A stretch of DNA of 62,561 nucleotides from an uncultured Geobacter sp. (GTDB lineage: Bacteria; Desulfobacterota; Desulfuromonadia; Geobacterales; Geobacteraceae). The number at the start of each line of letters is the position of its first letter. Within the stretch, counting starts at the first letter, position 1. Positions 1-62,561 of the stretch are shown here, piece after piece. The notes beneath the pieces are model-generated. The model was not told the DNA's origin. It saw only the letters and a list, made by a program, of their open reading frames with translations, and did no database searches. The stretch is taken from the NCBI GenBank assembly GCA_903925075.1, contig CAIYDQ010000283.1:1-62561 (forward strand), written 5' to 3'. The position numbers and the translations under genes are program-made.

Positions 1-1
1 G

Positions 2-1459
2 ATGATGGTTGCGCTGGCGCTGCTGGCGCCGGTCGCCTACGGGGAGCAAAAGGGCGCGCATGCAGCCGCCGGCATCCCGGCAGAGCCCGAGGCAGGGGGG
101 CTGCAGGAGAGCGTGCCCGACGAGGCGACCAGCGCCGAGGAGAGCAAAGAGCCGGTAGCAAGAAAGAGCGACGTCGATGCCGTCCACACCGAGGTCGAGA
201 CGCTGCGCGACCAGTGGCAGCAGTCGTTGAGCAGGTCCTATCCCTACACGGTGGTGCAAGCCAACAGGCCCCTGATCGTCAGCGGCGTCGGGCAGATCCG
301 CTACGACCACACCTTCAACGAGATCGCCAACGCACCCGACAGTTTCACGGTTCCTTTCTTCTCTCTCGCCTTCGCCGGCAACCTGAGACGGGACTATCTG
401 GAGGGGAAAAATGTCGATTACCTGTTGGGGATACAGACCACGGGGACGGCAGCTATCAGCATCACCGACGCCTGGCTTTCCTACCAGATATTCAACTCGC
501 TGGACTCCACCGGGCCGAGGCTCAGCATCACCGCCGGCCAGCAAAAGAAGTATTTCGGCATCGAGGCTACGGCAACCGAGGCGTTCCAACCCACGATCAA
601 GCTGGCCCAGTTCGCCACCAACCTCGGTTTGAGCGCGCGGGAACTCGGCCTGGTCCTGGCCGGCGACCTGCTCCCAAATGTGGACTTCGGCTACAACTAC
701 CGGGTGCCGCTTGTGCAGTACTGGCTGGGCGCAATCAACGGCAACGGGGCGAACACCTCGGACAACAACAACAAGAAAGACCTCTTCGCCCGTCTGCAGA
801 TCAACGCGCCGGTCAATTACAGCCACCCCTTGCGGGGACTTTCCTTCGGGGTGTCGGGGTACAGGGGTTGGGACACCAAGACCGCGACCAACACCACCAC
901 CAGGACCACGACCTTCAATCCGGCCAACGGCGGCGCGGCGGTGCCCGTCACCATCTCCACCAGTTCGGCCAGCATCAGCCAGAACGGAAGCAAGGATCGC
1001 TACGGCGCCGACCTCGCCTACGTCAACACGCCGGTCGGCTTCACGCTGGAATACGTCCGCGGGCGCGACCCGGCCGCCGTCAACGGCACGGTGACCGTAG
1101 CCACCACAACCAGCGCCACCCCGGCCACGACCGTCAAGCCGTACCAGTTCAAGGAAGTCGACGAAGAGGCCTATACCTTCACCCTCTTTTACAACTTCGG
1201 AGACCAGTTCGTGACCGCCGCCAAGAACCAGGATCGTTACGACGATTACTATCCGGTCACCTATCAGCCGTTCTTCCGGTTCGACCGCTACGTGCCGGAC
1301 GCCGCCAACTACGGCGTCCACTCGGATCTCTACACGGCGGGCTTCAACTGGTTTTTCGCCCAAACGACCAAGTTGCAGCTCAACTACAATTACAAGCCGA
1401 AAAACAACGGCTCGCCGAGGTCGGACGAGCTGCTGGCGCAGTTCCAATTCGGATTTTAA
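2..1459 (+). CDS. Outer-membrane beta-barrel porin, probably 5'-truncated by the window edge
   Basis: The reading frame is open to the first base of the window. The visible N-terminus (MMVALALLAPVAYGEQ) looks like the hydrophobic core and cleavage site of a Sec signal peptide without its basic start, so the true start probably lies upstream. After cleavage comes an acidic, possibly coiled-coil stretch of about 60 residues. The rest alternates aromatic and polar residues as expected for a porin barrel and ends in FQFGF, with the terminal Phe typical of Bam-assembled barrels. Long Thr/Ser/Asn-rich segments (around residues 295-330) look like surface loops. It lies 43 bp upstream of a periplasmic binding protein on the same strand, so it may be the outer-membrane entry port for the substrate of the ABC systems that follow. 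The porin class is fairly sure; its specificity is not visible. Confidence 0.75.
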   Translation: MMVALALLAPVAYGEQKGAHAAAGIPAEPEAGGLQESVPDEATSAEESKEPVARKSDVDAVHTEVETLRDQWQQSLSRSYPYTVVQANRPLIVSGVGQIRYDHTFNEIANAPDSFTVPFFSLAFAGNLRRDYLEGKNVDYLLGIQTTGTAAISITDAWLSYQIFNSLDSTGPRLSITAGQQKKYFGIEATATEAFQPTIKLAQFATNLGLSARELGLVLAGDLLPNVDFGYNYRVPLVQYWLGAINGNGANTSDNNNKKDLFARLQINAPVNYSHPLRGLSFGVSGYRGWDTKTATNTTTRTTTFNPANGGAAVPVTISTSSASISQNGSKDRYGADLAYVNTPVGFTLEYVRGRDPAAVNGTVTVATTTSATPATTVKPYQFKEVDEEAYTFTLFYNFGDQFVTAAKNQDRYDDYYPVTYQPFFRFDRYVPDAANYGVHSDLYTAGFNWFFAQTTKLQLNYNYKPKNNGSPRSDELLAQFQFGF

Positions 1460-1502
1460 TCGCCGACATCCATAGATTCACTACGAAAAGGAGACCATCT
1501 CG

Positions 1503-2564
1503 ATGAAAAAGATACTCGGCACGTTACTCGCGGTCGCCGCGGCAATCGCTACCTTCGGCGTCGCGCCCGGCTTCGCCGCCGACCATCCCAAGGTCATCCG
1601 CATCGGCCAGCCGTCGGGCTCTTACGGCAAGGCGGTCAGTTTGGGGCCGGTGGGCGAAATTCAGGTCAAGGACCTGTTCGACCAGGAGTTCAAGAAGGAC
1701 GGCATAAAGCTCGAGGTTAACAACATAAAGACCGCCGGACCCGGCTGCAACGAGGCGCTCGCCAACAACGCGCTCGATTTCGCCAACCTCGGCGACCTCC
1801 CCGCCGTCGCCGGCTTCGCGGGTGGCCTGAAGACCCGGGCCGTGGCCGCCACCCGCGGCGGGAACACCTATGTCGCGGTGCCGATCGACTCTCCGATCAC
1901 GAATCTGAAGCAGTTGAAAGGGAAGAAGATCGGCGTCAGCCTCGGCACCTACATGCACGCCGCCGGGCTGAAGATTCTTGCCGACAACGGCCTATCCGAA
2001 AACGACGTCACCTTTTTCAACATGGACAACGCCACCGTCCTCACCGCCATCGCCGCCAAGGAGGTGGAAGCCGCCTTCATCAGCAGCGACGCCATCACCC
2101 TGCGCACCAGGGGCGTCGCCCGGGTGCTGTACAGCACTCAAGGGAAACCGGTTTTTTATCAGAACGCCGGCGCGCTGATCGTGAGGGAGGAGTTCGTCAG
2201 GAAATACCCGGACATCGTCAAGCGCTTCCTCAAGGTATGGGTCAAGGCCTCTCAACTGCACAGCTTCGACAAGAGGGCTGCCCAAAAGCTCGACAGCAGG
2301 GTCGGCACGCCGCTCACCACCCTCCAGGAGGACCAGCAGGGGCAGTCGAACCTCTACCTCAACTCGCCCAAGTTCGACGAGCAGTGGCTCTCCCATGACC
2401 GGCGCTCCATAGCCCTTTTCAAGGCGAAGAGACTGATCCGCAAGAGCTTCGATCCGGAAAAGGAATGGATCGACCGCAGCTTTCTGGACGCCGCCCTCAG
2501 GGAGCTGAACCTGGAAAACTTCTGGCCCGATTACGACGTCAACGGCAACCCGAAGAAAAAGTAA
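1503..2564 (+). CDS. Periplasmic substrate-binding protein, NMT1/SsuA/TauA-like family
   Basis: This 353-residue protein has a clean Sec signal peptide ending near AGFAA/D. The mature part has the features of NMT1/SsuA-type binding proteins: an opening beta strand (KVIRIGQPSG), a central ITNLKQLKGKKIGVSLGT segment that forms the inter-domain hinge, and a C-terminal helical part. Relatives bind sulfonates, taurine, nitrate, or thiamine and riboflavin precursors, so the family alone does not fix the ligand. The start is well supported by AAAGGAGA eight to ten bases upstream of the ATG. Two permease genes and an ATPase follow at once, making a complete importer. The ligand is presumably what the nitrogenase-like enzyme encoded downstream uses, which is an inference from gene order. 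Confidence 0.85.
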   Translation: MKKILGTLLAVAAAIATFGVAPGFAADHPKVIRIGQPSGSYGKAVSLGPVGEIQVKDLFDQEFKKDGIKLEVNNIKTAGPGCNEALANNALDFANLGDLPAVAGFAGGLKTRAVAATRGGNTYVAVPIDSPITNLKQLKGKKIGVSLGTYMHAAGLKILADNGLSENDVTFFNMDNATVLTAIAAKEVEAAFISSDAITLRTRGVARVLYSTQGKPVFYQNAGALIVREEFVRKYPDIVKRFLKVWVKASQLHSFDKRAAQKLDSRVGTPLTTLQEDQQGQSNLYLNSPKFDEQWLSHDRRSIALFKAKRLIRKSFDPEKEWIDRSFLDAALRELNLENFWPDYDVNGNPKKK

Positions 2565-2576
2565 AAGGTGAAGGGT

Positions 2577-3350
2577 ATGAAAATGCGCACGCTGAAAAGA
2601 AAACTTCTGGGGCTGGTGGCGCCGGTGCTGTTGCTGGCGGCTTGGGATTACGTGACGCGGCGGGAACTGTTCTCGCCCCAGTTGCTCCCCCCTTCCGAAA
2701 TGCTGCTCGAAACCTGGTGGGATATGCAGACCAGCGGCGAGCTGGCGCTCAACATGAGGGTCAGCCTCTGCAGGGTGGCCGGCGGCTTCGCTCTGGGGGC
2801 GGCGCTCGGCTTTGCTCTGGGGACCGCGATGGCAACTTGCAAGGCGGTGGACGACTACCTGGGGCCGCTGTTCAACACCGTCCGCCAGGTGCCGATCGTC
2901 GGTTGGCTTCCGTTTCTCATCGTCTGGCTGGGGATCGGGGAACTGTTCAAGGTCGCTTTCATATCCCTGGGAGCACTCATTCCGATGGCGCTCAAGACCT
3001 ATGAGGGGATCAAGGCCGTTTCCCCCGGTTTTCTGGAGCTCGCCCGGGTGTTCGAATTCGGCAGGTTCCGGCAACTGACCAAGATCATGCTCCCCTCGGC
3101 GCTCCCCTCCTTGCTGATCGGCCTGCGCCTGAGCCTGAGCGAAGCCTGGATGCTGGTGGTGGCGGCCGAGCTGGTGGTCGCCAGCGTCGGCATCGGCAAC
3201 ACCATGACCGTGGCGCGCAGGCTTTTTCAGACCGATGTCGTGCTGGTGAGCGTGATCGCCATCGCGATCACCGGTTACCTGGGCAATGCGCTGCTGGCGC
3301 TGCTGGAGGCCCGGTTGCTGGCTTCGCGCCGCCCCACTTGCGCGCAGTGA
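2577..3350 (+). CDS. ABC transporter permease A (SsuC/TauC-like, BPD transport family)
   Basis: This is a membrane permease of about 257 residues with roughly six transmembrane helices. The conserved cytoplasmic EAA-type loop is ARVFEFGRFRQLTKIMLPSALPSLLIGLR in outline, where the coupling helix contacts the ATPase. The start is ambiguous: a GTG at 2568 and ATGs at 2577 and 2583 are all in frame. I chose 2577 because AAGGTG lies just upstream. It begins 12 bp after the binding protein and is followed by a closely related second permease, so the membrane part of this importer is probably a heterodimer. Substrate is not visible from sequence. Confidence 0.85.
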   Translation: MKMRTLKRKLLGLVAPVLLLAAWDYVTRRELFSPQLLPPSEMLLETWWDMQTSGELALNMRVSLCRVAGGFALGAALGFALGTAMATCKAVDDYLGPLFNTVRQVPIVGWLPFLIVWLGIGELFKVAFISLGALIPMALKTYEGIKAVSPGFLELARVFEFGRFRQLTKIMLPSALPSLLIGLRLSLSEAWMLVVAAELVVASVGIGNTMTVARRLFQTDVVLVSVIAIAITGYLGNALLALLEARLLASRRPTCAQ

Positions 3351-3373
3351 TCGGCGCACGCGAGGAAACTATT

Positions 3374-4159
3374 ATGAACATCCCTTTGCAGGTTGCCGGT
3401 TTCCTCGGCAGAAGCTACCGCGGCGCGATCTCCTTTCTGGCGCTGATCGGCATCTGGGCGGCGCTTGCCCGGCTGCAGGCCTTTCCCGCCGAACTGCTCC
3501 CGGCGCCGGACGCGGTGCTAACGACCTTTCTGCAAAGCGCCGCCTCGGGGGTGCTGGGCGCAAGCCTCGGAGCCAGTCTGGGCCGGATCGCCCAAGGCTT
3601 TCTGATCGGCTGCTCGCTCGGTCTTCTGCTGGGAGCGTCGATGGGGGTGTCGCCCGCCGTGGAGAGCCTCTTCGCCCCGTTGTTCAACGCCCTGAGGCAG
3701 GTGCCGATCATCGGCTGGATCCCGCTGATCATCGTCTGGTGCGGCATAGCCGACCTCTCCAAGATCGTCTTCATCGCCTTGGGCGCCTTCTTCCCGATGG
3801 CGATCAACACCTTCGAGGGGATCAGATCGGTGCCCCACGGCTATCTGGAAGTGGCGCGGGTCTTCGAATTCGGGAAGCTGAGGCTGCTGGGCAAGATCGT
3901 GCTCCCCGGAGCGTTGCCGAGCATCGTCACCGGGGTGCGCCTGAGCCTGGGCGCCTCCTGGATGCTGGTGGTCTGGTCCGAGATCAATACCCGCTCCGCC
4001 CCGGGGATCGGCGACATGCTGGATTCGGCCCGCGAGGGGAGCAAGATGGATGTCGTTATCGTCTGCATCGTGGTCATCGGGGCGGTCGCTTTCCTGATCA
4101 ACGAACTGCTCGGCCAGCTGGAAGCGCAGTTGCAGGGATGGAAAAAAACGTCTCGCTAA
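3374..4159 (+). CDS. ABC transporter permease B, paralogue of the preceding permease
   Basis: This 261-residue permease shares long blocks with its upstream neighbour: RQVPIIGWIP against RQVPIVGWLP, ARVFEFGKLR against ARVFEFGRFR, and LSLGASWMLVVW against LSLSEAWMLVVA. The two are therefore tandem paralogues from a local duplication. It has about six transmembrane helices and the EAA coupling loop. The ATG at 3374 is preceded by GAGGAAA. An upstream in-frame TTG would overlap the previous gene and has no ribosome-binding site. Importers of this family usually have one permease gene that forms a homodimer. A heterodimer here could mean an asymmetric or specialised substrate path. Confidence 0.85.
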   Translation: MNIPLQVAGFLGRSYRGAISFLALIGIWAALARLQAFPAELLPAPDAVLTTFLQSAASGVLGASLGASLGRIAQGFLIGCSLGLLLGASMGVSPAVESLFAPLFNALRQVPIIGWIPLIIVWCGIADLSKIVFIALGAFFPMAINTFEGIRSVPHGYLEVARVFEFGKLRLLGKIVLPGALPSIVTGVRLSLGASWMLVVWSEINTRSAPGIGDMLDSAREGSKMDVVIVCIVVIGAVAFLINELLGQLEAQLQGWKKTSR

Positions 4160-4176
4160 AAGAGAAGGAACCGCCA

Positions 4177-4953
4177 ATGGAAAAACTGGGGACATTGAAG
4201 GTGAACAGCCTGAGCAAGGGGTTCGGTCCCAAGGGACAAGGCCTCAAGGTGCTGGACGACGTCAACCTGACGGTGGAGCCCGGAGAGTTCATCTCCATCG
4301 TCGGCCAGAGCGGCTGCGGCAAGACCACCTTTCTGCGGCTGGTGGTCGGGCTGGAATCCGATTACCAGGGAGAAATCCTTTTGGACGGCAAGCGCCTGAA
4401 CGGACCGGACCTGGAGCGAGGCGTCGTTTTCCAGGATCACCGGCTGCTCCCCTGGCTGACCGTCGAGAAAAACGTGGGACTGGGGCTGAAAAACGCCGGC
4501 AAGGGCGAGGCGCGCCGCAAGGTGCAGGAGCATATCGAGCTGGTGGGGCTGAAAGGGTACGAGAAGCACTACCCGCATCAACTCTCCGGCGGCATGTCGC
4601 AGCGCGCCGCCATCGCCCGGGCGCTGGTGAACCGACCGCAGATCCTTATGCTGGACGAGCCGCTGGGCGCCCTGGACGCCCTGACCCGGATGTACATGCA
4701 CCAGGAGTTGGAGCGCATCTGGAGGCAGGAGGGGATCACCATGATCATGGTGACCCACGACATGGACGAGGCCATCTTCCTGTCGGATCGGGTCGTGATC
4801 ATGTCGAGCCGGCCGGGGACCATCAAGAAGATCATGCCGGTCAAGCTCGCCCGCCCGCGGGACCGCGCCAGCATCGAGTTCGCGCGCATCAAAGAGGAGC
4901 TTTTGGAGGAATTCCACCTCCATACCGAGACCCCCTTCGCCTACAGCATATGA
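4177..4953 (+). CDS. ABC transporter ATP-binding protein (SsuB/TauB-like)
   Basis: This 258-residue ATPase energises the importer formed with the two preceding permeases. It has a Walker A motif GQSGCGKTT, a Q-loop in VVFQDHRLLPWLTV, a signature LSGGMSQRAAIARAL, a Walker B LMLDEPLGALDA and a switch histidine in VTHDMDEA. The PWLTV sequence after the Q-loop is typical of the nitrate/sulfonate/taurine importers. I placed the start at ATG 4177 because AGAAGGA precedes it with good spacing. An upstream in-frame ATG at 4138 overlaps permease B and would add 13 residues. The next gene begins 40 bp downstream and encodes a radical SAM protein. Confidence 0.92.
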   Translation: MEKLGTLKVNSLSKGFGPKGQGLKVLDDVNLTVEPGEFISIVGQSGCGKTTFLRLVVGLESDYQGEILLDGKRLNGPDLERGVVFQDHRLLPWLTVEKNVGLGLKNAGKGEARRKVQEHIELVGLKGYEKHYPHQLSGGMSQRAAIARALVNRPQILMLDEPLGALDALTRMYMHQELERIWRQEGITMIMVTHDMDEAIFLSDRVVIMSSRPGTIKKIMPVKLARPRDRASIEFARIKEELLEEFHLHTETPFAYSI

Positions 4954-4993
4954 GCGGATTTCGCAACACATCATTCACAAGGAGAACGAAAGC

Positions 4994-6193
4994 ATGAGCG
5001 CTATCGGCATCAAGGAAAAACTTTATCGGGAACTGGCAGTCAAAAACGCGGTGATGGTGGAGGGGGTCGCCTTCAACCCGCACATTTACCGCAACCTCGA
5101 TCTGGGCGGAAAATACCAGGAACAGGTGCATACCCTGTTCGAGATGGATCACGAACAGCACGTCTCCGTCGCCTTTCCTTGCGGGTTCCGTTCGCCGCAC
5201 GGCCTGCACATCGGCCTGCGCTGGGATAACCGCTCGCAGTTCAGCCTGACCAACGACGACGGGCTCTTTCATCTGCGCGATCGGGGCGCCATCCTCTTCC
5301 CCATCGATTTCGACCGCCGGCCCGCCTATTACCGGTACTCCACCTCCGACGGCACCCCCATGAAAACGGTCGCCGCCTACGGTCGGGAAGGGACCATCAA
5401 CATCGCCTACAGCAACGAGTGCGCCTTGAAGGACAAGGGCGAGGACTGCCTGTTTTGCAACGCCAACGCCACCAAGGACGCCTATGGTGAACAGGAGTGC
5501 ATCTTCTGGAAAAATCCCGGGCAGATCGGCGAAACGGTCGCCGCCGCCTACCGCGAAGGGGCCAAGCACGTCAACCTCACCGGCGGCTTCGTGCCGGAGC
5601 GCCGCGAGATGGACTACTACCTGGACGTTGCCGAGGCGATTCAGGAACATACCGGCCTGCAGGATTTCAACGGCACGGCCGTGATCGGCGCCCCCAAGGA
5701 CTTGAAGGTGATCGACAGGTACAAGGAGGCGGGGTTCCGCACCCTGGCCATCAACATCGAGTGCTGGGACAAGAACTACTTCAACACCATCTGCCCCGGC
5801 AAGGTGAGCCACTGCGGCAGCTGGGAACACTGGATCGAGGCCATCGAGTATGCCTCCTCGGTCTTCGGCCATGGCCGGGTGCGCTCGGGCATCGTGGCCG
5901 GGATCGAGCCCAAGGCGAAGACCCTGGAGGGGCTGGAATACTTCGCATCCAGGGGGATCATCTCGCTTTCCGGCGCCTGGTGCGCGAACCCCGGTTCCGC
6001 CCTGGAGGGGCATCGCACTCCGACCCCGGAATGGCACCTGGACATGGCCTACCGGGCGGCGGCGATCCTGCGCAAGGCGGGCTTCACCTACGAGCAGCTC
6101 TACGACACCTCTCCGTCGCCGACCTTCCTGGTGCACGACATCTTCAGGATCGAGGACGAGTCGCTGCCGGCGTTTCAGCAGGGCGCGGCCTAG
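4994..6193 (+). CDS. Radical SAM protein with a CX8CX2C cluster motif
   Basis: This 399-residue protein has a radical SAM-type core. The likely cluster cysteines are C143, C152 and C155 in NECALKDKGEDCLFCNA. The spacing is CX8CX2C instead of the canonical CX3CX2C. A glycine-rich NLTGGF follows at the position of the GGE motif that contacts SAM. Later segments (VIGAPKDLKVIDRYKEAGF, NIECWD, RSGIVAGIEPK) fit the repeating strands of the barrel. The first 130 residues are an extra N-terminal domain I do not recognise. It sits between two ABC import systems and upstream of the nitrogenase-like genes, suggesting it either processes the imported compound or matures the reductase. Radical SAM membership is likely; the reaction is unknown. 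The AAGGAGAA before ATG 4994 supports the start. Confidence 0.8.
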   Translation: MSAIGIKEKLYRELAVKNAVMVEGVAFNPHIYRNLDLGGKYQEQVHTLFEMDHEQHVSVAFPCGFRSPHGLHIGLRWDNRSQFSLTNDDGLFHLRDRGAILFPIDFDRRPAYYRYSTSDGTPMKTVAAYGREGTINIAYSNECALKDKGEDCLFCNANATKDAYGEQECIFWKNPGQIGETVAAAYREGAKHVNLTGGFVPERREMDYYLDVAEAIQEHTGLQDFNGTAVIGAPKDLKVIDRYKEAGFRTLAINIECWDKNYFNTICPGKVSHCGSWEHWIEAIEYASSVFGHGRVRSGIVAGIEPKAKTLEGLEYFASRGIISLSGAWCANPGSALEGHRTPTPEWHLDMAYRAAAILRKAGFTYEQLYDTSPSPTFLVHDIFRIEDESLPAFQQGAA

Positions 6194-6212
6194 TCCGCAT
6201 GCGAGGAACGAC

Positions 6213-7802
6213 ATGCCATCAGCTATTTCGGTCAAGGATCTGGTCATAGGCTATCTGGACAAGAAAAGCGGCCACACCATGGTGGCGGTCGACAAGGTCA
6301 ATTTCGACATCAGGGAAGGGGAGTTCGTCACCATCGTGGGCTTGAGCGGCTGCGGGAAATCGACCTTTCTCAACGCCGTCGCCGGCCTGGTCAAACGGCA
6401 GCACGGCGAGATACGGGTGAGCGGCAAGCTGGTTGACGGGCCGGGCGCCGACCGGGCCATGGTGTTCCAGAAGGCGTCGCTTCTGCCCTGGCGGCGGGTG
6501 GGGCGCAACATCACCTACGGGCTGGAGCTGGGCGGGATGAGGCCGGACGAGGCGCGGGAAAAGGCGAGCTACTACGTGAACCTGATCAGGCTGAACGGCT
6601 TCGAGCAACATTACCCCCACCAGCTTTCCGGCGGCATGCAGCAGAGGGTGAACCTGGCGCGCGCGCTTGCCTGCGATCCCGAGGTGCTGCTTTTGGACGA
6701 GCCGTTCGCGGCGCTCGACGCCATCACCCGCGAATTAATGCAGCAGGAGCTGCTGGAGTTGTGCGAGAAGGTCGGCAAGACCGTGCTCATGGTTACCCAT
6801 CAGATCGACGAGGCGGTGTTGCTCTCGGACCGGGTCATCGTCTTTTCGGCCCGTCCCGCCCATGTCCTTGCCGACATCGAGATCCCGATCCCCCGTCCCC
6901 GGCGCGGGGAAATCAAGGAGACCGAGGAGTTCCGAGGGCTGGCGAGCCAAATCTGGTCCATCATCGAGGGCAACGCCAACATAGGGGGGGGGCATATGAA
7001 GCTGACCGTGATTCCCAAATCGCATGCCGCCAAGCGGGAGAGGATCGCAAACCTCCTGCTGGGCGGCGGCGTCATCGTGGTTTTCCTGGTCGCCTGGGAG
7101 CTGGTGGGAAGCCTCGCCCTAGTGAATCCGCTCTTCACCAGCGCCCCTTCCCGAGTCCTCAAGGCCGGTCTGATCCTGATCCGGGACGGCACGCTCTGCC
7201 GGCACCTGGCCGTGAGCGGCGCGGAGTTCCTGCTCGGCTTCGCCGCGGCCATCGTCGTCGGTTTCCCGGTCGGGATCGCGCTCGGCTGGTTCAAGTCGGT
7301 CAAAGCCTCGTTCGGTCCCTTCGTCGCCGCCATGCAGGCGACCCCGCGCATCGCCCTGATGCCGCTGTTCATAATCTGGTTCGGGCTGGGGATCACCTCC
7401 AAGGTCGTGGTAGTCGCCCTGAGCGCCGTCTTTCCGCTGATCGTCAACCTGCAGGCCGCCATGAGCACCGTCGACGCGGACCTGGTGCGGGTCGCACGCT
7501 CCTACGGCGCCAGCGGCTGGCAGATCTTCCGCAGCGTCGCCCTGCCGACCTCGGTGCCGTTCCTGATCACCGGCCTGAGGCTCGCGGCCGGCAGGGGGCT
7601 TTTGGGGGTGATCGTCGCCGAGGTGTTCGGCGGGGGGGAGGGGATAGGCTACCTGATCCAGTACGCCGGCGCCACCTTCCAGACCGACAAGGTTTTCGCC
7701 GGCGTGCTGGTGGTCGCGGCCACCGGCATCTCCCTGGACTTCGCGCTGGAGCGGCTCGGTCGTCACTTCGACCGCTGGCGGGGAGAATCGGCGGTGCAGT
7801 GA
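6213..7802 (+). CDS. ABC importer ATPase fused in frame to its permease
   Basis: As written, one open frame of 529 codons encodes an ATPase (residues 1-261) followed without a stop by a permease (from residue 262). The ATPase has Walker A GLSGCGKST, signature LSGGMQQRVNLARAL, Walker B LLLDEPFAALDA and switch His in VTHQIDEA. The permease part has about six transmembrane helices and the coupling segment ARSYGASGWQIFRSVALPTSVPFLITGLR in outline. The junction is nine G (6984-6992) directly before an internal ATG at 6996. With eight G the ATPase would end in a TGA overlapping that ATG as ATGA, giving the usual two-gene layout. So this may be a real fusion, a slippage site, or a one-base sequence error. 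The start at 6213 has GAGGAAC upstream. It forms the second importer with the lipoprotein encoded next. Confidence 0.85.
   Translation: MPSAISVKDLVIGYLDKKSGHTMVAVDKVNFDIREGEFVTIVGLSGCGKSTFLNAVAGLVKRQHGEIRVSGKLVDGPGADRAMVFQKASLLPWRRVGRNITYGLELGGMRPDEAREKASYYVNLIRLNGFEQHYPHQLSGGMQQRVNLARALACDPEVLLLDEPFAALDAITRELMQQELLELCEKVGKTVLMVTHQIDEAVLLSDRVIVFSARPAHVLADIEIPIPRPRRGEIKETEEFRGLASQIWSIIEGNANIGGGHMKLTVIPKSHAAKRERIANLLLGGGVIVVFLVAWELVGSLALVNPLFTSAPSRVLKAGLILIRDGTLCRHLAVSGAEFLLGFAAAIVVGFPVGIALGWFKSVKASFGPFVAAMQATPRIALMPLFIIWFGLGITSKVVVVALSAVFPLIVNLQAAMSTVDADLVRVARSYGASGWQIFRSVALPTSVPFLITGLRLAAGRGLLGVIVAEVFGGGEGIGYLIQYAGATFQTDKVFAGVLVVAATGISLDFALERLGRHFDRWRGESAVQ
6984..6992 (+). repeat. G9 homopolymer at the ATPase-permease junction
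   Basis: Nine consecutive G bases lie between the last ATPase codons and the permease ATG at 6996. Read with nine G the two proteins are fused; read with eight G they separate with an ATGA overlap. Such tracts are prone both to replication slippage and to base-calling error. Confidence 0.9.
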
Positions 7803-7868
7803 AGTTTTGGCGGAGCAGTGAGGTAACCTGAGTTTTGGAAGACGCATTAATCAAGAAGGAGAACAGCC

Positions 7869-8906
7869 ATGAAAAAAATGACCATGCAACTACTGGCGAT
7901 TGCGGCCCTGGCGCTGCTGGCGGGGTGCGCCAAGCAGGACGCCGCCACCGGGGGAGCCGCGGCAAAAGGCGTCGGGGGAGCTGCTTCGCAAGGCTCCGGG
8001 GGATCCGCGGGGAAAAAGACTCTGGTGCGCTACGCCACCATCGGGGTCAACGAGTCGAGCCTTCCGCTCTATCTGGGAGTGAAGAAAGGGTTCTTCGCCG
8101 ATCAGGGGGTCGATCTGAAGATCAGCGATTTCCCGGGCGGCGTCGAGCCGGTGACCGCCGGGGCCGCCGGCGAGATCGATATCGGCGGTGTCGGCTCACC
8201 CGTCGTGGTAGGAGCCGCGGCCGGAGTCCCGCTCAAGATCGTGGGCTCGCCGGTGGAGCCGGGACAGCGCTTCGTGGTGGTCGCACGCCCGAACTACCGG
8301 AGCTTCAAAGAGCTCAAGGGGCAAAAGGTGAGCGGCGGCCGGCCGGGGCAGGGGACCCTCCAGGCGTTCGTCACCATCGCCAAAGCCAACGGGCTGAAGC
8401 TCAGCGACTTCCAGAACCTCGACGCCGGTTTGGGGGCGGGGGCCTACGCCTCGCTGCAATCCGGCCAGATCGAGGCCGTACTGACCACCGAAATCCTCGC
8501 CGCAAAGGCGGAGATCGAAGGGGTCGGCAGGGTGCTGGCCCGCGCGGCTGACTACTTCGGCCGCTACCAGCACACCTATTTCTTCGCCACCGACCGCTTC
8601 ATCGCCCGGCAGCCGCAAGCGGTGCGAGGCTTTCTGGCGGGCTACCGCAAGGCTGTGGAATACGTCAAGGCGCACCCGGAGGAGGCGATCCGATTCGGCG
8701 TCGAGGAACTGAAGCTGGAAGAAAAACCGTTGCGGCGAGTCCTGGAACAGCAGTTGCCCAATTGGGACCCGACCGGCAAGGTGGACGTCGAAGGGACCAA
8801 CAACGCCATCAGGATTCTGAAGGAGTTGGGCGAATTGGACAAGTCGGTGACGGTGACGGCTGAACAGTTGATCGACGACCGGTTTCTGGCGAAGGAACCG
8901 CAATGA
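7869..8906 (+). CDS. Lipoprotein substrate-binding protein of the second importer (NMT1/SsuA-like)
   Basis: This 345-residue protein starts with a lipoprotein signal peptide whose lipobox is LLAGC, so Cys20 should be acylated and the protein held at a membrane. A flexible Ala/Gly/Ser-rich linker of about 25 residues follows. The folded part is a periplasmic binding protein of the NMT1/SsuA type: [19 protein letters not shown] near the N-terminus, [19 protein letters not shown], and [18 protein letters not shown] at the hinge. It is a distinct paralogue of the soluble binding protein at 1503-2564. It follows the fused ATPase-permease by 66 bp, completing a second importer. The start is supported by AAGAAGGAGAAC. 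Having two binding proteins of one family in one operon suggests two ligands, or a substrate and a precursor. Confidence 0.87.
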
Positions 8907-9049
8907 GACGGCCAGCCCGCTGCCGAGGGGAGATCGGCTTGGCGCCGTCTTTAGTGGTTTACCAGAGGAGATATCTAAGGCCGAGGTCCCATCCGCAAGG
9001 AGACTTGGCCTCATATTCACGCACCTTCCAACGGAAAAAGGGGTACGAC
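8907..9049 (+). other. Untranslated leader before the NifH-like gene, with two candidate hairpins
   Basis: This 143-bp gap has no supportable ORF. An outer stem can form between AGACGGC near 8905 and GCCGTCT near 8980, and a second between AGGCCGAGGTC near 8980-8992 and GACTTGGCCT near 9004-9013. The words TTACCAGAG occur both here and just upstream of the NifD-like gene. It could separate expression of the transport half from the reductase half, but no known riboswitch was recognised. Confidence 0.35.
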
Positions 9050-9925
9050 ATGAGCGAGAAAAAAGGCAAACATATCGCCGTTTACGGCAAGGGGGGGATA
9101 GGCAAATCGACGACCACCTCCAATATCTCGGCGGCGCTGGCCGAAGCGGGCTATCGGGTGATCCAGATCGGTTGCGATCCCAAGAGCGATTCCACCACCA
9201 TCCTGCGCGGGGGAAACGACCTGCCGACGGTGCTCGACACCCTGCGCGAGCAGAGCAAGGTGAGGATCGAGGACATCTCGGCGGTGGGTTTCGGCGGCGT
9301 GCTCTGCATCGAGGCGGGCGGACCGGTCCCCGGCGTCGGTTGCGCCGGGCGCGGCATCAACGCGGCGGTGGAATTGCTCCAGGACCTGAAGCTGTTCGAC
9401 GAATACAAGCCGGACTTCGTGCTCTACGACGTGCTGGGGGACGTGGTCTGCGGCGGCTTCGCCGTGCCGATCCGCGACGGCATCGCCGACCGGGCTTTCG
9501 TGGTGACCTCGTCGGACTTCATGGCGGTCTTCGCCGCCAACAACCTGTTCAAGGCGATCAACAAGTACGCCCCCTCCGGCGGCGCGCGGCTGGGCGGGGT
9601 GATCGCCAACAGCCTGCAGCTTCCCTACGCCAAGTCGCTGATCGACGATTTCGCCGGCAAAACCGGGACCGGCGTCATCGGCTACGTGCCGCGCTCCATG
9701 ACCGTTGCCCAGAGCGAGCTTTACGGCCAGACCGTCATCGAGGCGGCTCCGCAGTCGAGCCAGGCCCGGGTCTACCGCGATCTGGCAAACCACATCGATA
9801 GCAACGACCAGAGCGTGATACCCAAACCGCTGAACGGGCCGGAGCTGAAAAAGTGGGCCAGGGAATGGGGCGATCGGATCTTCGAGGTCGATGCCGGCGT
9901 GGTGCACGAGATGGCTGCGATCTAG
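9050..9925 (+). CDS. NifH-like ATP-dependent reductase (nitrogenase superfamily Fe protein)
   Basis: This 291-residue protein has all the hallmarks of the NifH/BchL Fe-protein family. The P-loop is GKGGIGKS at residues 13-20. The two cysteines that hold the bridging 4Fe-4S cluster between subunits are C98 (GVGCAGRG) and C134 (VVCGGFA), and the switch II segment is [10 protein letters not shown]. It should be a homodimer that passes electrons to the NifDK-like partner at the cost of ATP. The start at ATG 9050 gives the expected family N-terminus; an upstream extension in the same frame looks non-coding. NifD-like and NifK-like genes follow, while no nifE, nifN, nifB or nifV is present. It is therefore more likely a dedicated reductase than part of diazotrophy. 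Confidence 0.92.
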
Positions 9926-9959
9926 GAACGCCGGCGTGGTGCACGAGATGGCGGCGATC
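9893..9959 (+). repeat. Tandem 30-bp duplication across the stop codon of the NifH-like gene
   Basis: The 30 bases at 9893-9922, which encode the last residues before the stop, recur at 9930-9959 with one mismatch (GCTGCG against GCGGCG), offset by 37 bp. The second copy is untranslated and sits just before the ribosome-binding site of the NifD-like gene. Confidence 0.9.
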
Positions 9960-9990
9960 CTTGATCGCGCTTACCAGAGAGGACGACGAT

Positions 9991-11403
9991 ATGAGCTTTT
10001 TGAAGGCTAAAGCACCCCGCAGCCGCGAGAAGCGGCTGGACACCATGAGCGCCTGGCAAGGCACGGCGTCGGCCCTGGCGGCTGAACTCTCCGCCAAGGC
10101 CGGGGTGCAGCGGATTCGCACCTTTTCCCAGAGCAGCCACGACGACCTCCTTTATGCTTTGCGACTGCTGGCGGGCATACGCGACAGCGTGACGGTGGTC
10201 CACGCCCCGCGCGGATGCGCCGCCGCCGGTCTTTACTACCAGACGGGCGGCGTCGGCGGACGGATCGCGGTCACCAACCTGGACGAGCGGGACACCATCA
10301 TGGGGGCGGATCTGAAGCTGCGCAGGGCGGTAAAGGCGCTGTATCACCGTTATCGTCCCGAGGTCGTTTTCATCGTCTCCAGTCCGGTGGTGGCCATCAA
10401 CAACGACGACATCCAGTCGGTGGTGGAGGAGTTGCACGAGGAGCTGGAGCTATCGATAGTCCCGGTCTACGTCACCGGTTTCGCCTCGAGTAACGCCGTC
10501 ACCGGCTACGACGCCACGCTGCACGCGCTGCTTAAATACCTGGGCGGGCCGCGCCGAGACCAAGAACCGGGGGGGAAGGTGAATTTGCTGGCGGTAGCCG
10601 AGCAGCGCCAAGATCTGCGCGAGGCGTTGCGGCTCTTGGCGGCTCTGGGCGCGCAGGCCAACGTCCTTCCCGACCGGGCTTCCGCAGGCGCCTTTGAGGA
10701 GGCGACCTCGGCTCGCTTCTCCATCCCCCTGGACCGGGACACCGAAGACTACCTGGGGGCGAGCCTGCGCGACAAATACGGAGTCCCCTACGTCGAGGCG
10801 CCGCGCCCGATCGGCCTCGCGGCCACCGGCCGCTGGCTCGCCGCGCTCGGGGCGGCGCTTGGCACCGAGGAAGAGGCGCGCAAGCTTCACGAGCGGGAGA
10901 CGGAGAGCGCCGGCAGCGAGTTGGGCGGCTTCTCCCTGCTGGGGGTGCGGGTTTACCTTAGCCTGGGGACTGCCGCCGCCTTCGGCCTGCTTGAGTTGGT
11001 GCGGGAGTTCGGCGGCGAGGTGGCGGGCATCACCGTGAGCCACTTGGACCAATTGCACTGCAGGCGGCTGCAAGAGCTTGCCGGGAGGTATCCCGATCTG
11101 CCCGTCCACGTGGCGGACGGGCAGCCGTTCGAGGAGCTTTCCATCATCAAGCGGCTGGCCCCCGATCTCTACCTGGGCGACTCCGCTCACCTGGGGCAGG
11201 TCGGCAGGCTCGGCATCGCCGCGCTTTCTCTGGAAAACGCGCCGATCCTCGGCTACCGCGGTCTCGCCTGGTTGGCCCGCCGCATTTCCCTGGCGCTGGA
11301 AAACCGCTCCTTCGGGGCGGCCCTGGCCGCGATTGCTCCCCCGTATCGGCAGGCCTGGTATCGGCGCAGCCCCAATTGGCACATCAAGCAGGAGGTGAAG
11401 TAA
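9991..11403 (+). CDS. NifD-like subunit of a nitrogenase-superfamily reductase, with reduced cysteine set
   Basis: This 470-residue protein aligns by motif with NifD/BchN-type subunits: HAPRGCAAAGLY matches the second P-cluster cysteine region, and VFIVSSPVVAINNDD matches the segment that normally carries the third cysteine before the GDD-like turn. Here that cysteine is replaced by serine, and the first cysteine position also appears to be serine (FSQSSHDD). Only two cysteines exist in the whole protein, C76 and C357. No counterpart of the FeMo-cofactor Cys and His ligands is visible. A standard nitrogenase active site is therefore unlikely. The ATG at 9991 has AGAGAGGA upstream; longer in-frame starts run through the previous gene. 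With the NifK-like neighbour it should form a heterotetramer. Confidence 0.85.
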   Translation: MSFLKAKAPRSREKRLDTMSAWQGTASALAAELSAKAGVQRIRTFSQSSHDDLLYALRLLAGIRDSVTVVHAPRGCAAAGLYYQTGGVGGRIAVTNLDERDTIMGADLKLRRAVKALYHRYRPEVVFIVSSPVVAINNDDIQSVVEELHEELELSIVPVYVTGFASSNAVTGYDATLHALLKYLGGPRRDQEPGGKVNLLAVAEQRQDLREALRLLAALGAQANVLPDRASAGAFEEATSARFSIPLDRDTEDYLGASLRDKYGVPYVEAPRPIGLAATGRWLAALGAALGTEEEARKLHERETESAGSELGGFSLLGVRVYLSLGTAAAFGLLELVREFGGEVAGITVSHLDQLHCRRLQELAGRYPDLPVHVADGQPFEELSIIKRLAPDLYLGDSAHLGQVGRLGIAALSLENAPILGYRGLAWLARRISLALENRSFGAALAAIAPPYRQAWYRRSPNWHIKQEVK

Positions 11404-11404
11404 C

Positions 11405-12724
11405 ATGGCGGATCATATTGAAGGTTCGCGCAATTCCTGCGCGCTGCATGGAACGCTGGCGGTGGTCGAATCCATAGAGGGCGCCGTCCCCGTCATCCAC
11501 GGCACGGCCGGCTGCGGGGTCCAGAACTACCTCGGGGTGACGCGCCTCAATCCCGGCAGCGATCCGTTCGGAGCTCCGCCGATCTCCTCAAGCAACATCG
11601 GCGAAAAGCACGTGGTCTTCGGCGGCGGCTCCCGGTTGCGCGAACAGCTCAAAAACACGGTGAAGGTGGTGCGGGGCGATCTGTACGCCGTCTTGTCCGG
11701 CTGCGCCACCGAAATGGTCGGAGACGACATACCGGCCATGGCCAAGGAGGGGCGGGAACAGGGTTGGCCGGTGATCTTCGCCAACACCCCCGGCTTTCGA
11801 GGCGCCGTTCACCAGGGGTACCAACTGGCGGTCAAGGCGCTGATCGAGCAACTTCCCGATCTGGGGCTCGCGCCGGTCGGCGCCGCGGCAGCGGGGGCGG
11901 TCAACGTCTGGGGGATCATTCCCCGGCAGGATCCGTTCTGGCGCGGCAACCTGGAGGAACTGGGGCGCCTGTTGGAGGGAATCGGACTGGCGCCCAATCT
12001 GCTGTTCGCGCAGGGGGAGGGGGTTGCCGCCTGGCAGCGGGTCCCCGGCGCGGTCCTGAACCTGGCGGTGTCGAGCTGGGGCGAACTTCCCGCCCGCTTG
12101 TTGGCAGAGCGGTACGGCACGCCCTTGCTGTCCGCCGAGGGCCTGCCGGTTGGCCGCGCGGCGGGAGAACTGCTGCGCCGCCTCGCCCGCTTGCTGTCGC
12201 TCGACCCGGCGCGCGTCGAGGCTTTTATCGAGCAGGAGGAGCGGCGGCTGAACGCCCATCTGGCGGGCCTCGCCGACACCTACTACCGCAACGGCTTTCA
12301 GCGCGAATACGCGCTGGTTGGGGAGAGCGCGCAACTGGCCGGCCTCAACGATTTTCTCGTCGGCACGCTCGGGCTGCTGCCGCGCCTCCTGATCGTCACC
12401 GACAATCCGCCCGAACAGTTGCGGGAAGCGCTGGCGGGACGGCTCGCGGGACAGTCGCCGGGGCGCCCCCCGGAGCTCGCCTTTTCCGAGGATCGGGCGG
12501 AGATTGCCGATCTGATTCTTGCCGCTGCCCCCGAGTTGCTGCTGGGTAGCTCCCTGGAGGCCGGCGTGGCGCGGCAATTGGGGGCGCCTTTTCTACAGGT
12601 TTCCTTTCCCGCCGCGGACCGGGTGTTGTTGAGCCGCGGCTATGCCGGATACCGGGGGGCGGCGACGCTGCTGGAAGACCTGGGGAGCGCGATCCTTGCC
12701 CATGCGCAAGCGGCGGCGCGCTGA
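11405..12724 (+). CDS. NifK-like subunit of a nitrogenase-superfamily reductase
   Basis: This 439-residue protein resembles NifK/BchB-type subunits. It retains three cysteines at the three P-cluster positions: C12 in NSCALHG, C37 in HGTAGCGVQNY and C100 in LSGCATEMVGDD. These are the only cysteines in the protein. Together with C76 of the NifD-like partner they could supply exactly four thiol ligands, enough for one 4Fe-4S cluster at the subunit interface. Compare protochlorophyllide reductase, where three Cys and one Asp hold the cluster. The gene starts one base after the NifD-like stop with a strong AGGAGGTG ribosome-binding site, so the two are probably made in equal amounts. It is the last gene of the operon. 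Superfamily membership is strong; the reaction is unknown. Confidence 0.87.
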   Translation: MADHIEGSRNSCALHGTLAVVESIEGAVPVIHGTAGCGVQNYLGVTRLNPGSDPFGAPPISSSNIGEKHVVFGGGSRLREQLKNTVKVVRGDLYAVLSGCATEMVGDDIPAMAKEGREQGWPVIFANTPGFRGAVHQGYQLAVKALIEQLPDLGLAPVGAAAAGAVNVWGIIPRQDPFWRGNLEELGRLLEGIGLAPNLLFAQGEGVAAWQRVPGAVLNLAVSSWGELPARLLAERYGTPLLSAEGLPVGRAAGELLRRLARLLSLDPARVEAFIEQEERRLNAHLAGLADTYYRNGFQREYALVGESAQLAGLNDFLVGTLGLLPRLLIVTDNPPEQLREALAGRLAGQSPGRPPELAFSEDRAEIADLILAAAPELLLGSSLEAGVARQLGAPFLQVSFPAADRVLLSRGYAGYRGAATLLEDLGSAILAHAQAAAR

Positions 12725-12776
12725 CCCCGGCAATGTTGGGCTAGCAGCCGTTGTTAAAGATGGTCGAAGCAGAGGC

Positions 12777-12895
12777 GGGCGAACACGAGGTTCGCCCCTA
12801 CGGATGGCGGCGATTGGTGGACCTTGTCAGCATCGTGCGCTGCGGAGGCATTGACGGCACACGAGGTTGGCCCTACGGATAGCGGCGATTGGTGG
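12777..12895 (+). repeat. REP-like palindrome and direct repeats after the nitrogenase-like operon
   Basis: GGGCGAAC and GTTCGCCC (12777-12784 and 12790-12797) form a perfect 8-bp stem with a 5-base loop, followed by CTACGG. A 36-bp stretch at 12785-12820 recurs with three differences, one of them a one-base gap, at 12861-12895. Related sequence appears as an inverted pair at 58961-59015. The hairpin may also act to end or stabilise the operon transcript. Confidence 0.7.
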
Positions 12896-12960
12896 GGACG
12901 AACTTTTTGCTCGCCAGGGGAGAGGGGAGGGGAGGGATTTTTGCGCAGGCGTTGTCTTTG

Positions 12961-13674
12961 TCAGGCCGAGCGTCGGTCCGCGGCAGGCGGCGTCTTGGCC
13001 TGCAGGAACTTGACGGCGTTCGAATCCTTCCAGCGCGTGTACGCCATGGCCATCTCGGCGGCGGTGTTTACCTGCAACTTACTGCGCAGATTGGAGATGT
13101 GCTTCTCCACGGTCTTGATGCTGATGTTGAGCCGGTCGGCGATCGCCTTCCCTTTGTAGCCGGCGCAGGACAGCTCCAACACCTCGCGCTCGCGGTTGGT
13201 GATCTTGGCTATCGGCGACTCCTGGTGACTGCGCTCCTCAACGTAAGAATTGAAGATCAAGTCGGCCACGTCGGGGCAGAGGTAACGCTGCCCCTTCATC
13301 ACCCTGCCGATGGCCAGGCGCAACTCTTCCTTGGTCACCCTTTTCAACAAGTAACCGTCGATGCCGTTCAATAGCCCGCTCATCACTTCAGAGGGGGTTT
13401 CCACGGCGGTCAGGGCGATGATTTTCGTCTGGGGATGGCTTTGCTTGATCAGTTTGAGCGCGGTGAGTCCATCCATCTCGGGCATCATCAGATCGATGAT
13501 CACCACGTCGGGGTTGTGCAGTTCGGTAAGTTGCACCGCCTCAAGGCCGTTTTTAGCGGTGCCGACCACGTTCAGCTCGCTGAAGCTCTTTAGCAGGTAA
13601 CTTACCGCCTCCCGGATCAGGTCGTCGTCGTCGGCTAGCAGGACGCTGATGGTGGTACCGTTCGGGTTTGACAT
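12961..13674 (-). CDS. NarL/FixJ-type response regulator
   Basis: This 237-residue regulator has a receiver domain at residues 8-125, with the acidic cluster DDDD at 15-18, the phospho-acceptor D61 in VVIIDLMMPEMDG and the conserved Thr and Lys in LTAV and LLKR. A LuxR-type helix-turn-helix follows (ITNREREVLELSCAGYKGKAIAD to about residue 205). The tail of about 20 residues is not conserved. No histidine kinase is adjacent, so the partner is encoded elsewhere. It is convergent with the nitrogenase-like operon and divergent from a CheW-like gene, so it may regulate either; nothing in the sequence decides this. GGGAG lies eight bases upstream of the ATG. Confidence 0.92.
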   Translation of the reverse strand: MSNPNGTTISVLLADDDDLIREAVSYLLKSFSELNVVGTAKNGLEAVQLTELHNPDVVIIDLMMPEMDGLTALKLIKQSHPQTKIIALTAVETPSEVMSGLLNGIDGYLLKRVTKEELRLAIGRVMKGQRYLCPDVADLIFNSYVEERSHQESPIAKITNREREVLELSCAGYKGKAIADRLNISIKTVEKHISNLRSKLQVNTAAEMAMAYTRWKDSNAVKFLQAKTPPAADRRSA

Positions 13675-13877
13675 GTCAATTCTCCCGCCGCAGAATGTCT
13701 GGATCGTCGAACCCTACCACAGATCGCCCTGCTTTACCCAGTGATTTCTGGCGCTATGCCGCAAAAAGGTGGGGAAAACCCTACCATCTCCCTCCGTGTT
13801 TTTCCCAACTATTCTCAAGCGGCTTTAACGCCTACCATACAATCATGGGAATTTGCCCGAAAGGAGGACTGTCGACT

Positions 13878-14342
13878 GTGAGCAGCTATCTTGAGGTGAG
13901 CGTAGCCCGGATGAACGTGCTGATTTGCGCGGCTGATGTCCATGAAATATTGAAGCTTTCCCCGGAGACCAACGGTGATCGCGCGTTCCCTGATGGTTTT
14001 AGGCTCTGGCGCGATCAATTGCTGCGGCGGGTCAGTTGCCGCGACCTGCTCGGCTTGCCCCCCGATCCGACGGAGGAACGAGTCGGCATCGTCTATAGTC
14101 CCGACAACAGCGACAGCCCGCCGATCTTTCTGGAAGCCGACAACGTAGTAAAGCGTGATCAGGCGACCGACAAGAAGTCGAAGGCTCTGCCGCTGGTCCC
14201 CAAACGCATCGCCGCGCTGTTGGACAAGAACACCAGCAAGAGCTTGGGCATGCAGGTGTTTCATGTCGCCAGCCAGAGCGCGGCCACCGATTATCACAAC
14301 GTATTCTACGACATGTCTCTCGGTTTCCACGGCGTCGTTTGA
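13878..14342 (+). CDS. CheW-like chemotaxis coupling protein
   Basis: This is a protein of about 154 residues with the layout of a CheW domain: YLEVSVARMNVLICAADVHEILKL at the start, a mid-protein LLRRVSCRDLLGLP, then VGIVY and EADNVVKRDQA. CheW proteins link chemoreceptors to the CheA kinase. I chose the GTG at 13878 because AAGGAGG lies ten bases upstream. An ATG at 13845 in the same frame would add eleven residues that look unrelated to CheW. A stand-alone CheY-like receiver follows 84 bp downstream, which fits a small chemosensory pair. The match is by pattern only and the C-terminal third is less typical. Confidence 0.6.
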   Translation: MSSYLEVSVARMNVLICAADVHEILKLSPETNGDRAFPDGFRLWRDQLLRRVSCRDLLGLPPDPTEERVGIVYSPDNSDSPPIFLEADNVVKRDQATDKKSKALPLVPKRIAALLDKNTSKSLGMQVFHVASQSAATDYHNVFYDMSLGFHGVV

Positions 14343-14426
14343 CCTTGTCGCCCGGGAACCCAAGCAGAATGAACGGTAGGCCACCTGCTCTTAGCGGCTG
14401 GACCGACAACGACAAAGGACAAGCGC

Positions 14427-14789
14427 ATGGCAAACATACTTATCGTCGACGACTCAAGCACCATGAGAAAAATCATCTCGCGCTCGCTGCGCCAGGCAGG
14501 TCTTTCCGTAGATAACCTCTACGAGGCCGCCGACGGCTTCGAGGCGTTGCTGGTGCTCGACGACAACGCGGTCAACCTGGTGCTTTCCGACATCAACATG
14601 CCCAACATGGACGGCATCGAGTTCGTGAGCCAGGCCAGGGCCAAAGGTTTCCAGATGCCGATAGTGATGATCACCACCGAAGGGGGAGAGGACGTGATCG
14701 CGTCCGCTATCTCCAGCGGCGCCAACGGCAGCATCAAGAAACCGTTCACCCCCGAGCATCTGCAGACCACCCTGGGGCCTTTGCTGTAG
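14427..14789 (+). CDS. CheY-like single-domain response regulator
   Basis: This 120-residue protein is a bare receiver domain: acidic pair VDDS at residues 7-10, phospho-acceptor D55 in LVLSDINMPNMDG, Thr in MITTEGG and the conserved Lys in IKKPF. It has no output domain, so it should act by binding a partner such as a flagellar switch or another signalling protein. It follows the CheW-like gene with an 84-bp gap and has AAGGAC before the ATG. The nearest chemoreceptor in the window is 42 kb away. Confidence 0.93.
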   Translation: MANILIVDDSSTMRKIISRSLRQAGLSVDNLYEAADGFEALLVLDDNAVNLVLSDINMPNMDGIEFVSQARAKGFQMPIVMITTEGGEDVIASAISSGANGSIKKPFTPEHLQTTLGPLL

Positions 14790-14817
14790 CTTCTTATTTC
14801 TCTCTCTTGATCCGATG

Positions 14818-14845
14818 CCGGAGTTGGCGTTGACGCCCGCTCCGG
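14818..14845 (+). terminator. Hairpin after the CheY-like gene, probable terminator
   Basis: CCGGAG (14818-14823) pairs with CTCCGG (14840-14845), with an inner GGCG/CGCC stem. No strong T-run follows, so it could instead be a transcript-stabilising hairpin. Confidence 0.45.
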
Positions 14846-14973
14846 CCCCCGCCTTTATATCCACCCCAAACTGCATCGACGACCGGCAGCCCGCTCTATA
14901 CAAACAGCGTTTTTCATGCTATCACAGGGTTGCCTCAGACCTCGCTTAAGCAGCTACGGGAGGAGCCATCATC

Positions 14974-15846
14974 ATGACCGTCGATAGCAACCCGCCATCC
15001 GCGCGACGAAGCGCCGGCGCCGCCTTGGAGCGCCTGCGCAAGGTGCGCGGTTTCGTCTTCGACATGGACGGCACGCTGGTGCTGGGCGACAAGCACAACC
15101 AGGGGTTGCTCCCTTTGCCGGGCGCGCTCGATCTGACCCGTCGGCTGACCCAACGCGGCATTCCCTTCCTGGTGTTCACCAACGGCACCGCCAAAACGCC
15201 GGGACAATACGCCGGCGCCTTGCGCGAGGCCGGATTTGAGCTTGCCGACGAGCTGATGATGACGCCTGCCAGTTGCGCCGCCGATCTCTTCGCGGGGCGC
15301 GGATACCGCAAGGTGATGGTTTTCGGAGGCGAGGGGATGACGCGGCCTTTGCAGGACGCGGGGCTGGAAATAGTGCCGCCGGTGGGGAGGCCGCAGGCCG
15401 ACGCCGTCTTCGTCGGTTATCATCGCGATCTGACCATGGACGGCCTGGAATCGGCCTGCCATGCGGTTTGGGGCGGTGCCAAAATGTTCAGTGCGTCGCA
15501 AACCCGCTTTTTCGCGACCGCGCATGGCCGGGCGATAGCGCCGTCGCGCGTCATCTCGATGATGATCAAGGACATGACGGGCTGCCGTCTGAACATCGTG
15601 GGCAAGCCGTCGCTGGACGCCCTGCGCGGCGCCGGCCGCCGTCTCGGTTTGCGCCCCGGCGAACTGGCCGTGGTCGGCGACGATCCGGAACTGGAGGTGC
15701 CCATGGCGCATCGCGGAGGTTCGCTGGCCATTGCCGTCAAGACGGGTCTGGGCAAGGGAGACGCTTTCGGCGGCCTTGCCGAGTCGAAGCGCCCGCACCT
15801 CGATCTGAGCGGCGTGGACGAACTGTTGCGTCTGCTCCAGGGCTGA
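14974..15846 (+). CDS. HAD-superfamily phosphatase, NagD-like
   Basis: This 290-residue hydrolase shows HAD motif I as FDMDGTLVLGD (first Asp is the nucleophile), motif II as FTNGTA, a Lys in IVGKPS and motif III as VVGDDPELEV. The cap lies between motifs II and III, as in the NagD/AraL group of sugar-phosphate and nucleotide phosphatases (C2-type cap). It is cytoplasmic, without a signal. GGGAGGAG lies upstream of the ATG. An aldehyde dehydrogenase starts 44 bp after its stop, so the two may share a transcript and act on a phosphorylated sugar or aldehyde; the substrate is not visible. Confidence 0.85.
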   Translation: MTVDSNPPSARRSAGAALERLRKVRGFVFDMDGTLVLGDKHNQGLLPLPGALDLTRRLTQRGIPFLVFTNGTAKTPGQYAGALREAGFELADELMMTPASCAADLFAGRGYRKVMVFGGEGMTRPLQDAGLEIVPPVGRPQADAVFVGYHRDLTMDGLESACHAVWGGAKMFSASQTRFFATAHGRAIAPSRVISMMIKDMTGCRLNIVGKPSLDALRGAGRRLGLRPGELAVVGDDPELEVPMAHRGGSLAIAVKTGLGKGDAFGGLAESKRPHLDLSGVDELLRLLQG

Positions 15847-15890
15847 CGGGCGTAACCAAGAGAACAGGTCATTTTCAGAGGAGGCGGCAG

Positions 15891-17318
15891 ATGTCTATGC
15901 GCTCGGAACTTTACATCGACGGACAATGGGTGACACCTTCGGGCGAAGAAACCATTGAGGTAGTAAATCCGGCCACCGAGGATTTGGCCGGGCAGGTTCC
16001 TGCCGCCCAAAAAGCGGACGTGGACCGGGCAGTGCTGGCCGCAGGCCTGGCCTTGCCGGCCTGGAGCGAGACCCCGGTCGCTGAAAGGCGGGAATATCTT
16101 CGCCTGATTCACCAGGGGCTCGTGGAGCGCAGCGAAGAAATCGCCCTCACCATCACCGCCGAAGTCGGCATGCCGATCAAGCTCTCCAGGCAAATCCAGG
16201 CGCGCTTGCCGGCCACCATCATGGGGAGCTATCTGTCGCTGATCGACGACTACCCCTTTAGCGAGACCATCGGCAATTCCTTGATCGTCAAGGAGCCGGT
16301 CGGCGTCGCCGCTTGCATCACTCCCTGGAATTACCCCCTGCACCAGATCGTGGCGAAGCTGGCGCCGGCCTTGGCCGCCGGTTGCACGGTGGTGGTCAAG
16401 CCGAGCGAACTGGCTCCCCTGTCCGCTTACCTGCTTGCGGAGATCGTGCATGCGGCGGCTCTGCCCGCCGGGGTTTTCAACCTGGTGACCGGCTACGGCG
16501 AGACCGCCGGGGCGGCGCTGGCCGGCCATTCCGGCGTCGACCTGGTCTCCTTCACCGGCTCGCTTCGAGCCGGCCGGCGCATCGCCGAGCAGGCTTCGGC
16601 GTCGATCAAGAGAGTCTCCCTGGAACTGGGCGGAAAATCCGCTTCGCTGATTCTGGAGGACGCCGATCTGGCCGCGGCGGTCAAGGGGACCGTCGGTTCC
16701 TGTTTTCTGAACTCCGGCCAGACCTGCAGCGCCTTGACCCGAATGCTGGTTCCGGAAGCGCTCTACGGCGACGCGGCGGCATTGGCGGTGGAATGCGCCA
16801 AAAGCTTCGCCCTCGGCGATCCCATGTCCGACAAGACCCGGCTCGGTCCGCTGGTAAGCGCCGCCCAACGCGAGCGGGTCCTGCACTACCTGCAGCAAGG
16901 CGTGCTGGAGAAGGCCGAACTGCTGACGGGGGGCGCCGACCTGGCGTCGTGTCCGGAGCGGGGCTTCTTCGTGCCGCCCACCGTCTTTGGCAGGGTCGCT
17001 CCCGAGATGACCATAGCGCGCGAGGAAATATTCGGTCCGGTGCTCTGCATCATGCCGTACCGTGACCTCGACCATGCGGTGGCCATCGCCAACGGCACCG
17101 AATACGGGCTGGCCGCCGCCGTCTGGTCCGCCGACGGCGCCAAGGCGCTGCAGGTCGCCAAACGGCTGCGGGCGGGCCAGGTCGACATCAACGGGGCGCC
17201 GTTCAATCCGCTGGCCCCCTTTGGCGGCTTCAAGCAGTCGGGGCGCGGCAGGGAGTTGGGGAAATACGGTCTGGAGGAGTTTCTGGAGGTCAAATCCATT
17301 CAAAGCCGGCAGCCCTGA
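15891..17318 (+). CDS. NAD(P)-dependent aldehyde dehydrogenase
   Basis: This 475-residue enzyme has the full set of ALDH motifs: the cofactor and oxyanion segment ITPWNYPL, the substrate tunnel KPSELAPLSA, the nucleotide turn FTGSLRAGRRIA, the general-base Glu in VSLELGGKSA and the nucleophile Cys in FLNSGQTCSA. The C-terminal EEIFGPVLCI and PFGGFKQSGRGRELG segments are also typical. It should oxidise an aldehyde to a carboxylate in the cytoplasm. The ATG at 15891 is preceded by GAGGAGGCGG; frames extending further upstream are out-of-frame with the HAD gene and are not coding. It follows the HAD phosphatase at 44 bp. Confidence 0.93.
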   Translation: MSMRSELYIDGQWVTPSGEETIEVVNPATEDLAGQVPAAQKADVDRAVLAAGLALPAWSETPVAERREYLRLIHQGLVERSEEIALTITAEVGMPIKLSRQIQARLPATIMGSYLSLIDDYPFSETIGNSLIVKEPVGVAACITPWNYPLHQIVAKLAPALAAGCTVVVKPSELAPLSAYLLAEIVHAAALPAGVFNLVTGYGETAGAALAGHSGVDLVSFTGSLRAGRRIAEQASASIKRVSLELGGKSASLILEDADLAAAVKGTVGSCFLNSGQTCSALTRMLVPEALYGDAAALAVECAKSFALGDPMSDKTRLGPLVSAAQRERVLHYLQQGVLEKAELLTGGADLASCPERGFFVPPTVFGRVAPEMTIAREEIFGPVLCIMPYRDLDHAVAIANGTEYGLAAAVWSADGAKALQVAKRLRAGQVDINGAPFNPLAPFGGFKQSGRGRELGKYGLEEFLEVKSIQSRQP

Positions 17319-17334
17319 AAGCGCAGGGACGAGC

Positions 17335-17357
17335 CCTCCCCCGTCAAAGGGGGAGGG
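17335..17357 (+). terminator. GC-rich hairpin after the aldehyde dehydrogenase
   Basis: CCCTCCCC (17335-17342) pairs with GGGGAGGG (17350-17357) around a seven-base loop, followed by GGTATTTG with no T-run. It sits 16 bp after the stop and probably ends the HAD-ALDH transcript. Confidence 0.45.
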
Positions 17358-17490
17358 GGTATTTGACATTTTGCTACTCATCCTGGCGACAATCATGTAT
17401 GATCGACCATTCCTGCTTCTGTCGGGTGGCAATTTCGCTCCCGGCGCCTTCGCTCCTTTTTCGCCAAAACCATCGTAAATCAGAGTTACC

Positions 17491-18702
17491 ATGACCACCA
17501 CCAGCACCCCGCATCGTTTCGACCTTCGCCTGGCCGCGCTTTTGACCGGCATCATCCTTTCCACCGTCGATTCCAGCGCGCTCAACCTCGCGCTCCCCGC
17601 CCTGGCCGCGCACTTCGCGACCGACGCAGCCGGCGTGCAGGGGGCCGCTTCCCTGTACCTGATCGGCTCCGCCTTGGCTTTCCTGCCGCTGGCCGGCCTG
17701 GCCGGCAGGATCGGCACGGTGAAGGTTTATCGCGCCTCGCTTCTTTCCTTTAGCGTCCTGTCGCTGTTTTTGGCCCTGGCTCCCAACCTCCCGGTGCTGC
17801 TTGCGCTTCGATTCCTGCAGGGGATCGCCGGCGCGGGGGTGGTGGGGTTGGTTCCCGGCTTGACCACCGCCACCTTCCCCGAAAGAAAAGGTTGGGCTCT
17901 GGGCATGGTTTCCGGAGCGGTGGCGACCGGCACCCTGCTCGGCCCCCCTTTGGGCGGCCTGATCGTCGACTACGTCGGCTGGCGCGGCATCTTCTTTATC
18001 AACCTTCCCTTCGGCGCCATGGCCTACCTTTTGTCCGGAAAACTGGGCGAACTGCAGGGGGTGGGGCTTTTGGAGAGCGTGCGCAGGGCGGTGGCCTCGC
18101 CCCGATTTCTCTTGGCCCTTCTGGCGACGGTGTTGTTTTTCGCCCAGAGTTTCGGCACCTCGTTGCTTTGGCCTTTTTATCTGCAGTCCGGGGGGATGTC
18201 GGCCACCAAGGTGGGGCTGTTGATGCTGGTGCTGCCGGTGATGCTGTTGTTCCTGGGGCCTTGGGCGGGAAAGCTCTCCGACCGGAAGGGGTACGTTCGG
18301 GTCTGCTGGCTGGCGAGCGCCATTATGGCCGTGTCCGGCTGCCTGCAGGGGTTGACCGGCACGGTTATGGTGGGCTTGCTGGGGATAGGTCTGGGGCGCG
18401 GGTTGTTCCAGGCGGCCAATAACGTCGCCGTTCTCGACCAGGCTCCGCCGGACACGGAAGCGGTCGCCTCCGGGTTCCTCTCCATCGCGCGGGGGGGTGG
18501 GCAGGCGCTGGGCAGCTTCGTGGCCGGCACCATCTGGGGAAACCTGGAGCACGCCTCTCCCCGCCATGCCTATCTGGTGGTGAATCTGGTGCTGGCCGGC
18601 TTTGCCGTAGGCGCGGGAGCTCTCATCGCCGGAAAAAGCAAGCTGAAGGGGAAGGCGGTTGGTCAACAGATCTGCGAGGAACCGTGCGCCTCGCTCGAAT
18701 AA
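17491..18702 (+). CDS. MFS transporter, drug:H+ antiporter-like
   Basis: This 403-residue protein has about twelve hydrophobic helices. The first helix carries LLTGIILSTVDSSALNLALPAL, which resembles the D1 motif of the DHA2/EmrB branch. LAGRIGTVKVYRA corresponds to the motif-A loop between helices 2 and 3, and a proline/glycine-rich motif C appears as GAVATGTLLGPPLGG. These proteins export drugs or metabolites using the proton gradient. At 403 residues it is shorter than the usual fourteen-helix EmrB. The ribosome-binding site is weak. It is convergent with the copper ATPase on the other strand. Confidence 0.85.
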   Translation: MTTTSTPHRFDLRLAALLTGIILSTVDSSALNLALPALAAHFATDAAGVQGAASLYLIGSALAFLPLAGLAGRIGTVKVYRASLLSFSVLSLFLALAPNLPVLLALRFLQGIAGAGVVGLVPGLTTATFPERKGWALGMVSGAVATGTLLGPPLGGLIVDYVGWRGIFFINLPFGAMAYLLSGKLGELQGVGLLESVRRAVASPRFLLALLATVLFFAQSFGTSLLWPFYLQSGGMSATKVGLLMLVLPVMLLFLGPWAGKLSDRKGYVRVCWLASAIMAVSGCLQGLTGTVMVGLLGIGLGRGLFQAANNVAVLDQAPPDTEAVASGFLSIARGGGQALGSFVAGTIWGNLEHASPRHAYLVVNLVLAGFAVGAGALIAGKSKLKGKAVGQQICEEPCASLE

Positions 18703-18755
18703 TCGGGGCGTGGGATTGGGGCTTTTGCGGCTGCAAGGTGGTCGGCTCGGTCATT

Positions 18756-18792
18756 AAAAAAACGGCAATTTCGGCGCGCCGAAATTCGCCGT
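18756..18792 (-). terminator. Rho-independent terminator of the respiratory operon
   Basis: A perfect 20-bp palindrome (AATTTCGGCGCGCCGAAATT, 18767-18786) with flanking complementary bases is followed, reading the minus strand, by a run of seven T (the A-run at 18756-18762). It lies about 160 bp after the copper ATPase stop and suits the end of the minus-strand operon. Confidence 0.8.
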
Positions 18793-18856
18793 AACTGGTT
18801 GATCACAGGTCTCATGAATGGAAAAATGCTCAACTTTGTTGCAAAGTTATCGTGTA

Positions 18857-18955
18857 TTATCTCATGTGTTTGTCGACCCGCCTCCGCTTGCCATACTCGA
18901 TTTCCAGTAGTACCGCCAGGTTGGCGGCGAGACGATGGCGGTTCCTGAGGCTCAT
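18857..18955 (-). CDS. Possible 32-residue peptide coupled to the copper ATPase stop
   Basis: An ATG at 18955 overlaps the ATPase stop as ATGA and opens a 32-codon frame ending in TAA. The peptide is basic with a central hydrophobic LAANLAVLLEIEYG and a KRRR cluster, and most codons end in G or C. The operon uses the same ATGA coupling several times. No family is recognised and it may be chance. Confidence 0.25.
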   Translation of the reverse strand: MSLRNRHRLAANLAVLLEIEYGKRRRVDKHMR

Positions 18956-21138
18956 TCATGAGTTGATCCGAGCGCAGAAGGCGCGGGGCCGGGGTCGGGA
19001 TCTGGATCTGGATCTGGATCTGGATCTGGATCTGGATCTGGATCTGGATCTGGATAGGCCGCGATGCGCAGCGAGTTGCCGAGCACGGTGAGGCTGGAGA
19101 CGACCATCGCCGCCGCCGCCAGCAGCGGATGGAGCCATCCTGCCGCGGCTGCGGCCAGGGCTAGGCCGTTGTAGCCGAAGCTCCAGGCGAAGTTGCCGCG
19201 GACGATCTTCACCGTTTGCCTGCCGAGATCGATCAGCCAAGGTATCTGCATGAGCTGCCCGGAGAGCAGGACCACGTTGCCGGCCTGCTTGGCGAGATCC
19301 ATCGCCGCGCCCAGTGCCATGCCGGCCTGGGCCGCGGCCAACGCCGGCGCGTCGTTGATGCCGTCTCCGACCATGGCGACACTCCGCCCCGCGGCGCTGG
19401 CGATGGAGATCGCCTCCCGTTTCTCCGCCGGGGTGCGCGGCGCGTCCACCATCAGTATGCCTACCTGTTCGGCTACGGCTGCCGCCGCCGAGCGCCCGTC
19501 GCCGGAGAGGAGCACGCTGGCGACGCCGCGCTTGGCGAGCGCCTCCACGCACTGCGCGGCATCCGGGCGCACCGGATCGCTGAACAACAAGCGACCGCGC
19601 AATTCCCCATCCCAAGCCACATCTATCGCGCTGCTGCTTCCCGTCGCCGCTTGCCGGTCGGTTTCCAAGGCGACGAACGCCGCGCTCCCCGCGACCACTT
19701 TCTTGGCTACTCCCCTCCAGGTCACCATGCCGCCGATGCCGCTTCCCGGACAGACTTCCAGCTGCGAAGCGACGCCCGGCTTGATCCCGCGCTCCCTCGC
19801 CTCCTTGACGGCCGCTCTCCCCAGCGCGTGTTCGCTGGCTTCTTCCAGGGCCGCTACCCTTGCCAACAGCTCTTGGGCTGAGACCAGCGGGTCGATCGAG
19901 ACTACCGACTGCAGGGCCGGAGAACCGAGGGTTACGGTGCCGGTCTTGTCGAAGAAGACCAGGTCGATCGAGGCTAAACGCTCGATGGCGCCGCCGCCGC
20001 GAACCACGATGCCGGCCTTGGCCGCGCGGGCGATGGCCAACGAGGTGGCAAGCGGCGTGGCGATACCGATGGTGCACGGGCAGGCCGCCACCAGCACGGA
20101 CAGCGCGCTCAGCAAGCCACGGGAGGCGTCGCCGGACAGGGTCCAGCCGAGGATGGCTGCGGCTGCGATGATTACCACCGCCGGGATGAACAGGGCCGCG
20201 GCTCGCTGAGCGATACGTTCGGCGCCGGAGGGGGTGCGCCAGGCATCCTGGATCATGTCGATGATGCCGTGCAACAGCAGTTCTTCCCCGGTTTTCTCGG
20301 CCTGCAACAGCAGAGGTCCGGCGCCGTTGACCGTGCCGGCGATCACCCGGTCGCCCGGCCGGCATGTTCGCGGCAGAAATTCCCCGCTGAAGGCCGCCTC
20401 TTCGATGCTGCTGGTCCCTTCCATAATGCTGCCGTCCACCGCCACTCGCTCTCCCGGCCGAACTCGAACCAGGTCTCCGGGGCGCAGCAGGTCGAGGCTC
20501 ACCTCGGCCGTCCCTGAGGAGGTGACCCGCAGCGCCGTTGGCGGCAGCAACGATTCCAGGCTGCGGAGCAGATCCGCGGCGCGGGTTTTGGCCGAGGCTT
20601 CGATGATCTTGCCCACGGTGACCAGGATCGGGAGCATGGTAGCCGTGTCGAAGTAGATCTCGCCGGTGCCGTGCAGCACGTTCAAGGCGCTCACCGAGAA
20701 GGCGGACAGCGAGCCGAGGGCTATCAGGGTATCGAGGCTCAACCTTTTGGCGGTCAGTTCGCGGGCGGCCCCGGCGAGAAAGGGAGGCATCAAAATGGCC
20801 AGGGCGAGGGCGGATAACGCCAGCAGCAGCAAGCGGAAGGCGGGGACGGTGGGCGGATCGACGCTTTGGGTGTAAAGCAGCAGGGAGATCATCATGACGT
20901 TCATGGCGAGCAGCGCGCCGAAACCGAGCCGCAGCAGGTTCCAGCTATGCTCTCCCTGCTCGTGCTTGCCGATGATGGCGGCAACCATGCGGCAGGCGTG
21001 GCAACAGAAGAGGTCGGCCGCCGCGGCCTGCCACGGCGCGGAAGAACTGCAAGCGGCAGAAGAGGAACTTGCCGTCAGGGGCAATCCGCAATGCGCGCAG
21101 GCGCTGCGCGTTTTTTTAGTGGTCGCTGCCGTTTTCAT
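18952..21138 (-). CDS. ccoI: CcoI/FixI-type copper-transporting P-type ATPase with a repetitive Asp-Pro tail
   Basis: This 728-residue P1B ATPase is the kind that supplies copper for cbb3 oxidase assembly. The N-terminal 50 residues carry CAHCG and CCHAC, a cysteine pair cluster typical of CcoI. The usual separate HMA domain with GMxCxxC is not seen, which makes it short for the family. The catalytic core has SGEFLP, the membrane metal site ACPCTIGIATP, the phosphorylated Asp in DKTGTVTLG and the hinge MVGDGINDAPAL. The C-terminus is odd: after LRIAAYP it runs into about ten Asp-Pro pairs encoded by a hexanucleotide repeat. It begins directly after the stop of the TauE/SafE-like gene, the common partner of CcoI. 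Confidence 0.93.
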   Translation of the reverse strand: MKTAATTKKTRSACAHCGLPLTASSSSAACSSSAPWQAAAADLFCCHACRMVAAIIGKHEQGEHSWNLLRLGFGALLAMNVMMISLLLYTQSVDPPTVPAFRLLLLALSALALAILMPPFLAGAARELTAKRLSLDTLIALGSLSAFSVSALNVLHGTGEIYFDTATMLPILVTVGKIIEASAKTRAADLLRSLESLLPPTALRVTSSGTAEVSLDLLRPGDLVRVRPGERVAVDGSIMEGTSSIEEAAFSGEFLPRTCRPGDRVIAGTVNGAGPLLLQAEKTGEELLLHGIIDMIQDAWRTPSGAERIAQRAAALFIPAVVIIAAAAILGWTLSGDASRGLLSALSVLVAACPCTIGIATPLATSLAIARAAKAGIVVRGGGAIERLASIDLVFFDKTGTVTLGSPALQSVVSIDPLVSAQELLARVAALEEASEHALGRAAVKEARERGIKPGVASQLEVCPGSGIGGMVTWRGVAKKVVAGSAAFVALETDRQAATGSSSAIDVAWDGELRGRLLFSDPVRPDAAQCVEALAKRGVASVLLSGDGRSAAAAVAEQVGILMVDAPRTPAEKREAISIASAAGRSVAMVGDGINDAPALAAAQAGMALGAAMDLAKQAGNVVLLSGQLMQIPWLIDLGRQTVKIVRGNFAWSFGYNGLALAAAAAGWLHPLLAAAAMVVSSLTVLGNSLRIAAYPDPDPDPDPDPDPDPDPDPDPGPAPSALGSTHE
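18998..19051 (+). repeat. Nine GGATCT hexamers encoding the Asp-Pro tail
   Basis: Nine exact copies of GGATCT (plus strand) lie within the 3' end of the copper ATPase gene and encode alternating Asp and Pro on the minus strand. A six-base unit keeps the frame when copies are gained or lost. Confidence 0.95.
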
Positions 21139-21858
21139 TTAATGCCTATGGTTAACCATGCTGTAGCCGGGCGGGCAACAGAGCAGCTGATGGCAGACGG
21201 CGGTGCCCCTGAGCGCGGTTGCCAAGCCGAGCAGCACCAGTATGATCCCCCCGGCTTTCGGTCCCCAGTTCCGCAGTTTAACCCCCGCCAGATGGCTGGC
21301 TCCGCCGAAGATCAACAGCGGCAGCATGGTCCCGAGGCTCAAGGCGCCCATGGTGACGATCCCCTTGGAAACCGAGCCGGATTGCAGGGAGTAGGCGAGA
21401 AATGCCAGTACGATGGGGCAGGGGAGCAGGCCGGCTGCCATGCCCATGGCCAACGCCCCGCCGGGCGAGGGCGTCCCGAAAAATCTGCGTCCCAGCGAGG
21501 TCAAGGCGCCGGCGGCGACGCTCTCCGCCGCTTTGGCGCGGACCGGCAACAGGCCTAAGAGGCTCAGGCCCATGAGCAGGATGACGCCGCCTGCCAGGTA
21601 ACTTAGCAGATTCTGAAAGAGGCCGTTGTTCAGCAACAACAACTCCAGGAATCGGCCGGCGTAGCCTGCCATCGCGCCCAAAAACAGATAGGTCGACAGC
21701 TTCCCCGTCTGCCAGAGCAACTGGCCGGCGATCATAGCTTTCGCCGATTTGGCCTGTGAAAGGTGCAGCATGAACCCGCCGCACATGCCGAGGCAATGCG
21801 CGAAGGCGAGCAGGCCGCCGGAAAATCCGAACCAGAAATAGTGCGTCAGGGTGTGCAT
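21139..21858 (-). CDS. TauE/SafE (UreH-like) membrane protein linked to cytochrome oxidase assembly
   Basis: This 239-residue protein has about six transmembrane helices. It has an AHCLGMCGGF motif in the first and LLPCPIV in the fourth; paired cysteines in such places are a feature of DsbD/UreH-like transporters. Proteins of this type are commonly encoded beside CcoI and are thought to help deliver copper or reductant for cbb3 oxidase. The C-terminus has a further CHQLLCC cluster that might bind metal. Its TAA stop abuts the ATG of the copper ATPase with no gap. It is often annotated as a sulfite exporter, but the context argues for metal or redox handling. Confidence 0.82.
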   Translation of the reverse strand: MHTLTHYFWFGFSGGLLAFAHCLGMCGGFMLHLSQAKSAKAMIAGQLLWQTGKLSTYLFLGAMAGYAGRFLELLLLNNGLFQNLLSYLAGGVILLMGLSLLGLLPVRAKAAESVAAGALTSLGRRFFGTPSPGGALAMGMAAGLLPCPIVLAFLAYSLQSGSVSKGIVTMGALSLGTMLPLLIFGGASHLAGVKLRNWGPKAGGIILVLLGLATALRGTAVCHQLLCCPPGYSMVNHRH

Positions 21859-21921
21859 ACCGGTCCTTGCCGCTCATCTTTTCTCGAATATTTCTCCGAA
21901 CTTCTCAGATTCTCTCCGTGG

Positions 21922-22431
21922 CTAACGATTTTGACGTTGTTCTTTTCGCAGCGAGCGAAGGAAGTGCACCAGGTACCATCTGTGTTCGGGCGGGACCACG
22001 CGCTCCAGCACCGGTTCGTGGCCGTTGCCGGTGAGCATGTTGCGGAGCAGTTGGCCGTCGCGGTAAGCGGCGACTTTTTCGGAATTGAGGTCGGCTGGCG
22101 TCGGTATGTAGCTCTGGCCGACCGGGCCGTCGCCGTCGCCGCGGTCGCCATGGCAGAAAACGCAGTAGTACTGGTAATAAACTCCGCCTCTGGCGATGTT
22201 CTCGCCGGTGGACGGCAGCGGGTTGCGAAGGTTCGGCGCTTCCGCTTCGGAAGGGAGCCGGATGGGAGCAACGACGGTGACGGTGCCGGGAACGCGAGGC
22301 GGCATGCTCATCTGGTACTCGCGGATATGGTGTTGCACCGTCATGCGCGGTCCTTTGTAGAGCACGTACCCGAAAACCCCGGCAAACAGCAGGGGCGGGA
22401 TGACGATCAAGAGCGCGATTATCTTCTTCAT
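21922..22431 (-). CDS. actE: ActE-like monohaem cytochrome c subunit of alternative complex III
   Basis: This 169-residue protein has an uncleaved or signal-anchor helix at residues 3-25, then a periplasmic domain with one haem-binding motif C90-V-F-C93-H94 in YYQYYCVFCHGDRGDGDGP. The segments MSMPPRVPGTV, ENIARGG and HRWYLVHFLRSL fit the ActE cytochrome of alternative complex III, which carries electrons from the quinol oxidising complex toward the oxidase. Its start overlaps the stop of the preceding small gene as ATGA. In many ACIII operons actE is next to actD and actF. Here it lies at the distal end, after the oxidase genes, so the match by sequence and context is good but not certain. 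Confidence 0.72.
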   Translation of the reverse strand: MKKIIALLIVIPPLLFAGVFGYVLYKGPRMTVQHHIREYQMSMPPRVPGTVTVVAPIRLPSEAEAPNLRNPLPSTGENIARGGVYYQYYCVFCHGDRGDGDGPVGQSYIPTPADLNSEKVAAYRDGQLLRNMLTGNGHEPVLERVVPPEHRWYLVHFLRSLRKEQRQNR

Positions 22432-22727
22432 CGTCTCTCCCCCCGCTGCGCCTTCTCGGCCGGTACGGGACGTTGAGGCTGCGCCTCGGGAAGCCGCGTG
22501 ATCTGGCGCGGCGGCTGCTTGCTCGGGTCGGGCTCGTCGGTGGAATAGATATATTCGGCCGGGGTATCCGGGAGTTGTCCGAAATCCCACTGTCTGGGCG
22601 CATCCGGCACCAGGGTGTACACCAGCCAGCCATAGCCCATGATCGAGGCGCTGAAGACGATGATGATCACCCATTCCCAGGGGGAGGGGAGTTCCTGTTC
22701 CTCGTCGTACCACTTTTTATTTTCCAT
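22428..22727 (-). CDS. Small single-span membrane protein of the respiratory operon
   Basis: This 99-residue protein has one clear membrane helix (about residues 17-40, EWVIIIVFSASIMGYGWLVYTLV) after a charged N-terminus, and a long proline-rich soluble tail. No family is recognised. It overlaps the actE-like start by four bases and follows another small membrane protein by five bases. Tight coupling suggests an accessory subunit or assembly factor of the ACIII-cbb3 chain. A much longer in-frame start upstream would run through the neighbouring gene and has no ribosome-binding site. Confidence 0.72.
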   Translation of the reverse strand: MENKKWYDEEQELPSPWEWVIIIVFSASIMGYGWLVYTLVPDAPRQWDFGQLPDTPAEYIYSTDEPDPSKQPPRQITRLPEAQPQRPVPAEKAQRGERR

Positions 22728-22732
22728 ATGGC

Positions 22733-23011
22733 TCACCAGTTGGGCGGTCTGCTCGCCTTGGCCAACACAGTCGCAATCGCAAAGCCCACCGAGATCAGAA
22801 CCAGCAGGATGATCACCCACGGGACGGAGCTTTTCAGCCAGGCAAAAAGGCTCGGCAGGTCCTTTACCTTGATGACCTCGCTCTTTTCCTCCGCCCCTCG
22901 GGGAAGCCACATCGCCTGGTAGGTGAGGCAGAAAACGAGCATCAGCGCCACCCCGGCCAGTAGCGTCATCACGATCCATTGGTTCTGTTGCACGTAGAGG
23001 TAGAGCATCAT
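22733..23011 (-). CDS. Small two-span membrane protein of the respiratory operon
   Basis: This 92-residue protein has two predicted membrane helices (about residues 12-33 and 64-86) joined by a charged loop with PRGAEEKSEVIKVKD. I do not recognise the family. The ATG at 23011 overlaps the stop of the CcoS-like gene as ATGA. Its place between the oxidase subunits and actE suggests a small structural subunit or assembly factor. Confidence 0.7.
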   Translation of the reverse strand: MMLYLYVQQNQWIVMTLLAGVALMLVFCLTYQAMWLPRGAEEKSEVIKVKDLPSLFAWLKSSVPWVIILLVLISVGFAIATVLAKASRPPNW

Positions 23012-23235
23012 GGCAGCGCCCTCTCGTACGGTTGCCGCTGTCCGCGCTCCGCGGACGCCGCCGGGCTCGGACCGGGGATGCCGCTGGTTAGCGGCAGATA
23101 GCGGGCCTGGTCCTGATCGGAAAACTGGCCGGCGCGGATCGCCCAGAGAAAGAAGGCGGCGATGCTGCCGGTCATCAGCAACAAGAAGCCGATCCATAGG
23201 AATAAAAAGGCTGCTCCTTCCAACGGGCTGTTCAT
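23008..23235 (-). CDS. ccoS: CcoS-like cbb3 oxidase assembly protein
   Basis: This 75-residue protein has one membrane helix (about residues 8-32) followed by FFLWAIRAGQFSDQDQARYLPL. This resembles the CcoS pattern in which a WAxRxGQFDD segment follows the helix. CcoS is needed for inserting cofactors into cbb3 oxidase. The tail of about 25 residues rich in Pro and Ala is longer than usual. The ATG at 23235 is preceded by GAGGACAG; the longer frame above it crosses an intergenic repeat and is not coding. The stop overlaps the next gene as ATGA. Confidence 0.6.
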   Translation of the reverse strand: MNSPLEGAAFLFLWIGFLLLMTGSIAAFFLWAIRAGQFSDQDQARYLPLTSGIPGPSPAASAERGQRQPYERALP

Positions 23236-23270
23236 TTTTTTACTGTCCTCTTTGCGGTTGGCAAACTGGC

Positions 23271-23377
23271 AGGTTGCGTTGAACGGGTGCATCGTGAAAC
23301 GCAACGTTGCGCTGCTGCCATCATGGTACCTGCTGCCATCATGGCAACGTCGCGTTTCGTGCCTCAACGCGACCTAC
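23271..23377. repeat. Intergenic imperfect inverted repeat, GTCGCGTTGAGG family, copy 1
   Basis: Arms beginning AGGTTGCGTTGA and ending TCAACGCGACCT fold on each other, with inner GAAACGCAACGTTGC against GCAACGTCGCGTTTC. A 15-bp word CTGCTGCCATCATGG is duplicated in the loop. A second family member lies at 54935-55029. It separates the oxidase subunit genes from the small accessory genes inside the operon. Confidence 0.8.
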
Positions 23378-23386
23378 CAAACCCTG

Positions 23387-24373
23387 CTACTTCGCTTCTT
23401 GGCCGGGCGGCTGATGGCTGTTCCGCCAGGCGCCCTCGTAGGCGGCGTCTATGCCGCGCGGCTCCAGTTGCGCGTCGGTGTAGCCGAGAAAGGAAACCGC
23501 CAGGTAGTTGGCCAGGTCCCAGATCTTCTCGGATTCCAGCTGCTTCTTGAAATAGGGCATGCCGGTGCCGGTTATGCCGTTCATGATCTGGTAATAGAAG
23601 ATGCCGCCGATGTACTTGTTCTCCACCAGATGCCTGCGCAGGGTGGTGAAATTCAGCGGCGGCGGATCGAGGTAGCGCGCCGCGGGTCCCTTGCCGTCGC
23701 CGATCGGCCCGTGGCAGTTGATGCAGAATTCCTGATAGATGCGCTTGCCCCGCTGCAGTGCCGCTTCGGTGGCCGGATAGGGGTTGGGCATGCGCCTCCA
23801 GGGCTCGGGGACTTCGCTGTGCAGCCACTCGACGTTTCGATCGGCTCCCGCCGCGTAGGCCGCCATCGCGGGCGCCTTCCACTTTTTTTGCCGGCTCTGG
23901 CGCAGGTCGGCCGCTTTGCCGCCCAACGCCTGCACGTAGGCGGTCAACTGGGCGATCTCCTTGTCGCCGAGAAACTCCCAGGAGGGCATCAGCGAGATGG
24001 GGCCGGTGAAGCGCGGGTTCACGAAATGGGCCTTGTGCCAATCGTCGGGATGCTCGCCTCCCTCCTGGGAGAGATCGGGACCGGTCCGCTCGCTTCCCAG
24101 GATGGCCGGCTCCTGGCCGACGTAGTCGCCGCTTTGCGCGATGCGCTCCGCCCCGATGTCCCAGTCGCTGGTCCTCACGAAGAGGGAGTGGCAGTAGCTG
24201 CAGCCGTTTCGCACGTAGAGCCGATGCCCCGCCTCCTCTTCGGCGCTCAAGGGGCGCCAGTCGTCGGACGGGATCTCCTTCATGGTCATGGCCGGTATGC
24301 CGACGATGATGAAGGAGGAGGCCCAAAAGACCAGCAGCGCGCCAACTATCAGCAGGGCGGGCGTCATCTTCAT
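23387..24373 (-). CDS. ccoO: CcoO-like cytochrome c fused to a second haem-c domain (cbb3 oxidase)
   Basis: This 328-residue protein has an N-terminal membrane helix (residues 5-27). A CcoO-type domain follows, with haem motif C58-S-Y-C61-H62 and the family segment GSERTGPDLSQEGGEHPDDWHKAH plus a likely Met ligand in LMPSWEFL. A second haem-c domain carries C217-I-N-C220-H221 in FCINCHGPIGDGKGP. Classical cbb3 oxidases use separate CcoO (one haem) and CcoP (two haems) proteins. This protein appears to combine CcoO with one CcoP-like domain, and no separate ccoP is present. It overlaps the ccoN stop by four bases, so the two are translationally coupled. Confidence 0.88.
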   Translation of the reverse strand: MKMTPALLIVGALLVFWASSFIIVGIPAMTMKEIPSDDWRPLSAEEEAGHRLYVRNGCSYCHSLFVRTSDWDIGAERIAQSGDYVGQEPAILGSERTGPDLSQEGGEHPDDWHKAHFVNPRFTGPISLMPSWEFLGDKEIAQLTAYVQALGGKAADLRQSRQKKWKAPAMAAYAAGADRNVEWLHSEVPEPWRRMPNPYPATEAALQRGKRIYQEFCINCHGPIGDGKGPAARYLDPPPLNFTTLRRHLVENKYIGGIFYYQIMNGITGTGMPYFKKQLESEKIWDLANYLAVSFLGYTDAQLEPRGIDAAYEGAWRNSHQPPGQEAK

Positions 24374-25761
24374 GCCGCTTCCTCCGCGCGTTGCAACTGC
24401 CGCACCTCAAGCTCCCTGCCGTGGCGCAGGGTCATGAAGAGGTTGAAGATCCCGACCAGCGATCCGGTGAGGATGAAGATGCCCAAGGCTGCGCGGGAGG
24501 CCATGAAGGGGGCCAATTCCGGCAGCACGCGGTAGACGGTCTCGCCGTTGTGCCAGGCGCTCCCCTGAATCAGGCCGGCGGCGGTCAGCACCAGGAAGAA
24601 GCCGGTGAGGCCGAAGGTGAGCAGCCCGAATTGCAGGCTCACCAGTTTTTGCGAATAGATCTCGCGCCCGCTGACGATGGGGATGATATGCCACATGGCG
24701 CCCAGCGCGATGTAGCCTCCGAAGCCGAGCATGGCGATATGGGCGTGTCCCACGGTCCAGTTGTTGAAATGGGTGACCCGCTGCAGGAAGGGGAGCGATT
24801 GCAACGGTCCCTGGATGCAGGTGACGATGTACCAGACGATGCCCCCCATCACCAGCCTCGCCGCCGGATCTCCCCAGACCCGCGCCCCTGCGCCGCGCGC
24901 CGTCATCCACAGGTTCAGCACCACGATGGAAACCGGGATGACCATGGCGACCGAATCCACCACCGAGACCGTCTTCAGCCAGTTCGGGATCGGGGATTGC
25001 AGCACGTGGTGCCCGCCGATGTGGGTGTACAGGGCCACCAGCATCCAGAAGCCGACGAGCGACAGGGTGTGCGAGTTGAGCGGCGTCCTGGTGGCGCGCG
25101 GTATCACGAAGTAGGCGGCGCCGGTGGCAAGCGGCGTGATCAGCAGGCCGGGGAGGTTATGTCCCCAGAACCAGAGGAACAGGGAGTCGATCAGGCCGGG
25201 CATGGCGCCGGTGGCGGGGTGCCACATGACGTTGCCCAGCGGGTAGTTGCCCGCGGTCCAGAGAAAGGCGGCCATGAAGTACCAGACCGAGACGTAGAGC
25301 TGCTGCTCGGCGCGGTTGACGATGGTCATCACCAGGTTGCAGATGATGCAGACTACCGAGAGCATCAGCGACACGTCGGCCAGCCAGACGTACTCGCTGT
25401 ACTCGCGCCCCTGCGTGTAGCCGAAGGAAAAGCAGAGCGGGCCGCTGGCGACGGTCAGGTTCCAGAGGAAAAAGCCGGTCCAGGCGAGCGGCTCGGACCA
25501 GAGCCTGGTGCGCAGCAGCGCCGGCATGTAGTACAGGCCGCAGCCGATCAGCATGGTGCCGACGAAGCCGTAGAGCATGGTGTTGACGTGGATGGGGCGC
25601 TCCCGCCCGAAGACCAGCCAGGGGATGTTGGAGAAGAATTCGGGCGAGACCAGGTGGATGGCGGAGACCATCCCGTAGAGCGCCCCGACCACGAACCAGA
25701 CGGCGCCGGCCACCATGAAGGCGAGCGCTGCGCTTTGCGGTTTTTCGATGAACTTGATCAT
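24370..25761 (-). CDS. ccoN: cbb3-type cytochrome c oxidase subunit I (CcoN)
   Basis: This 463-residue protein has about twelve membrane helices and is the catalytic subunit of a haem-copper oxidase. Metal-binding histidines are visible in RPIHVNTMLYG (low-spin haem), FWGHNLPG (copper B), THIGGHH (copper B pair) and TVGHAHIAMLG (haem ligands). It reduces oxygen to water and pumps protons. In this operon it is flanked by alternative complex III genes upstream and by the CcoO-like cytochrome downstream, which implies an ACIII-oxidase supercomplex. The gene starts 13 bp after the pentahaem gene. Confidence 0.94.
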   Translation of the reverse strand: MIKFIEKPQSAALAFMVAGAVWFVVGALYGMVSAIHLVSPEFFSNIPWLVFGRERPIHVNTMLYGFVGTMLIGCGLYYMPALLRTRLWSEPLAWTGFFLWNLTVASGPLCFSFGYTQGREYSEYVWLADVSLMLSVVCIICNLVMTIVNRAEQQLYVSVWYFMAAFLWTAGNYPLGNVMWHPATGAMPGLIDSLFLWFWGHNLPGLLITPLATGAAYFVIPRATRTPLNSHTLSLVGFWMLVALYTHIGGHHVLQSPIPNWLKTVSVVDSVAMVIPVSIVVLNLWMTARGAGARVWGDPAARLVMGGIVWYIVTCIQGPLQSLPFLQRVTHFNNWTVGHAHIAMLGFGGYIALGAMWHIIPIVSGREIYSQKLVSLQFGLLTFGLTGFFLVLTAAGLIQGSAWHNGETVYRVLPELAPFMASRAALGIFILTGSLVGIFNLFMTLRHGRELEVRQLQRAEEAA

Positions 25762-25774
25762 AAATTGTCCCGAT

Positions 25775-26329
25775 TTACCTGTGGCAAGCGAAGCAGTCGT
25801 GGGTCGCCTTGTTGTCCCGGTGGCACTGGATGCAAAAACCCATCTCGAATTTGCGGGCCTTGACCACGCGGTCCATGGAAGAGACGTCGCCGTGGCACCT
25901 GCCGCAGTCGAAGCCTCTTTGGATGTGCATCGAGTGGTTGAAGTAGACGAATTCGGGCAGCCAGTTCACTCGCTGCCAGACGACGGGCTGATTCCGGGCG
26001 AACTGCTCGCGCAACTGGGCGATGTACGGATAGCTCCTGATGATGCGGGCGTGGCACAAAAGGCAGGTCTGCAGCGGCGGTATGCCGGCGCGCGAGGAGC
26101 GCGCCGCCTCGGTGTGGCACATGAAGCAACTGACGCGTTTCACCTGCACGTGCACCCGGTGGCTGAAGGGGATGGGTTGGCGCGGGCCGAATCCCACCGG
26201 GTAGGGGATGTCGAGATAGACCAGCGCCGCCGCCGCGACCGACAGCAGCACCGCCAGCGCGGCGGCGTTGGCCCAGCGCGGCGTCCTTTTTTCAGGTTCT
26301 CGGTTGTCGGGTTCCGCGGTTTTGTCCAT
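25775..26329 (-). CDS. actA: ActA-like pentahaem cytochrome c of alternative complex III
   Basis: This 184-residue protein has one N-terminal membrane anchor (about residues 20-42) and five CXXCH haem motifs: CFMCH, CLLCH, CGRCH, CIQCH and CFACH. The arrangement, with PFSHRVHV before the first motif and FNHSMHIQRGFDCGRCHG in the middle, matches ActA, the pentahaem subunit of alternative complex III. It should pass electrons from the iron-sulfur subunit ActB toward cytochrome c or the oxidase. It starts one base after the actF stop. Confidence 0.88.
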   Translation of the reverse strand: MDKTAEPDNREPEKRTPRWANAAALAVLLSVAAAALVYLDIPYPVGFGPRQPIPFSHRVHVQVKRVSCFMCHTEAARSSRAGIPPLQTCLLCHARIIRSYPYIAQLREQFARNQPVVWQRVNWLPEFVYFNHSMHIQRGFDCGRCHGDVSSMDRVVKARKFEMGFCIQCHRDNKATHDCFACHR

Positions 26330-26330
26330 G

Positions 26331-27407
26331 TCAGTTCTCTTCCCGCAGATAACGCTCGGGCAGGCGCCGGTGGAACTGTTGCATGCCCAGGCCGAGCATG
26401 CCGACGAAGCCGATGGCCAGGGACAGCTCGCTCAGCCCGAGCCGGACCAGCGGGTCGAAGCTGGGAGCGATCAGCCACCAACGCTCCACCCACATGCCTG
26501 CCAGGACCAGCAGCGAAACGATCCCCAGCGGCCAGCGATTGCGTTTGGACCACTCGGTGAGGAGCAGCAGCAGCGGTCCGAAATAGACCAGGCACAAAAG
26601 GAAATAGCTCACCACTCGCCACTGCCCGTTGTGCATGCGCGGCAGCGGGAAACGGACCTCCCGGGGGAGGTTTTCGTACCAGAAGGGAAGCAGGTGTGCG
26701 TACATCAGGTAGGTGGTCATGAGGCTGAAGGCGACCATCAGCTTGCCCAGGTCGTGCAGTTGGTCCGCGCGCGCCGGACCGAGCCAGGCGCTGAGCAGCG
26801 CCCAACCGCTGACGGCGATATAGAGCCCGGAGATGAAGAAGTAGCCGCCGGCCAGGTTGCTGTGCCATTGCGGATCGAGCGCCATCACCAGGTCGAAGCC
26901 GAGCAGCGAGAAGACCAGGGCGTAGATCAGGATGAGAACGGCGCCGCATTGACGGGCGGGGCCGCCGCGCCGCTGCAGCAGGTAATAGCCGGCCCAGCCC
27001 CAAAAGATCAGCAGCGCCGCCAAGTCGCGGCCGAACAGAAAGGCGTTGTCGAGCCAGATCCCCTGGTGGAAGCTCCCCAGGTACCAGGGGGACCAGCCTG
27101 CGCTGCCGATCCAAAGCAGGATCAGGGCGAGGATCGACGGGATGGCGAAGCAGATGCCGGCCGCGGCGATCCTTTCCAGGCTGAGGTGCCAGCGGCCGTT
27201 GCAGGTGCCGACCACGGCCAGCCACACGATCAAGCCGCCGGAGAAGGAGCTGAAAAATAGGAAGTTGATCAGCAGCGCGCGCCAGGCGCGCGCCGGCTCC
27301 GCCCCGTTCAGGAACACGAGCCAAAGGCCGCAGCCGCCCACGGCGAGGAGCAGCCAGAGCAGGGTGGCACCCGGCGACCGGCGATTTCCCGGTTCAGTTG
27401 TGGACAT
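26331..27407 (-). CDS. actF: ActF-like membrane subunit of alternative complex III
   Basis: This 358-residue protein has about ten membrane helices and few charged loops. Segments such as GWSPWYLGSFHQGIWLDNAFL, LIFWGWAGYYLL, GLDLVMALDPQWHSNLAGGYF in outline and MWVERWWLIAPSFD fit the ActF subunit, a relative of ActC in the NrfD superfamily. Together ActC and ActF form the quinol-interacting membrane core. Its ATG lies inside the end of the actC-actD gene (14-bp overlap) with GGAGGAAA upstream. Confidence 0.87.
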   Translation of the reverse strand: MSTTEPGNRRSPGATLLWLLLAVGGCGLWLVFLNGAEPARAWRALLINFLFFSSFSGGLIVWLAVVGTCNGRWHLSLERIAAAGICFAIPSILALILLWIGSAGWSPWYLGSFHQGIWLDNAFLFGRDLAALLIFWGWAGYYLLQRRGGPARQCGAVLILIYALVFSLLGFDLVMALDPQWHSNLAGGYFFISGLYIAVSGWALLSAWLGPARADQLHDLGKLMVAFSLMTTYLMYAHLLPFWYENLPREVRFPLPRMHNGQWRVVSYFLLCLVYFGPLLLLLTEWSKRNRWPLGIVSLLVLAGMWVERWWLIAPSFDPLVRLGLSELSLAIGFVGMLGLGMQQFHRRLPERYLREEN

Positions 27408-29268
27408 GGATTTCCTCCGGGTCGGTCGGCGACAGGAGACCTTGCAACTGCTCGATCTGGCCGGCGCCGCAGCTTACCAGCAAACCGAACTTGTCGCGGC
27501 TGAAGCGCGGGTCGTAGTAGGGGGCGGTCTCCAATCGGAACAGGCGCGCGCAGGCGACCAGGCCGATCAGGTTGCCGACGCTTCCCAGCAGAATGGTCCC
27601 CTCGAAGCCGACCACGCAAAAGGGGATCAGCGACACCGGCGGTTTTCCCCCCACCACCAGGCTATTGACCAGGGCGGTGCCGATGGCAAGCCAGAAACCG
27701 CCGGCCAGACCGGCGACGGCGCCTATCAGGGTGAAGAGCCGCACCGGGCTCTTGGGCTGCTTGAGCACCTCGTCCAGCACCTCGATCTTCACCGGCGAGA
27801 AGGTTTCCATCACCTGAAATCCCGCGTCGCAGCAGGCTTTGGCCGCCGCCACCAGGCGCCCGGCATTGGAGAAAACGGCCAGCACGCTCGGGTATCCGGC
27901 GTCGATGCGCTGGCGCACCCGGGTCGCGCAGCAGCCGGTGGCGACGATCTGCTCGTCGGCGATCCTTCCCTTCAACTCGCTCAAGGGGACCGTGGGGAGG
28001 AGTTTGCTGAAGCCGAAGAACCAGAAGAAAAAGAACCCGAAGGAGCCCAGGGTGATGCTCAGTTCCACCCAGGTGGGGAGATAGCTCCCCCAGTTTTGCG
28101 GCAGGAAGTCGTGGGCGAGCGAGGTGAAGATGATCATCAGCCGCTCGAACCACATGCCGAGGTTGACCAGCAGGGAGATGACGAACAGGGCGAGGATGTG
28201 GGTGCGCATCTTCTTGAACACGAAGAGCATGGGAATCAGCACGTTGCAGATCACGCACAGCCAGTACATCCAGGCGGCTGGGCCGAGGATCCGCCACTTG
28301 AAGAACTGCCATTCGATCAGGTCTCCCGAGTACCAGGCGATGAAGGCCTCGACCCCGTAGGCGTAGCCGACGATGCTGCCGGTGAGGATGATGGTTTTGG
28401 CGAGCATCTCGAAGTGGTGCAGATGGATCAGCCGCTCCAGGCGCAAGAGCTTTCGCATCGGGATCAGTAGCGTGAGCACCATGGCGAGGCCCGAATGGAT
28501 GGCGCCGGCCACGAAGTAGGGGGGGAAGATCGGGCTGTGCCAGCCGGGGAGCAGGCTCATGGCGAAGTCCCAGGAGACGACCGAGTGCACCGAGATCACC
28601 AGCGGCGTGGCCAGCGCCGCGAAGAAGAGGTAGGAGCGGCCGTAGTGATGCCACTGGTTGCCGGAGCCGGACCAGCCGAGGGCCATGACGCGGTAGATCC
28701 TGGTGCGCAGGTGGTCGGGGCCGAGCAGTTCCAGGTAGCGGTCGCGCGCGGCGGCCATGTCCGGGATCAGGCCCACCAGCCAGAAGATCAGGCTCACGGT
28801 GAAGTAGGTGCTGACCGCGCAGACGTCCCAGACCAGGGGGCTCACGAAGTTCGGCCAGATCTGGCGCTGGGAAGGGTAGGGGATGATGTAGTAGGCGGCC
28901 CACAGTCGGCCCAGGTGGACCAGCGGGAAGAGTCCGGCGGTCATGATGGCGAAGATGGTCATCGCCTCGGCCGAGCGGGAGACCGCGTCCCGCCAGTTGG
29001 CGCGCAGCAGGTAGAGGATGGCCGAGATCAGGGTGCCGGAGTGGGCGATACCGACCCAGAAGACGAAGTTGGTGATGTAGACCGCCCAGCCGACCGGGCG
29101 GTTGAGGCCGGACACCCCCATGCCGAATTGCACCTGGTACATCCAGCAGAGGCCCGCCCAACCGATCAGCGCGGCCAGGAAGGCGACGGCGAAGTAGAAG
29201 GGGCCGCGAGGCTTTTGCATCGCGCCCAAAACGTCGTCGTTTATTTCTGCGTAACTGGGATCTGACAC
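27394..29268 (-). CDS. actC: ActC-ActD fusion: NrfD-family quinol subunit joined to a DUF3341 domain
   Basis: This 624-residue protein combines two subunits that are often separate. Residues 1 to about 440 are an NrfD/PsrC-family protein with about ten membrane helices (for example WVGIAHSGTLISAILYLLR and SVVSWDFAMSLLPGWHS), which is ActC, the quinol-oxidising subunit. From about residue 450 there is a cytoplasmic segment (SVLAVFSNAGRLVAAAKACCDAGFQVMETFSP) and two helices (about 530-585), the signature of ActD. Translation starts at a GTG (29268) with GGAG seven to ten bases upstream. The upstream neighbour actB is separated from it by the GxxExxY cassette, a break in an otherwise compact operon. 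Confidence 0.88.
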   Translation of the reverse strand: MSDPSYAEINDDVLGAMQKPRGPFYFAVAFLAALIGWAGLCWMYQVQFGMGVSGLNRPVGWAVYITNFVFWVGIAHSGTLISAILYLLRANWRDAVSRSAEAMTIFAIMTAGLFPLVHLGRLWAAYYIIPYPSQRQIWPNFVSPLVWDVCAVSTYFTVSLIFWLVGLIPDMAAARDRYLELLGPDHLRTRIYRVMALGWSGSGNQWHHYGRSYLFFAALATPLVISVHSVVSWDFAMSLLPGWHSPIFPPYFVAGAIHSGLAMVLTLLIPMRKLLRLERLIHLHHFEMLAKTIILTGSIVGYAYGVEAFIAWYSGDLIEWQFFKWRILGPAAWMYWLCVICNVLIPMLFVFKKMRTHILALFVISLLVNLGMWFERLMIIFTSLAHDFLPQNWGSYLPTWVELSITLGSFGFFFFWFFGFSKLLPTVPLSELKGRIADEQIVATGCCATRVRQRIDAGYPSVLAVFSNAGRLVAAAKACCDAGFQVMETFSPVKIEVLDEVLKQPKSPVRLFTLIGAVAGLAGGFWLAIGTALVNSLVVGGKPPVSLIPFCVVGFEGTILLGSVGNLIGLVACARLFRLETAPYYDPRFSRDKFGLLVSCGAGQIEQLQGLLSPTDPEEIHVHN

Positions 29269-29320
29269 ATATTTCTCCGGGATGTGGGGCTTAACAGGGA
29301 TAAAAACAAGTCAAAGGCCT

Positions 29321-29944
29321 TTTAACAGGGATAAGACTGATACAGGGGATAACAACCTGATAACTTCAACAGCTTAAGACTTTGGGTAAAACCAAAGCCA
29401 TTTACACGTAGGATTGCTCGTGTTCCCCTTGCTCAAGCGAACTCGCTTTAAACAGGTTGTCGAAACGACGATATTCTAGTCGGGGGGTGCCGAAATTTAC
29501 CAAGAGACCGATGCCGATTCCTGTCGCTTTCAGGTAGTTCAATATCTGCGCAAGATGCTCGGGCCTTAGGGCTTTCGTCGCTTTTAACTCTAACAACACG
29601 GTGTCTTCTACGATTATGTCGGCCAGGAAATCGCCTACTATCTGTCCTCTAAACCTGACTGTCAGCGGTGTCTGCGTCTGAGCTTTTAGACCGTCCTGCG
29701 CCAGCACTATTACTAAAGCCTTCAAATATACCGACTCAATAAAACCGCAGCCAAGTTCGTTGCTGACTTCAAAGCAAGCTTTGAGAATCTGACGGGTAAG
29801 TTCCTCACGAATCATGACGCTCACCTCGTCTCGTCTCTAGTTTCGCTTCGTTTCGCTTCGTTTTGTTTCGTTTTGTTTCGTTTTTACCCCAAGCCTGTTT
29901 GTATCTTTGCCGTTATCCCCTGTATCTGTTCTATCCCTGTTAAA
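29321..29944. mobile_element. Candidate cassette with 33-bp inverted repeats carrying a GxxExxY gene
   Basis: TTTAACAGGGATA...GATACAGGGGATAAC at 29321-29353 recurs inverted at 29912-29944, with 30 of 33 positions identical. Between them lies one GxxExxY gene and a stretch of TTTCGCTTCG-type repeats (about 29836-29886). A further TTAACAGGGATAAA copy sits outside at 29291. No transposase is present, so any movement would be non-autonomous. It interrupts the actB-actC junction. Confidence 0.55.
29402..29815 (-). CDS. GxxExxY family protein
   Basis: This protein of about 137 residues carries the naming motif in GCGFIESVY and a C-terminal half with DFLADIIVEDTVLLELKATK. That pattern (D, then ELK) is found in PD-(D/E)XK nuclease folds. 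A conserved LNYLKATGIGIGLLVNFG segment follows. Function is unproven for the family, though a nuclease-like role is suspected. I prefer ATG 29815, with GAGGTG six bases upstream, over a GTG nine bases earlier. Its codons are less GC-rich than its neighbours, and it sits inside inverted repeats within a respiratory operon, which suggests acquisition. Confidence 0.85.
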   Translation of the reverse strand: MIREELTRQILKACFEVSNELGCGFIESVYLKALVIVLAQDGLKAQTQTPLTVRFRGQIVGDFLADIIVEDTVLLELKATKALRPEHLAQILNYLKATGIGIGLLVNFGTPRLEYRRFDNLFKASSLEQGEHEQSYV

Positions 29945-29970
29945 TGCCTCGTTTTTAATCGTTGTGCCGT

Positions 29971-32919
29971 TCAATCCCTGTCGATATCTATTTTTCGTAA
30001 AAATGTCACCGCCGGTTTCGTGTTCAGCTCTTCCAGCAGATGGTAGCGGCGCGGGTCGTTCCGTGTCAGTTTGCTCACCTGCGACTCGGGGTCGAGCAGG
30101 TCGCCGAAAGTGTATGCTCTCGTCGGACAGGACTGGGCGCAGGCGGGTTGAATCTCCCCATCTTGTATGGCCCGCCTCTCCCGCACGGCGCGATACTCGG
30201 CCTGCCGGATGCGCTGCACGCAGAAGGTGCATTTCTCCATGACGCCCCGCGTCCTCACGGTCACTTCCGGGTTCAACTGCAGATCGAGGGGCTTTCTCCA
30301 CTGGATGTTGACCCAGTTGAACCTGCGCACCTTGTAGGGACAGTTGTTGGAACAGTAGCGCGTGCCGATGCAGCGATTGTAGATCTGCGCGTTCAACCCT
30401 TCTTCGTTGTGCATGGCCGCAAACACGGGACATACCGGCTCGCACGGCGCGGCGTCGCAATGCTGGCAAAGAAGCGGCAGCCAACTGTAGCGCAGCTCCT
30501 TGCCCGGCTTCCGATAGGGCGCGACCCGCAGCCACGCCATCTCGCGCCCGCCCGCCACCTTCTCCTTGCCGATCACGGCAATGTTGTTCTCCGCGTAACA
30601 GGCGACGGCGCAGGCGCCGCAGCCGATGCAGCGCTGCAGATCGATCACCATCGCCCACCGGTGCTTGGCGTACTCGCGCTTGGGGTACATGTCCTTGTCC
30701 GACCGGTATCCCTCGGGCAGGGGGAGCGTCAGCCTGTCGCCGGCTCCCGGCTGCATCCTGCTCAGGGTGGAAAGCGGCAGCCACTGGACGATGTCGCGGT
30801 CGAACTGTTCTCTGCTGGGGGCGGTGCGGGTGAGCGTTTGCAAGGCGTTTCGGGGCGCACGGCTGATCCGGCAGACGCCGAACATGGAACCCTCCGGCGG
30901 CGCTCCCATAAGGGCAAAGGCATTGGCTCCGATGCCGCGCGCGTTCTGACCCAGCGCCTGGTGCCCCTGCCCAAAACCGACGGCCGCAACCTGCTCGCTC
31001 ACTTCGTGACTGATCCGCACCGGGGCGGCCAGCGAACCCGACGCCGTCCACAATTCCGCCACATCCCCTTCCTCAAGGCCCAGCGCCGCCGCCTTGCTCG
31101 GATGCAGATCGATCCAGTTCCCCCATACCAGGAAGCTGATCGGATCGGGCGCTTCCTGGAGCCAGCCTCGGTTTGCCAGCCGCCCGTCAAAGGTCATGAT
31201 GGAGGGCCACGGCCAAAGCTCGGCAAGCTCGGTTTTGGCGGGAAGGCCCTCTTTGGCCGTTTGCACTGTGGCCGGGAGCGCGAAACTCAATGCCCGGGCG
31301 GTTGCGGACAGGTTCATCGGCCCTGCCGGGCCAGCGGGGGAGCTCTTCCAGGCACCGCCGTCGCGCAGTGCTCGGGTCCAGAAGGCTTCCTGGCCGGCGG
31401 CTCCGGTCTCCCGGCCCAATGCGTTCCATCGCTGCCTGAGCCAGGCGGCGAAGTCGGCGACCGGCTCGCCGAGGCCGGGCCTGGTCAAAGGTCTTCCCGC
31501 CTGTCGGGCCAGCGCTAAAAAGACGTCGCCGGCCGCGCGGCTGTCGTAAAGCCTGTTCATGGTCGGCTGCATCAGCCCCTGCAGGCCCGCCTCCGGCTCG
31601 TAGTCGCCCCAGGACTCCAGCGGCGAATCGACCGGCAAAAACCAGTGGGCCTGCTGCGCCGTTTCGTCCAGCATACTGCCCAGGTACACGGTTGTTCCGG
31701 CCCTGCTTATTTGGGCGGCGGCGCCGACGCGGCTGTAACTCGGGTTGGTGTCGTGCACGAAGAGGATGTCGTTCGCTCCCAGAGAGGCGAAGAAGCCTTG
31801 CAGTTGCGCCTCCCGAGCGGTCCTGCTCAGCGCGTGCGGGCGCGAGAAATCAACCGTCTCGCCGATGCGTCCCGCCGCGTAATTGAGCAGGGCCGTGCAG
31901 GCCGCCGTGTCGGCGGCGACGGCGCCGGTTGCCGCCATCGGGCCGGCCAGCGCCACGCTGGCGCGCGCCGAGGTGAAGGACCTGGCCAACCGCACCAGGG
32001 TTTCCTCCGCGACGCCGGGAACCGGACCGGCTGCGGCGACCAGCGCGTCGATTGCCGGACTGACCGCGGAGAGATCCCGTTTGGCCCAGCCGCGCTCGAC
32101 GATGATCTTCAGCATGGAGGCGGCCACTACCCGCTCTTGGCCCGGCGGCACCTGAATATAGTTGTCCGCGTTGGCAGCGGTCATCGACAGACGCGGTCCC
32201 ACGTAGACCATCCTGTTCATGCGGTCGCCACCCTGGTAGCCATGCATCTTGGCGAACTGGGCGGCGAAGGAGACCGGCGATATCCAGGTCTCCAGGAAAT
32301 CGGCGGCAAAGCTCAGGATGAAATCGCTCTCGGCCAGGCGATAGCTGGGGACCACCGGCAGGTTGAATAGTTGCTGATGAGCGGCTTTCAAAGGCTCGTA
32401 ATTGAAGGGCTCGTAAAAAAGCAACCGGTCGGAGCCGAAGGCGCCGGCAAAACGCTGCATCACCTCGGCGAGCGCCCCGGTCTGCAGGCTGGACAATACG
32501 GCGACTTTCCCGCCCGCCGCCAGCTTGGCCGCGATGGCAGCCAGAGCCTGTTCCCATGAACTGGGTTGCGGTTTTTGCCCTTCGGCCCGGTACAAAACCT
32601 TTTGCACGCGGTCCGGATCGTAAAGTCCCTGTAGGGAAGATTGTCCGCGGCCGCAGAGTCCGCCCTGGTTCACCGGATGGGCCGGGTTTCCTTCCGCCTT
32701 GGTGACCCGCCCGTCGCGGTGCCACAGATGCATGCCGCAGCCGGCCGGGCACTCACGGCAGGTAGTGGCGAAGAGCTCCCATTCCCCCGGCCGGATGTCC
32801 TCCGGCGGGATCACCTGCGGGATCAGTTGGTTGACCATCTTTCGGGGCGCGTTGGAGGCCAGAGCGATGCTGCTCCCTCCGGTAAGCCACATGAAAGTGC
32901 GTCTGGTCATCTTGGGCAT
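29971..32919 (-). CDS. actB: ActB-like molybdopterin-family/iron-sulfur subunit of alternative complex III
   Basis: This 982-residue protein begins with a twin-arginine signal (TRRTFMWLTGG). Residues about 50-700 resemble the molybdopterin oxidoreductase fold, including an N-terminal cysteine set CRECPAGCGMH and GLCGRG. In known ActB proteins this domain has lost the cofactor. Residues about 740-960 form an iron-sulfur domain with four cysteine groups: CIGCGACAVAC, CQHCDAAPCEPVCP, CIGTRYCSNNCP and CTFC with CAQSCP. Electrons from quinol at ActC should pass through these clusters to ActA. It is the first gene of the minus-strand operon, and GAGGA lies upstream of the ATG. Confidence 0.92.
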   Translation of the reverse strand: MPKMTRRTFMWLTGGSSIALASNAPRKMVNQLIPQVIPPEDIRPGEWELFATTCRECPAGCGMHLWHRDGRVTKAEGNPAHPVNQGGLCGRGQSSLQGLYDPDRVQKVLYRAEGQKPQPSSWEQALAAIAAKLAAGGKVAVLSSLQTGALAEVMQRFAGAFGSDRLLFYEPFNYEPLKAAHQQLFNLPVVPSYRLAESDFILSFAADFLETWISPVSFAAQFAKMHGYQGGDRMNRMVYVGPRLSMTAANADNYIQVPPGQERVVAASMLKIIVERGWAKRDLSAVSPAIDALVAAAGPVPGVAEETLVRLARSFTSARASVALAGPMAATGAVAADTAACTALLNYAAGRIGETVDFSRPHALSRTAREAQLQGFFASLGANDILFVHDTNPSYSRVGAAAQISRAGTTVYLGSMLDETAQQAHWFLPVDSPLESWGDYEPEAGLQGLMQPTMNRLYDSRAAGDVFLALARQAGRPLTRPGLGEPVADFAAWLRQRWNALGRETGAAGQEAFWTRALRDGGAWKSSPAGPAGPMNLSATARALSFALPATVQTAKEGLPAKTELAELWPWPSIMTFDGRLANRGWLQEAPDPISFLVWGNWIDLHPSKAAALGLEEGDVAELWTASGSLAAPVRISHEVSEQVAAVGFGQGHQALGQNARGIGANAFALMGAPPEGSMFGVCRISRAPRNALQTLTRTAPSREQFDRDIVQWLPLSTLSRMQPGAGDRLTLPLPEGYRSDKDMYPKREYAKHRWAMVIDLQRCIGCGACAVACYAENNIAVIGKEKVAGGREMAWLRVAPYRKPGKELRYSWLPLLCQHCDAAPCEPVCPVFAAMHNEEGLNAQIYNRCIGTRYCSNNCPYKVRRFNWVNIQWRKPLDLQLNPEVTVRTRGVMEKCTFCVQRIRQAEYRAVRERRAIQDGEIQPACAQSCPTRAYTFGDLLDPESQVSKLTRNDPRRYHLLEELNTKPAVTFLRKIDIDRD

Positions 32920-33077
32920 CGACTATATCCTCGGCAGAACGGCGGAGACTCGTGAATTCTCATGAAGCGGTTTGAACGCGGAAAGCCGCAGATTAAAAAG
33001 ATGTGTATTCTGAGCCGGTTACGACTGCAAATTCTTTGGGTCTTTCAAATGAACGTCGCATAAAAAAATCCTAATCT

Positions 33078-33105
33078 TGTTTATCAAGGAACGAAGCGTT
33101 GTCAA
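33078..33105 (-). promoter_or_regulatory. Candidate promoter of the respiratory operon
   Basis: On the minus strand TTGACA (33105-33100) is followed after 16 bases by TAAACA (33083-33078), about 160 bp upstream of actB. The -10 match is weak. An overlapping TTGAT half-site resembles one half of an FNR box, but the second half is missing. Confidence 0.35.
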
Positions 33106-33123
33106 GTCGTTCGGAAAATACCG

Positions 33124-33165
33124 GGAGAGAGCCGCTGTTGACAAACGCCGGCTCTCTCCTAGACT
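33124..33165 (+). promoter_or_regulatory. Sigma-70-like promoter overlapped by an inverted repeat, upstream of the ThDP enzyme
   Basis: TTGACA (33138-33143), a 16-bp spacer and TAGACT (33160-33165) make a good promoter about 50 bp before the ThDP enzyme gene. GGAGAGAGCCG (33124-33134) and CGGCTCTCTCC (33149-33159) are a perfect 11-bp inverted repeat bracketing the -35 box, so a repressor or activator could bind there. Confidence 0.6.
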
Positions 33166-33214
33166 TCTATGGGTCAAAAATTAGCGTTAATAAATCTTTT
33201 TGAGTGGAGGTCTC

Positions 33215-35023
33215 ATGACAACGACGACCAGTGATTATTTGGTGCAGCGACTGTTTGACTGGGGAGTGCGCAAGGTGTACGGGTACCCCGGAGACGGCAT
33301 CAACGGCGTGATGGGGGCGCTGAGCCGGGAAAAGGAGAAGGTGCAATTCATTCAGGCCCGGCATGAAGAGGAAGCGGCCTTCATGGCCTGCGCCCACGCC
33401 AAATTCACCGGCGAGGTGGGCGTCTGCATAGCGACCTCCGGCCCCGGCGCCATTCATCTGTTGAACGGACTCTACGACGCGAAGCTCGATCATCAGCCGG
33501 TGGTGGCGATCATTGGTCAGCAGGCCAGCTCCGCGCTGGGCGCCGATTACCAGCAGGAGATCGATCTGATCTCGCTCTTTAAGGACGTGGCGCACCATTT
33601 CGTGCACATGGCCAGCAACCCTTCGCAGATCCGGCACCTGGTCGACCGCGCGCTGCGCATCGCCCTGGCCGAGAGGACCGTCACCTGCATCATCCTCCCC
33701 AACGACGTGCAGGAGCTGGACGCGGTCGCCTCGCCGGATCGAAAGCACGGCACGACCTTCACCGGGTTGGGCTTCAGCAGGCCGGACGTGGTCCCCAACC
33801 GCGAGGACCTGCGCCGGGCGGCAGAGGTGCTCAATTCCGGGAAGAAGGTGGCCATGCTGGTGGGCGCCGGGGCGCTGGGAGCGGAGGAAGAGGTCGCCAT
33901 CGTCGCCGAGCTGCTGGGCGCGGGGGTGGCGAAGGCGCTCCTGGGCAAGGCCGTGCTGGCCGACGATCTCCCCTACGTCACCGGTTCCATCGGACTTTTG
34001 GGCACCAAGCCGAGCTGGGAAATGATGATGGATTGCGACACCTTGCTGATGGTCGGCAGCGGCTTTCCCTATTGCGAATTCCTCCCCAAGGAGGGTCAGG
34101 CGCGCGGGGTGCAGATCGACATCAGCCCGCGCATGCTGGGGTTGCGCTACCCGATGGAGGTGAACCTGCAGGGCGACTCCCTGCTGACCCTGAGGGCGCT
34201 GGTTCCCTTGCTGCAAAAGAAGGGCGACCGGCAGTGGCGCGACGGCATCGAGAAGAACGTGCGCGAGTGGTGGGAGATCATGGAGGCGCGGGCGATGATT
34301 CCCGCCAATCCGATCAACCCGCAGCGTCTCTTCTGGGAGCTCTCCCCGCAGCTCCCGGACAACTGCATCCTCACCTGTGATTCCGGATCGGCCGCCAACT
34401 GGTACGCGCGCGATCTGAAAGTGCGCTCCGGCATGATGGCCTCGCTCTCCGGGGGGCTCGCCACCATGTGCCCCGGCGTCCCCTACGCCACCGCGGCCAA
34501 GATCGACTATCCGGAAAGGACCGTCATCGCCATGGTGGGCGACGGCGCCATGCAGATGCTCGGCAACAGCTGCCTGGTCACCATAGCCAAGAACTGGCGG
34601 AGTTGGAGCAACCCGCACCTGGTCATCCTGGTCTTGAACAACAGGGACCTGAATCAGGTCACCTGGGAGCAGCGCGTAATGAACGGCGACGCCAAATTCG
34701 CCGGATCGCAGGACGTCCCCGACTTTCCCTATGCGCGTTACGCGGAGATGCTGGGATTGCAGGGGATCGAGCTGGACGATCCCGGGCAGATCGCCTCCGC
34801 CTGGAGGACCGCCCTCGGCGCCAACACGCCGGTGGTGATCGACGCCCGTTGCGATCCCGACGTCCCGCCGCTTCCCCCGCACATCACCTTCGAGCAGGCC
34901 AAGGGGTTCATGTCCTCGCTCTTCAAGGGCGATCCGAACCTGGGCGGCATCGTCAAGCAGTCGGCCAAGCAGATGATGTCGACCCTGCTTTCCAGAAGCG
35001 ATGCCAAGGAAAACAAGCCGTAA
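33215..35023 (+). CDS. Thiamine-diphosphate enzyme, pyruvate oxidase/acetolactate synthase-like
   Basis: This 602-residue protein has the three-domain layout of the ThDP family. The pyrimidine-binding domain contains the activating Glu in ARHEEEAAFMA. The middle domain contains VAMLVGAGALGA. The C-terminal domain has the ThDP motif GDGAMQMLGNSCL ending about 27 residues later in NN. Relatives include pyruvate oxidase, acetolactate synthase and phosphonopyruvate-type decarboxylases. The N-terminal GYPGDGINGVMGAL resembles the poorly characterised pyruvate-oxidase-like group. The ATG at 33215 is preceded by GGAGG. It has its own promoter and is followed by a degraded gene, then by a terminator. 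Confidence 0.88.
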   Translation: MTTTTSDYLVQRLFDWGVRKVYGYPGDGINGVMGALSREKEKVQFIQARHEEEAAFMACAHAKFTGEVGVCIATSGPGAIHLLNGLYDAKLDHQPVVAIIGQQASSALGADYQQEIDLISLFKDVAHHFVHMASNPSQIRHLVDRALRIALAERTVTCIILPNDVQELDAVASPDRKHGTTFTGLGFSRPDVVPNREDLRRAAEVLNSGKKVAMLVGAGALGAEEEVAIVAELLGAGVAKALLGKAVLADDLPYVTGSIGLLGTKPSWEMMMDCDTLLMVGSGFPYCEFLPKEGQARGVQIDISPRMLGLRYPMEVNLQGDSLLTLRALVPLLQKKGDRQWRDGIEKNVREWWEIMEARAMIPANPINPQRLFWELSPQLPDNCILTCDSGSAANWYARDLKVRSGMMASLSGGLATMCPGVPYATAAKIDYPERTVIAMVGDGAMQMLGNSCLVTIAKNWRSWSNPHLVILVLNNRDLNQVTWEQRVMNGDAKFAGSQDVPDFPYARYAEMLGLQGIELDDPGQIASAWRTALGANTPVVIDARCDPDVPPLPPHITFEQAKGFMSSLFKGDPNLGGIVKQSAKQMMSTLLSRSDAKENKP

Positions 35024-35060
35024 CGCTCGATCGCTCAGTCCGGGATAGGGGGCAACGGCC

Positions 35061-35699
35061 ATGAGAAAACCTGCAACCATCGATCACGTCGAGGTCGATG
35101 CCTACCGTATTCCGACCGAGCAACCCGAATCGGACGGGACCTACTGTTGGGACGCGACCACCATGGTGGTCGCGCACGTTTCCGGCGGCGGGGCGACGGG
35201 GATGGGCTACAGCTACGCCGACGCCGCGGCCGCCCGCCTGATCCGGGGGAAGCTTGCCGCGGTCGTTGCCGGCCGGGACCCGTTCGATATTCCCTGGTGC
35301 TGGAAGACGCGCAGCGGGATGCTGCGCTCTGAAAGCGCGGAGCCGACTTGGACGATGACGCCGCGATTGCGGGGACATGCGGGCCAATCGGCTTACTGCG
35401 GCGCCAAGCACGGCGTTCGCGGCTTCACCGACTCGCTTCGCTGCGAGTTGCGGCACCAGCGCAGCAAGGTGCACATCACCATGGTGCAGATGCCGGCGCT
35501 GAACACGCCGCAGTTCGGTTGGGTGAAGTCCCGGCTTCCCCACAAGGTTCAGCCGATTACAAATAAAGGCGGCTTTTGGCCGCCTTTATGCTGGTTTTTG
35601 TGGATTTACATCTCCAAGCCGGACGTTCATCGGATGATGCTTCGACCGGCAAGCAGGCCGACTATCAGCAAAATAGCTGCCACAGCCAGGAATAAGTAG
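35061..35699 (+). pseudogene. Chimeric remnant: enolase-superfamily N-terminus joined to an SDR C-terminus
   Basis: One open frame joins pieces of two unrelated enzymes. Residues 1 to about 80 (TIDHVEVDAYRIPTEQP, then GMGYSYADAAAARLI and AGRDPFDIPW) match the capping domain of mandelate racemase-type enolases. From about 35383 the frame switches to the last third of a short-chain dehydrogenase, with the catalytic YCGAK, GFTDSLRCELR and VQMPALNTPQF. The barrel of the first enzyme and the nucleotide-binding part of the second are both missing. The frame then runs through a terminator. A deletion between two adjacent genes explains it best. It is probably not functional, though an open frame of 212 codons survived. 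Confidence 0.75.
35564..35588. terminator. Bidirectional terminator between convergent genes
   Basis: TAAAGGCGGC and GCCGCCTTTA form a 10-bp stem around TTTTG. A GGTTTTTG follows on the plus strand and ATTTGT on the minus strand. It lies between the chimeric remnant and the DUF1328 gene, which face each other. Confidence 0.75.
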
Positions 35700-35803
35700 A
35701 AGAGCAGTTTTGCAATTCCAGCCGCCGCAGAGGCGACGCCGGCAAAACCGAAAAACGCCGCAACGATGGATATGATGAAAAATATCAACGCCCAACGTAG
35801 CAT
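35627..35803 (-). CDS. DUF1328 (YtjA-like) small membrane protein
   Basis: This 58-residue gene is below the length most ORF scans report. The peptide starts [20 protein letters not shown], continues with [19 protein letters not shown] and ends LLAGRSIIR, with two membrane helices around a short Ala-rich turn. This matches the DUF1328 family closely. Such proteins sit in the inner membrane and are often linked to stress responses; their function is not established. GGAGGTG lies nine bases upstream of the ATG at 35803. It shares the terminator at 35564-35588 with the opposing gene. Confidence 0.9.
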
Positions 35804-35899
35804 GTCGTTTCACCTCCAAGATTAATTAATTTTCACCAAAATCAGTATAGCACATGCAGTTGCGCCTTATAAAGCACTAGTTTATGCGGCGTTTAACTG

Positions 35900-38635
35900 C
35901 TATTCCAGCTTCTCGATGCAGCGGGCGATATCTATGCCTTGGCCGAGTACTCCCAGGAATAGGTCTCCCTGTTGCTCCAGGCGCGCCGGCATGTTCTCGA
36001 TGGTGAATTGCCCCGGTTCCAGGCCTGGCTTCACTTCTTCCCACTTCAGCGGGGCGGAGACGGTGGCGCCGGGCCGGGGACGAATGCTGTAGGGCGCGGC
36101 CAGCGTCTGCCCGGCCTTATTCTGCAGGAAATCGAGGTAGACCTTCTTTTGCCGCTTCTGCGGATTTCTCAGCAGGCTGGTGAAGTCGGGCAGCAGGCGA
36201 TGAACCATGGTCGCGATCAGATGGGCGAAATTCTCCGAGGTCTGGTAATCGTACTGAGCGCCTAAAGGAATGTAGATGTGCATGCCGCTCGCGCCTGAGG
36301 TTTTCGGAAAACTCCGGACGCCTGCCTGCTCCAATACTTGGCGCACAGCAAGCGCCGTCTCGATTACTTTTTCGAAGCCGATGTCCTCCGGATCGAGGTC
36401 GATGACGCAATAATCGGGATAGTCCAAGCTCTGCAGACTCGAAAGCCACGGGTTGATTTCGATGCAGCCGAGGTTCGCCATGTAGACCAGCGTCGCCTCG
36501 TCCTGACAGACGAAGTATTTTATTTTTTTGTCCACGTGCTTCGAAAAAATCTCCCTGGTCTTTATCCAGGGCGGCGGCAGTTCTCCGGCTTCTTTTTGAA
36601 AAAAGCCCGCCTTTCCTATGCCGTTAGGAGTGCGGTACAACGATTCCGGTCGATCTTCCAGATGAGGCAAAATGCTGCGCGCCACTTTCCGGTAATAGTC
36701 GATAACGTCGCCTTTACGATATTTTTCTTCCGGCCAAAAAATCTTGTTCAGATTGGTAAGCTCAAGCCTGTTTCCGCCAATTACCAGCACTTTATCTTTC
36801 GGCTTCTCATCTATTGATTGAGGTTCCAAAGCTTCCGTTTTCGTGTCGCCGAAATCTGCAATCTCCGCCTTGGAATCTGCAATCTCCGCCCTGGAATCTG
36901 CTATCTCCGCTGTCGGTTGCGCCTTGGATGAGTACTCTTCCCTGACCACCTGCCGGGGATCTTTGTCGTCTCTGAGACCCAAGTAAATCGGCTGGCGCAT
37001 GAGCCGTTCGTCGGTCCATTCCGAAAATTCGACCTCGCAAACCAGCAACGGTTTGACCCATTTGATCGGCATATCGGTCTTGACCCGTTCTTTGAAGGGG
37101 GAATGCCCCTGAACCAGCGACTGCAACTTGGCGTGCATCTCGCGCAATCCTCTTTCGTCGAAGCCGCCGCCGGCAAGACCGATAAAGGTCAACTCGTCGC
37201 TCTCGTAGACCCCCAGCACCAGTGAGCCGAAGTTCTTTCTGCTCCCCCTTGGTTCGGTAAAGCCGCAGATGATCGCTTCCTGCTCGAACCGTATCTTCAT
37301 CTTCAACCAATCCTTGCTTCTTTTCCCCGCCTGGTACGGACTGCTGCCCCGTTTGGCAAGTATCCCTTCCAGATTGTTCTCCAGGGCCAGTTGAAAGAAA
37401 TCCTTGCCGTACTCGACTATGTGATCGCTGTACTTGATGTTGGGCAGTTCCGGCAACAACTCTCTGAGTATTTCTTTCCTGGTGAGCAAAGGGAGCGTGC
37501 GCAGATCCCTGCCGTCCAGGTAGAGCAGATCGAAGGGGAAGTAGAAGATGTTGCCTTCGCCCGTTCGTTGGTTGTTTTGCAATATCTGAAACGATGATCT
37601 CCCCCGTTCGTCAAGCGCGACTATCTCGCCGTCGAATACCGCATCCCTCTCTATGGTTGCCAGTGACTTGGCTACGGCGGCGAACCTCTGGTTGAAGGAC
37701 TGGTTGTTGCGGGAATAAATCAGCACCTTGCCGCGATTTATTTCAGCAAGGCAGCGATAGCCATCCTGCTTGATCTCGAAGATCCAATCGGGGTCGTCGA
37801 AGGGTTCCTTGACCGAGGTTGCGAGCATCGGCCGAACGTCCCGGGGCATCGGCGCGGCAGGTGCCGCGGCCTGCGCCTTTTTGCGGCGCGCCGAGGCAAG
37901 CTCGTCATCCGGCGGCGCGCTGCGCTCGGGAGCGTTGCCGCGCTCGAGGGCGTTTCCGCCATCCGGCGGGCTGCCGCGCCTGCCGACGGGTTCGTTGTCA
38001 GGCTGCGTCTGGGCCTTGTTCTTGGTCGCCCGTTCCTTGTCAGCTTGCCTTCCGGATGGATTAATTTCCTTGAGATCTTCGATGGTCGCTTTGCTGACTA
38101 CGGAGCTGTCCTGCGCGGTGATCTCTTCTTCGGTGGCGTATTGATCTTTCTTTTTCAGAAGCAGCCAACTGTTGTCCTTGCCGCTCTTTATCTTCACCAG
38201 CGCGAACTCGCCCTTCAGCTTGTGCCCGTCGAGCACGAATTTCAGATCCCCCTTTTCCAGACCTTTGCGCAATTGCTCTTCGCCCGCGCCCGCGTCGCCG
38301 GCCCCCGGCGCATGGTAGGTGCCTTCGTCCCAGATCAGCACCTCTCCGGCGCCGTAGTTCCCCTTGGGAATGATGCCTTCGAAGTTGCGATACTCATAGG
38401 GGTGGTCCTCGACCATCATCGCCAGTCGCTTGATTGATGGATCAAGGGTTGGACCCTTTGGAATGGCCCAACTTTTAAGTACGCCGTCCAATTCCAGTCT
38501 GAAGTCGTAGTGCAGATGGGATGCAGCGTGTTTTTGGACTACGAAACGCAGTACCTTGTCGGGCTTGTGCCTGTCCGCCGGAGGCTCCGGAGTCATAGTG
38601 AGCTCTCTTTTCTTTTCGTATTCATCAAGGCTCAT
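35900..38635 (-). CDS. ligD: DNA ligase D (phosphoesterase-ligase-polymerase)
   Basis: This 911-residue repair protein has three catalytic parts. The 3'-phosphoesterase is at about residues 25-150 (KHAASHLHYDFRLELDG, MMVEDHPYEY, GEVLIWDEGTY). The ATP-dependent ligase is at about 270-570, with the adenylated Lys near 289 in FEIKQDGYR. The primase-polymerase is at about 620-905, with the metal-binding VIDLDPED and KTSGASGMHIYIPL. It works with Ku in bacterial non-homologous end joining, but no ku gene is in the window. The linker between phosphoesterase and ligase is long and charged, and the ligase-polymerase linker holds three copies of EIADS(R/K)A. The domain order phosphoesterase-ligase-polymerase is that seen in several deltaproteobacteria-like and Agrobacterium-type proteins. 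Confidence 0.95.
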   Translation of the reverse strand: MSLDEYEKKRELTMTPEPPADRHKPDKVLRFVVQKHAASHLHYDFRLELDGVLKSWAIPKGPTLDPSIKRLAMMVEDHPYEYRNFEGIIPKGNYGAGEVLIWDEGTYHAPGAGDAGAGEEQLRKGLEKGDLKFVLDGHKLKGEFALVKIKSGKDNSWLLLKKKDQYATEEEITAQDSSVVSKATIEDLKEINPSGRQADKERATKNKAQTQPDNEPVGRRGSPPDGGNALERGNAPERSAPPDDELASARRKKAQAAAPAAPMPRDVRPMLATSVKEPFDDPDWIFEIKQDGYRCLAEINRGKVLIYSRNNQSFNQRFAAVAKSLATIERDAVFDGEIVALDERGRSSFQILQNNQRTGEGNIFYFPFDLLYLDGRDLRTLPLLTRKEILRELLPELPNIKYSDHIVEYGKDFFQLALENNLEGILAKRGSSPYQAGKRSKDWLKMKIRFEQEAIICGFTEPRGSRKNFGSLVLGVYESDELTFIGLAGGGFDERGLREMHAKLQSLVQGHSPFKERVKTDMPIKWVKPLLVCEVEFSEWTDERLMRQPIYLGLRDDKDPRQVVREEYSSKAQPTAEIADSRAEIADSKAEIADFGDTKTEALEPQSIDEKPKDKVLVIGGNRLELTNLNKIFWPEEKYRKGDVIDYYRKVARSILPHLEDRPESLYRTPNGIGKAGFFQKEAGELPPPWIKTREIFSKHVDKKIKYFVCQDEATLVYMANLGCIEINPWLSSLQSLDYPDYCVIDLDPEDIGFEKVIETALAVRQVLEQAGVRSFPKTSGASGMHIYIPLGAQYDYQTSENFAHLIATMVHRLLPDFTSLLRNPQKRQKKVYLDFLQNKAGQTLAAPYSIRPRPGATVSAPLKWEEVKPGLEPGQFTIENMPARLEQQGDLFLGVLGQGIDIARCIEKLE
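36850..36912 (-). repeat. Three 21-bp tandem units encoding the LigD linker
   Basis: Units at 36850-36870, 36871-36891 and 36892-36912 differ at only a few bases each and encode the seven-residue EIADS(R/K)A-type repeat between the ligase and polymerase domains. The 21-bp period preserves the frame. Confidence 0.85.
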
Positions 38636-38756
38636 CGACGGGTCTCCTATTTTTCAGGCAACAGTCTATCACAGCGACGCCAGATAGTGTTGGCGAGTGC
38701 TAATGTAGTCTCGGTAGCTGCTTTCTACAGCAGCCTAAAGAATGCCGGCCTACCCG

Positions 38757-38784
38757 TTGACAGGAGATGAACATCAAGTATCTT
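38757..38784 (+). promoter_or_regulatory. Candidate promoter of the trehalose/alpha-glucan gene run
   Basis: TTGACA (38757-38762), a 16-bp spacer and TATCTT (38779-38784) lie about 75 bp upstream of treZ. The -35 is perfect and the -10 matches four of six positions. Confidence 0.5.
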
Positions 38785-38857
38785 TAAGCGTTATTTAGGA
38801 CTGGAGTTGCAAAAGCAACAGCGAGACAAGGTTCAGTCGGGCAGGCAGGAGGTAGTC

Positions 38858-40732
38858 ATGACGTCGGCAGGATGGCAGTTGGATCTGGGCGCAAAGGTAC
38901 TGAAAAACCAGGGGACCCGCTTCAGGGTCTGGGCACCCAAGGCGAAAACCGCGTCGGTGCTCATGCTCTCCGGCAAGGCTCCCGGCGCGTCGGTCATGCA
39001 GCCGGAGGAATTCGGTTATTTTTCGGTGACCATCCCGGGCGTCGGCGACGGCGATCGTTATCTCTATAAATTGGACGACCGACCGGCGCGTCCCGACCCG
39101 GCGTCGCGCTTTCAGCCGGAAGGGGTGCACGAGGCCTCGCAGGTGGTCGATCCCGATTCATTCAACTGGCAAGAGGACGGCTGGACCGGCATCCCGCTGG
39201 AGCAGTTCCGCATTTACGAGCTCCACGTCGGCGCCTTCAGCAAGGAGGGGACCTTCCAGGCGGCCATCGGTTTTCTCGATTACCTGGTCGAATTGGGCAT
39301 TACGGCGGTGGAACTCATGCCGGTGTCGCAGTGCCCGGGCAACCGCAACTGGGGATACGACGGGGTGTACCCATTCGCCCCGCAGCACAGCTACGGCGGA
39401 CCAGGCGGCATGAAGCAGTTCGTCGACGCCTGCCACCGCAAGGGGCTCGCCGTCATCCTGGACGTGGTCTACAACCATTTCGGCCCCGAAGGGTGCTATC
39501 AGGGCGAATTCGGTCATTACATCGCCGACAAATACCATACGCCCTGGGGCGGGGCCATTAATTTCGACGGCCCCGACAGCGACCCGGTGACGGAATATTT
39601 CCTGAATAACGCACTTTACTGGTTCCACGAGTTTCACGTCGACGCCCTGCGGCTGGACGCGGTCGACTGGATCTTCGATCAGACCCCCAAGCACTTCCTG
39701 CAGCGGCTCGCCGAGGAAGTGCATTGCCTGCGCGAGAAAATGGGGCGCTGCGTCTATCTCTTCGCCGAGAACGACACCAACGACGCGCGCCTGATCACCC
39801 CCCCCGAGATCGGCGGCTACGGCATCGACTCCCAGTGGTGCGACAACTTCCACCATGCGCTGCGCACCCTCTTGACCGGCGAAACCACCGGCTATTACGA
39901 GGATTTCGGCCAGTTCAGCCAAATGGTCAAGGCTTACAGCGAGGCCTTCGTCTACACCGGCCAGTATTCGCGCTTTCGCAGGCGCCGTCACGGCGGCTCG
40001 GCTCAGGGGCGCCCCGGCTCGCAGTTCGTGGTCTTCAGCCAAAATCACGACCAGATCGGCAACCGGAGGTGCGGCGACCGGCTGAGCGCCAACCAGTCGC
40101 TGGAGAAACTGCTGCTGGCGGCCGGGGTGGTGATCCTTTCTCCTTACCTGCCGCTGTTGTTCATGGGCGAGGAATACGGCGAGAGGGCGCCCTTTCACTA
40201 TTTCGTGCACCTCTCGGACCCGGCGCTGATCGAGGCGGTGCGCAAGGGAAAGTACGAAGAGCACGCCTCCGGCATCTGCGAGGGGGAGATCCCCGATCCC
40301 TCGGCGGAGGCGACCTTTTGGGAGTCGAAGATCGACCTGAGCGCGAAGCGGGAGGCCGAGCAGGCGGTCATCCTGGAGTTCTACCGGCAACTGCTGGCGC
40401 TGCGCCGCACGCTGCCGGCCTTGCAGGTGTTCCAGCGGGAGCGGATCGAGGTGATCGGTTTCCCGAGGCAAAAGGTGCTGGCGATCAGGAGGCAGGCGGA
40501 AGCAGGCGCCTCTCTTTGCCTGTTCAGCTTCAGCAACATCAAAGAGGAAGTGGCGCTCAGCCTGCCTCGGGGAGATTGGGAAAAGCTTCTCGACTCCTCC
40601 TCGCAGCAGTGGCAGGGGACGGGGGAGGTCGCGCCGGGGAGGCTCGCGGCGACCGATCCGGCAGGCGAGTGCGCCGTCGTCATCAACCCTTACAACGTGC
40701 TGGTTTACGCCGGCAGCAACATAGGAGGATAA
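38858..40732 (+). CDS. treZ: Malto-oligosyltrehalose trehalohydrolase
   Basis: This 624-residue GH13 enzyme releases free trehalose from malto-oligosyltrehalose made by TreY. An N-terminal beta-sandwich (about residues 1-95, FRVWAPKAKTASVLM) is followed by the catalytic barrel. The nucleophile Asp is in LRLDAVDWI, the acid Glu in LFAENDTND and the stabilising Asp in FSQNHDQIGNR. NRNWGYDGVYPFAPQHSYGG is characteristic of the TreZ/branching-enzyme group. The ATG at 38858 has AGGAGG six bases upstream; an in-frame extension to 38807 has no ribosome-binding site. It is followed after one base by a GH57-type gene and then by treY, its pathway partner. Confidence 0.93.
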   Translation: MTSAGWQLDLGAKVLKNQGTRFRVWAPKAKTASVLMLSGKAPGASVMQPEEFGYFSVTIPGVGDGDRYLYKLDDRPARPDPASRFQPEGVHEASQVVDPDSFNWQEDGWTGIPLEQFRIYELHVGAFSKEGTFQAAIGFLDYLVELGITAVELMPVSQCPGNRNWGYDGVYPFAPQHSYGGPGGMKQFVDACHRKGLAVILDVVYNHFGPEGCYQGEFGHYIADKYHTPWGGAINFDGPDSDPVTEYFLNNALYWFHEFHVDALRLDAVDWIFDQTPKHFLQRLAEEVHCLREKMGRCVYLFAENDTNDARLITPPEIGGYGIDSQWCDNFHHALRTLLTGETTGYYEDFGQFSQMVKAYSEAFVYTGQYSRFRRRRHGGSAQGRPGSQFVVFSQNHDQIGNRRCGDRLSANQSLEKLLLAAGVVILSPYLPLLFMGEEYGERAPFHYFVHLSDPALIEAVRKGKYEEHASGICEGEIPDPSAEATFWESKIDLSAKREAEQAVILEFYRQLLALRRTLPALQVFQRERIEVIGFPRQKVLAIRRQAEAGASLCLFSFSNIKEEVALSLPRGDWEKLLDSSSQQWQGTGEVAPGRLAATDPAGECAVVINPYNVLVYAGSNIGG

Positions 40733-40733
40733 C

Positions 40734-43178
40734 ATGGAGCAAGCCCCCGAACGCTTTGTCTGTGTCCACGGCCACTTCTACCAACCGCCGCGCGAGAATC
40801 CCTGGCTGGAGGCGGTCGAACTCCAGGATTCCGCCGCCCCCTACCACGACTGGAACGAGCGGATCACCGCCGAGTGCTACGCCTCCAACGCGGCCTCGCG
40901 CATCCTGGACGGCGAGCAGCGCGTCATGGACATTACCAGCAACTACGCCAAGATGAGCTTCAACTTCGGCCCCACGGTGCTCTCCTGGATGGAGTTGGCC
41001 GCTCCCGAGGTCTACCGGGCGATTCTGGACGCGGACCGGCTAAGCATGGAGTGGCGCTCCGGGCACGGCGCCGCCATCGCCCAGGTCTACAACCACATGA
41101 TCATGCCGCTGGCCAACACCCGCGACAAACGCACCCAGGCGATCTGGGGGATCAAGGATTTCGAGTCGCGCTTCCAGCGTTTTCCGGAAGGGATGTGGCT
41201 GGCCGAGACCGCGGTAGACCTGGAAACCCTCGACATCCTTGCAGAATTGGGGATCAAGTACACCATTCTGGCGCCGCACCAGGGAGCGAGCTTCAGGAAA
41301 ATCGGCGACGAGGAGTGGACCGAGGAATCCCTGGATCCGACCCGCGCCTATCTCTGCCAGCTCCCGTCCGGGCGGAGCATCACCATCTTCTTTTACGACG
41401 GGCCGATCTCCCAGGCGGTCGCCTTCGAAAACCTGCTGGGGAGCGGCGAGGCCCTGGCCGACCGGCTGCTGGGAGGCTTTTCCGAGGAGCGGGACTGGCC
41501 GCAATTGATGCATATCGCCACCGACGGCGAGACCTACGGCCACCACCAAAAGTTCGGAGACATGGCGCTGGCCGCGGCTTTCAACCAGATCGAGAGCAAC
41601 AACCTGGCGCGACTGACCAACTACGGCGAGTACCTGGAGCTGTTCCCTCCCCAGTACGAGGCCCAGATACGCGAGCGGACCTCCTGGAGCTGCGCTCACG
41701 GCGTCGAGCGCTGGAACGGCGACTGCGGCTGCAACTCAGGCGGCTATCCGGACTGGAACCAGCAATGGCGCGCCCCGCTGCGCGCCGCGCTGGACTTTTT
41801 GAGGGACCGGCTGGCCGCGGGCTTCGATAAAAAGGGGAGGGAGTTCTTCAAAGACCCCTGGCAGGCGCGGGACGCCTACATCGAGGTGATCCTGCACCGC
41901 GAGATGGAGCAGTCGGAAAGCTTCCTGGCCCGGCATGCCGCCGGCGACCTGGATGCAGGCCAGAAAATCGCCGCCCTGAAGCTTTTGGAGATGCAGCGTC
42001 ACGCCATGTTGATGTACACCAGCTGCGGCTGGTTCTTCGACGAGCTCTCCGGGCTGGAAACGGTGCAGGTGATCGACTACGCCAGCCGCGCGTTGCAGCT
42101 CTCCGAGGGAATGGTGGAAAAGGGGGTGGAAAAGGCCTTTCTGGGCAAGCTCAAGGAAGCCAAGAGCAACATCCCGGAAAACCAGGACGGCGCCTGGATC
42201 TACGAGCACTTCGTGCTGCCGACCCGGCTGGACCTGGTCAGGGTCGGCGCCCACTACGCCTTCAGCTCGCTTTTCGAGGATTACGAGGAGCGCTCGCAGA
42301 TTTACTGCTACGCCGTCGCCAAGGAGGAGTACACGAAGATTGCCGCGCAGGACGCCTCCATCGCCATGGGGCGCATACACGTCGCCTCGGAGATCACCGA
42401 AGAGGAGACCTGCCTCACCTTCTGCGCCGTGCGTCTGGGGAGCCACGATTTCAAGGGCGGGGTCGCGAACCTGTGCGACCCCGAGAGCTACGCCGCCATG
42501 AAGGAGGAAGCGAGCGCCTGCTTCGACAAGGGGATGTACAGCGAGCTGATCTCGCTCATGGACAAGCACTTCGGCACGCACAGCTATTCGCTCGCCAATC
42601 TCTTCCGGGACGAGCAGCGAAAGATCCTGAACCTCATCATCGACAAGAATCTGGCGGAAAGCGTTGCCAGTTTTCAGGGCATGTTCGAGCAAAACCGATC
42701 CCTGCTGGAGTTCGTGCAGGACACCGGCATGCCCGCTCCGCCGCTGCTGCTCATCGCCACGAGTCCCGCCTTGAACTCCGCGTTAAAAGCGGCGCTTATC
42801 CAGGAGGATATCGACGCCGAGGCGGTGCAGCGGATCACCTCCCATCTCAAGAAGTGGCAGGTGGCCGTCGATCCCGATACCGAATATTTCCTGAGGCGTC
42901 ATGCCGAAAAGCTGATGCGTACCTTGGCGCTGGACCCCTCCGATCTGAAGCTGATGGCGAGGATTCAGAAGTTCATGGATCTGAAAAACGAGATCCCGGT
43001 TCAGATCGTGCTCTGGCAGGTGCAAAACGACTATTACCTGCTGGCCAAGACCGTCTATCCCGACTACCTCGCCAAGTCGCAAAAAGGCGAGGAAGGGGCG
43101 GGCATCTGGCTGGAGGCCTTCAGGAAGCTGGGCGAGACCTTCCGTTTCAACCTGGAAGCGGTCCTGCCCGCGGGGTGA
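40734..43178 (+). CDS. GH57-like glycoside hydrolase with DUF3536
   Basis: This 814-residue protein opens with VCVHGHFYQPPRENPW and continues with SFNFGPTVLSWME, both typical of the GH57 catalytic barrel. FPEGMWLAETAVDLETLDILAELGIKYTILAPHQ, in outline, carries the likely nucleophile Glu. HIATDGETYGHHQ supplies a likely acid. The C-terminal half is the DUF3536-type helical region. GH57 proteins act on alpha-1,4-glucans as amylases, branching enzymes or transferases. In this run it may trim or reshape glucan before or after TreY. It starts one base after treZ with AGGAGG upstream, so the genes are co-translated. Its exact reaction is not established. Confidence 0.87.
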   Translation: MEQAPERFVCVHGHFYQPPRENPWLEAVELQDSAAPYHDWNERITAECYASNAASRILDGEQRVMDITSNYAKMSFNFGPTVLSWMELAAPEVYRAILDADRLSMEWRSGHGAAIAQVYNHMIMPLANTRDKRTQAIWGIKDFESRFQRFPEGMWLAETAVDLETLDILAELGIKYTILAPHQGASFRKIGDEEWTEESLDPTRAYLCQLPSGRSITIFFYDGPISQAVAFENLLGSGEALADRLLGGFSEERDWPQLMHIATDGETYGHHQKFGDMALAAAFNQIESNNLARLTNYGEYLELFPPQYEAQIRERTSWSCAHGVERWNGDCGCNSGGYPDWNQQWRAPLRAALDFLRDRLAAGFDKKGREFFKDPWQARDAYIEVILHREMEQSESFLARHAAGDLDAGQKIAALKLLEMQRHAMLMYTSCGWFFDELSGLETVQVIDYASRALQLSEGMVEKGVEKAFLGKLKEAKSNIPENQDGAWIYEHFVLPTRLDLVRVGAHYAFSSLFEDYEERSQIYCYAVAKEEYTKIAAQDASIAMGRIHVASEITEEETCLTFCAVRLGSHDFKGGVANLCDPESYAAMKEEASACFDKGMYSELISLMDKHFGTHSYSLANLFRDEQRKILNLIIDKNLAESVASFQGMFEQNRSLLEFVQDTGMPAPPLLLIATSPALNSALKAALIQEDIDAEAVQRITSHLKKWQVAVDPDTEYFLRRHAEKLMRTLALDPSDLKLMARIQKFMDLKNEIPVQIVLWQVQNDYYLLAKTVYPDYLAKSQKGEEGAGIWLEAFRKLGETFRFNLEAVLPAG

Positions 43179-43215
43179 CCGGGGGATGCTGTGTTTAGTG
43201 AAAGGGGAGGGAAGC

Positions 43216-46200
43216 ATGCCACAAGAACAGTTGCCGAAGGCAAGAATACCCACCTCGACCTACCGTCTCCAGTTCAACGAAAACTTCACCTTCGCCGATG
43301 CCGGCCGGATACTCGGCTACCTGCACGAGCTCGGCATCAGCGACCTGTACGCATCCTCCTATCTGGCGGCCAAAGCCGGCAGCGTGCACGGCTACGACGT
43401 CGTCAACCAGACCATCCTCAACAGGGAAATCGGCGACGAACAAAGCTACCAGGCGATGATCGACGAGCTGCAACGGCTGGGGATGGGGCATATCCTGGAC
43501 TTCGTCCCCAACCATATGTGCATCGAAAGCAGCGAAAACGTCTGGTGGATGGACGTGCTGGAAAACGGCATGAGTTCGCCCTACGCCCGCTTTTTCGACA
43601 TCGATTGGGCGCCGGTGAAAAAGGAGCTGACCGGCAAGGTGCTGCTTCCTTTTCTGGGCGACCAGTACGGCAAGGTGCTGGAGGGGGGCGGGTTGCGCCT
43701 GCTGTTTCGGGAAGGCGCTTTCTACGTCGAGAGCAACGACCTGCAAATCCCGGTCGAGCCCAAGAGCTATCTGCAGATACTCGGCCATCGCCTGGAGGAG
43801 CTGCAAGCGAGCCTTGCGCCGGAGTCCCCGCCGCTTTTGGAGCTGTTGAGCATCGAGACCGCGCTGCAACACCTTCCCCCGCAGAGCGAACCGGACCCGG
43901 AAAAGCAGGGCGAGCGCCACCGCGAGAAGGAGATCGTCAAGAAACGGCTCTGGCAACTTTGCCAGGAGAGCCCGGAGATCGAGGCCTTCATCGGCGACAA
44001 CGTGCGCATCTTCAACGGCAACAAGGGAGAGCCGGCGAGCTTCGACCTGCTGGACGCTTTGCTGCGCGAACAGGCGTACCGCCTCTCTTTCTGGCGGGTG
44101 GCCACCGAGGAGATCAACTATCGCAGGTTCTTCGACATCAACGGGCTGGCCGCCATCCGCATGGAGGACCAGGCGGTCTTCGACCAGACCCACCAGTTGC
44201 TGTTCCGGTTGATCCGCGAGGGGAAGGTGACCGGGGTGAGAATCGACCATGTCGACGGCCTCTACGACCCGATCTCCTATCTGCGGAGCCTGCAAAAAAG
44301 CAGCTATTTGCAGCTCACCGCCGGCCCAGCCGGGAGCGATTCCGGCGAGGGGAGCGTCGAGGAAAAGGCGCGCGAGCGGCAGGAGAGGGAGGATCGGTAC
44401 CGGCAGGCGTTGGAGCGCGATCCTGCCTACAAGCCTTTCTACGCCGTCTGCGAGAAAATCCTGATGAAAGGGGAGCAGCTCCCGGAACAGTGGCCGGTGT
44501 TCGGCACCACCGGTTACGATTTCCTGGCCAGCCTGAACGGCATCTTCGTGGACACGGAAAACGCCAGGGTCTTCGACGGCATCTACCGCCGGTTCACGGG
44601 GGAGGTGGCCGATTTCCCGGAGGTGGCCTACGAGAAGAAGAAGCTGGTGATGCAGGTCTCGCTCTCCGGCGAGGGGAACATGCTGGCGCATAATCTCAAC
44701 AAGATTTCCGAGCGGGACCGGCTGACCCGCGACTTCACCCTGAACAGCATGGCGCGCGCCATCGGCGAGGTGATCGCCTGTTTCCCGGTGTACCGGACCT
44801 ATGCCAACTCGGCTTCGGTGCGCGACAAGGACGTCTTGTACATCGAAGCCGCCGTGGCCAAGGCGAAGCGCAAGAACCCGGCCATCGACGCCTCGATCTT
44901 CGATTTCGTCCGGGACGTGCTGCTGCTCAGGTCGCCGGAGCGAGCCCTGGAGAGCGACCGGATCGCCTGGCTCAACTTCGCCATGCGCTTTCAGCAGATC
45001 ACCGGCCCGGTGATGGCCAAGGGGATGGAGGACACCACTTTCTACGTGTACAACCGCCTGGTCTCGCTCAACGACGTGGGGGGCATGCCCGGCAGGTTCG
45101 GCACCACCATGGAGGCGTTTCACGGCCAGAACCTGGAGCGTTTGAAGGCGTTTCCCCATGCCATGATCGCCTCCGCCACCCACGATTCCAAACGCGGCGA
45201 GGACGTCAGGACCAGGATCGACGCGCTCTCCGAGCTGCCGCAACTTTGGCAGAAATCGTTGGCGACCTGGAGGCGGATCAACAAGTCCAAGGCGGTTGTC
45301 CTGGACAACCAGGCGGTCCCGGACAGAAACGAGCAATACCTGTTCTACCAGACCCTGATCGGCACCTGGCCGATGATCGACCCGGACGCCGCCGCCTTGG
45401 ACCGCTATCGGGAGCGGATCGGGGAGTACATGATCAAGGCGCTTAGGGAAGCCAAGGTGAACAGCAGTTGGGTGAGCCCCAACGCCGCTTACGAAGAGGC
45501 GGTGATCGGCTTCGTCGACAAGGTACTCGCCGCCGCGCCCGGCAACGCCTTTCTGCAGGAATTCCTTCCCTTGCAAAGGCGCATCGCGGTCAGCGGCAGG
45601 TTCAGCTCGCTGTCGCAGGCGCTTTTGAAGATGGTTTCGCCCGGCGTTCCCGATTTTTACCAGGGAAGCGAGCTGTGGGATCTGAGCCTGGTCGATCCCG
45701 ACAACCGCCGGCCGGTCGATTACGGCTCTCGGGTGGCGGCGTTGGCGGCGCTCAAGGAGAGGGAAGGGGAGATCGGGCCTCGGGCGCTGTTCCGGGAGCT
45801 GCTGGAGCAGAGCGAGGACGGCAGGGTCAAGCTGTACCTGATTTTTCGGGTGCTCAACTATCGCCGGCAAAACCGCGAGTTGTTCGACCGTGGCGATTAT
45901 CTCCCCATCGAGGTGCGGGGAGACCGAGCCCGGCACGTCTGCGCCTTCGCGCGCAGGATCGAGGAGCGGGCCGTGATCGTGGTCGCTCCCCGGCTGGTGG
46001 CGACCCTGTTGTCCGAGCCGGAGCTCTCCTTGACGGGCGAGCGGGTCTGGCAGGAGAGCGTGCTGCTCCTCCCCCCGGGCATGGGCGGCAGGTTTAGAAA
46101 CATCGTCAACGGCGCGGAGTCGGACGCGGTCGGACAAGAGCTGCCGCTGGCGAGGCTCTTCGAGGAGGTGCCGGTGGCGCTCCTGGAGTGCGTGGGCTAG
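43216..46200 (+). CDS. treY: Malto-oligosyltrehalose synthase
   Basis: This 994-residue enzyme converts the reducing end of an alpha-1,4-glucan to a trehalose linkage. Family signatures are clear: PTSTYRLQFNENFTFADA at the start, YASSYLAAKAGSVHGYDVVN, LDFVPNHM, the nucleophile in GVRIDHVDGLYDP, the acid Glu in CEKILMKGEQLPEQWPVFGTTGYDF and the C-terminal PGVPDFYQGSELWDLSLVDPDNRRPVDY (each seen in the protein, here abbreviated to motif cores). It is somewhat longer than many TreY proteins because of an insert at about residues 195-260. The ATG at 43216 is preceded by GGGGAGGG. It should act immediately before TreZ. Confidence 0.94.
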   Translation: MPQEQLPKARIPTSTYRLQFNENFTFADAGRILGYLHELGISDLYASSYLAAKAGSVHGYDVVNQTILNREIGDEQSYQAMIDELQRLGMGHILDFVPNHMCIESSENVWWMDVLENGMSSPYARFFDIDWAPVKKELTGKVLLPFLGDQYGKVLEGGGLRLLFREGAFYVESNDLQIPVEPKSYLQILGHRLEELQASLAPESPPLLELLSIETALQHLPPQSEPDPEKQGERHREKEIVKKRLWQLCQESPEIEAFIGDNVRIFNGNKGEPASFDLLDALLREQAYRLSFWRVATEEINYRRFFDINGLAAIRMEDQAVFDQTHQLLFRLIREGKVTGVRIDHVDGLYDPISYLRSLQKSSYLQLTAGPAGSDSGEGSVEEKARERQEREDRYRQALERDPAYKPFYAVCEKILMKGEQLPEQWPVFGTTGYDFLASLNGIFVDTENARVFDGIYRRFTGEVADFPEVAYEKKKLVMQVSLSGEGNMLAHNLNKISERDRLTRDFTLNSMARAIGEVIACFPVYRTYANSASVRDKDVLYIEAAVAKAKRKNPAIDASIFDFVRDVLLLRSPERALESDRIAWLNFAMRFQQITGPVMAKGMEDTTFYVYNRLVSLNDVGGMPGRFGTTMEAFHGQNLERLKAFPHAMIASATHDSKRGEDVRTRIDALSELPQLWQKSLATWRRINKSKAVVLDNQAVPDRNEQYLFYQTLIGTWPMIDPDAAALDRYRERIGEYMIKALREAKVNSSWVSPNAAYEEAVIGFVDKVLAAAPGNAFLQEFLPLQRRIAVSGRFSSLSQALLKMVSPGVPDFYQGSELWDLSLVDPDNRRPVDYGSRVAALAALKEREGEIGPRALFRELLEQSEDGRVKLYLIFRVLNYRRQNRELFDRGDYLPIEVRGDRARHVCAFARRIEERAVIVVAPRLVATLLSEPELSLTGERVWQESVLLLPPGMGGRFRNIVNGAESDAVGQELPLARLFEEVPVALLECVG

Positions 46201-46202
46201 CT

Positions 46203-46237
46203 GACCGGTCGGACCGGTCGGACCGGTCGGACCAGTC
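46203..46237 (+). repeat. Tandem GACCGGTCG units between treY and glgE
   Basis: Three copies of the 9-bp unit GACCGGTCG and a degenerate fourth (GACCAGTC) lie just after the treY stop. GACCGGTC is itself a palindrome, so several short hairpins can form in the message. Confidence 0.85.
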
Positions 46238-46264
46238 ACAAGCTTTCAAGGAAGAGGGTTAACC

Positions 46265-48241
46265 ATGGAAGGTCGAGAGCGCATAGCCATAGAAGCGGTC
46301 AGCCCGCAGATCGACTGCGGGCGTTTTCCGGTGCAGCGGGTGGTGGGCGACGACCTGCTGGTGCAGGCCGACGTCTTCAGCGACGGCCACGACGAGGTGG
46401 TCGCCATGCTGCTGTTTCGCCGCCAGGGCGAACGGCAATGGCAGGAAACCATGATGAAGCGCCTCGACAACGACCGCTGGCAGGGCTCGTTTCCCTTGCC
46501 GGAACCGGGCGTCTACCAGTACTGTCTTGCCGCCTGGGTGGACCATTTCCGCAGTTGGCAAAAGGACCTGCGCAAAAGGCACGCGGCCGGTCAGGAGGTC
46601 TCGGTCGACCTGCTGATCGGAGTCGGCATCATCGAGCAGGCGGCAAAGGAGGCCTCCGACTCCGTCGCCGCCAAGCTGCGCCTGACCGCGGCGGCGCTCC
46701 GCCAGGAAACCGGCCGGCAGCAGGCCGTGGAACTAGGCCTCGACCCGACCCTCGCCGATCTGATCAGCACCTGCTGCGCCCGAGGGCTCGCCGTCACCTT
46801 CCCCCGGGAGCTGTTAGTCCGGGTGGACCGCAAGAAGGCGCTCTTTAGCAGTTGGTACGAGCTCTTCCCCCGTTCCTGCGGCGGCAACGGCAGGCACGGC
46901 ACCTTCAACGATTGCCGCGCGCTGCTTCCCGAAATCTCGGCGATGGGCTTCGACGTGCTCTATCTGCCGCCGATTCACCCCATCGGCGTCACCAAGCGAA
47001 AGGGAAAGAACAACGCGACCACCGCCCAGCCGGGCGACCCCGGCAGTCCCTGGGCGATCGGCTCCGCCGCCGGCGGCCACAAGTCGGTGCATCCCGAACT
47101 CGGCACCCTGGAAGAGTTCCAAGGCCTGGTGCGGCAAGCGGCGAGCCTGGGGATCGAGATCGCCCTGGACCTCGCCTTCCAGTGTTCACCGGATCACCCC
47201 TACCTGAAGGAGCATCCCGAATGGTTCATCTGGCGCCCGGACGGCGCCGTGCAGTTCGCCGAGAACCCGCCCAAAAAATACGAGGACATCGTCCCCTTCA
47301 ACTTCGAGACCGGCGACTGGCGCGAACTTTGGGAAGAGTTGAAGAGCGTGGTTTTCTTCTGGATGGACCAGGGCGTGCTCATTTTCAGGGTGGACAACCC
47401 GCACACCAAGCCCTTCCTCTTCTGGGAATGGCTGATCGCGCAGGCCAAGGAGAAGTCCCCGGAGGTGATCTTTCTGGCGGAGGCCTTCACCCGGCCCAAG
47501 ATCATGTACCGGCTCGCCAAGCTGGGCTTCAGCCAGTCGTACAGTTATTTCGCCTGGCGCTCCTCGAAAGAGGATCTGACCACCTACCTGACCGATCTTA
47601 CCCGCAGCGACGCGCGCGAATTCCTGCGCCCCAATTTCTGGCCCAACACCCCGGATATCCTCACCGATTACCTGCAGCACGGGGGGAGGGGGGCTTTCGC
47701 GATCCGGGTGCTGCTGGCCGCGACCCTCTCCTCCAACTACGGCATTTACGGCCCCCCCTTCGAGCTCTGCCTGGGCGAGGCGGTGCCGGACAGCGAAGAG
47801 TACCTGCACGCCGAGAAGTACGAGCTTAGGCGCTGGGAGCGGGATGCCGAGGGCAACATCAAACAGTTCATAGCGCTTTTGAACCGGATCCGCCGGGAAA
47901 ATCCCGCCTTGCAGAGCACCTGCAACATGGAGTTCTACGAAACCGACAACGACAGCGTGCTGTTCTTCGGCAAGATCGACAAGGACCGCAAAGGGAGCCT
48001 GTTGATCGCCGTCAACCTCGATCCCTTCCGCGCCCATAGCGCCAAGCTGCGCGTGCCGCTTGCGTTGTTCGGCATTGCGCCGGGCCGCTCGTACCTGGTC
48101 AGCGACCTTTTAAGCCAGGACAATTTCCTTTGGCAGGGCGAGTGGAACGGCGTGCATTTGGACCCGAACCTTTCACCGGCGAGGATCTTGCGCATCCGCA
48201 CCTGGACGCGCAGGGAATCGGATTTCGATTATTACGCTTAG
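46265..48241 (+). CDS. glgE: Alpha-1,4-glucan:maltose-1-phosphate maltosyltransferase
   Basis: This 658-residue GH13 enzyme extends alpha-glucan with maltosyl units from maltose 1-phosphate. The N-terminal about 200 residues hold the beta-sandwich and helical insert (IEAVSPQIDCGRFPVQRVVGD, RWQGSFPLPEPGVYQY). The barrel has LYLPPIHPIGVTKRKGKNN, the nucleophile Asp in FRVDNPHTKPFLFWEW and the acid Glu in IFLAEAFTRPKIM, all diagnostic for GlgE. Its substrate is produced by the maltokinase half of the next gene, 65 bp downstream. GlgE is best known in mycobacteria; finding it with TreS-maltokinase and TreYZ suggests a full trehalose-to-glucan route. Confidence 0.94.
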   Translation: MEGRERIAIEAVSPQIDCGRFPVQRVVGDDLLVQADVFSDGHDEVVAMLLFRRQGERQWQETMMKRLDNDRWQGSFPLPEPGVYQYCLAAWVDHFRSWQKDLRKRHAAGQEVSVDLLIGVGIIEQAAKEASDSVAAKLRLTAAALRQETGRQQAVELGLDPTLADLISTCCARGLAVTFPRELLVRVDRKKALFSSWYELFPRSCGGNGRHGTFNDCRALLPEISAMGFDVLYLPPIHPIGVTKRKGKNNATTAQPGDPGSPWAIGSAAGGHKSVHPELGTLEEFQGLVRQAASLGIEIALDLAFQCSPDHPYLKEHPEWFIWRPDGAVQFAENPPKKYEDIVPFNFETGDWRELWEELKSVVFFWMDQGVLIFRVDNPHTKPFLFWEWLIAQAKEKSPEVIFLAEAFTRPKIMYRLAKLGFSQSYSYFAWRSSKEDLTTYLTDLTRSDAREFLRPNFWPNTPDILTDYLQHGGRGAFAIRVLLAATLSSNYGIYGPPFELCLGEAVPDSEEYLHAEKYELRRWERDAEGNIKQFIALLNRIRRENPALQSTCNMEFYETDNDSVLFFGKIDKDRKGSLLIAVNLDPFRAHSAKLRVPLALFGIAPGRSYLVSDLLSQDNFLWQGEWNGVHLDPNLSPARILRIRTWTRRESDFDYYA

Positions 48242-48306
48242 GGTTAAACGGACAAAACAGTCGCCTTTGTTTCGTGGTTATTGGTTCAAAAGAGGAGTGA
48301 AAGATC

Positions 48307-51300
48307 ATGCCGGTACGCAGCGAGAAAAACCCGCTCTGGTTCAAGGACGCCATCATTTACGAGGTCCACATCAGGAGCTTTTACGACAGCAACGGGGACG
48401 GCATCGGGGACTTCCGCGGCCTCCTGCAAAAACTTCCCTACCTGCGCGACCTGGGCGTCACCGCCATCTGGGTGCTCCCCTTTTATCCGTCGCCGCTTAG
48501 AGACGACGGCTACGACATCGCCGACTACCGCGGCATCCACCCCGATTACGGCACCTTGCGCGACTTCCAGGATTTCCTGCGCGGCGCCCACATGCTGGGC
48601 ATGCGGGTGATCACCGAACTGGTGCTGAACCACACCTCGGATCAGCACCCCTGGTTTCAGAAGGCCCGCCGCGCCAAACCCGGCTCCCCCTGGCGCGACT
48701 TCTACGTCTGGAGCGACACCCCGGACAAGTACGCCGACGCCCGCATCATCTTCAAGGATTTCGAGACCTCCAACTGGTCGCGCGACCCGATCGCCAAAAG
48801 CTACTACTGGCACCGCTTCTATTCGCACCAGCCGGACCTGAACTTCGACAACCCGCGGGTGCACGAGGCGATGTTCCGGGTGATCGATTTCTGGCTGGGC
48901 ATGGGGGTGGACGGGCTCAGGCTGGACGCGGTCCCCTACCTGTACGAGCGCGAGGGGACCAACTGCGAAAACCTCCCGGAAACCTACGAGTTCCTGAAGA
49001 AGTTAAGAAGCTACGTGGACGCCAAATACCCGGACCGCATGCTGCTGGCCGAGGCGAACCAGTGGCCGGAGGACGCCGCCTCCTATTTCGGGGGCGGCGC
49101 CGCCTGTCAGATGGCCTTTCATTTCCCGCTCATGCCCCGCATGTTCATGGCCCTGCAGATGGAGGATTCCTTCCCGATCATCAACATCCTGCAGCAGACC
49201 CCGGTCATCCCGCGCGAATGCCAGTGGGCGCTGTTCCTCAGAAATCACGACGAACTCACCCTGGAGATGGTGACCGACGAGGAGCGCGACTACATGTACC
49301 GCATCTACGCCCGCGACCCCCGAGCGCGCATCAACCTGGGCATCCGCCGCCGACTGGCGCCGCTCATGGGCGACGACCGGCGCAAAATCGAGCTGATGAA
49401 CGTGCTCCTGTTCTGCCTCCCCGGCACCCCCATCATCTATTACGGGGACGAGATCGGCATGGGCGACAACTATTACCTGGGGGACCGCAACGGCGTCAGG
49501 ACGCCGATGCAATGGAGCCCGGACCGAAACGCCGGTTTCTCGCCTACCAATCCGCAAAAACTCTACCTGCCGGTGATCATCGACCCGGAGTATCACTACG
49601 AAGCCCGCAACGTGGAGAACCAGGCCAAGAACCCGTCCTCGCTCCTTTGGTGGATGAAGCGCATGATCGACCTCAGGAAACGCTTCAAGGCCTTCGGCTG
49701 GGGGAGCCTGGAATTCATCACCCTGGAGAACCCGAAAATCCTCGCCATGCTCAGGAAATACGAGGACGAGACCATCCTGGTGCTGATCAACCTCTCGCGC
49801 ACCGCGCAGTTCGTGCAGATCAACCATCCCCGTTTCATCGGCATGTACCTGGAGGAGATGTTCAGCCGCAACCGCTTCCCGGCCATCAAGGACTCCCCCT
49901 ACGTGGTGATCCTCGGCCCCTACGAGTACCATCTGCTGATGTTGACCGACGGAGGGGAAAAGCCCAAGACGGACGACGGAGCGCTCCCCGAATTGCAGAC
50001 GACGGGGAGTTGGGAAAACGTGCTGCGCGGGGCGGGGCTGCGCCAGCTCGAGCAGACGATCCTTCCGGAATACCTGAAGAAATGCCGCTGGTTCCAGGGG
50101 AAGAGCCGCAACGTGGTGAGGCTCGGCCTGAGCGACGGCTTTCCCATCGACGTCGACGGCTCCTCTGTTTTGCTAGCGCTTTTGGAGGTGAGTTACAGCG
50201 AGGGGACGCCGGAAACCTATCTGCTGCCGCTGCACTTTCTGCAACTGGATGCCGGCGCAGACTCGATACTGAGCGAATTCCCGATCGCGGTGGTCAGCCG
50301 GCTCAAGGTGGACGACAAGCCGGGCATACTCTACGACGGCATCTACAACGGGCATTTCCGCTGGGCGCTGTTCGAGATGATCGCCAAGCGAAAATCGGTG
50401 CGCGCCGCAGGCGGACGGCTTTCGGGGCGCCCCGGGCAGGGTTTGGCCGCGCTGCTTGAGGAAAAGCAATTCCCCTTCGTCTCGCAGGTAAGCAAGGCCG
50501 AACAGAGCAACAGCGCCGTCGTCTTCGACAACTCCTTTTTCTTCAAGCTCTACCGGCGCATGGAGGAGGGGATCCATCCGGAACTGGAGATCGGCAGGTT
50601 CCTCTCCGAGAGGATCCGTTTTCTTAACGTGGCGCCCCTGGTCGGCTCGCTGGAATACCGGCGGCCCGGCGCCGATCCCGTCAGCCTCGGGATATTGCAG
50701 GGATTTATCCCGAGCCAGGGAGATGCCTGGAACTTCACCCTGGGCGAGATCCGGCAGTTTTTAGACCGGGTGCTGGCGCGCCGCGAGGAAGCGAAGGGGG
50801 TGTCGCAGCCGGCGACGTCGGCGCAACCGGAGCCGGAGGCGGCCACGCTTGCGCCTGAATTGCAGGAACTGATGAGCGGCTTTTACCCGGAGATGGTCGC
50901 GCTCCTGGGGCGGCGCACCGGCGAGTTCCACCTGGCGCTTTCCTCGCGAAGCGACGACCCCGCCTTCGCGCCCGAGCCCTTCGCCCTGCTGTACCAGCGC
51001 TCCGTCTACCAGTCCATGCGCAGCCGCGCCAAGAAGACCCTGGATCTGCTGCGCCGCAACCTCGCCAAGGTTCCGGAGCAGTTGCGGCCCGAGGCGGAAA
51101 CGCTTTTGGCGATGGAGGCGGAGCTGATCGCCGCATTGCAGAAGTTCACCCTCAAAAAGTTTTCGGTCACCAAGGCGCGCATCCACGGCGATTACCATCT
51201 GGGGCAAGTGCTCTACACCGGCAACGACTTTTTCATCATCGACTTCGAGGGCGAGCCGATGAAATCGATGAGCGAGCGCAGGATCAAGCAGTCGCCGCTG

Positions 51301-51630
51301 ACCGACGTGGCCGGGATGCTGCGCTCCTTCTACTACGCGGCCTATGCGGTGCTCATGCAGAGAAGCCACGTTCGGGCCGAGGACATACCCTTCCTGGTTC
51401 CCTGGGTGCAGGCCTGGTACCGTCACAACTCCGAGATTTTCCTGGACTCCTACCAGAAAAGCGTGCGCGGCGCCGGTTTTCTCCCCCAGGACGAGGCAGA
51501 GGTCGAGCTCATGCTGCACACCTTCCTGCTCGACAAGGCAGTCTACGAATTGGGTTACGAACTCAACAACCGCCCCGAGTGGATCTCCATCCCGCTGCGA
51601 GGGGTGATGGAATTGCTGGCAAACCGGTAG
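48307..51630 (+). CDS. treS: Trehalose synthase-maltokinase fusion
   Basis: This 1107-residue bifunctional protein has two enzymes in series. Residues 1 to about 560 are trehalose synthase (GH13), which interconverts trehalose and maltose. Its start is WFKDAIIYEVHIRSFYDSNGDGIGD, the nucleophile Asp lies in LRLDAVPYLYEREGTNCENLPET, the acid Glu in LLAEANQWPED and the third Asp in LRNHDELTLEMV. From about residue 580 (ILPEYLKKCRWFQGKSR) a maltokinase of the aminoglycoside-kinase fold follows, with the catalytic IHGDYHLGQVL and the metal site FIIDFEGEP. It phosphorylates maltose at C1 to feed GlgE. AGAGGAG precedes the ATG. Confidence 0.94.
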   Translation: MPVRSEKNPLWFKDAIIYEVHIRSFYDSNGDGIGDFRGLLQKLPYLRDLGVTAIWVLPFYPSPLRDDGYDIADYRGIHPDYGTLRDFQDFLRGAHMLGMRVITELVLNHTSDQHPWFQKARRAKPGSPWRDFYVWSDTPDKYADARIIFKDFETSNWSRDPIAKSYYWHRFYSHQPDLNFDNPRVHEAMFRVIDFWLGMGVDGLRLDAVPYLYEREGTNCENLPETYEFLKKLRSYVDAKYPDRMLLAEANQWPEDAASYFGGGAACQMAFHFPLMPRMFMALQMEDSFPIINILQQTPVIPRECQWALFLRNHDELTLEMVTDEERDYMYRIYARDPRARINLGIRRRLAPLMGDDRRKIELMNVLLFCLPGTPIIYYGDEIGMGDNYYLGDRNGVRTPMQWSPDRNAGFSPTNPQKLYLPVIIDPEYHYEARNVENQAKNPSSLLWWMKRMIDLRKRFKAFGWGSLEFITLENPKILAMLRKYEDETILVLINLSRTAQFVQINHPRFIGMYLEEMFSRNRFPAIKDSPYVVILGPYEYHLLMLTDGGEKPKTDDGALPELQTTGSWENVLRGAGLRQLEQTILPEYLKKCRWFQGKSRNVVRLGLSDGFPIDVDGSSVLLALLEVSYSEGTPETYLLPLHFLQLDAGADSILSEFPIAVVSRLKVDDKPGILYDGIYNGHFRWALFEMIAKRKSVRAAGGRLSGRPGQGLAALLEEKQFPFVSQVSKAEQSNSAVVFDNSFFFKLYRRMEEGIHPELEIGRFLSERIRFLNVAPLVGSLEYRRPGADPVSLGILQGFIPSQGDAWNFTLGEIRQFLDRVLARREEAKGVSQPATSAQPEPEAATLAPELQELMSGFYPEMVALLGRRTGEFHLALSSRSDDPAFAPEPFALLYQRSVYQSMRSRAKKTLDLLRRNLAKVPEQLRPEAETLLAMEAELIAALQKFTLKKFSVTKARIHGDYHLGQVLYTGNDFFIIDFEGEPMKSMSERRIKQSPLTDVAGMLRSFYYAAYAVLMQRSHVRAEDIPFLVPWVQAWYRHNSEIFLDSYQKSVRGAGFLPQDEAEVELMLHTFLLDKAVYELGYELNNRPEWISIPLRGVMELLANR

Positions 51631-51658
51631 TATCAACAGTCAAAAAAGGGGGAGCGCC

Positions 51659-52129
51659 ATGAACAAAATGCTGCGACATCTGCTGCCGGTATTGGTACTC
51701 TTGGCCGTCTTGCCGGTCGGGACCTGCGGAGCCGCCGAAGAGATTCACCGCGCCGATCTGGCCGGCAAATACGAACTCCCCAAGGTCAAGACGCCGGCCG
51801 CGGGGAATTTGAAGATGCAGGTCTCCGGCGACGGCATCAGCTTCGAATTGAACGTGGACAAGATCATCAGCCCGAGCGCGGCCAACATCCACCGGGGGCG
51901 AAAAGGGGAGAACGGGCCGCCGGTGGCGGGGCTGTTCGGCGGCCCGACCAGGAGCGGCACGTTCAGCGGCATCCTGGCCGAGGGCGTCATCACCGAGAAA
52001 AGCCTGTTGGGCGAGTTTGAGGGGAAGACGCTCGCCGACCTGGCGAGACTGATCCGATCCGGGAACGCCTACGTGAACATCCTCACCGAGACCTATCCCG
52101 GCGGCGAGATCCGCGGCCAGATCAAATAG
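51659..52129 (+). CDS. Secreted CHRD-domain protein
   Basis: This 156-residue protein has a Sec signal peptide (residues 1 to about 24, cleaved near CGAAEE) and a single CHRD domain. FELNVDKIISPSAANIHRGRKGENGPPVAGLF gives the conserved His-containing strand, and AYVNILTETYPGGEIRGQI is the typical end. CHRD domains were first seen in the animal protein chordin and are widespread in bacteria, where their role is unknown. It follows treS by 28 bp with GGGGGAG upstream and so may be part of the same transcript, although an exported protein is out of place among cytoplasmic carbohydrate enzymes. Confidence 0.88.
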   Translation: MNKMLRHLLPVLVLLAVLPVGTCGAAEEIHRADLAGKYELPKVKTPAAGNLKMQVSGDGISFELNVDKIISPSAANIHRGRKGENGPPVAGLFGGPTRSGTFSGILAEGVITEKSLLGEFEGKTLADLARLIRSGNAYVNILTETYPGGEIRGQIK

Positions 52130-52444
52130 TCCCACCGCCGCCGAGCAACCGGCAAAAACTTAAACCGTTTTAGCCACAAAACAGCACAAAAGGCACGAAA
52201 AAAAATCGAAAGCATTGACGGGGATAAAGATTTTGGTTTTACCTCCACAGTTTTTGAATTTTTCCAATCCATTGCGTTTTTTAGTGGTGTAATTTTAGCC
52301 CTGAAGGGTTAACCCTCATAAAGTTTCTTTTTTGTGTCTTTTGTGCTTTTTTGTGGCGATAAAGATTTTGGTTTTATCTTCACGTTTTTTGAATTTGTTG
52401 CGTCTATCGCGTTTTTTCGTGGCTTTTTTTTGCCGGAGAAATTT
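52130..52444. repeat. AT-rich gap with inverted and direct repeats, no gene
   Basis: No convincing gene lies in these 315 bp. GCCACAAAACAGCACAAAAG at 52173 onward recurs inverted, ending at 52357, with about three mismatches in the first 30 positions. GATAAAGATTTTGGTTTTA is directly repeated at 52223 and 52358, each followed by a TTTTTTGAATTT-like tail. The base composition is far more AT-rich than the genes on either side. Confidence 0.75.
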
Positions 52445-54862
52445 ATGTGCGCTGCCGATCAACACGCCCCGGGGTGGCCCGGCATCCCCCCCCGCTGGAC
52501 CTCCAGCGCCAAATCGGCGATGGGGACCTCCTTCAGCAGCAACAGCCGGGTCTGGTTCACCTTGAGCCACGGGATCTTCAACGAGATCTATTACCCGCGC
52601 ATCGATCAAGCCTGCGTGCGCGACCTGGGCCTGCTGGTCAGCGACGGCGCCGGCTTCCTCTCGGAGGAAAAACGCGACGCCGACTGCGTAGTGCGCCGAC
52701 CGATGGTGGGGGCGCCGGCCTTCGACCTGGTCAATAGCTGCCGGCAGGGACGCTACCGCATCGCCAAGAGCATCGTGGTCGATCCGCAACGCGACGCCCT
52801 TTTGCAGCTAAGCCGATTCTCGGCGCTACAGGGCGCTCTCTCCGATTACCATCTCTACGTGCTGCTGGCCCCGCATCTGGGCAACCACGGCGCCGGCAAT
52901 ACCGCCTGGCTTGGCGACTACAAGGGCCATCCCATGCTGTTCGCCGAGCGCGACGGCACGGCGCTGGCCCTGGCCTGTTCCGTCCCCTGGCTCAAGCGCT
53001 CCGTCGGTTTCGTCGGCTCCTCCGACGGCTGGCAGGATCTCTTCGCCCACGGCGGCATGACCTTCGACTACACGCGGGCTGAAAACGGCAACGTGGCCCT
53101 GAGCGCCGAAATCGATCTGACGGCTGCCGACGGGAGCTTCCTGCTGGCCCTGGGCTTCGGTCGCAACGCCGTCGAGGCCGGCAACCGCGCCCGCGCCTCC
53201 CTTCAGGCCGGTTTCCAGGGCGCGCAGCGGGAGTATCTGAGGCATTGGAGCGACTGGCAGAAAACGCTGCTGCCGCTCGATCAGACCCGGACTCGGGACG
53301 GGTTGAACACGTACCGGGTGAGCACCGCGGTGGTCCGAGCCCACGAGGCCCTCGACTTCCCCGGCGGGATCATCGCCAGCCTCTCGATCCCGTGGGGGTT
53401 CAACAAGGGCGACGACGATCTGGGCGGCTATCATCTTGCCTGGCCGCGCGACCTGGTGGAAGCCGCCGGAGGACTTTTGGCCGCCGGCGCCTGCGAAGAG
53501 TCCCGCCGCGTGCTCTGCTACCTGCAGGCGACCCAGGAAGCGGACGGGCATTGGGCCCAGAACATGTGGCTGGACGGCTCTCCCTATTTCAACGGCATCC
53601 AGATGGACGAAACCGCGCTTCCTGTGCTGCTGGTCGATCTGGCCCGGCGGGAAAAGGCGTTGGCGGCGAGCGAAGTCGCGCGTTTCTGGCCGATGGTGCG
53701 TCAGGCGGCGGCCTATCTGGCCTGCAACGGGCCGGTGAGCTCCCAGGATCGCTGGGAGGAGGATCCGGGCTATTCCCCCTTCACGGTCGCCGCCGAAATC
53801 GCGGCGCTCTTGGCGGCGGCCGACCTGGCCGAGGCGCACCACGACCCGGGGATCGCCGCCTACCTGCGCGAAACCGCCGACGTCTGGAACGCCTCTCTGG
53901 ACCGCTGGATGTACGTCACCGATACCGATTGGTGCCGCCGCTTCCAGGTCGCCGGTTATTACATACGGGTGGCGCCGATCGATCCGAAAGAGGGGAGGGG
54001 GTGCCTGCAGCAGAGCGTTGACGTGAAGAACCTCCCACTGGGGCGCCCCGGCAGCCTCGCCTACCATCTGGTGAGTCCGGATGCGCTGGCCCTGGTGCGC
54101 TTTGGCCTGCGCGCGGCCGACGACCCGCGCATACTCGACACCATCAAAGTCGTGGATGCCCTGCTCAAGGTGGAGGCGCCGCAAGGCCCGATCTGGCACC
54201 GCTACAACGACGACGGTTACGGCGAGCATGAGGACGGAGCGCCCTTCGACGGCACCGGCGTGGGGCGGCTGTGGCCGCTTTTAACCGGCGAGCGGGCGCA
54301 TTTCGAGCTGGCGGCGGGTCGGATCGAGGAAGCCAAGAGGCTGCAGTGCTGTCTGGAAAACATGGCCAGCGAGGAAGGGCTTTTGCCGGAGCAGATTTGG
54401 GACGCGCCCGACCTCCCCGATCGGGAGCTTTTTTTCGGAGGACCTTCGGGGTCGGCGATGCCGCTGGTCTGGGCGCACGGCGAATATCTGAAGTTGCTGC
54501 GCTCAATCAGGGACGGGCGCGTCTTCGACATGCCGCCGCAAACCAGGCAGAGATACCTGGTGGATAAGGTGCAATCGCCGCGCATGGTTTGGCGCTTCAA
54601 CCACAAGATCCGCTCGCTGCCGGCAGGCATGAGCCTGCGCATTGAAACCTCCGCGCCCGCCGAGATCCGCTGGAGCGCCGACGACTGGCAAACCAGCCAG
54701 GATGCCGGCACCGCCGACACCGGTTTGGGCGTCTGCTATGCCGACTTGGCAATCGAAACCCTCGCCGAGGGGAAAGCGGCCCGATTCACCTTTTATTGGC
54801 CGCAGACCGGGCGTTGGGAAGGGGAGGATTTTGCCGTCGCGGTCGATTCCTCAAGCTATTAA
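52445..54862 (+). CDS. GH15 glucoamylase-like glycoside hydrolase
   Basis: This protein of about 805 residues has the two-part layout of prokaryotic glucoamylases. An N-terminal beta-sandwich (about residues 25-265) includes FTLSHGIFNEIYYPRID. A helical (alpha/alpha)6 domain (about 290-680) includes IPWGFNKGDDDLGGYHLAWPRDLVEAAGGLLAA in outline, WLDGSPYFNGIQMDETALP and GHRYNDDGYGEHEDG-like and GTGVGRLWPLLTGERAHFEL segments that frame the active site. It should release glucose, or a related unit, from non-reducing ends of alpha-glucans. No signal peptide is seen, so it is probably cytoplasmic. It lies after the repeat region and may have its own transcript. GGAGAAA precedes the ATG at 52445. 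Confidence 0.9.
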   Translation: MCAADQHAPGWPGIPPRWTSSAKSAMGTSFSSNSRVWFTLSHGIFNEIYYPRIDQACVRDLGLLVSDGAGFLSEEKRDADCVVRRPMVGAPAFDLVNSCRQGRYRIAKSIVVDPQRDALLQLSRFSALQGALSDYHLYVLLAPHLGNHGAGNTAWLGDYKGHPMLFAERDGTALALACSVPWLKRSVGFVGSSDGWQDLFAHGGMTFDYTRAENGNVALSAEIDLTAADGSFLLALGFGRNAVEAGNRARASLQAGFQGAQREYLRHWSDWQKTLLPLDQTRTRDGLNTYRVSTAVVRAHEALDFPGGIIASLSIPWGFNKGDDDLGGYHLAWPRDLVEAAGGLLAAGACEESRRVLCYLQATQEADGHWAQNMWLDGSPYFNGIQMDETALPVLLVDLARREKALAASEVARFWPMVRQAAAYLACNGPVSSQDRWEEDPGYSPFTVAAEIAALLAAADLAEAHHDPGIAAYLRETADVWNASLDRWMYVTDTDWCRRFQVAGYYIRVAPIDPKEGRGCLQQSVDVKNLPLGRPGSLAYHLVSPDALALVRFGLRAADDPRILDTIKVVDALLKVEAPQGPIWHRYNDDGYGEHEDGAPFDGTGVGRLWPLLTGERAHFELAAGRIEEAKRLQCCLENMASEEGLLPEQIWDAPDLPDRELFFGGPSGSAMPLVWAHGEYLKLLRSIRDGRVFDMPPQTRQRYLVDKVQSPRMVWRFNHKIRSLPAGMSLRIETSAPAEIRWSADDWQTSQDAGTADTGLGVCYADLAIETLAEGKAARFTFYWPQTGRWEGEDFAVAVDSSSY

Positions 54863-54867
54863 TTAAC

Positions 54868-54897
54868 TTGAGGTCGACTCGACCCGGCGACTATAAT
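54868..54897 (+). promoter_or_regulatory. Candidate promoter of the methyltransferase gene
   Basis: TTGAGG (54868-54873) and a perfect TATAAT (54892-54897) are separated by 18 bp. The predicted message would have a leader of about 200 nt containing the inverted repeat at 54935-55029. Confidence 0.6.
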
Positions 54898-54934
54898 GAA
54901 CATGAAAGTATTTTGCAACGAGTCAGCACTATTT

Positions 54935-55029
54935 CCGTAGGTCGCGTTGAGGTACGAAACGCGACGTCGCAACGGTGCCACGGTAGCAATGTCGCGTTTC
55001 ACGGTGAAGCCGTTCAACACGACCTACGG
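54935..55029. repeat. Intergenic imperfect inverted repeat, GTCGCGTTGAGG family, copy 2
   Basis: CCGTAGGTCGCGTTGAGG on the left is mirrored by GTTCAACACGACCTACGG on the right, with inner GAAACGCGACGTCGC against AATGTCGCGTTTC. It is the same family as 23271-23377 and lies in the likely 5' leader of the methyltransferase gene. Confidence 0.85.
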
Positions 55030-55107
55030 AGTGCGAAGCTGGTCTCGTTGGTTTATGCCGTGCGAGTCGTGGAGCGTATCCCTTGATTTTGCCGCGGGAG
55101 GTTTCGT

Positions 55108-56643
55108 ATGTCTGAGTGGAACGCCGGCTATCTGGCCGATGTGGATTATACCTACGGTTATTATTCCCAACTTGATCCTCTCCATATGCGCATCGCCTTT
55201 TTGTACGCGGGACTCGCCTTCCCCGAGGTAGCGACTGCCTGTGAACTCGGTTTTGGCCAAGGCGTCAGCGTCAATATGCACGCCGCCGCTTCCCGTGTGG
55301 AATGGTACGGCACCGATTTCAATCCGACCCAGGTCGGTTTCGCCAGGGAGCTTGCCGCCGCGTCCGGGGCGAGGCTGCGCCTGTTCGAGCAATCCTTCGC
55401 CGAATTCTGCAACCGCGCCGACCTGCCCGACTTCGACTTCATCGCCATGCACGGCATCTGGAGCTGGACTTCCAAGAAAAACCGCGCCACCATCCTCGAT
55501 TTCGTGCGCCGCAAGCTGAAGGTGGGGGGCGTGTTGTACCTAAGCTACAACACCTTGCCGGGGTGGGCCGCCTTCGCGCCGATGCGGCACCTCTTGAAGC
55601 GCCACCACGAGGTGATGTGTTCGCCGGGGAGCGGCATCATCTCCTGCGTGGACAGCTCCATCGCTTTTGCCGAACAACTGCTCGCCACCCGCCCGGCCTA
55701 CGCCGTGGCCAATCCGCAGGTCCCCGAGCGGATCCGCAAGATCAAGGGAGAAAATCGCAGCTATCTGGCCCACGAATATTTCAACAAGGAGTGGAACTGC
55801 GCCTACTTTGCGGAAATGGCGGATCTGCTCACCTCGATCAGGCTCAACTTCGCCTGTTCCGCCCATTACCTGGATCTGGTGGACGACCTGAACCTAACCC
55901 CGGATCAGCAGGCATTTTTGGGAGGGATTCCGGACCCGATGTTCCGCGAAACGGTGCGGGATTACTGCGTGAATCAACAGTTCCGAACGGATTACTGGGT
56001 GAACGGCGCCCACAGGCTGCATCCGTTGGAACAGGGCGAGAAGCTGCGCGCCCAGCGGGTGATTCTGCTGCGGCAACGCGAGGACGTTTCGCCCAAGGTA
56101 AAGGGACGCCTCGGCGAGATGACGATGCAGGAACCGTTGTACGCGCCCATCCTGGACGCCTTGGCGGATCACCTGCCGAGAAGCCTCGGCGAAATAGAGC
56201 AAGCGGTGCAGGACAAAGGCATCAGTTTTGCGGAAATGGTGCGGGCCGTGATCGTATTGATCGGAGCCGCCAGTATTACCCCCGCGCAGGATGAGGCAAT
56301 TGCAGGCAAAGCCAGAGAGCAGACCGACAAGCTCAACGCTTTTCTCTGCAACAAGGCGCTCTACGGCGACGAGATAGTGAACCTCGCCAGCCCTGTGATT
56401 GGCGGAGCGGTAACCACCGGGCGTTTCGACCAGTTATTTTTGTTGGCCAGAAGCCAGGGGAAAAAACTACCGGCGGAGTGGGCCCAGTTTACCTGGCAGG
56501 TACTGCTGACCCAGGGCCTCAAGATCGTCAGCGAAGGGGAGGTGCTGGAAACCGAGGAAGAAAACCTGAATGCGTTGCTGGAGCAAGCGCGGATTTTCGC
56601 CGACCGGCATCTACCGATCCTGGAAGCCTTGGGCATCGCCTGA
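55108..56643 (+). CDS. SAM-dependent methyltransferase with methyltransferase regulatory domain
   Basis: This 511-residue protein opens with a class I methyltransferase fold. The SAM-binding motif I is ACELGFGQGVSVN (about residues 43-55), followed by WYGTDFNPTQVGFA (motif II) and FDFIAMHGIWSWTS (motif IV). VGGVLYLSYNTLPGWAAFAPMR is typical of the family that carries the regulatory domain. Residues about 215-300 form that domain (YLAHEYFNKEWNCAYFAEMADLL), and the last 200 residues are a winged-helix-like region. The substrate is unknown. The gene is preceded by a long leader with a palindrome, and GGGAGG lies upstream of the ATG. Confidence 0.85.
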   Translation: MSEWNAGYLADVDYTYGYYSQLDPLHMRIAFLYAGLAFPEVATACELGFGQGVSVNMHAAASRVEWYGTDFNPTQVGFARELAAASGARLRLFEQSFAEFCNRADLPDFDFIAMHGIWSWTSKKNRATILDFVRRKLKVGGVLYLSYNTLPGWAAFAPMRHLLKRHHEVMCSPGSGIISCVDSSIAFAEQLLATRPAYAVANPQVPERIRKIKGENRSYLAHEYFNKEWNCAYFAEMADLLTSIRLNFACSAHYLDLVDDLNLTPDQQAFLGGIPDPMFRETVRDYCVNQQFRTDYWVNGAHRLHPLEQGEKLRAQRVILLRQREDVSPKVKGRLGEMTMQEPLYAPILDALADHLPRSLGEIEQAVQDKGISFAEMVRAVIVLIGAASITPAQDEAIAGKAREQTDKLNAFLCNKALYGDEIVNLASPVIGGAVTTGRFDQLFLLARSQGKKLPAEWAQFTWQVLLTQGLKIVSEGEVLETEEENLNALLEQARIFADRHLPILEALGIA

Positions 56644-56736
56644 AAGGCCGGCTCAGCGCTCAGTGTCCCTTCCGCCATCTCCTTCATTCGGTCCATTACG
56701 TCCATTACGTCCACACCCCACCCGCGCCTTCCCGCC

Positions 56737-58719
56737 TCAGGCTGCCTTGCCGCACTCGCTTTTCACCTGGTCGAGCAGGGCCACCAGCTGGCCTGAGAGC
56801 TTCTCCACCTCCATGATCACCCGCTCGGCCTGAGCATGGTCGCCGCGATTGCGCAGCGTCACCGCCTCTTTCGCCAGGCGGTGGATGCGCTCATGCGGCT
56901 CGTTGATGATCTTGTAGCTGTCGGAGCGGCCGCACAACTCCTTCCCCGTTCCCAAGTACCACTTGCCGAAGCGGCAACCGGTGTGGTCCGGCAGATTTTC
57001 GGGCTGGATCTGCTCCGATCCCTCCAGGCAGCGCTCGATGCGGCCGACGAAGGCGACGTGATCCGATTTGGCGGTGTCCAGCATGAGCAGCGGACTGGAG
57101 TCGACCTTGAACGCCGTGGTCGAGCGCTTCAAATCCTCTGCCAGTTCCAGCAGTTGTTGCACCTTGGCGGTGACGATGGCCGACGATTTGTCGAACTCGT
57201 CGATGGATTGCGAAATCATGCCGATATTGGAGACGATTTCCATGGTGGTGGCGGTCTGTTCCTCGGCGGCGGTAGCGATCTGCGCCACCTGGAGAGTCAC
57301 CTCGTTCACCTGGCCGGTTATGTGGGTCAAGGCGTGGCCGGACTCGTTGGCCTCGTTTACCCCCAGGTCCACCTCGTTGACCGATCGTTGCATGGCCCCG
57401 ACCGCCTGGCCGGTTTCAGCCTGTATGGTGCGGATCATGGCGCTGATCTCGCGGGTGGCGCGCGCGGTCCGTTCCGCCAGCGCGCGCACCTCGTCGGCGA
57501 CCACGGCGAAGCCGCGACCCATATCGCCCGCCCTGGCGGCTTCGATGGCGGCATTGAGCGCCAGCAGGTTGGTCTGGTCGGCGATGTCCTCGATGGTGCC
57601 GGCTATCTCGCCGATCTTTTCGGAACTTGAGCCCAGGCAGGCGATGACCGTCGAAGAGCCCTGCACCTCCGATCTGAGCGTTCCCATGCGGTCGATGGTC
57701 TTTTGGACCACCGATCTGCCGTTGTTGGCGACGTCGCAGGCGGCCTGAGAGTTGTCCGCGGCCATCGAGCAGTTTCTGGCGATGTCGGACGAGGTCGCCG
57801 ACATCTCTTCGCTGGCGGTGGCCACGGCCGATGCCTGGCTGGCAATGGCGCGGGAGCTGCGCAAGGTGCGATGCGATTCGATGGTCAACTGTCCGGCGAC
57901 CGTGCCGACCAGCGTCGAGTGTTCCACAACCCTGCCGATCATGTGGTCCAGCTTGTCCCAGGAATTATTGAAGTATCCGGCCATTTCCCCCAGTTCGTCC
58001 TTGCCGGTGACTTCCAGCCTTTTGGTCAGATCGCCTTCCCCCGCGGCCATGTCGCGCAGGTGATCGGTCAATACGGCGATGTTTTTTCGCAGGCTCCTGG
58101 CAAACAGCAGCAGGCAGGCGAAGACGATCACCACCGTCATCCCCAAAATTGATATGTTGATGCGAAAGGTGCTTTCTCTGCGAGCGTCGACCATGTTGGC
58201 CTGCGTCAGCATCCCCGCTTTCGCTTGCGACTGCAGAGCCAGCAGTTCGTCCTTGAAGAGGCGCCAGGCCGGGGTTTCTTCCGCGACCAACAGCTGCTGG
58301 GCGGAGGCCAGGTCGCCCTGTTTGATCAAGGTCCCGATCTTTTTCTTGAGCTCGACGCTTTTGTCCCAGGCCGGCCGCGCCTTTTCCAGTTTCGGCGCCA
58401 GCTCGGTCCCGGATGCCGACTCCACCGCCTTCTTGTAGATCTGGTCGAAGTCGATCAGGGCCTTGTCGAAATTTTTGGCGGCCTTGCCATCTTGAGGGTT
58501 GATGATGATGTTTCTGATCGCCTGTTCGGTCTGCAATCCCTGCGCGTAGATTTCTCCGACGTTGATCACCGTTGCGACATGCACCTCCCGGAAAGACTTC
58601 AGGAGCTTGGTGTTGCCGGTCACTGAAAGATAATAGCTGACGGTGCAGATTAGAATCAGGCAGGTCATGACGGCAGCGATAAGCATCAGTTTGGTTACGA
58701 TTTTCATGTCTTTCAGCAT
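56737..58719 (-). CDS. Methyl-accepting chemotaxis protein with C-terminal CZB domain
   Basis: This 660-residue chemoreceptor has a membrane helix at about residues 10-32, a helical periplasmic sensor (about 33-188) of the four-helix-bundle kind, a second membrane helix (about 189-210), a HAMP domain ([22 protein letters not shown]) and a long coiled signalling domain with the hairpin tip [19 protein letters not shown] and [12 protein letters not shown] in outline. The C-terminus is a CZB zinc-binding domain, with histidines and a cysteine in [16 protein letters not shown] and PHERIH. CZB domains sense zinc or oxidants such as hypochlorous acid. The ATG at 58719 is preceded by AGGGGGT. A partial sigma-28-like pattern, TAAA-N15-GCC, occurs about 140-166 bp upstream. 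Confidence 0.94.
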
Positions 58720-59073
58720 AATGTACCCCCTAAAAATGGCATCATAGCACTCTCACCCCGAGCTGCGAAGTTCCCCCGACGGTCGGCATCGATTTGCAAA
58801 GCGGTAATTGCCGCGGGCGTCCCGCCAGTGGAAATTGGTATTCAGGATAAAAAAGATCCAAATGGCGAAGATAATAAACCATTTATAGCGAAAATACAAT
58901 TCTAATTAGAGGGATGGTCGGAGACGAGATAGGCAGAGGTTACTGAGGAACAGCGATGGGCGAATACAAGATTCGCCCCTACGGATAACTATCGTAGGGG
59001 CGAACCTTGTGTTCGTACTTGTTTTTGTGGTTTACCGGGCGTTTCGTGCGCTTCTTCAGCCTCTGCCGCCGCC
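58720..59073. other. Intergenic region of 354 bp, no gene seen
   Basis: The left part should hold the promoter of the chemoreceptor gene on the minus strand; the pattern at 58859-58885 partly fits a sigma-28 promoter. The stretch 58850-58920 is AT-rich. The right part holds a palindromic repeat (58961-59015). No ORF with a ribosome-binding site was found. Confidence 0.6.
58961..59015. repeat. REP-like 23-bp inverted repeat, GTAGGGGCGAAC family
   Basis: The 23-bp arms at 58961-58983 and 58993-59015 match at 21 positions around a 9-base loop. The core CGTAGGGGCGAAC is the reverse of the GTTCGCCCCTACG found after the nitrogenase-like operon. It sits downstream of the SDR-like gene and could end its transcript. 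Confidence 0.85.
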
Positions 59074-59676
59074 TCAGGCAAAATCGCGGGCGTTGATCAC
59101 GTTGCCGTTGCGCGTTCCGGAAATGATCGCCCGGTAGGCCTGCGCCACCCGCTCGGCGGGCATGCCGGACGAGGGGTCCATCCCCAGGGCCACCAGGGTT
59201 TCCTTGACCCAGGGGGGGCTGACCGCGTTGACGCGGATGCCGCGTTGCATTTCCAGCGCCGCCGCGCGCACGAACCCCTCGATGCCGGCGTTCACCAGGC
59301 TGATGGAGGAGCTTCCCGGCATCGGCTGCTGGCTCAAAATGCCGCTGGTCAAGGTGAAGGAACCGTTGTCGTTTATGTGGTTGAGACCCACGCGCACCAG
59401 GTTGACCTGTCCCATCAACTTGCCGTAAATCCCGAGTTCGAAGTCCTGATCGCTCAACTCGGAGAGCGGGCCGAACCTGGCGACTCCCGCCGCGCACACC
59501 AGCGCATCGAAAGAGCCCACGTCACTGAACAACTTCTCGATCGACTCTTTCTGGGACATGTCCACTCTGAAATCGCCGCTTTTTAAGGCGACTTTCACGA
59601 CTTCATGCTCCAAAGCCAATACTTTAACGACGGATTTCCCTATGGTTCCTGTTGCTCCCACGACGATAACTCTCAT
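59074..59676 (-). CDS. SDR-like NAD(P)-binding protein without the YxxxK catalytic pair
   Basis: This 200-residue protein has a short-chain dehydrogenase fold: the nucleotide-binding VVGATGTIGKSV at residues 5-16, LVCAAGVARFGP (NNAG equivalent) and the structural GIRVNAVSPPWV near the end. Where classical SDRs have YxxxK, this one reads ISLVNAGIEGF, so both the Tyr and the Lys are absent. Short SDR-like proteins of this sort exist and may bind nucleotides without standard catalysis, or use another mechanism. GGAGGAG lies upstream of the ATG. It is flanked by the large protease-barrel gene on the same strand, 69 bp upstream. Confidence 0.82.
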   Translation of the reverse strand: MRVIVVGATGTIGKSVVKVLALEHEVVKVALKSGDFRVDMSQKESIEKLFSDVGSFDALVCAAGVARFGPLSELSDQDFELGIYGKLMGQVNLVRVGLNHINDNGSFTLTSGILSQQPMPGSSSISLVNAGIEGFVRAAALEMQRGIRVNAVSPPWVKETLVALGMDPSSGMPAERVAQAYRAIISGTRNGNVINARDFA

Positions 59677-59745
59677 AAAAGTGCTCCTCCTTTTGGACGC
59701 GATTTTTGAGAGTATATCAACATTTTCGCGGAGAACTTTCCTCGG

Positions 59746-62561
59746 CTACATGTTCACGTAGATCGTGAGGTAGACCTGATTTTCTCCGCCGGAGGTGAAA
59801 CCGTGCCCATAGCCGATGGCCGGGGTTATTTTGGCCCAATAGCCGATGGTCACGTCGGTCCGTGCTTCAATGCCGGCCCCGACCTTCAAGCGGTTGCCGT
59901 CGAAGGTGTTGTGGTCGTCCCAAACCTCGCCTGCGTCGACAAAGAGCGCGGCGTGAACTTTTTCCAGAAAGGCCGGCAACGTCTGGTAACCGCGCATCGG
60001 GAAGAACAGGGGCGCCCGGTACTCCAGCGTCCCGGTGGCCAGGTACTTGCCGGTCTGCGAGCGATCGGGGTAGCCGCGCAGAGGATACTTATTCTGCATC
60101 GAGGGAGCGCCGCCGATCTGGAAGATCTGCTGCCCGAGCACCGCATCGCCTTCGGAAAACGCCCCGGCCAAACGCAGATACAGCACATGATGCTTGAGCG
60201 TCTCCGTCGGCATGGCCAGGAATTCCTGGTAATCCGCGGCGCATTCCGAGACGTTCACGTCGGAGCCGATCTCGCGCAGGGAGCGGCGGTAGTTTAAGGA
60301 TATGGTGCGCCCCTTTTCCGGACTGATCGAGTAGGGGTACCTGAGGGAGTTGTCGAAGGTGATGCCTGCGAAGAGGTTGTCGCGTCTTCCCTGAAACACC
60401 TGTCCGGTCAAGCTGCTGCTGAAATCCAGCGCCTTCTGGTCCAGCAACTGATAACCGACGTTCACCAGGTAGTGCGATTCCAGGAAATTGACCGGGAAGC
60501 CCGCCTCAAGGGTAACCGCCTTGTTCAATTCCCAGTAATCGCCACGTTGCAGCAGGTTGGAGTAAAGAAGCGGCTCGGCGTGCGCCTTCAGCGACAACGT
60601 CGGAAAGAAATAGTCGTTTCGATAGATTAAATCGTAATAGCCACGCGTTCTGCCTGGACTGTAATCGGCGGTTACCGTGTAGGAGTTGTAGCCGACCACA
60701 TCGCCGCCGGCGGTAAAGGCGCCCCAAACCGCCTTGCCCGAGCCGTCGTCGGTGATTCTTGGCAGCCAGAATCGGGGATAGAGGGTCTTGAAGGCGTTGT
60801 AGTGGGACGAGGCAGCCGGCGGTGCGTTGTCACCGGCCGTTTGGGAGCTGTCGGCGACGGGTGGCAGAACGGTAGCCGAAACTTGAACTTGATCCGAACC
60901 GGGAGCCTGAGCCGAAGCGGGAGCCGAAGCGGGAGCCGAAGCGGGAGCCGAAGCGGGAGCCTGAGTCTGAGCCGAAGCGGGAACGGCGATGATGCGCGAA
61001 GCCGGCAAGGCTGGTCCGCGTTTTTCGGTCCATTGCGACCTGTCCAGCGTCAGTTGGGCGATCTTGAATCCGCGCGAGCCGTAACTGGAAAGCGCGATGG
61101 TGCGGCCGTCGGGCGAGGGATTGGGTTGCAGGGCGCCTGCCAGCAGGTGGCTCACCTGATAGCTTTTCCGCTCCTTCAGGTCGTAGGCGAACAGGTTGAA
61201 GACGCCGGTTTCGTCGGAGATGTAGAAGATGCAGGAGCCGTCTCGGGACCAGACAGGGTAGGCCGCCGTGTAGGGGGAGACGAAGAGCGGCAGATCCGTG
61301 CCGGCCGTGGTGTCGTACAGTCGGATCGAGGTCTGACCCGCGTTGTCGGTCAGCGCATAGCAGATCGTTTTGCCGTCGGGCGACCAGTGAGGAGAGGAGA
61401 CCCGCTGCAGTGGATAGTCGGTCACAACCCGGATCGAACCGCTCTTGTCGGGTTCGCCCGCCTCGATCAGCGCCAGGTTTTGACTGCCGCGCAAACTGGA
61501 GACGGCTGCGAAACGTTTGCCGTCGGGGGAGATCTCCGCCTCGCTGAGCCGCTTGCCATGAGTCAGCCGGGTGATGGCATCGCCGGCAAGATCGTAGACG
61601 TACAGGTCCTGATAGACGTTGAAGCCTTTCCTGACTTGGCCCTGGGTGTAGTAAATGCGCCTGCCGTCGGGCGACCAACTGAGGCTTTCGTCCGAGTAGT
61701 AGCGGTTGAACTTGGCGATCGACGCGCCTCCGGCGCTGTCCGTGATCACCACCGTGGTGTGATCGTGCGGATCGACCCTGGTGAAGGCGATGCGGCTGCC
61801 GTCGGGGGAAAATCTCGGATGGCTGAGCTTCTCCCCTTGATCGGCGATGGTGCGAAGCGGGGTGAAGGGGGTTTTGGAAAGCATCTCGATGCGTTGCGCC
61901 TGCTCTTTTTTGACAGCGGCGATCATGTCGGTAAAGAGGTCGCTGTAGCTCTTGCCGCCGAAAAGGCGCTCAGGAGGAGCGTTGATGAAATAGGGAAAGC
62001 GGCCCGAGTGGGCGATGCTCAGTTTCCCCAGCGCCTCCTTGCCATAGGTGTCGGCGATGTACTTCTGCAACCGATAGCCGTAAAGGTAGGGAAGGGTGCC
62101 GTTGGGCCAATTCGGGTCGTCGCCGTTGATCTGGTCGACGCGCGGCAGGTTGCCTTCGGCCACCGCCGTGCGAAAGACCATGTCGAAGTAGCTCCCCTTG
62201 CCGCGTCCCTGTCCGGTGAACTCCGACTCCGACCAGGTCGCCATCCCCTCGTGCCACCAGCGCGGCAGGAAGGTGTTGGGAGGTGCGGTAACCACGAAGA
62301 ACGCCAGGGATAACGGATCGGCCGGGTAGGGCTTGCCGAAAATCGCCCGAGTCGCTTTCCAGAAGCCGCGCGAGGGGTCGGAGGTGATGATGTGGGTGTA
62401 TTCGTGGGTGAACAGGACCCTGAGCCAGTCGTCGTACTCGCCCAGCGTGGAAGCGAGGCTGGGAGGTACGACGTGCAGGTAGATGGTGTTGTAGGGGGCG
62501 GTGACCGAGAGGCCGTTCAGAAAGTCGCTGTCGTCGATCAGCAGCACCTGGGTTTTCTCCC
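59746..62561 (-). CDS. Large outer-membrane protein: HExxH protease, beta-propeller and beta-barrel (5' end outside window)
   Basis: The frame is open to the right edge, so the N-terminus and any signal peptide are missing. The visible 937 or so codons have three parts. First comes a metalloprotease-like region with the zinc motif HEYTH (in LFTHEYTHIITSD) and a downstream WWHEGMATWSE, a gluzincin-type third ligand. Then come about five WD40-like PD40 repeats of the TolB kind (LSHPRFSPDGSRIAFTR, LSWSPDGRRIYY, PHWSPDGKTICY). After a low-complexity Ala/Pro/Ser linker, the last 330 residues form a barrel-like domain ending in VYLTIYVNM. The protein probably sits in the outer membrane with the protease and propeller facing the periplasm or surface. 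Substrates are unknown. Confidence 0.85.
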   Translation of the reverse strand, partial: EKTQVLLIDDSDFLNGLSVTAPYNTIYLHVVPPSLASTLGEYDDWLRVLFTHEYTHIITSDPSRGFWKATRAIFGKPYPADPLSLAFFVVTAPPNTFLPRWWHEGMATWSESEFTGQGRGKGSYFDMVFRTAVAEGNLPRVDQINGDDPNWPNGTLPYLYGYRLQKYIADTYGKEALGKLSIAHSGRFPYFINAPPERLFGGKSYSDLFTDMIAAVKKEQAQRIEMLSKTPFTPLRTIADQGEKLSHPRFSPDGSRIAFTRVDPHDHTTVVITDSAGGASIAKFNRYYSDESLSWSPDGRRIYYTQGQVRKGFNVYQDLYVYDLAGDAITRLTHGKRLSEAEISPDGKRFAAVSSLRGSQNLALIEAGEPDKSGSIRVVTDYPLQRVSSPHWSPDGKTICYALTDNAGQTSIRLYDTTAGTDLPLFVSPYTAAYPVWSRDGSCIFYISDETGVFNLFAYDLKERKSYQVSHLLAGALQPNPSPDGRTIALSSYGSRGFKIAQLTLDRSQWTEKRGPALPASRIIAVPASAQTQAPASAPASAPASAPASAQAPGSDQVQVSATVLPPVADSSQTAGDNAPPAASSHYNAFKTLYPRFWLPRITDDGSGKAVWGAFTAGGDVVGYNSYTVTADYSPGRTRGYYDLIYRNDYFFPTLSLKAHAEPLLYSNLLQRGDYWELNKAVTLEAGFPVNFLESHYLVNVGYQLLDQKALDFSSSLTGQVFQGRRDNLFAGITFDNSLRYPYSISPEKGRTISLNYRRSLREIGSDVNVSECAADYQEFLAMPTETLKHHVLYLRLAGAFSEGDAVLGQQIFQIGGAPSMQNKYPLRGYPDRSQTGKYLATGTLEYRAPLFFPMRGYQTLPAFLEKVHAALFVDAGEVWDDHNTFDGNRLKVGAGIEARTDVTIGYWAKITPAIGYGHGFTSGGENQVYLTIYVNM
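60911..60958 (-). repeat. Four 12-bp tandem units encoding the Pro-Ala-Ser linker
   Basis: Four exact copies of GCCGAAGCGGGA (plus strand) encode PASA on the minus strand, between the propeller and the barrel; a fifth copy lies at 60971. The 12-bp period keeps the frame when the number of copies changes. Confidence 0.9.

Follow-up and report, generated by a model that had tools for sequence, protein, structure and literature searches.

The isethionate reductase IsrBHDK was established in 2024 through genetic work on Rhodobacter capsulatus, with B, H, DK and SsuCAB all needed for anaerobic growth on isethionate and islAB rescuing an isrDK mutant (PMC11423573). The same authors regard the role of the radical-SAM partner in Isr, like that of MarB in the Mar system, as an open question (PMC11423573). 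Comparison of this system with an operon from an uncultured Geobacter sp. shows that both contain radical-SAM, H, D and K genes and an SsuABC-type importer, and that they agree in the arrangement of cysteines in H, D and K and in the clade of D (the latter via Rhodovulum strictum). The Geobacter operon differs in having two radical-SAM proteins per HDK set, a porin, a second, partly fused ABC importer, a SAM synthase and a cysteine synthase. It would share with MarHDK, the nearest solved structure, a nitrogenase-like C–S chemistry on organosulfur compounds that serves sulfur supply, but its proteins differ in forming their own clade, in the P-cluster-site residues and in the radical-SAM partner. 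IslAB, as predicted for the operon, releases sulfite from isethionate without oxygen, but is a glycyl radical enzyme with its activase and lacks a nitrogenase-like part. The Isr family was named in 2024; in this operon one reductase is accompanied by two different radical-SAM proteins, which gives a hint as to how enzymes of this kind select a substrate.

Gene content and upstream continuation of the operon

The window, i.e. the whole stretch of 62,561 nucleotides that was analysed (contig CAIYDQ010000283.1, here C283), contains 11 ORFs on one strand at positions 2–12724. Their domains match the eleven head-to-tail functions named in an earlier sequence-only reading:

2..1459 (+): outer-membrane porin, 5' end missing (Porin_O_P; contig overlap with C139)
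1503..2564 (+): SBP1, SsuA-type periplasmic binding protein (NMT1; SsuA_fam 132.8 bits, below the cut-off of 163.5)
2568..3350 (+): perm1, SsuC/TauC-like ABC permease (BPD_transp_1)
3338..4159 (+): perm2, ABC permease (BPD_transp_1; ORF as called, an internal ATG giving a shorter start)
4177..4953 (+): SsuB/TauB-like ABC ATPase (ABC_tran)
4994..6193 (+): radical-SAM protein, IsrB paralog, CX8CX2C at Cys143, 152 and 155 (NF045502; tree, AU test; cysteines invariant in 32 rows)
6213..7802 (+): ABC ATPase-permease fusion, 529 aa (ABC_tran and BPD_transp_1)
7869..8906 (+): SBP2, SsuA-type binding lipoprotein (NMT1; lipobox read by eye)
9050..9925 (+): IsrH-like reductase, Cys98 and Cys134 (Fer4_NifH, 327 bits; 75% identity to Rhodovulum strictum)
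9991..11403 (+): IsrD-like catalytic subunit, single P-cluster-site cysteine Cys76 (Oxidored_nitro; residues, tree)
11405..12724 (+): IsrK-like catalytic subunit, Cys12, Cys37 and Cys100 (Oxidored_nitro, 240 bits; cysteines)

As had also been claimed, none of nifE, nifN and nifB is present in the operon. Contig C34 of the same genome encodes NifD, NifK and a fused NifEN, all above their NCBIfam cut-offs. An origin of the operon from a foreign contig was rejected on G+C content, a single weak test that shows no mismatch (operon 64.1%, remaining window 61.9%, C139 60.5%, nif contig 61.2%).

The operon extends upstream of the window, because coordinate 1 is a contig end and the porin start lies on another contig of the same genome, C139. 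The terminal 28 bases of C139 are identical to the first 28 bases of the window, and C139 carries the porin start codon and first nine residues in frame. Based on this identity, the in-frame start and the gene order, C139 and C283 are probably joined. C139 adds to the operon an Rrf2 family regulator (116 bits, cut-off 73), a sulfate-binding protein (553 bits, cut-off 288), a degenerate NifH-like protein, cysteine synthase A (463 bits, cut-off 351), a SAM synthase (563 bits, cut-off 309), a second radical-SAM protein and an MFS carrier. Comparable gene blocks lie ahead of the porin in E14 and UBA698.

H, D and K in the isethionate reductase family

Judged by their clade and residues, the H, D and K of the window are members of the IsrBHDK family. 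In a D tree of 35 rows, the window D fell in the Isr-like clade together with R. strictum (support 100/100), which served as the stand-in for R. capsulatus in all sequence comparisons. R. strictum contains K-D-H-B, and an NtaA/DmoA-family monooxygenase, permease, NMT1 binding protein and ATPase ordered as rcc02222-02225. Of 42 loci, four (L081–L084) were not Isr-like, leaving 38. An 80-row D tree, covering 35 of these 38 loci (L048, with D in two pieces, L086, too short, and L058, with a full-length D dropped by the duplicate filter, were omitted), recovered the Isr clade containing the window D with an SH-aLRT of 96. Placement of D in the Mar clade was rejected (AU p 6e-36, 35-row tree), the two being separate, fully supported clades. 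D also lay outside BchN and outside the Nif clade in these trees, which were built without CfbD and BchY, and had no match to the nitrogenase cofactor ligands Cys275 and His442.

The combination of genes had been described from the sequence as having no assigned function; this did not hold, since D belongs to the clade of a characterised isethionate reductase (PMC11423573). The rest of that interpretation, comprising import followed by reduction, the importer type, the ligand pattern and the linkage, was supported. All of B, H, D and K are represented, with radical-SAM, H, D and K genes in the window operon and an IsrB-clade protein on C139. Identity to R. strictum was 35% for D, 40% for K and 75% for H, and because D and K are so distant, the substrate may differ from that in R. 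capsulatus. A search of 394 genomes of the Rhodovulum family returned R. strictum itself only, and searches of plasmids, using D and the radical-SAM protein as queries, returned only distant relatives.

At the Cys275 and His442 sites the window D has Asp and Glu, in agreement with the predicted non-FeMo-cofactor ligand pattern; in one subclade of 13 rows the Cys275 site is occupied by Cys (8), Ser (4) or Thr (1). The D subunit of Isr keeps only the Cys88-site cysteine, with Pro or Ser at the Cys154 site and Arg at the Cys62 site, while K has cysteines 12, 37 and 99 and H has cysteines 99 and 135 (PMC11423573). The Cys88-site cysteine was kept in 36/36 Isr-like D sequences, and the Cys154 site was Pro in 35 of them, including the window, and Ser in one, whereas the Mar rows have Cys. 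The Cys62 column, which is unreliably aligned, has Phe or Tyr and one gap in Isr-like rows, with Phe also in Mar and other group IV sequences. Cys12, 37 and 100 of the window K and Cys98 and 134 of H fit the Isr pattern, and the K sites were Cys in all 35 other rows.

Importers and radical-SAM proteins in the operon and its relatives

The importers consist of NMT1/SsuA-type binding proteins, BPD_transp_1 permeases and ABC ATPases, in line with the sulfonate type proposed earlier, with both SBP1 and SBP2 scoring below the SsuA_fam cut-off. In E14, the ATPase and the permease are two genes, 85% and 73% identical to the window fusion. Since the genes are separate in the relatives examined, the fusion is either local to the window genome or a sequencing error.

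Conservation of the importer linkage was likewise confirmed: relatives repeat the grouping of importer genes, a radical-SAM gene and HDK, and this linkage is more than chance. Against tight linkage, 5 of the 38 Isr-like loci (L052, L057, L064, L069 and L076) contain no radical-SAM gene of at least 250 residues; L057, L064 and L069 are contigs of less than 9 kb, and the L052 genome has four radical-SAM copies on another contig. In 12 Chlorobiaceae loci an SDR gene lies ahead of H. Comparison of this SDR with 16 PDB sequences at E 1e-30 gave no entry named sulfoacetaldehyde reductase, and therefore no substrate was drawn from it. Several related loci also contain acyl-CoA-dehydratase-type genes and members of a remote radical-SAM family.

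The window radical-SAM protein matched NF045502 with 458 bits (cut-off 125). It was placed outside the IsrB clade (AU p 1.4e-4), in a clade sister to it. The C139 radical-SAM protein fell within the IsrB clade (support 100/96). One HDK set thus has two radical-SAM partners, an IsrB-clade protein and a separate paralog. A fold search with a model of the radical-SAM protein gave lipoyl synthase, HydE, PylB and biotin synthase as the best matches, with TM scores of 0.41–0.46 of the query, and therefore only the barrel was matched. A phmmer search against PDB chains gave no match at 0.01, and a scan of viral contigs gave nothing useful.

Predicted pathway and substrate choice

Taken together, the genes present, the contig overlap, the clade and residue pattern, and the co-occurrence in relatives suggest, with a probability of about 0.77, that the operon is an Isr-family sulfur-assimilation system of a Geobacterales bacterium, combining sulfonate import with reductive C–S cleavage. 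Organosulfur uptake and reduction is the likeliest role, as anticipated by the idea that a scarce compound is imported and then reduced. We infer both the substrates and the transport roles. Sulfonates would pass the outer membrane by way of the porin and would then be carried over the inner membrane by the two SsuA-type ABC importers and the MFS carrier. The single HDK set would be served by IsrB, encoded on C139 beside the MFS carrier, and by the window paralog, encoded between the two ABC importers. A radical-SAM protein and the ATP-driven H/DK, in a presumptive order of steps, would cleave the C–S bond and free sulfite, with SAM provided by the operon-borne SAM synthase. Sulfite would be reduced to sulfide, and the operon cysteine synthase would convert the latter to cysteine. 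Sulfite reduction is possible in this genome, because it contains four NIR_SIR matches. Eight matches to Xsc were found, none above the cut-off; matches below it also occurred in every one of 14 control genomes.

SsuA-type proteins bind diverse anions, and the same machinery could act on a substrate other than a sulfonate, either another scarce organosulfur compound or an organic anion. The distance of D and K from R. strictum, and the remote radical-SAM family with acyl-CoA-dehydratase-type genes in related loci, are consistent with such a substrate; the sulfate-binding protein and cysteine synthase in the same operon, and sulfur genes in relatives too, make it unlikely. A Mar variant acting on thioethers is highly improbable. 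The closest solved structures are Mar chains (9d9u and 9fmg, E 1e-68), but the separate clades, the Pro at the Cys154 site and the sulfonate-type importers argue against it.

Within the sulfonate reading, we tentatively propose that the radical-SAM protein, and not the nitrogenase-like part, picks the substrate: one HDK would work with a set of interchangeable radical-SAM partners, each of which activates a different sulfonate from its own importer and uses one SAM per turn. The SAM synthase would supply SAM, and a nucleosidase would remove the 5'-deoxyadenosine formed. On this reading the system would be a modular machine for desulfurisation, and the window operon would represent a version with two modules. 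It is also possible, if somewhat doubtful, that the radical-SAM proteins instead serve HDK as maturases or activases, resembling NifB in cofactor building or PflA and IslB in placing a radical on a partner, with extra copies providing redundancy or dosage and substrate choice residing in DK and the importers. Both roles are allowed by the R. capsulatus authors (PMC11423573). The radical-SAM gene is single-copy in R. strictum and in each of the three Rhodopseudomonas genomes searched, and in Isr, Mar and Nif the radical-SAM proteins are known to have a history different from that of HDK. Group-specific residues of the paralogs were not enriched on the presumed catalytic face of the barrel, as set from secondary structure (6/67 vs 11/152, p 0.78). 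Against a maturase or activase, the number of intact copies reaches nine in relatives that have only one or two D, and ortholog groups common to loci of different genomes are 86–98% identical, with some pairs spanning phyla, which argues for distinct conserved functions. The extra clusters of NifB need more than four cysteines, whereas only four are near-invariant here (143, 152, 155 and 267, 32 rows), and NifB ranked only 47th in the fold search. Some copies in relatives adjoin SAM-synthase and nucleosidase genes, suggesting that SAM is spent in turnover.

Because natural operons combine one HDK set with two to eight radical-SAM paralogs, the role of the radical-SAM protein is directly testable. 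If modular, the system would account for the way in which green sulfur bacteria, relatives of Geobacter and other anaerobes could use several organosulfur compounds while maintaining a single, costly ATP-driven reductase. Two radical-SAM copies in relatives are disrupted: one in Geobacter OR-1 is fragmented, and one in a Chlorobiaceae genome (G473) contains two in-frame stops.

Extent of the operon and its upstream block

Positions 2-12724 are filled by eleven ORFs on the same strand, and in them we found the functions named in the sequence-only reading. The window contained 0 tRNAs and 0 Rfam matches at the gathering threshold. Its coordinate 1 is the contig end, and a search of the same genome with the window radical-SAM protein revealed a second copy (55% identity) on contig C139, which ends in the same 28 bases with which the window begins. 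The porin start codon and first nine residues lie on C139, in frame, and resemble the porin start of the relative E14. At the level of sequence, the operon extends past the window, upstream onto C139, where the gene order is Rrf2-family regulator, sulfate-binding protein, NifH-like protein, cysteine synthase A, SAM synthase, radical-SAM protein and MFS transporter. The regulator scored 87 bits against the CymR model, under the cut-off of 195, and the NifH-like protein is likely a pseudo-enzyme, judging by its residues.

L138:2140-3024 (stretch of C139), same operon: NifH-like protein, P-loop lysine and both cluster cysteines absent
12961-13674, strand opposite to the operon: response regulator, next after K

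Similar blocks precede the porin in two relatives, E14 and UBA698. The E14 order is Rrf2-cysK-metK-MFS-porin-SBP1-perm1-perm2-ATPase-small protein-three radical-SAM genes-ATPase-permease-SBP2 (SBP1 and SBP2, SsuA-type binding proteins; perm1 and perm2, ABC permeases), with the nitrogenase-like subunit genes HDK ~10 kb beyond SBP2. UBA698 contains Rrf2-cysK, a NifH-like gene, Rrf2-cysK again, metK, MFS and three acyl-CoA-dehydratase-type genes, followed by porin-SBP1-perm1-perm2-ATPase-four radical-SAM genes-MFS, and its HDK lies on a different contig. In the relative X3, Rrf2 and a sulfate-binding protein are accompanied by two ORFs without a match in the query set, an ABC ATPase and a NifH-like gene. 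These gene neighbours are sulfur-assimilation company. The NifH-like genes of UBA698 and X3 (L176:10015-10932 and L177:14870-15751) are others than that of C139. Acyl-CoA-dehydratase activase and HGD-D-type genes, which belong to another kind of ATP-driven reductase, occur in or adjoining Isr-like loci of Chlorobiaceae (L045, L046, L047, L053) and Geobacterales (L170, L173).

Placement of H, D and K in the isethionate reductase family

The isethionate reductase (Isr) family is already known. In the literature searched, one experimental paper on such a gene set was found, on IsrBHDK of R. capsulatus, in which mutants in B (the radical-SAM protein), H, DK or SsuCAB did not grow on isethionate, and the DK mutant was rescued by isethionate lyase genes; R. 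sphaeroides gained growth on isethionate from B, H, D and K plus SsuCAB (PMC11423573). A gut survey also names IsrBHDK, there as an HMM (PMC12330013). Rhodovulum strictum, our stand-in for R. capsulatus, has the published K-D-H-B order, and its NtaA/DmoA-family monooxygenase, permease, NMT1 binding protein and ATPase are ordered as rcc02222-02225. Identities between window and R. strictum proteins are 52% (radical-SAM), 75% (H), 35% (D) and 40% (K).

The phylogeny proposed in the sequence-only reading was run for D. In a tree of 35 D proteins, window D is one of 18 rows in an Isr-like clade (100/100) that is separate from Nif and from the methylthio-alkane reductase (Mar) clade (100/100), in which MarD was recognised by its match to PDB 9fmg (E 5e-274). 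Forced grouping of window D with Mar was rejected (AU p 6e-36), and an 80-row tree concurs (Isr-like clade of 36 rows, SH-aLRT 96). The earlier statement that the combination has no assigned function is therefore superseded, since window D belongs to a family with R. capsulatus genetics. The genome yields six Oxidored_nitro matches. Those on contig C34 belong to NifD, NifK and a fused NifEN, and the others to window D and K, so that the genome has one DK pair of the Isr kind.

The Cys88 site of D is Cys in 36/36 Isr-like rows, and three K cysteines are conserved in 35/35 other rows. The Cys154 site is Pro in 35 rows and Ser in 1, and the same state is reported for IsrD (PMC11423573). Window D has Asp at the Cys275 site, where a subclade of 13 rows (E14, UBA698, Geobacter OR-1 and some of the Chlorobiaceae) shows eight Cys, four Ser and one Thr. 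At the Cys62 column the alignment is unreliable.

Uptake would proceed via the porin and importers, as their protein families suggest, and the radical-SAM protein may activate the sulfonate. ATP-driven electrons would pass from H to a putative [4Fe-4S] cluster on D Cys76 and K Cys12/37/100, residues observed here; an iron-sulfur spectrum is reported for IsrDK (PMC11423573). Sulfite would be released, a step supported in R. capsulatus by the complementation, and could be converted to sulfide and cysteine, as the operon includes cysK and the genome has four NIR_SIR matches.

Some Geobacterales islands combine sulfonate-type ABC genes with four to six nitrogenase-like proteins of the D type, every one of which has a K-type neighbour. 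In the D trees these are not Isr; several lie near Mar and others in clades without a named member. Paenibacillus sp. S150 and P. rhizophilus contain unusually many Oxidored_nitro matches per genome (18 and 17, one of the 17 being a fragment).

D-type islands
G029:C50:19013-60177 (L032-L034)
G007 (L029-L031)
G024 (L036-L039)
G055 (L040-L042)

Radical-SAM paralogs and their possible role in substrate choice

Among 32 radical-SAM proteins placed in one tree, that of C139 groups with IsrB of Rhodovulum and Rhodopseudomonas and a single C. polyendosporum copy (100/96). Its window counterpart belongs to a sister clade (95/94), together with the other three C. polyendosporum copies, two Paenibacillus proteins and two copies from UBA698, one of which is 77% identical to it. 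Forcing the window copy into the IsrB clade was rejected (AU p 1.4e-4); the gene in the window is thus a paralog of IsrB, and the IsrB-type gene is the one upstream. The predicted model of the radical-SAM protein (pLDDT 92.5) has a barrel nearest to lipoyl synthase, HydE, PylB and biotin synthase, all weak matches.

The history of D differs, by sequence comparison, from that of the radical-SAM proteins: UBA698 D groups with E14 and OR-1 D, whereas the four UBA698 radical-SAM copies (59-77% identical to the window's) are of the window and Chlorobiaceae class and those of E14 and OR-1 (38-45%) of a different class. Isr-type D occurs in 23/86 Chlorobiaceae genomes (E 1e-80 or better), and the same 23 carry the radical-SAM protein (at least 39% identity, at least 280 residues, no stops); in the remaining 63, matches are limited to a fragment in one genome and a remote class (29-31%) in four. 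Two or more copies are present in 14 of the 23 and one in 9, the highest counts being nine copies in a genome with two D, and eight and seven in genomes with one D each. Across four loci (L046, L049, L053, L056), ortholog pairs are 86-98% identical and same-locus paralogs 66-88%, ranges that touch. L046 and L053 belong to closely related species (H 99%, D 93%). More informative is the comparison of L049 with L056, in which D is 73% identical and four radical-SAM pairs reach 86-93%. Each of the three E14 copies has a different Chlorobiaceae copy as its partner across phyla, one pairing being weak (80/47). In C. polyendosporum, four copies accompany a single Isr-type HDK set; three of them are neighbours of ABC importer genes, and the fourth of an MFS carrier that shares 44% identity with the C139 carrier.

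One reading of these sequence patterns, with a probability of about 0.4, is that interchangeable radical-SAM proteins choose and activate different sulfonates for one common HDK. Against such a role in substrate choice, group-specific radical-SAM residues are without enrichment on the presumed active face, a single copy is present in nine of the 23 Chlorobiaceae genomes, in R. strictum and in three Rhodopseudomonas, and 5/38 Isr-like stretches show no radical-SAM gene. An importer per copy was not found in Chlorobiaceae arrays of up to seven radical-SAM copies. The R. capsulatus locus has two importers, only one of which is needed (PMC11423573), and extra importers therefore need not mean extra substrates.

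Within the order of the window, 5/141 genomes have a radical-SAM protein of the Isr kind, and 0/18 other genomes of its genus do, indicating a system that is rare there and perhaps mobile. A second, remote class shares the CX8CX2C motif with the window's radical-SAM protein at 24-31% identity (L046:14519-15781 and relatives, 16/71 radical-SAM ORFs). It recurs in many Isr-like loci, often followed by a small protein of ~160 residues without a Pfam match.

SAM supply and other features

metK lies immediately 5' of H in C. polyendosporum and two Paenibacillus (3/42 loci), and also in the upstream blocks of the window's own genome, E14 and UBA698. A 5'-methylthioadenosine/SAH nucleosidase family gene (above the TIGR01704 cut-off) is next after K in OR-1, with counterparts (77-85% identical) in E14 and UBA698, each with a purine-type permease; Paenibacillus S150 has another between the radical-SAM gene and importer. 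Nucleosidases of this kind also clear 5'-deoxyadenosine. We read the linkage as SAM being spent in turnover; in most loci examined, metK and nucleosidase genes are absent from view. Searches of the open-licence PMC literature returned no description of an arrangement with two to nine radical-SAM paralogs, of linkage to metK and nucleosidase genes, or of the system in Geobacterales and Chlorobiaceae; the main text of PMC11423573 contains 'Geobacter' 0 times and 'Chlorobi' 0 times.

Elsewhere in the window, a P-type ATPase has a C-terminal Asp-Pro tail encoded by a perfect GGATCT repeat (18998-19055, 9.7 copies). A further cluster probably encodes a terminal oxidase together with an alternative complex III.

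24370-32919, minus strand: cytochrome oxidase subunit I, ActD/NrfD protein, molybdopterin Fe4S4-domain protein
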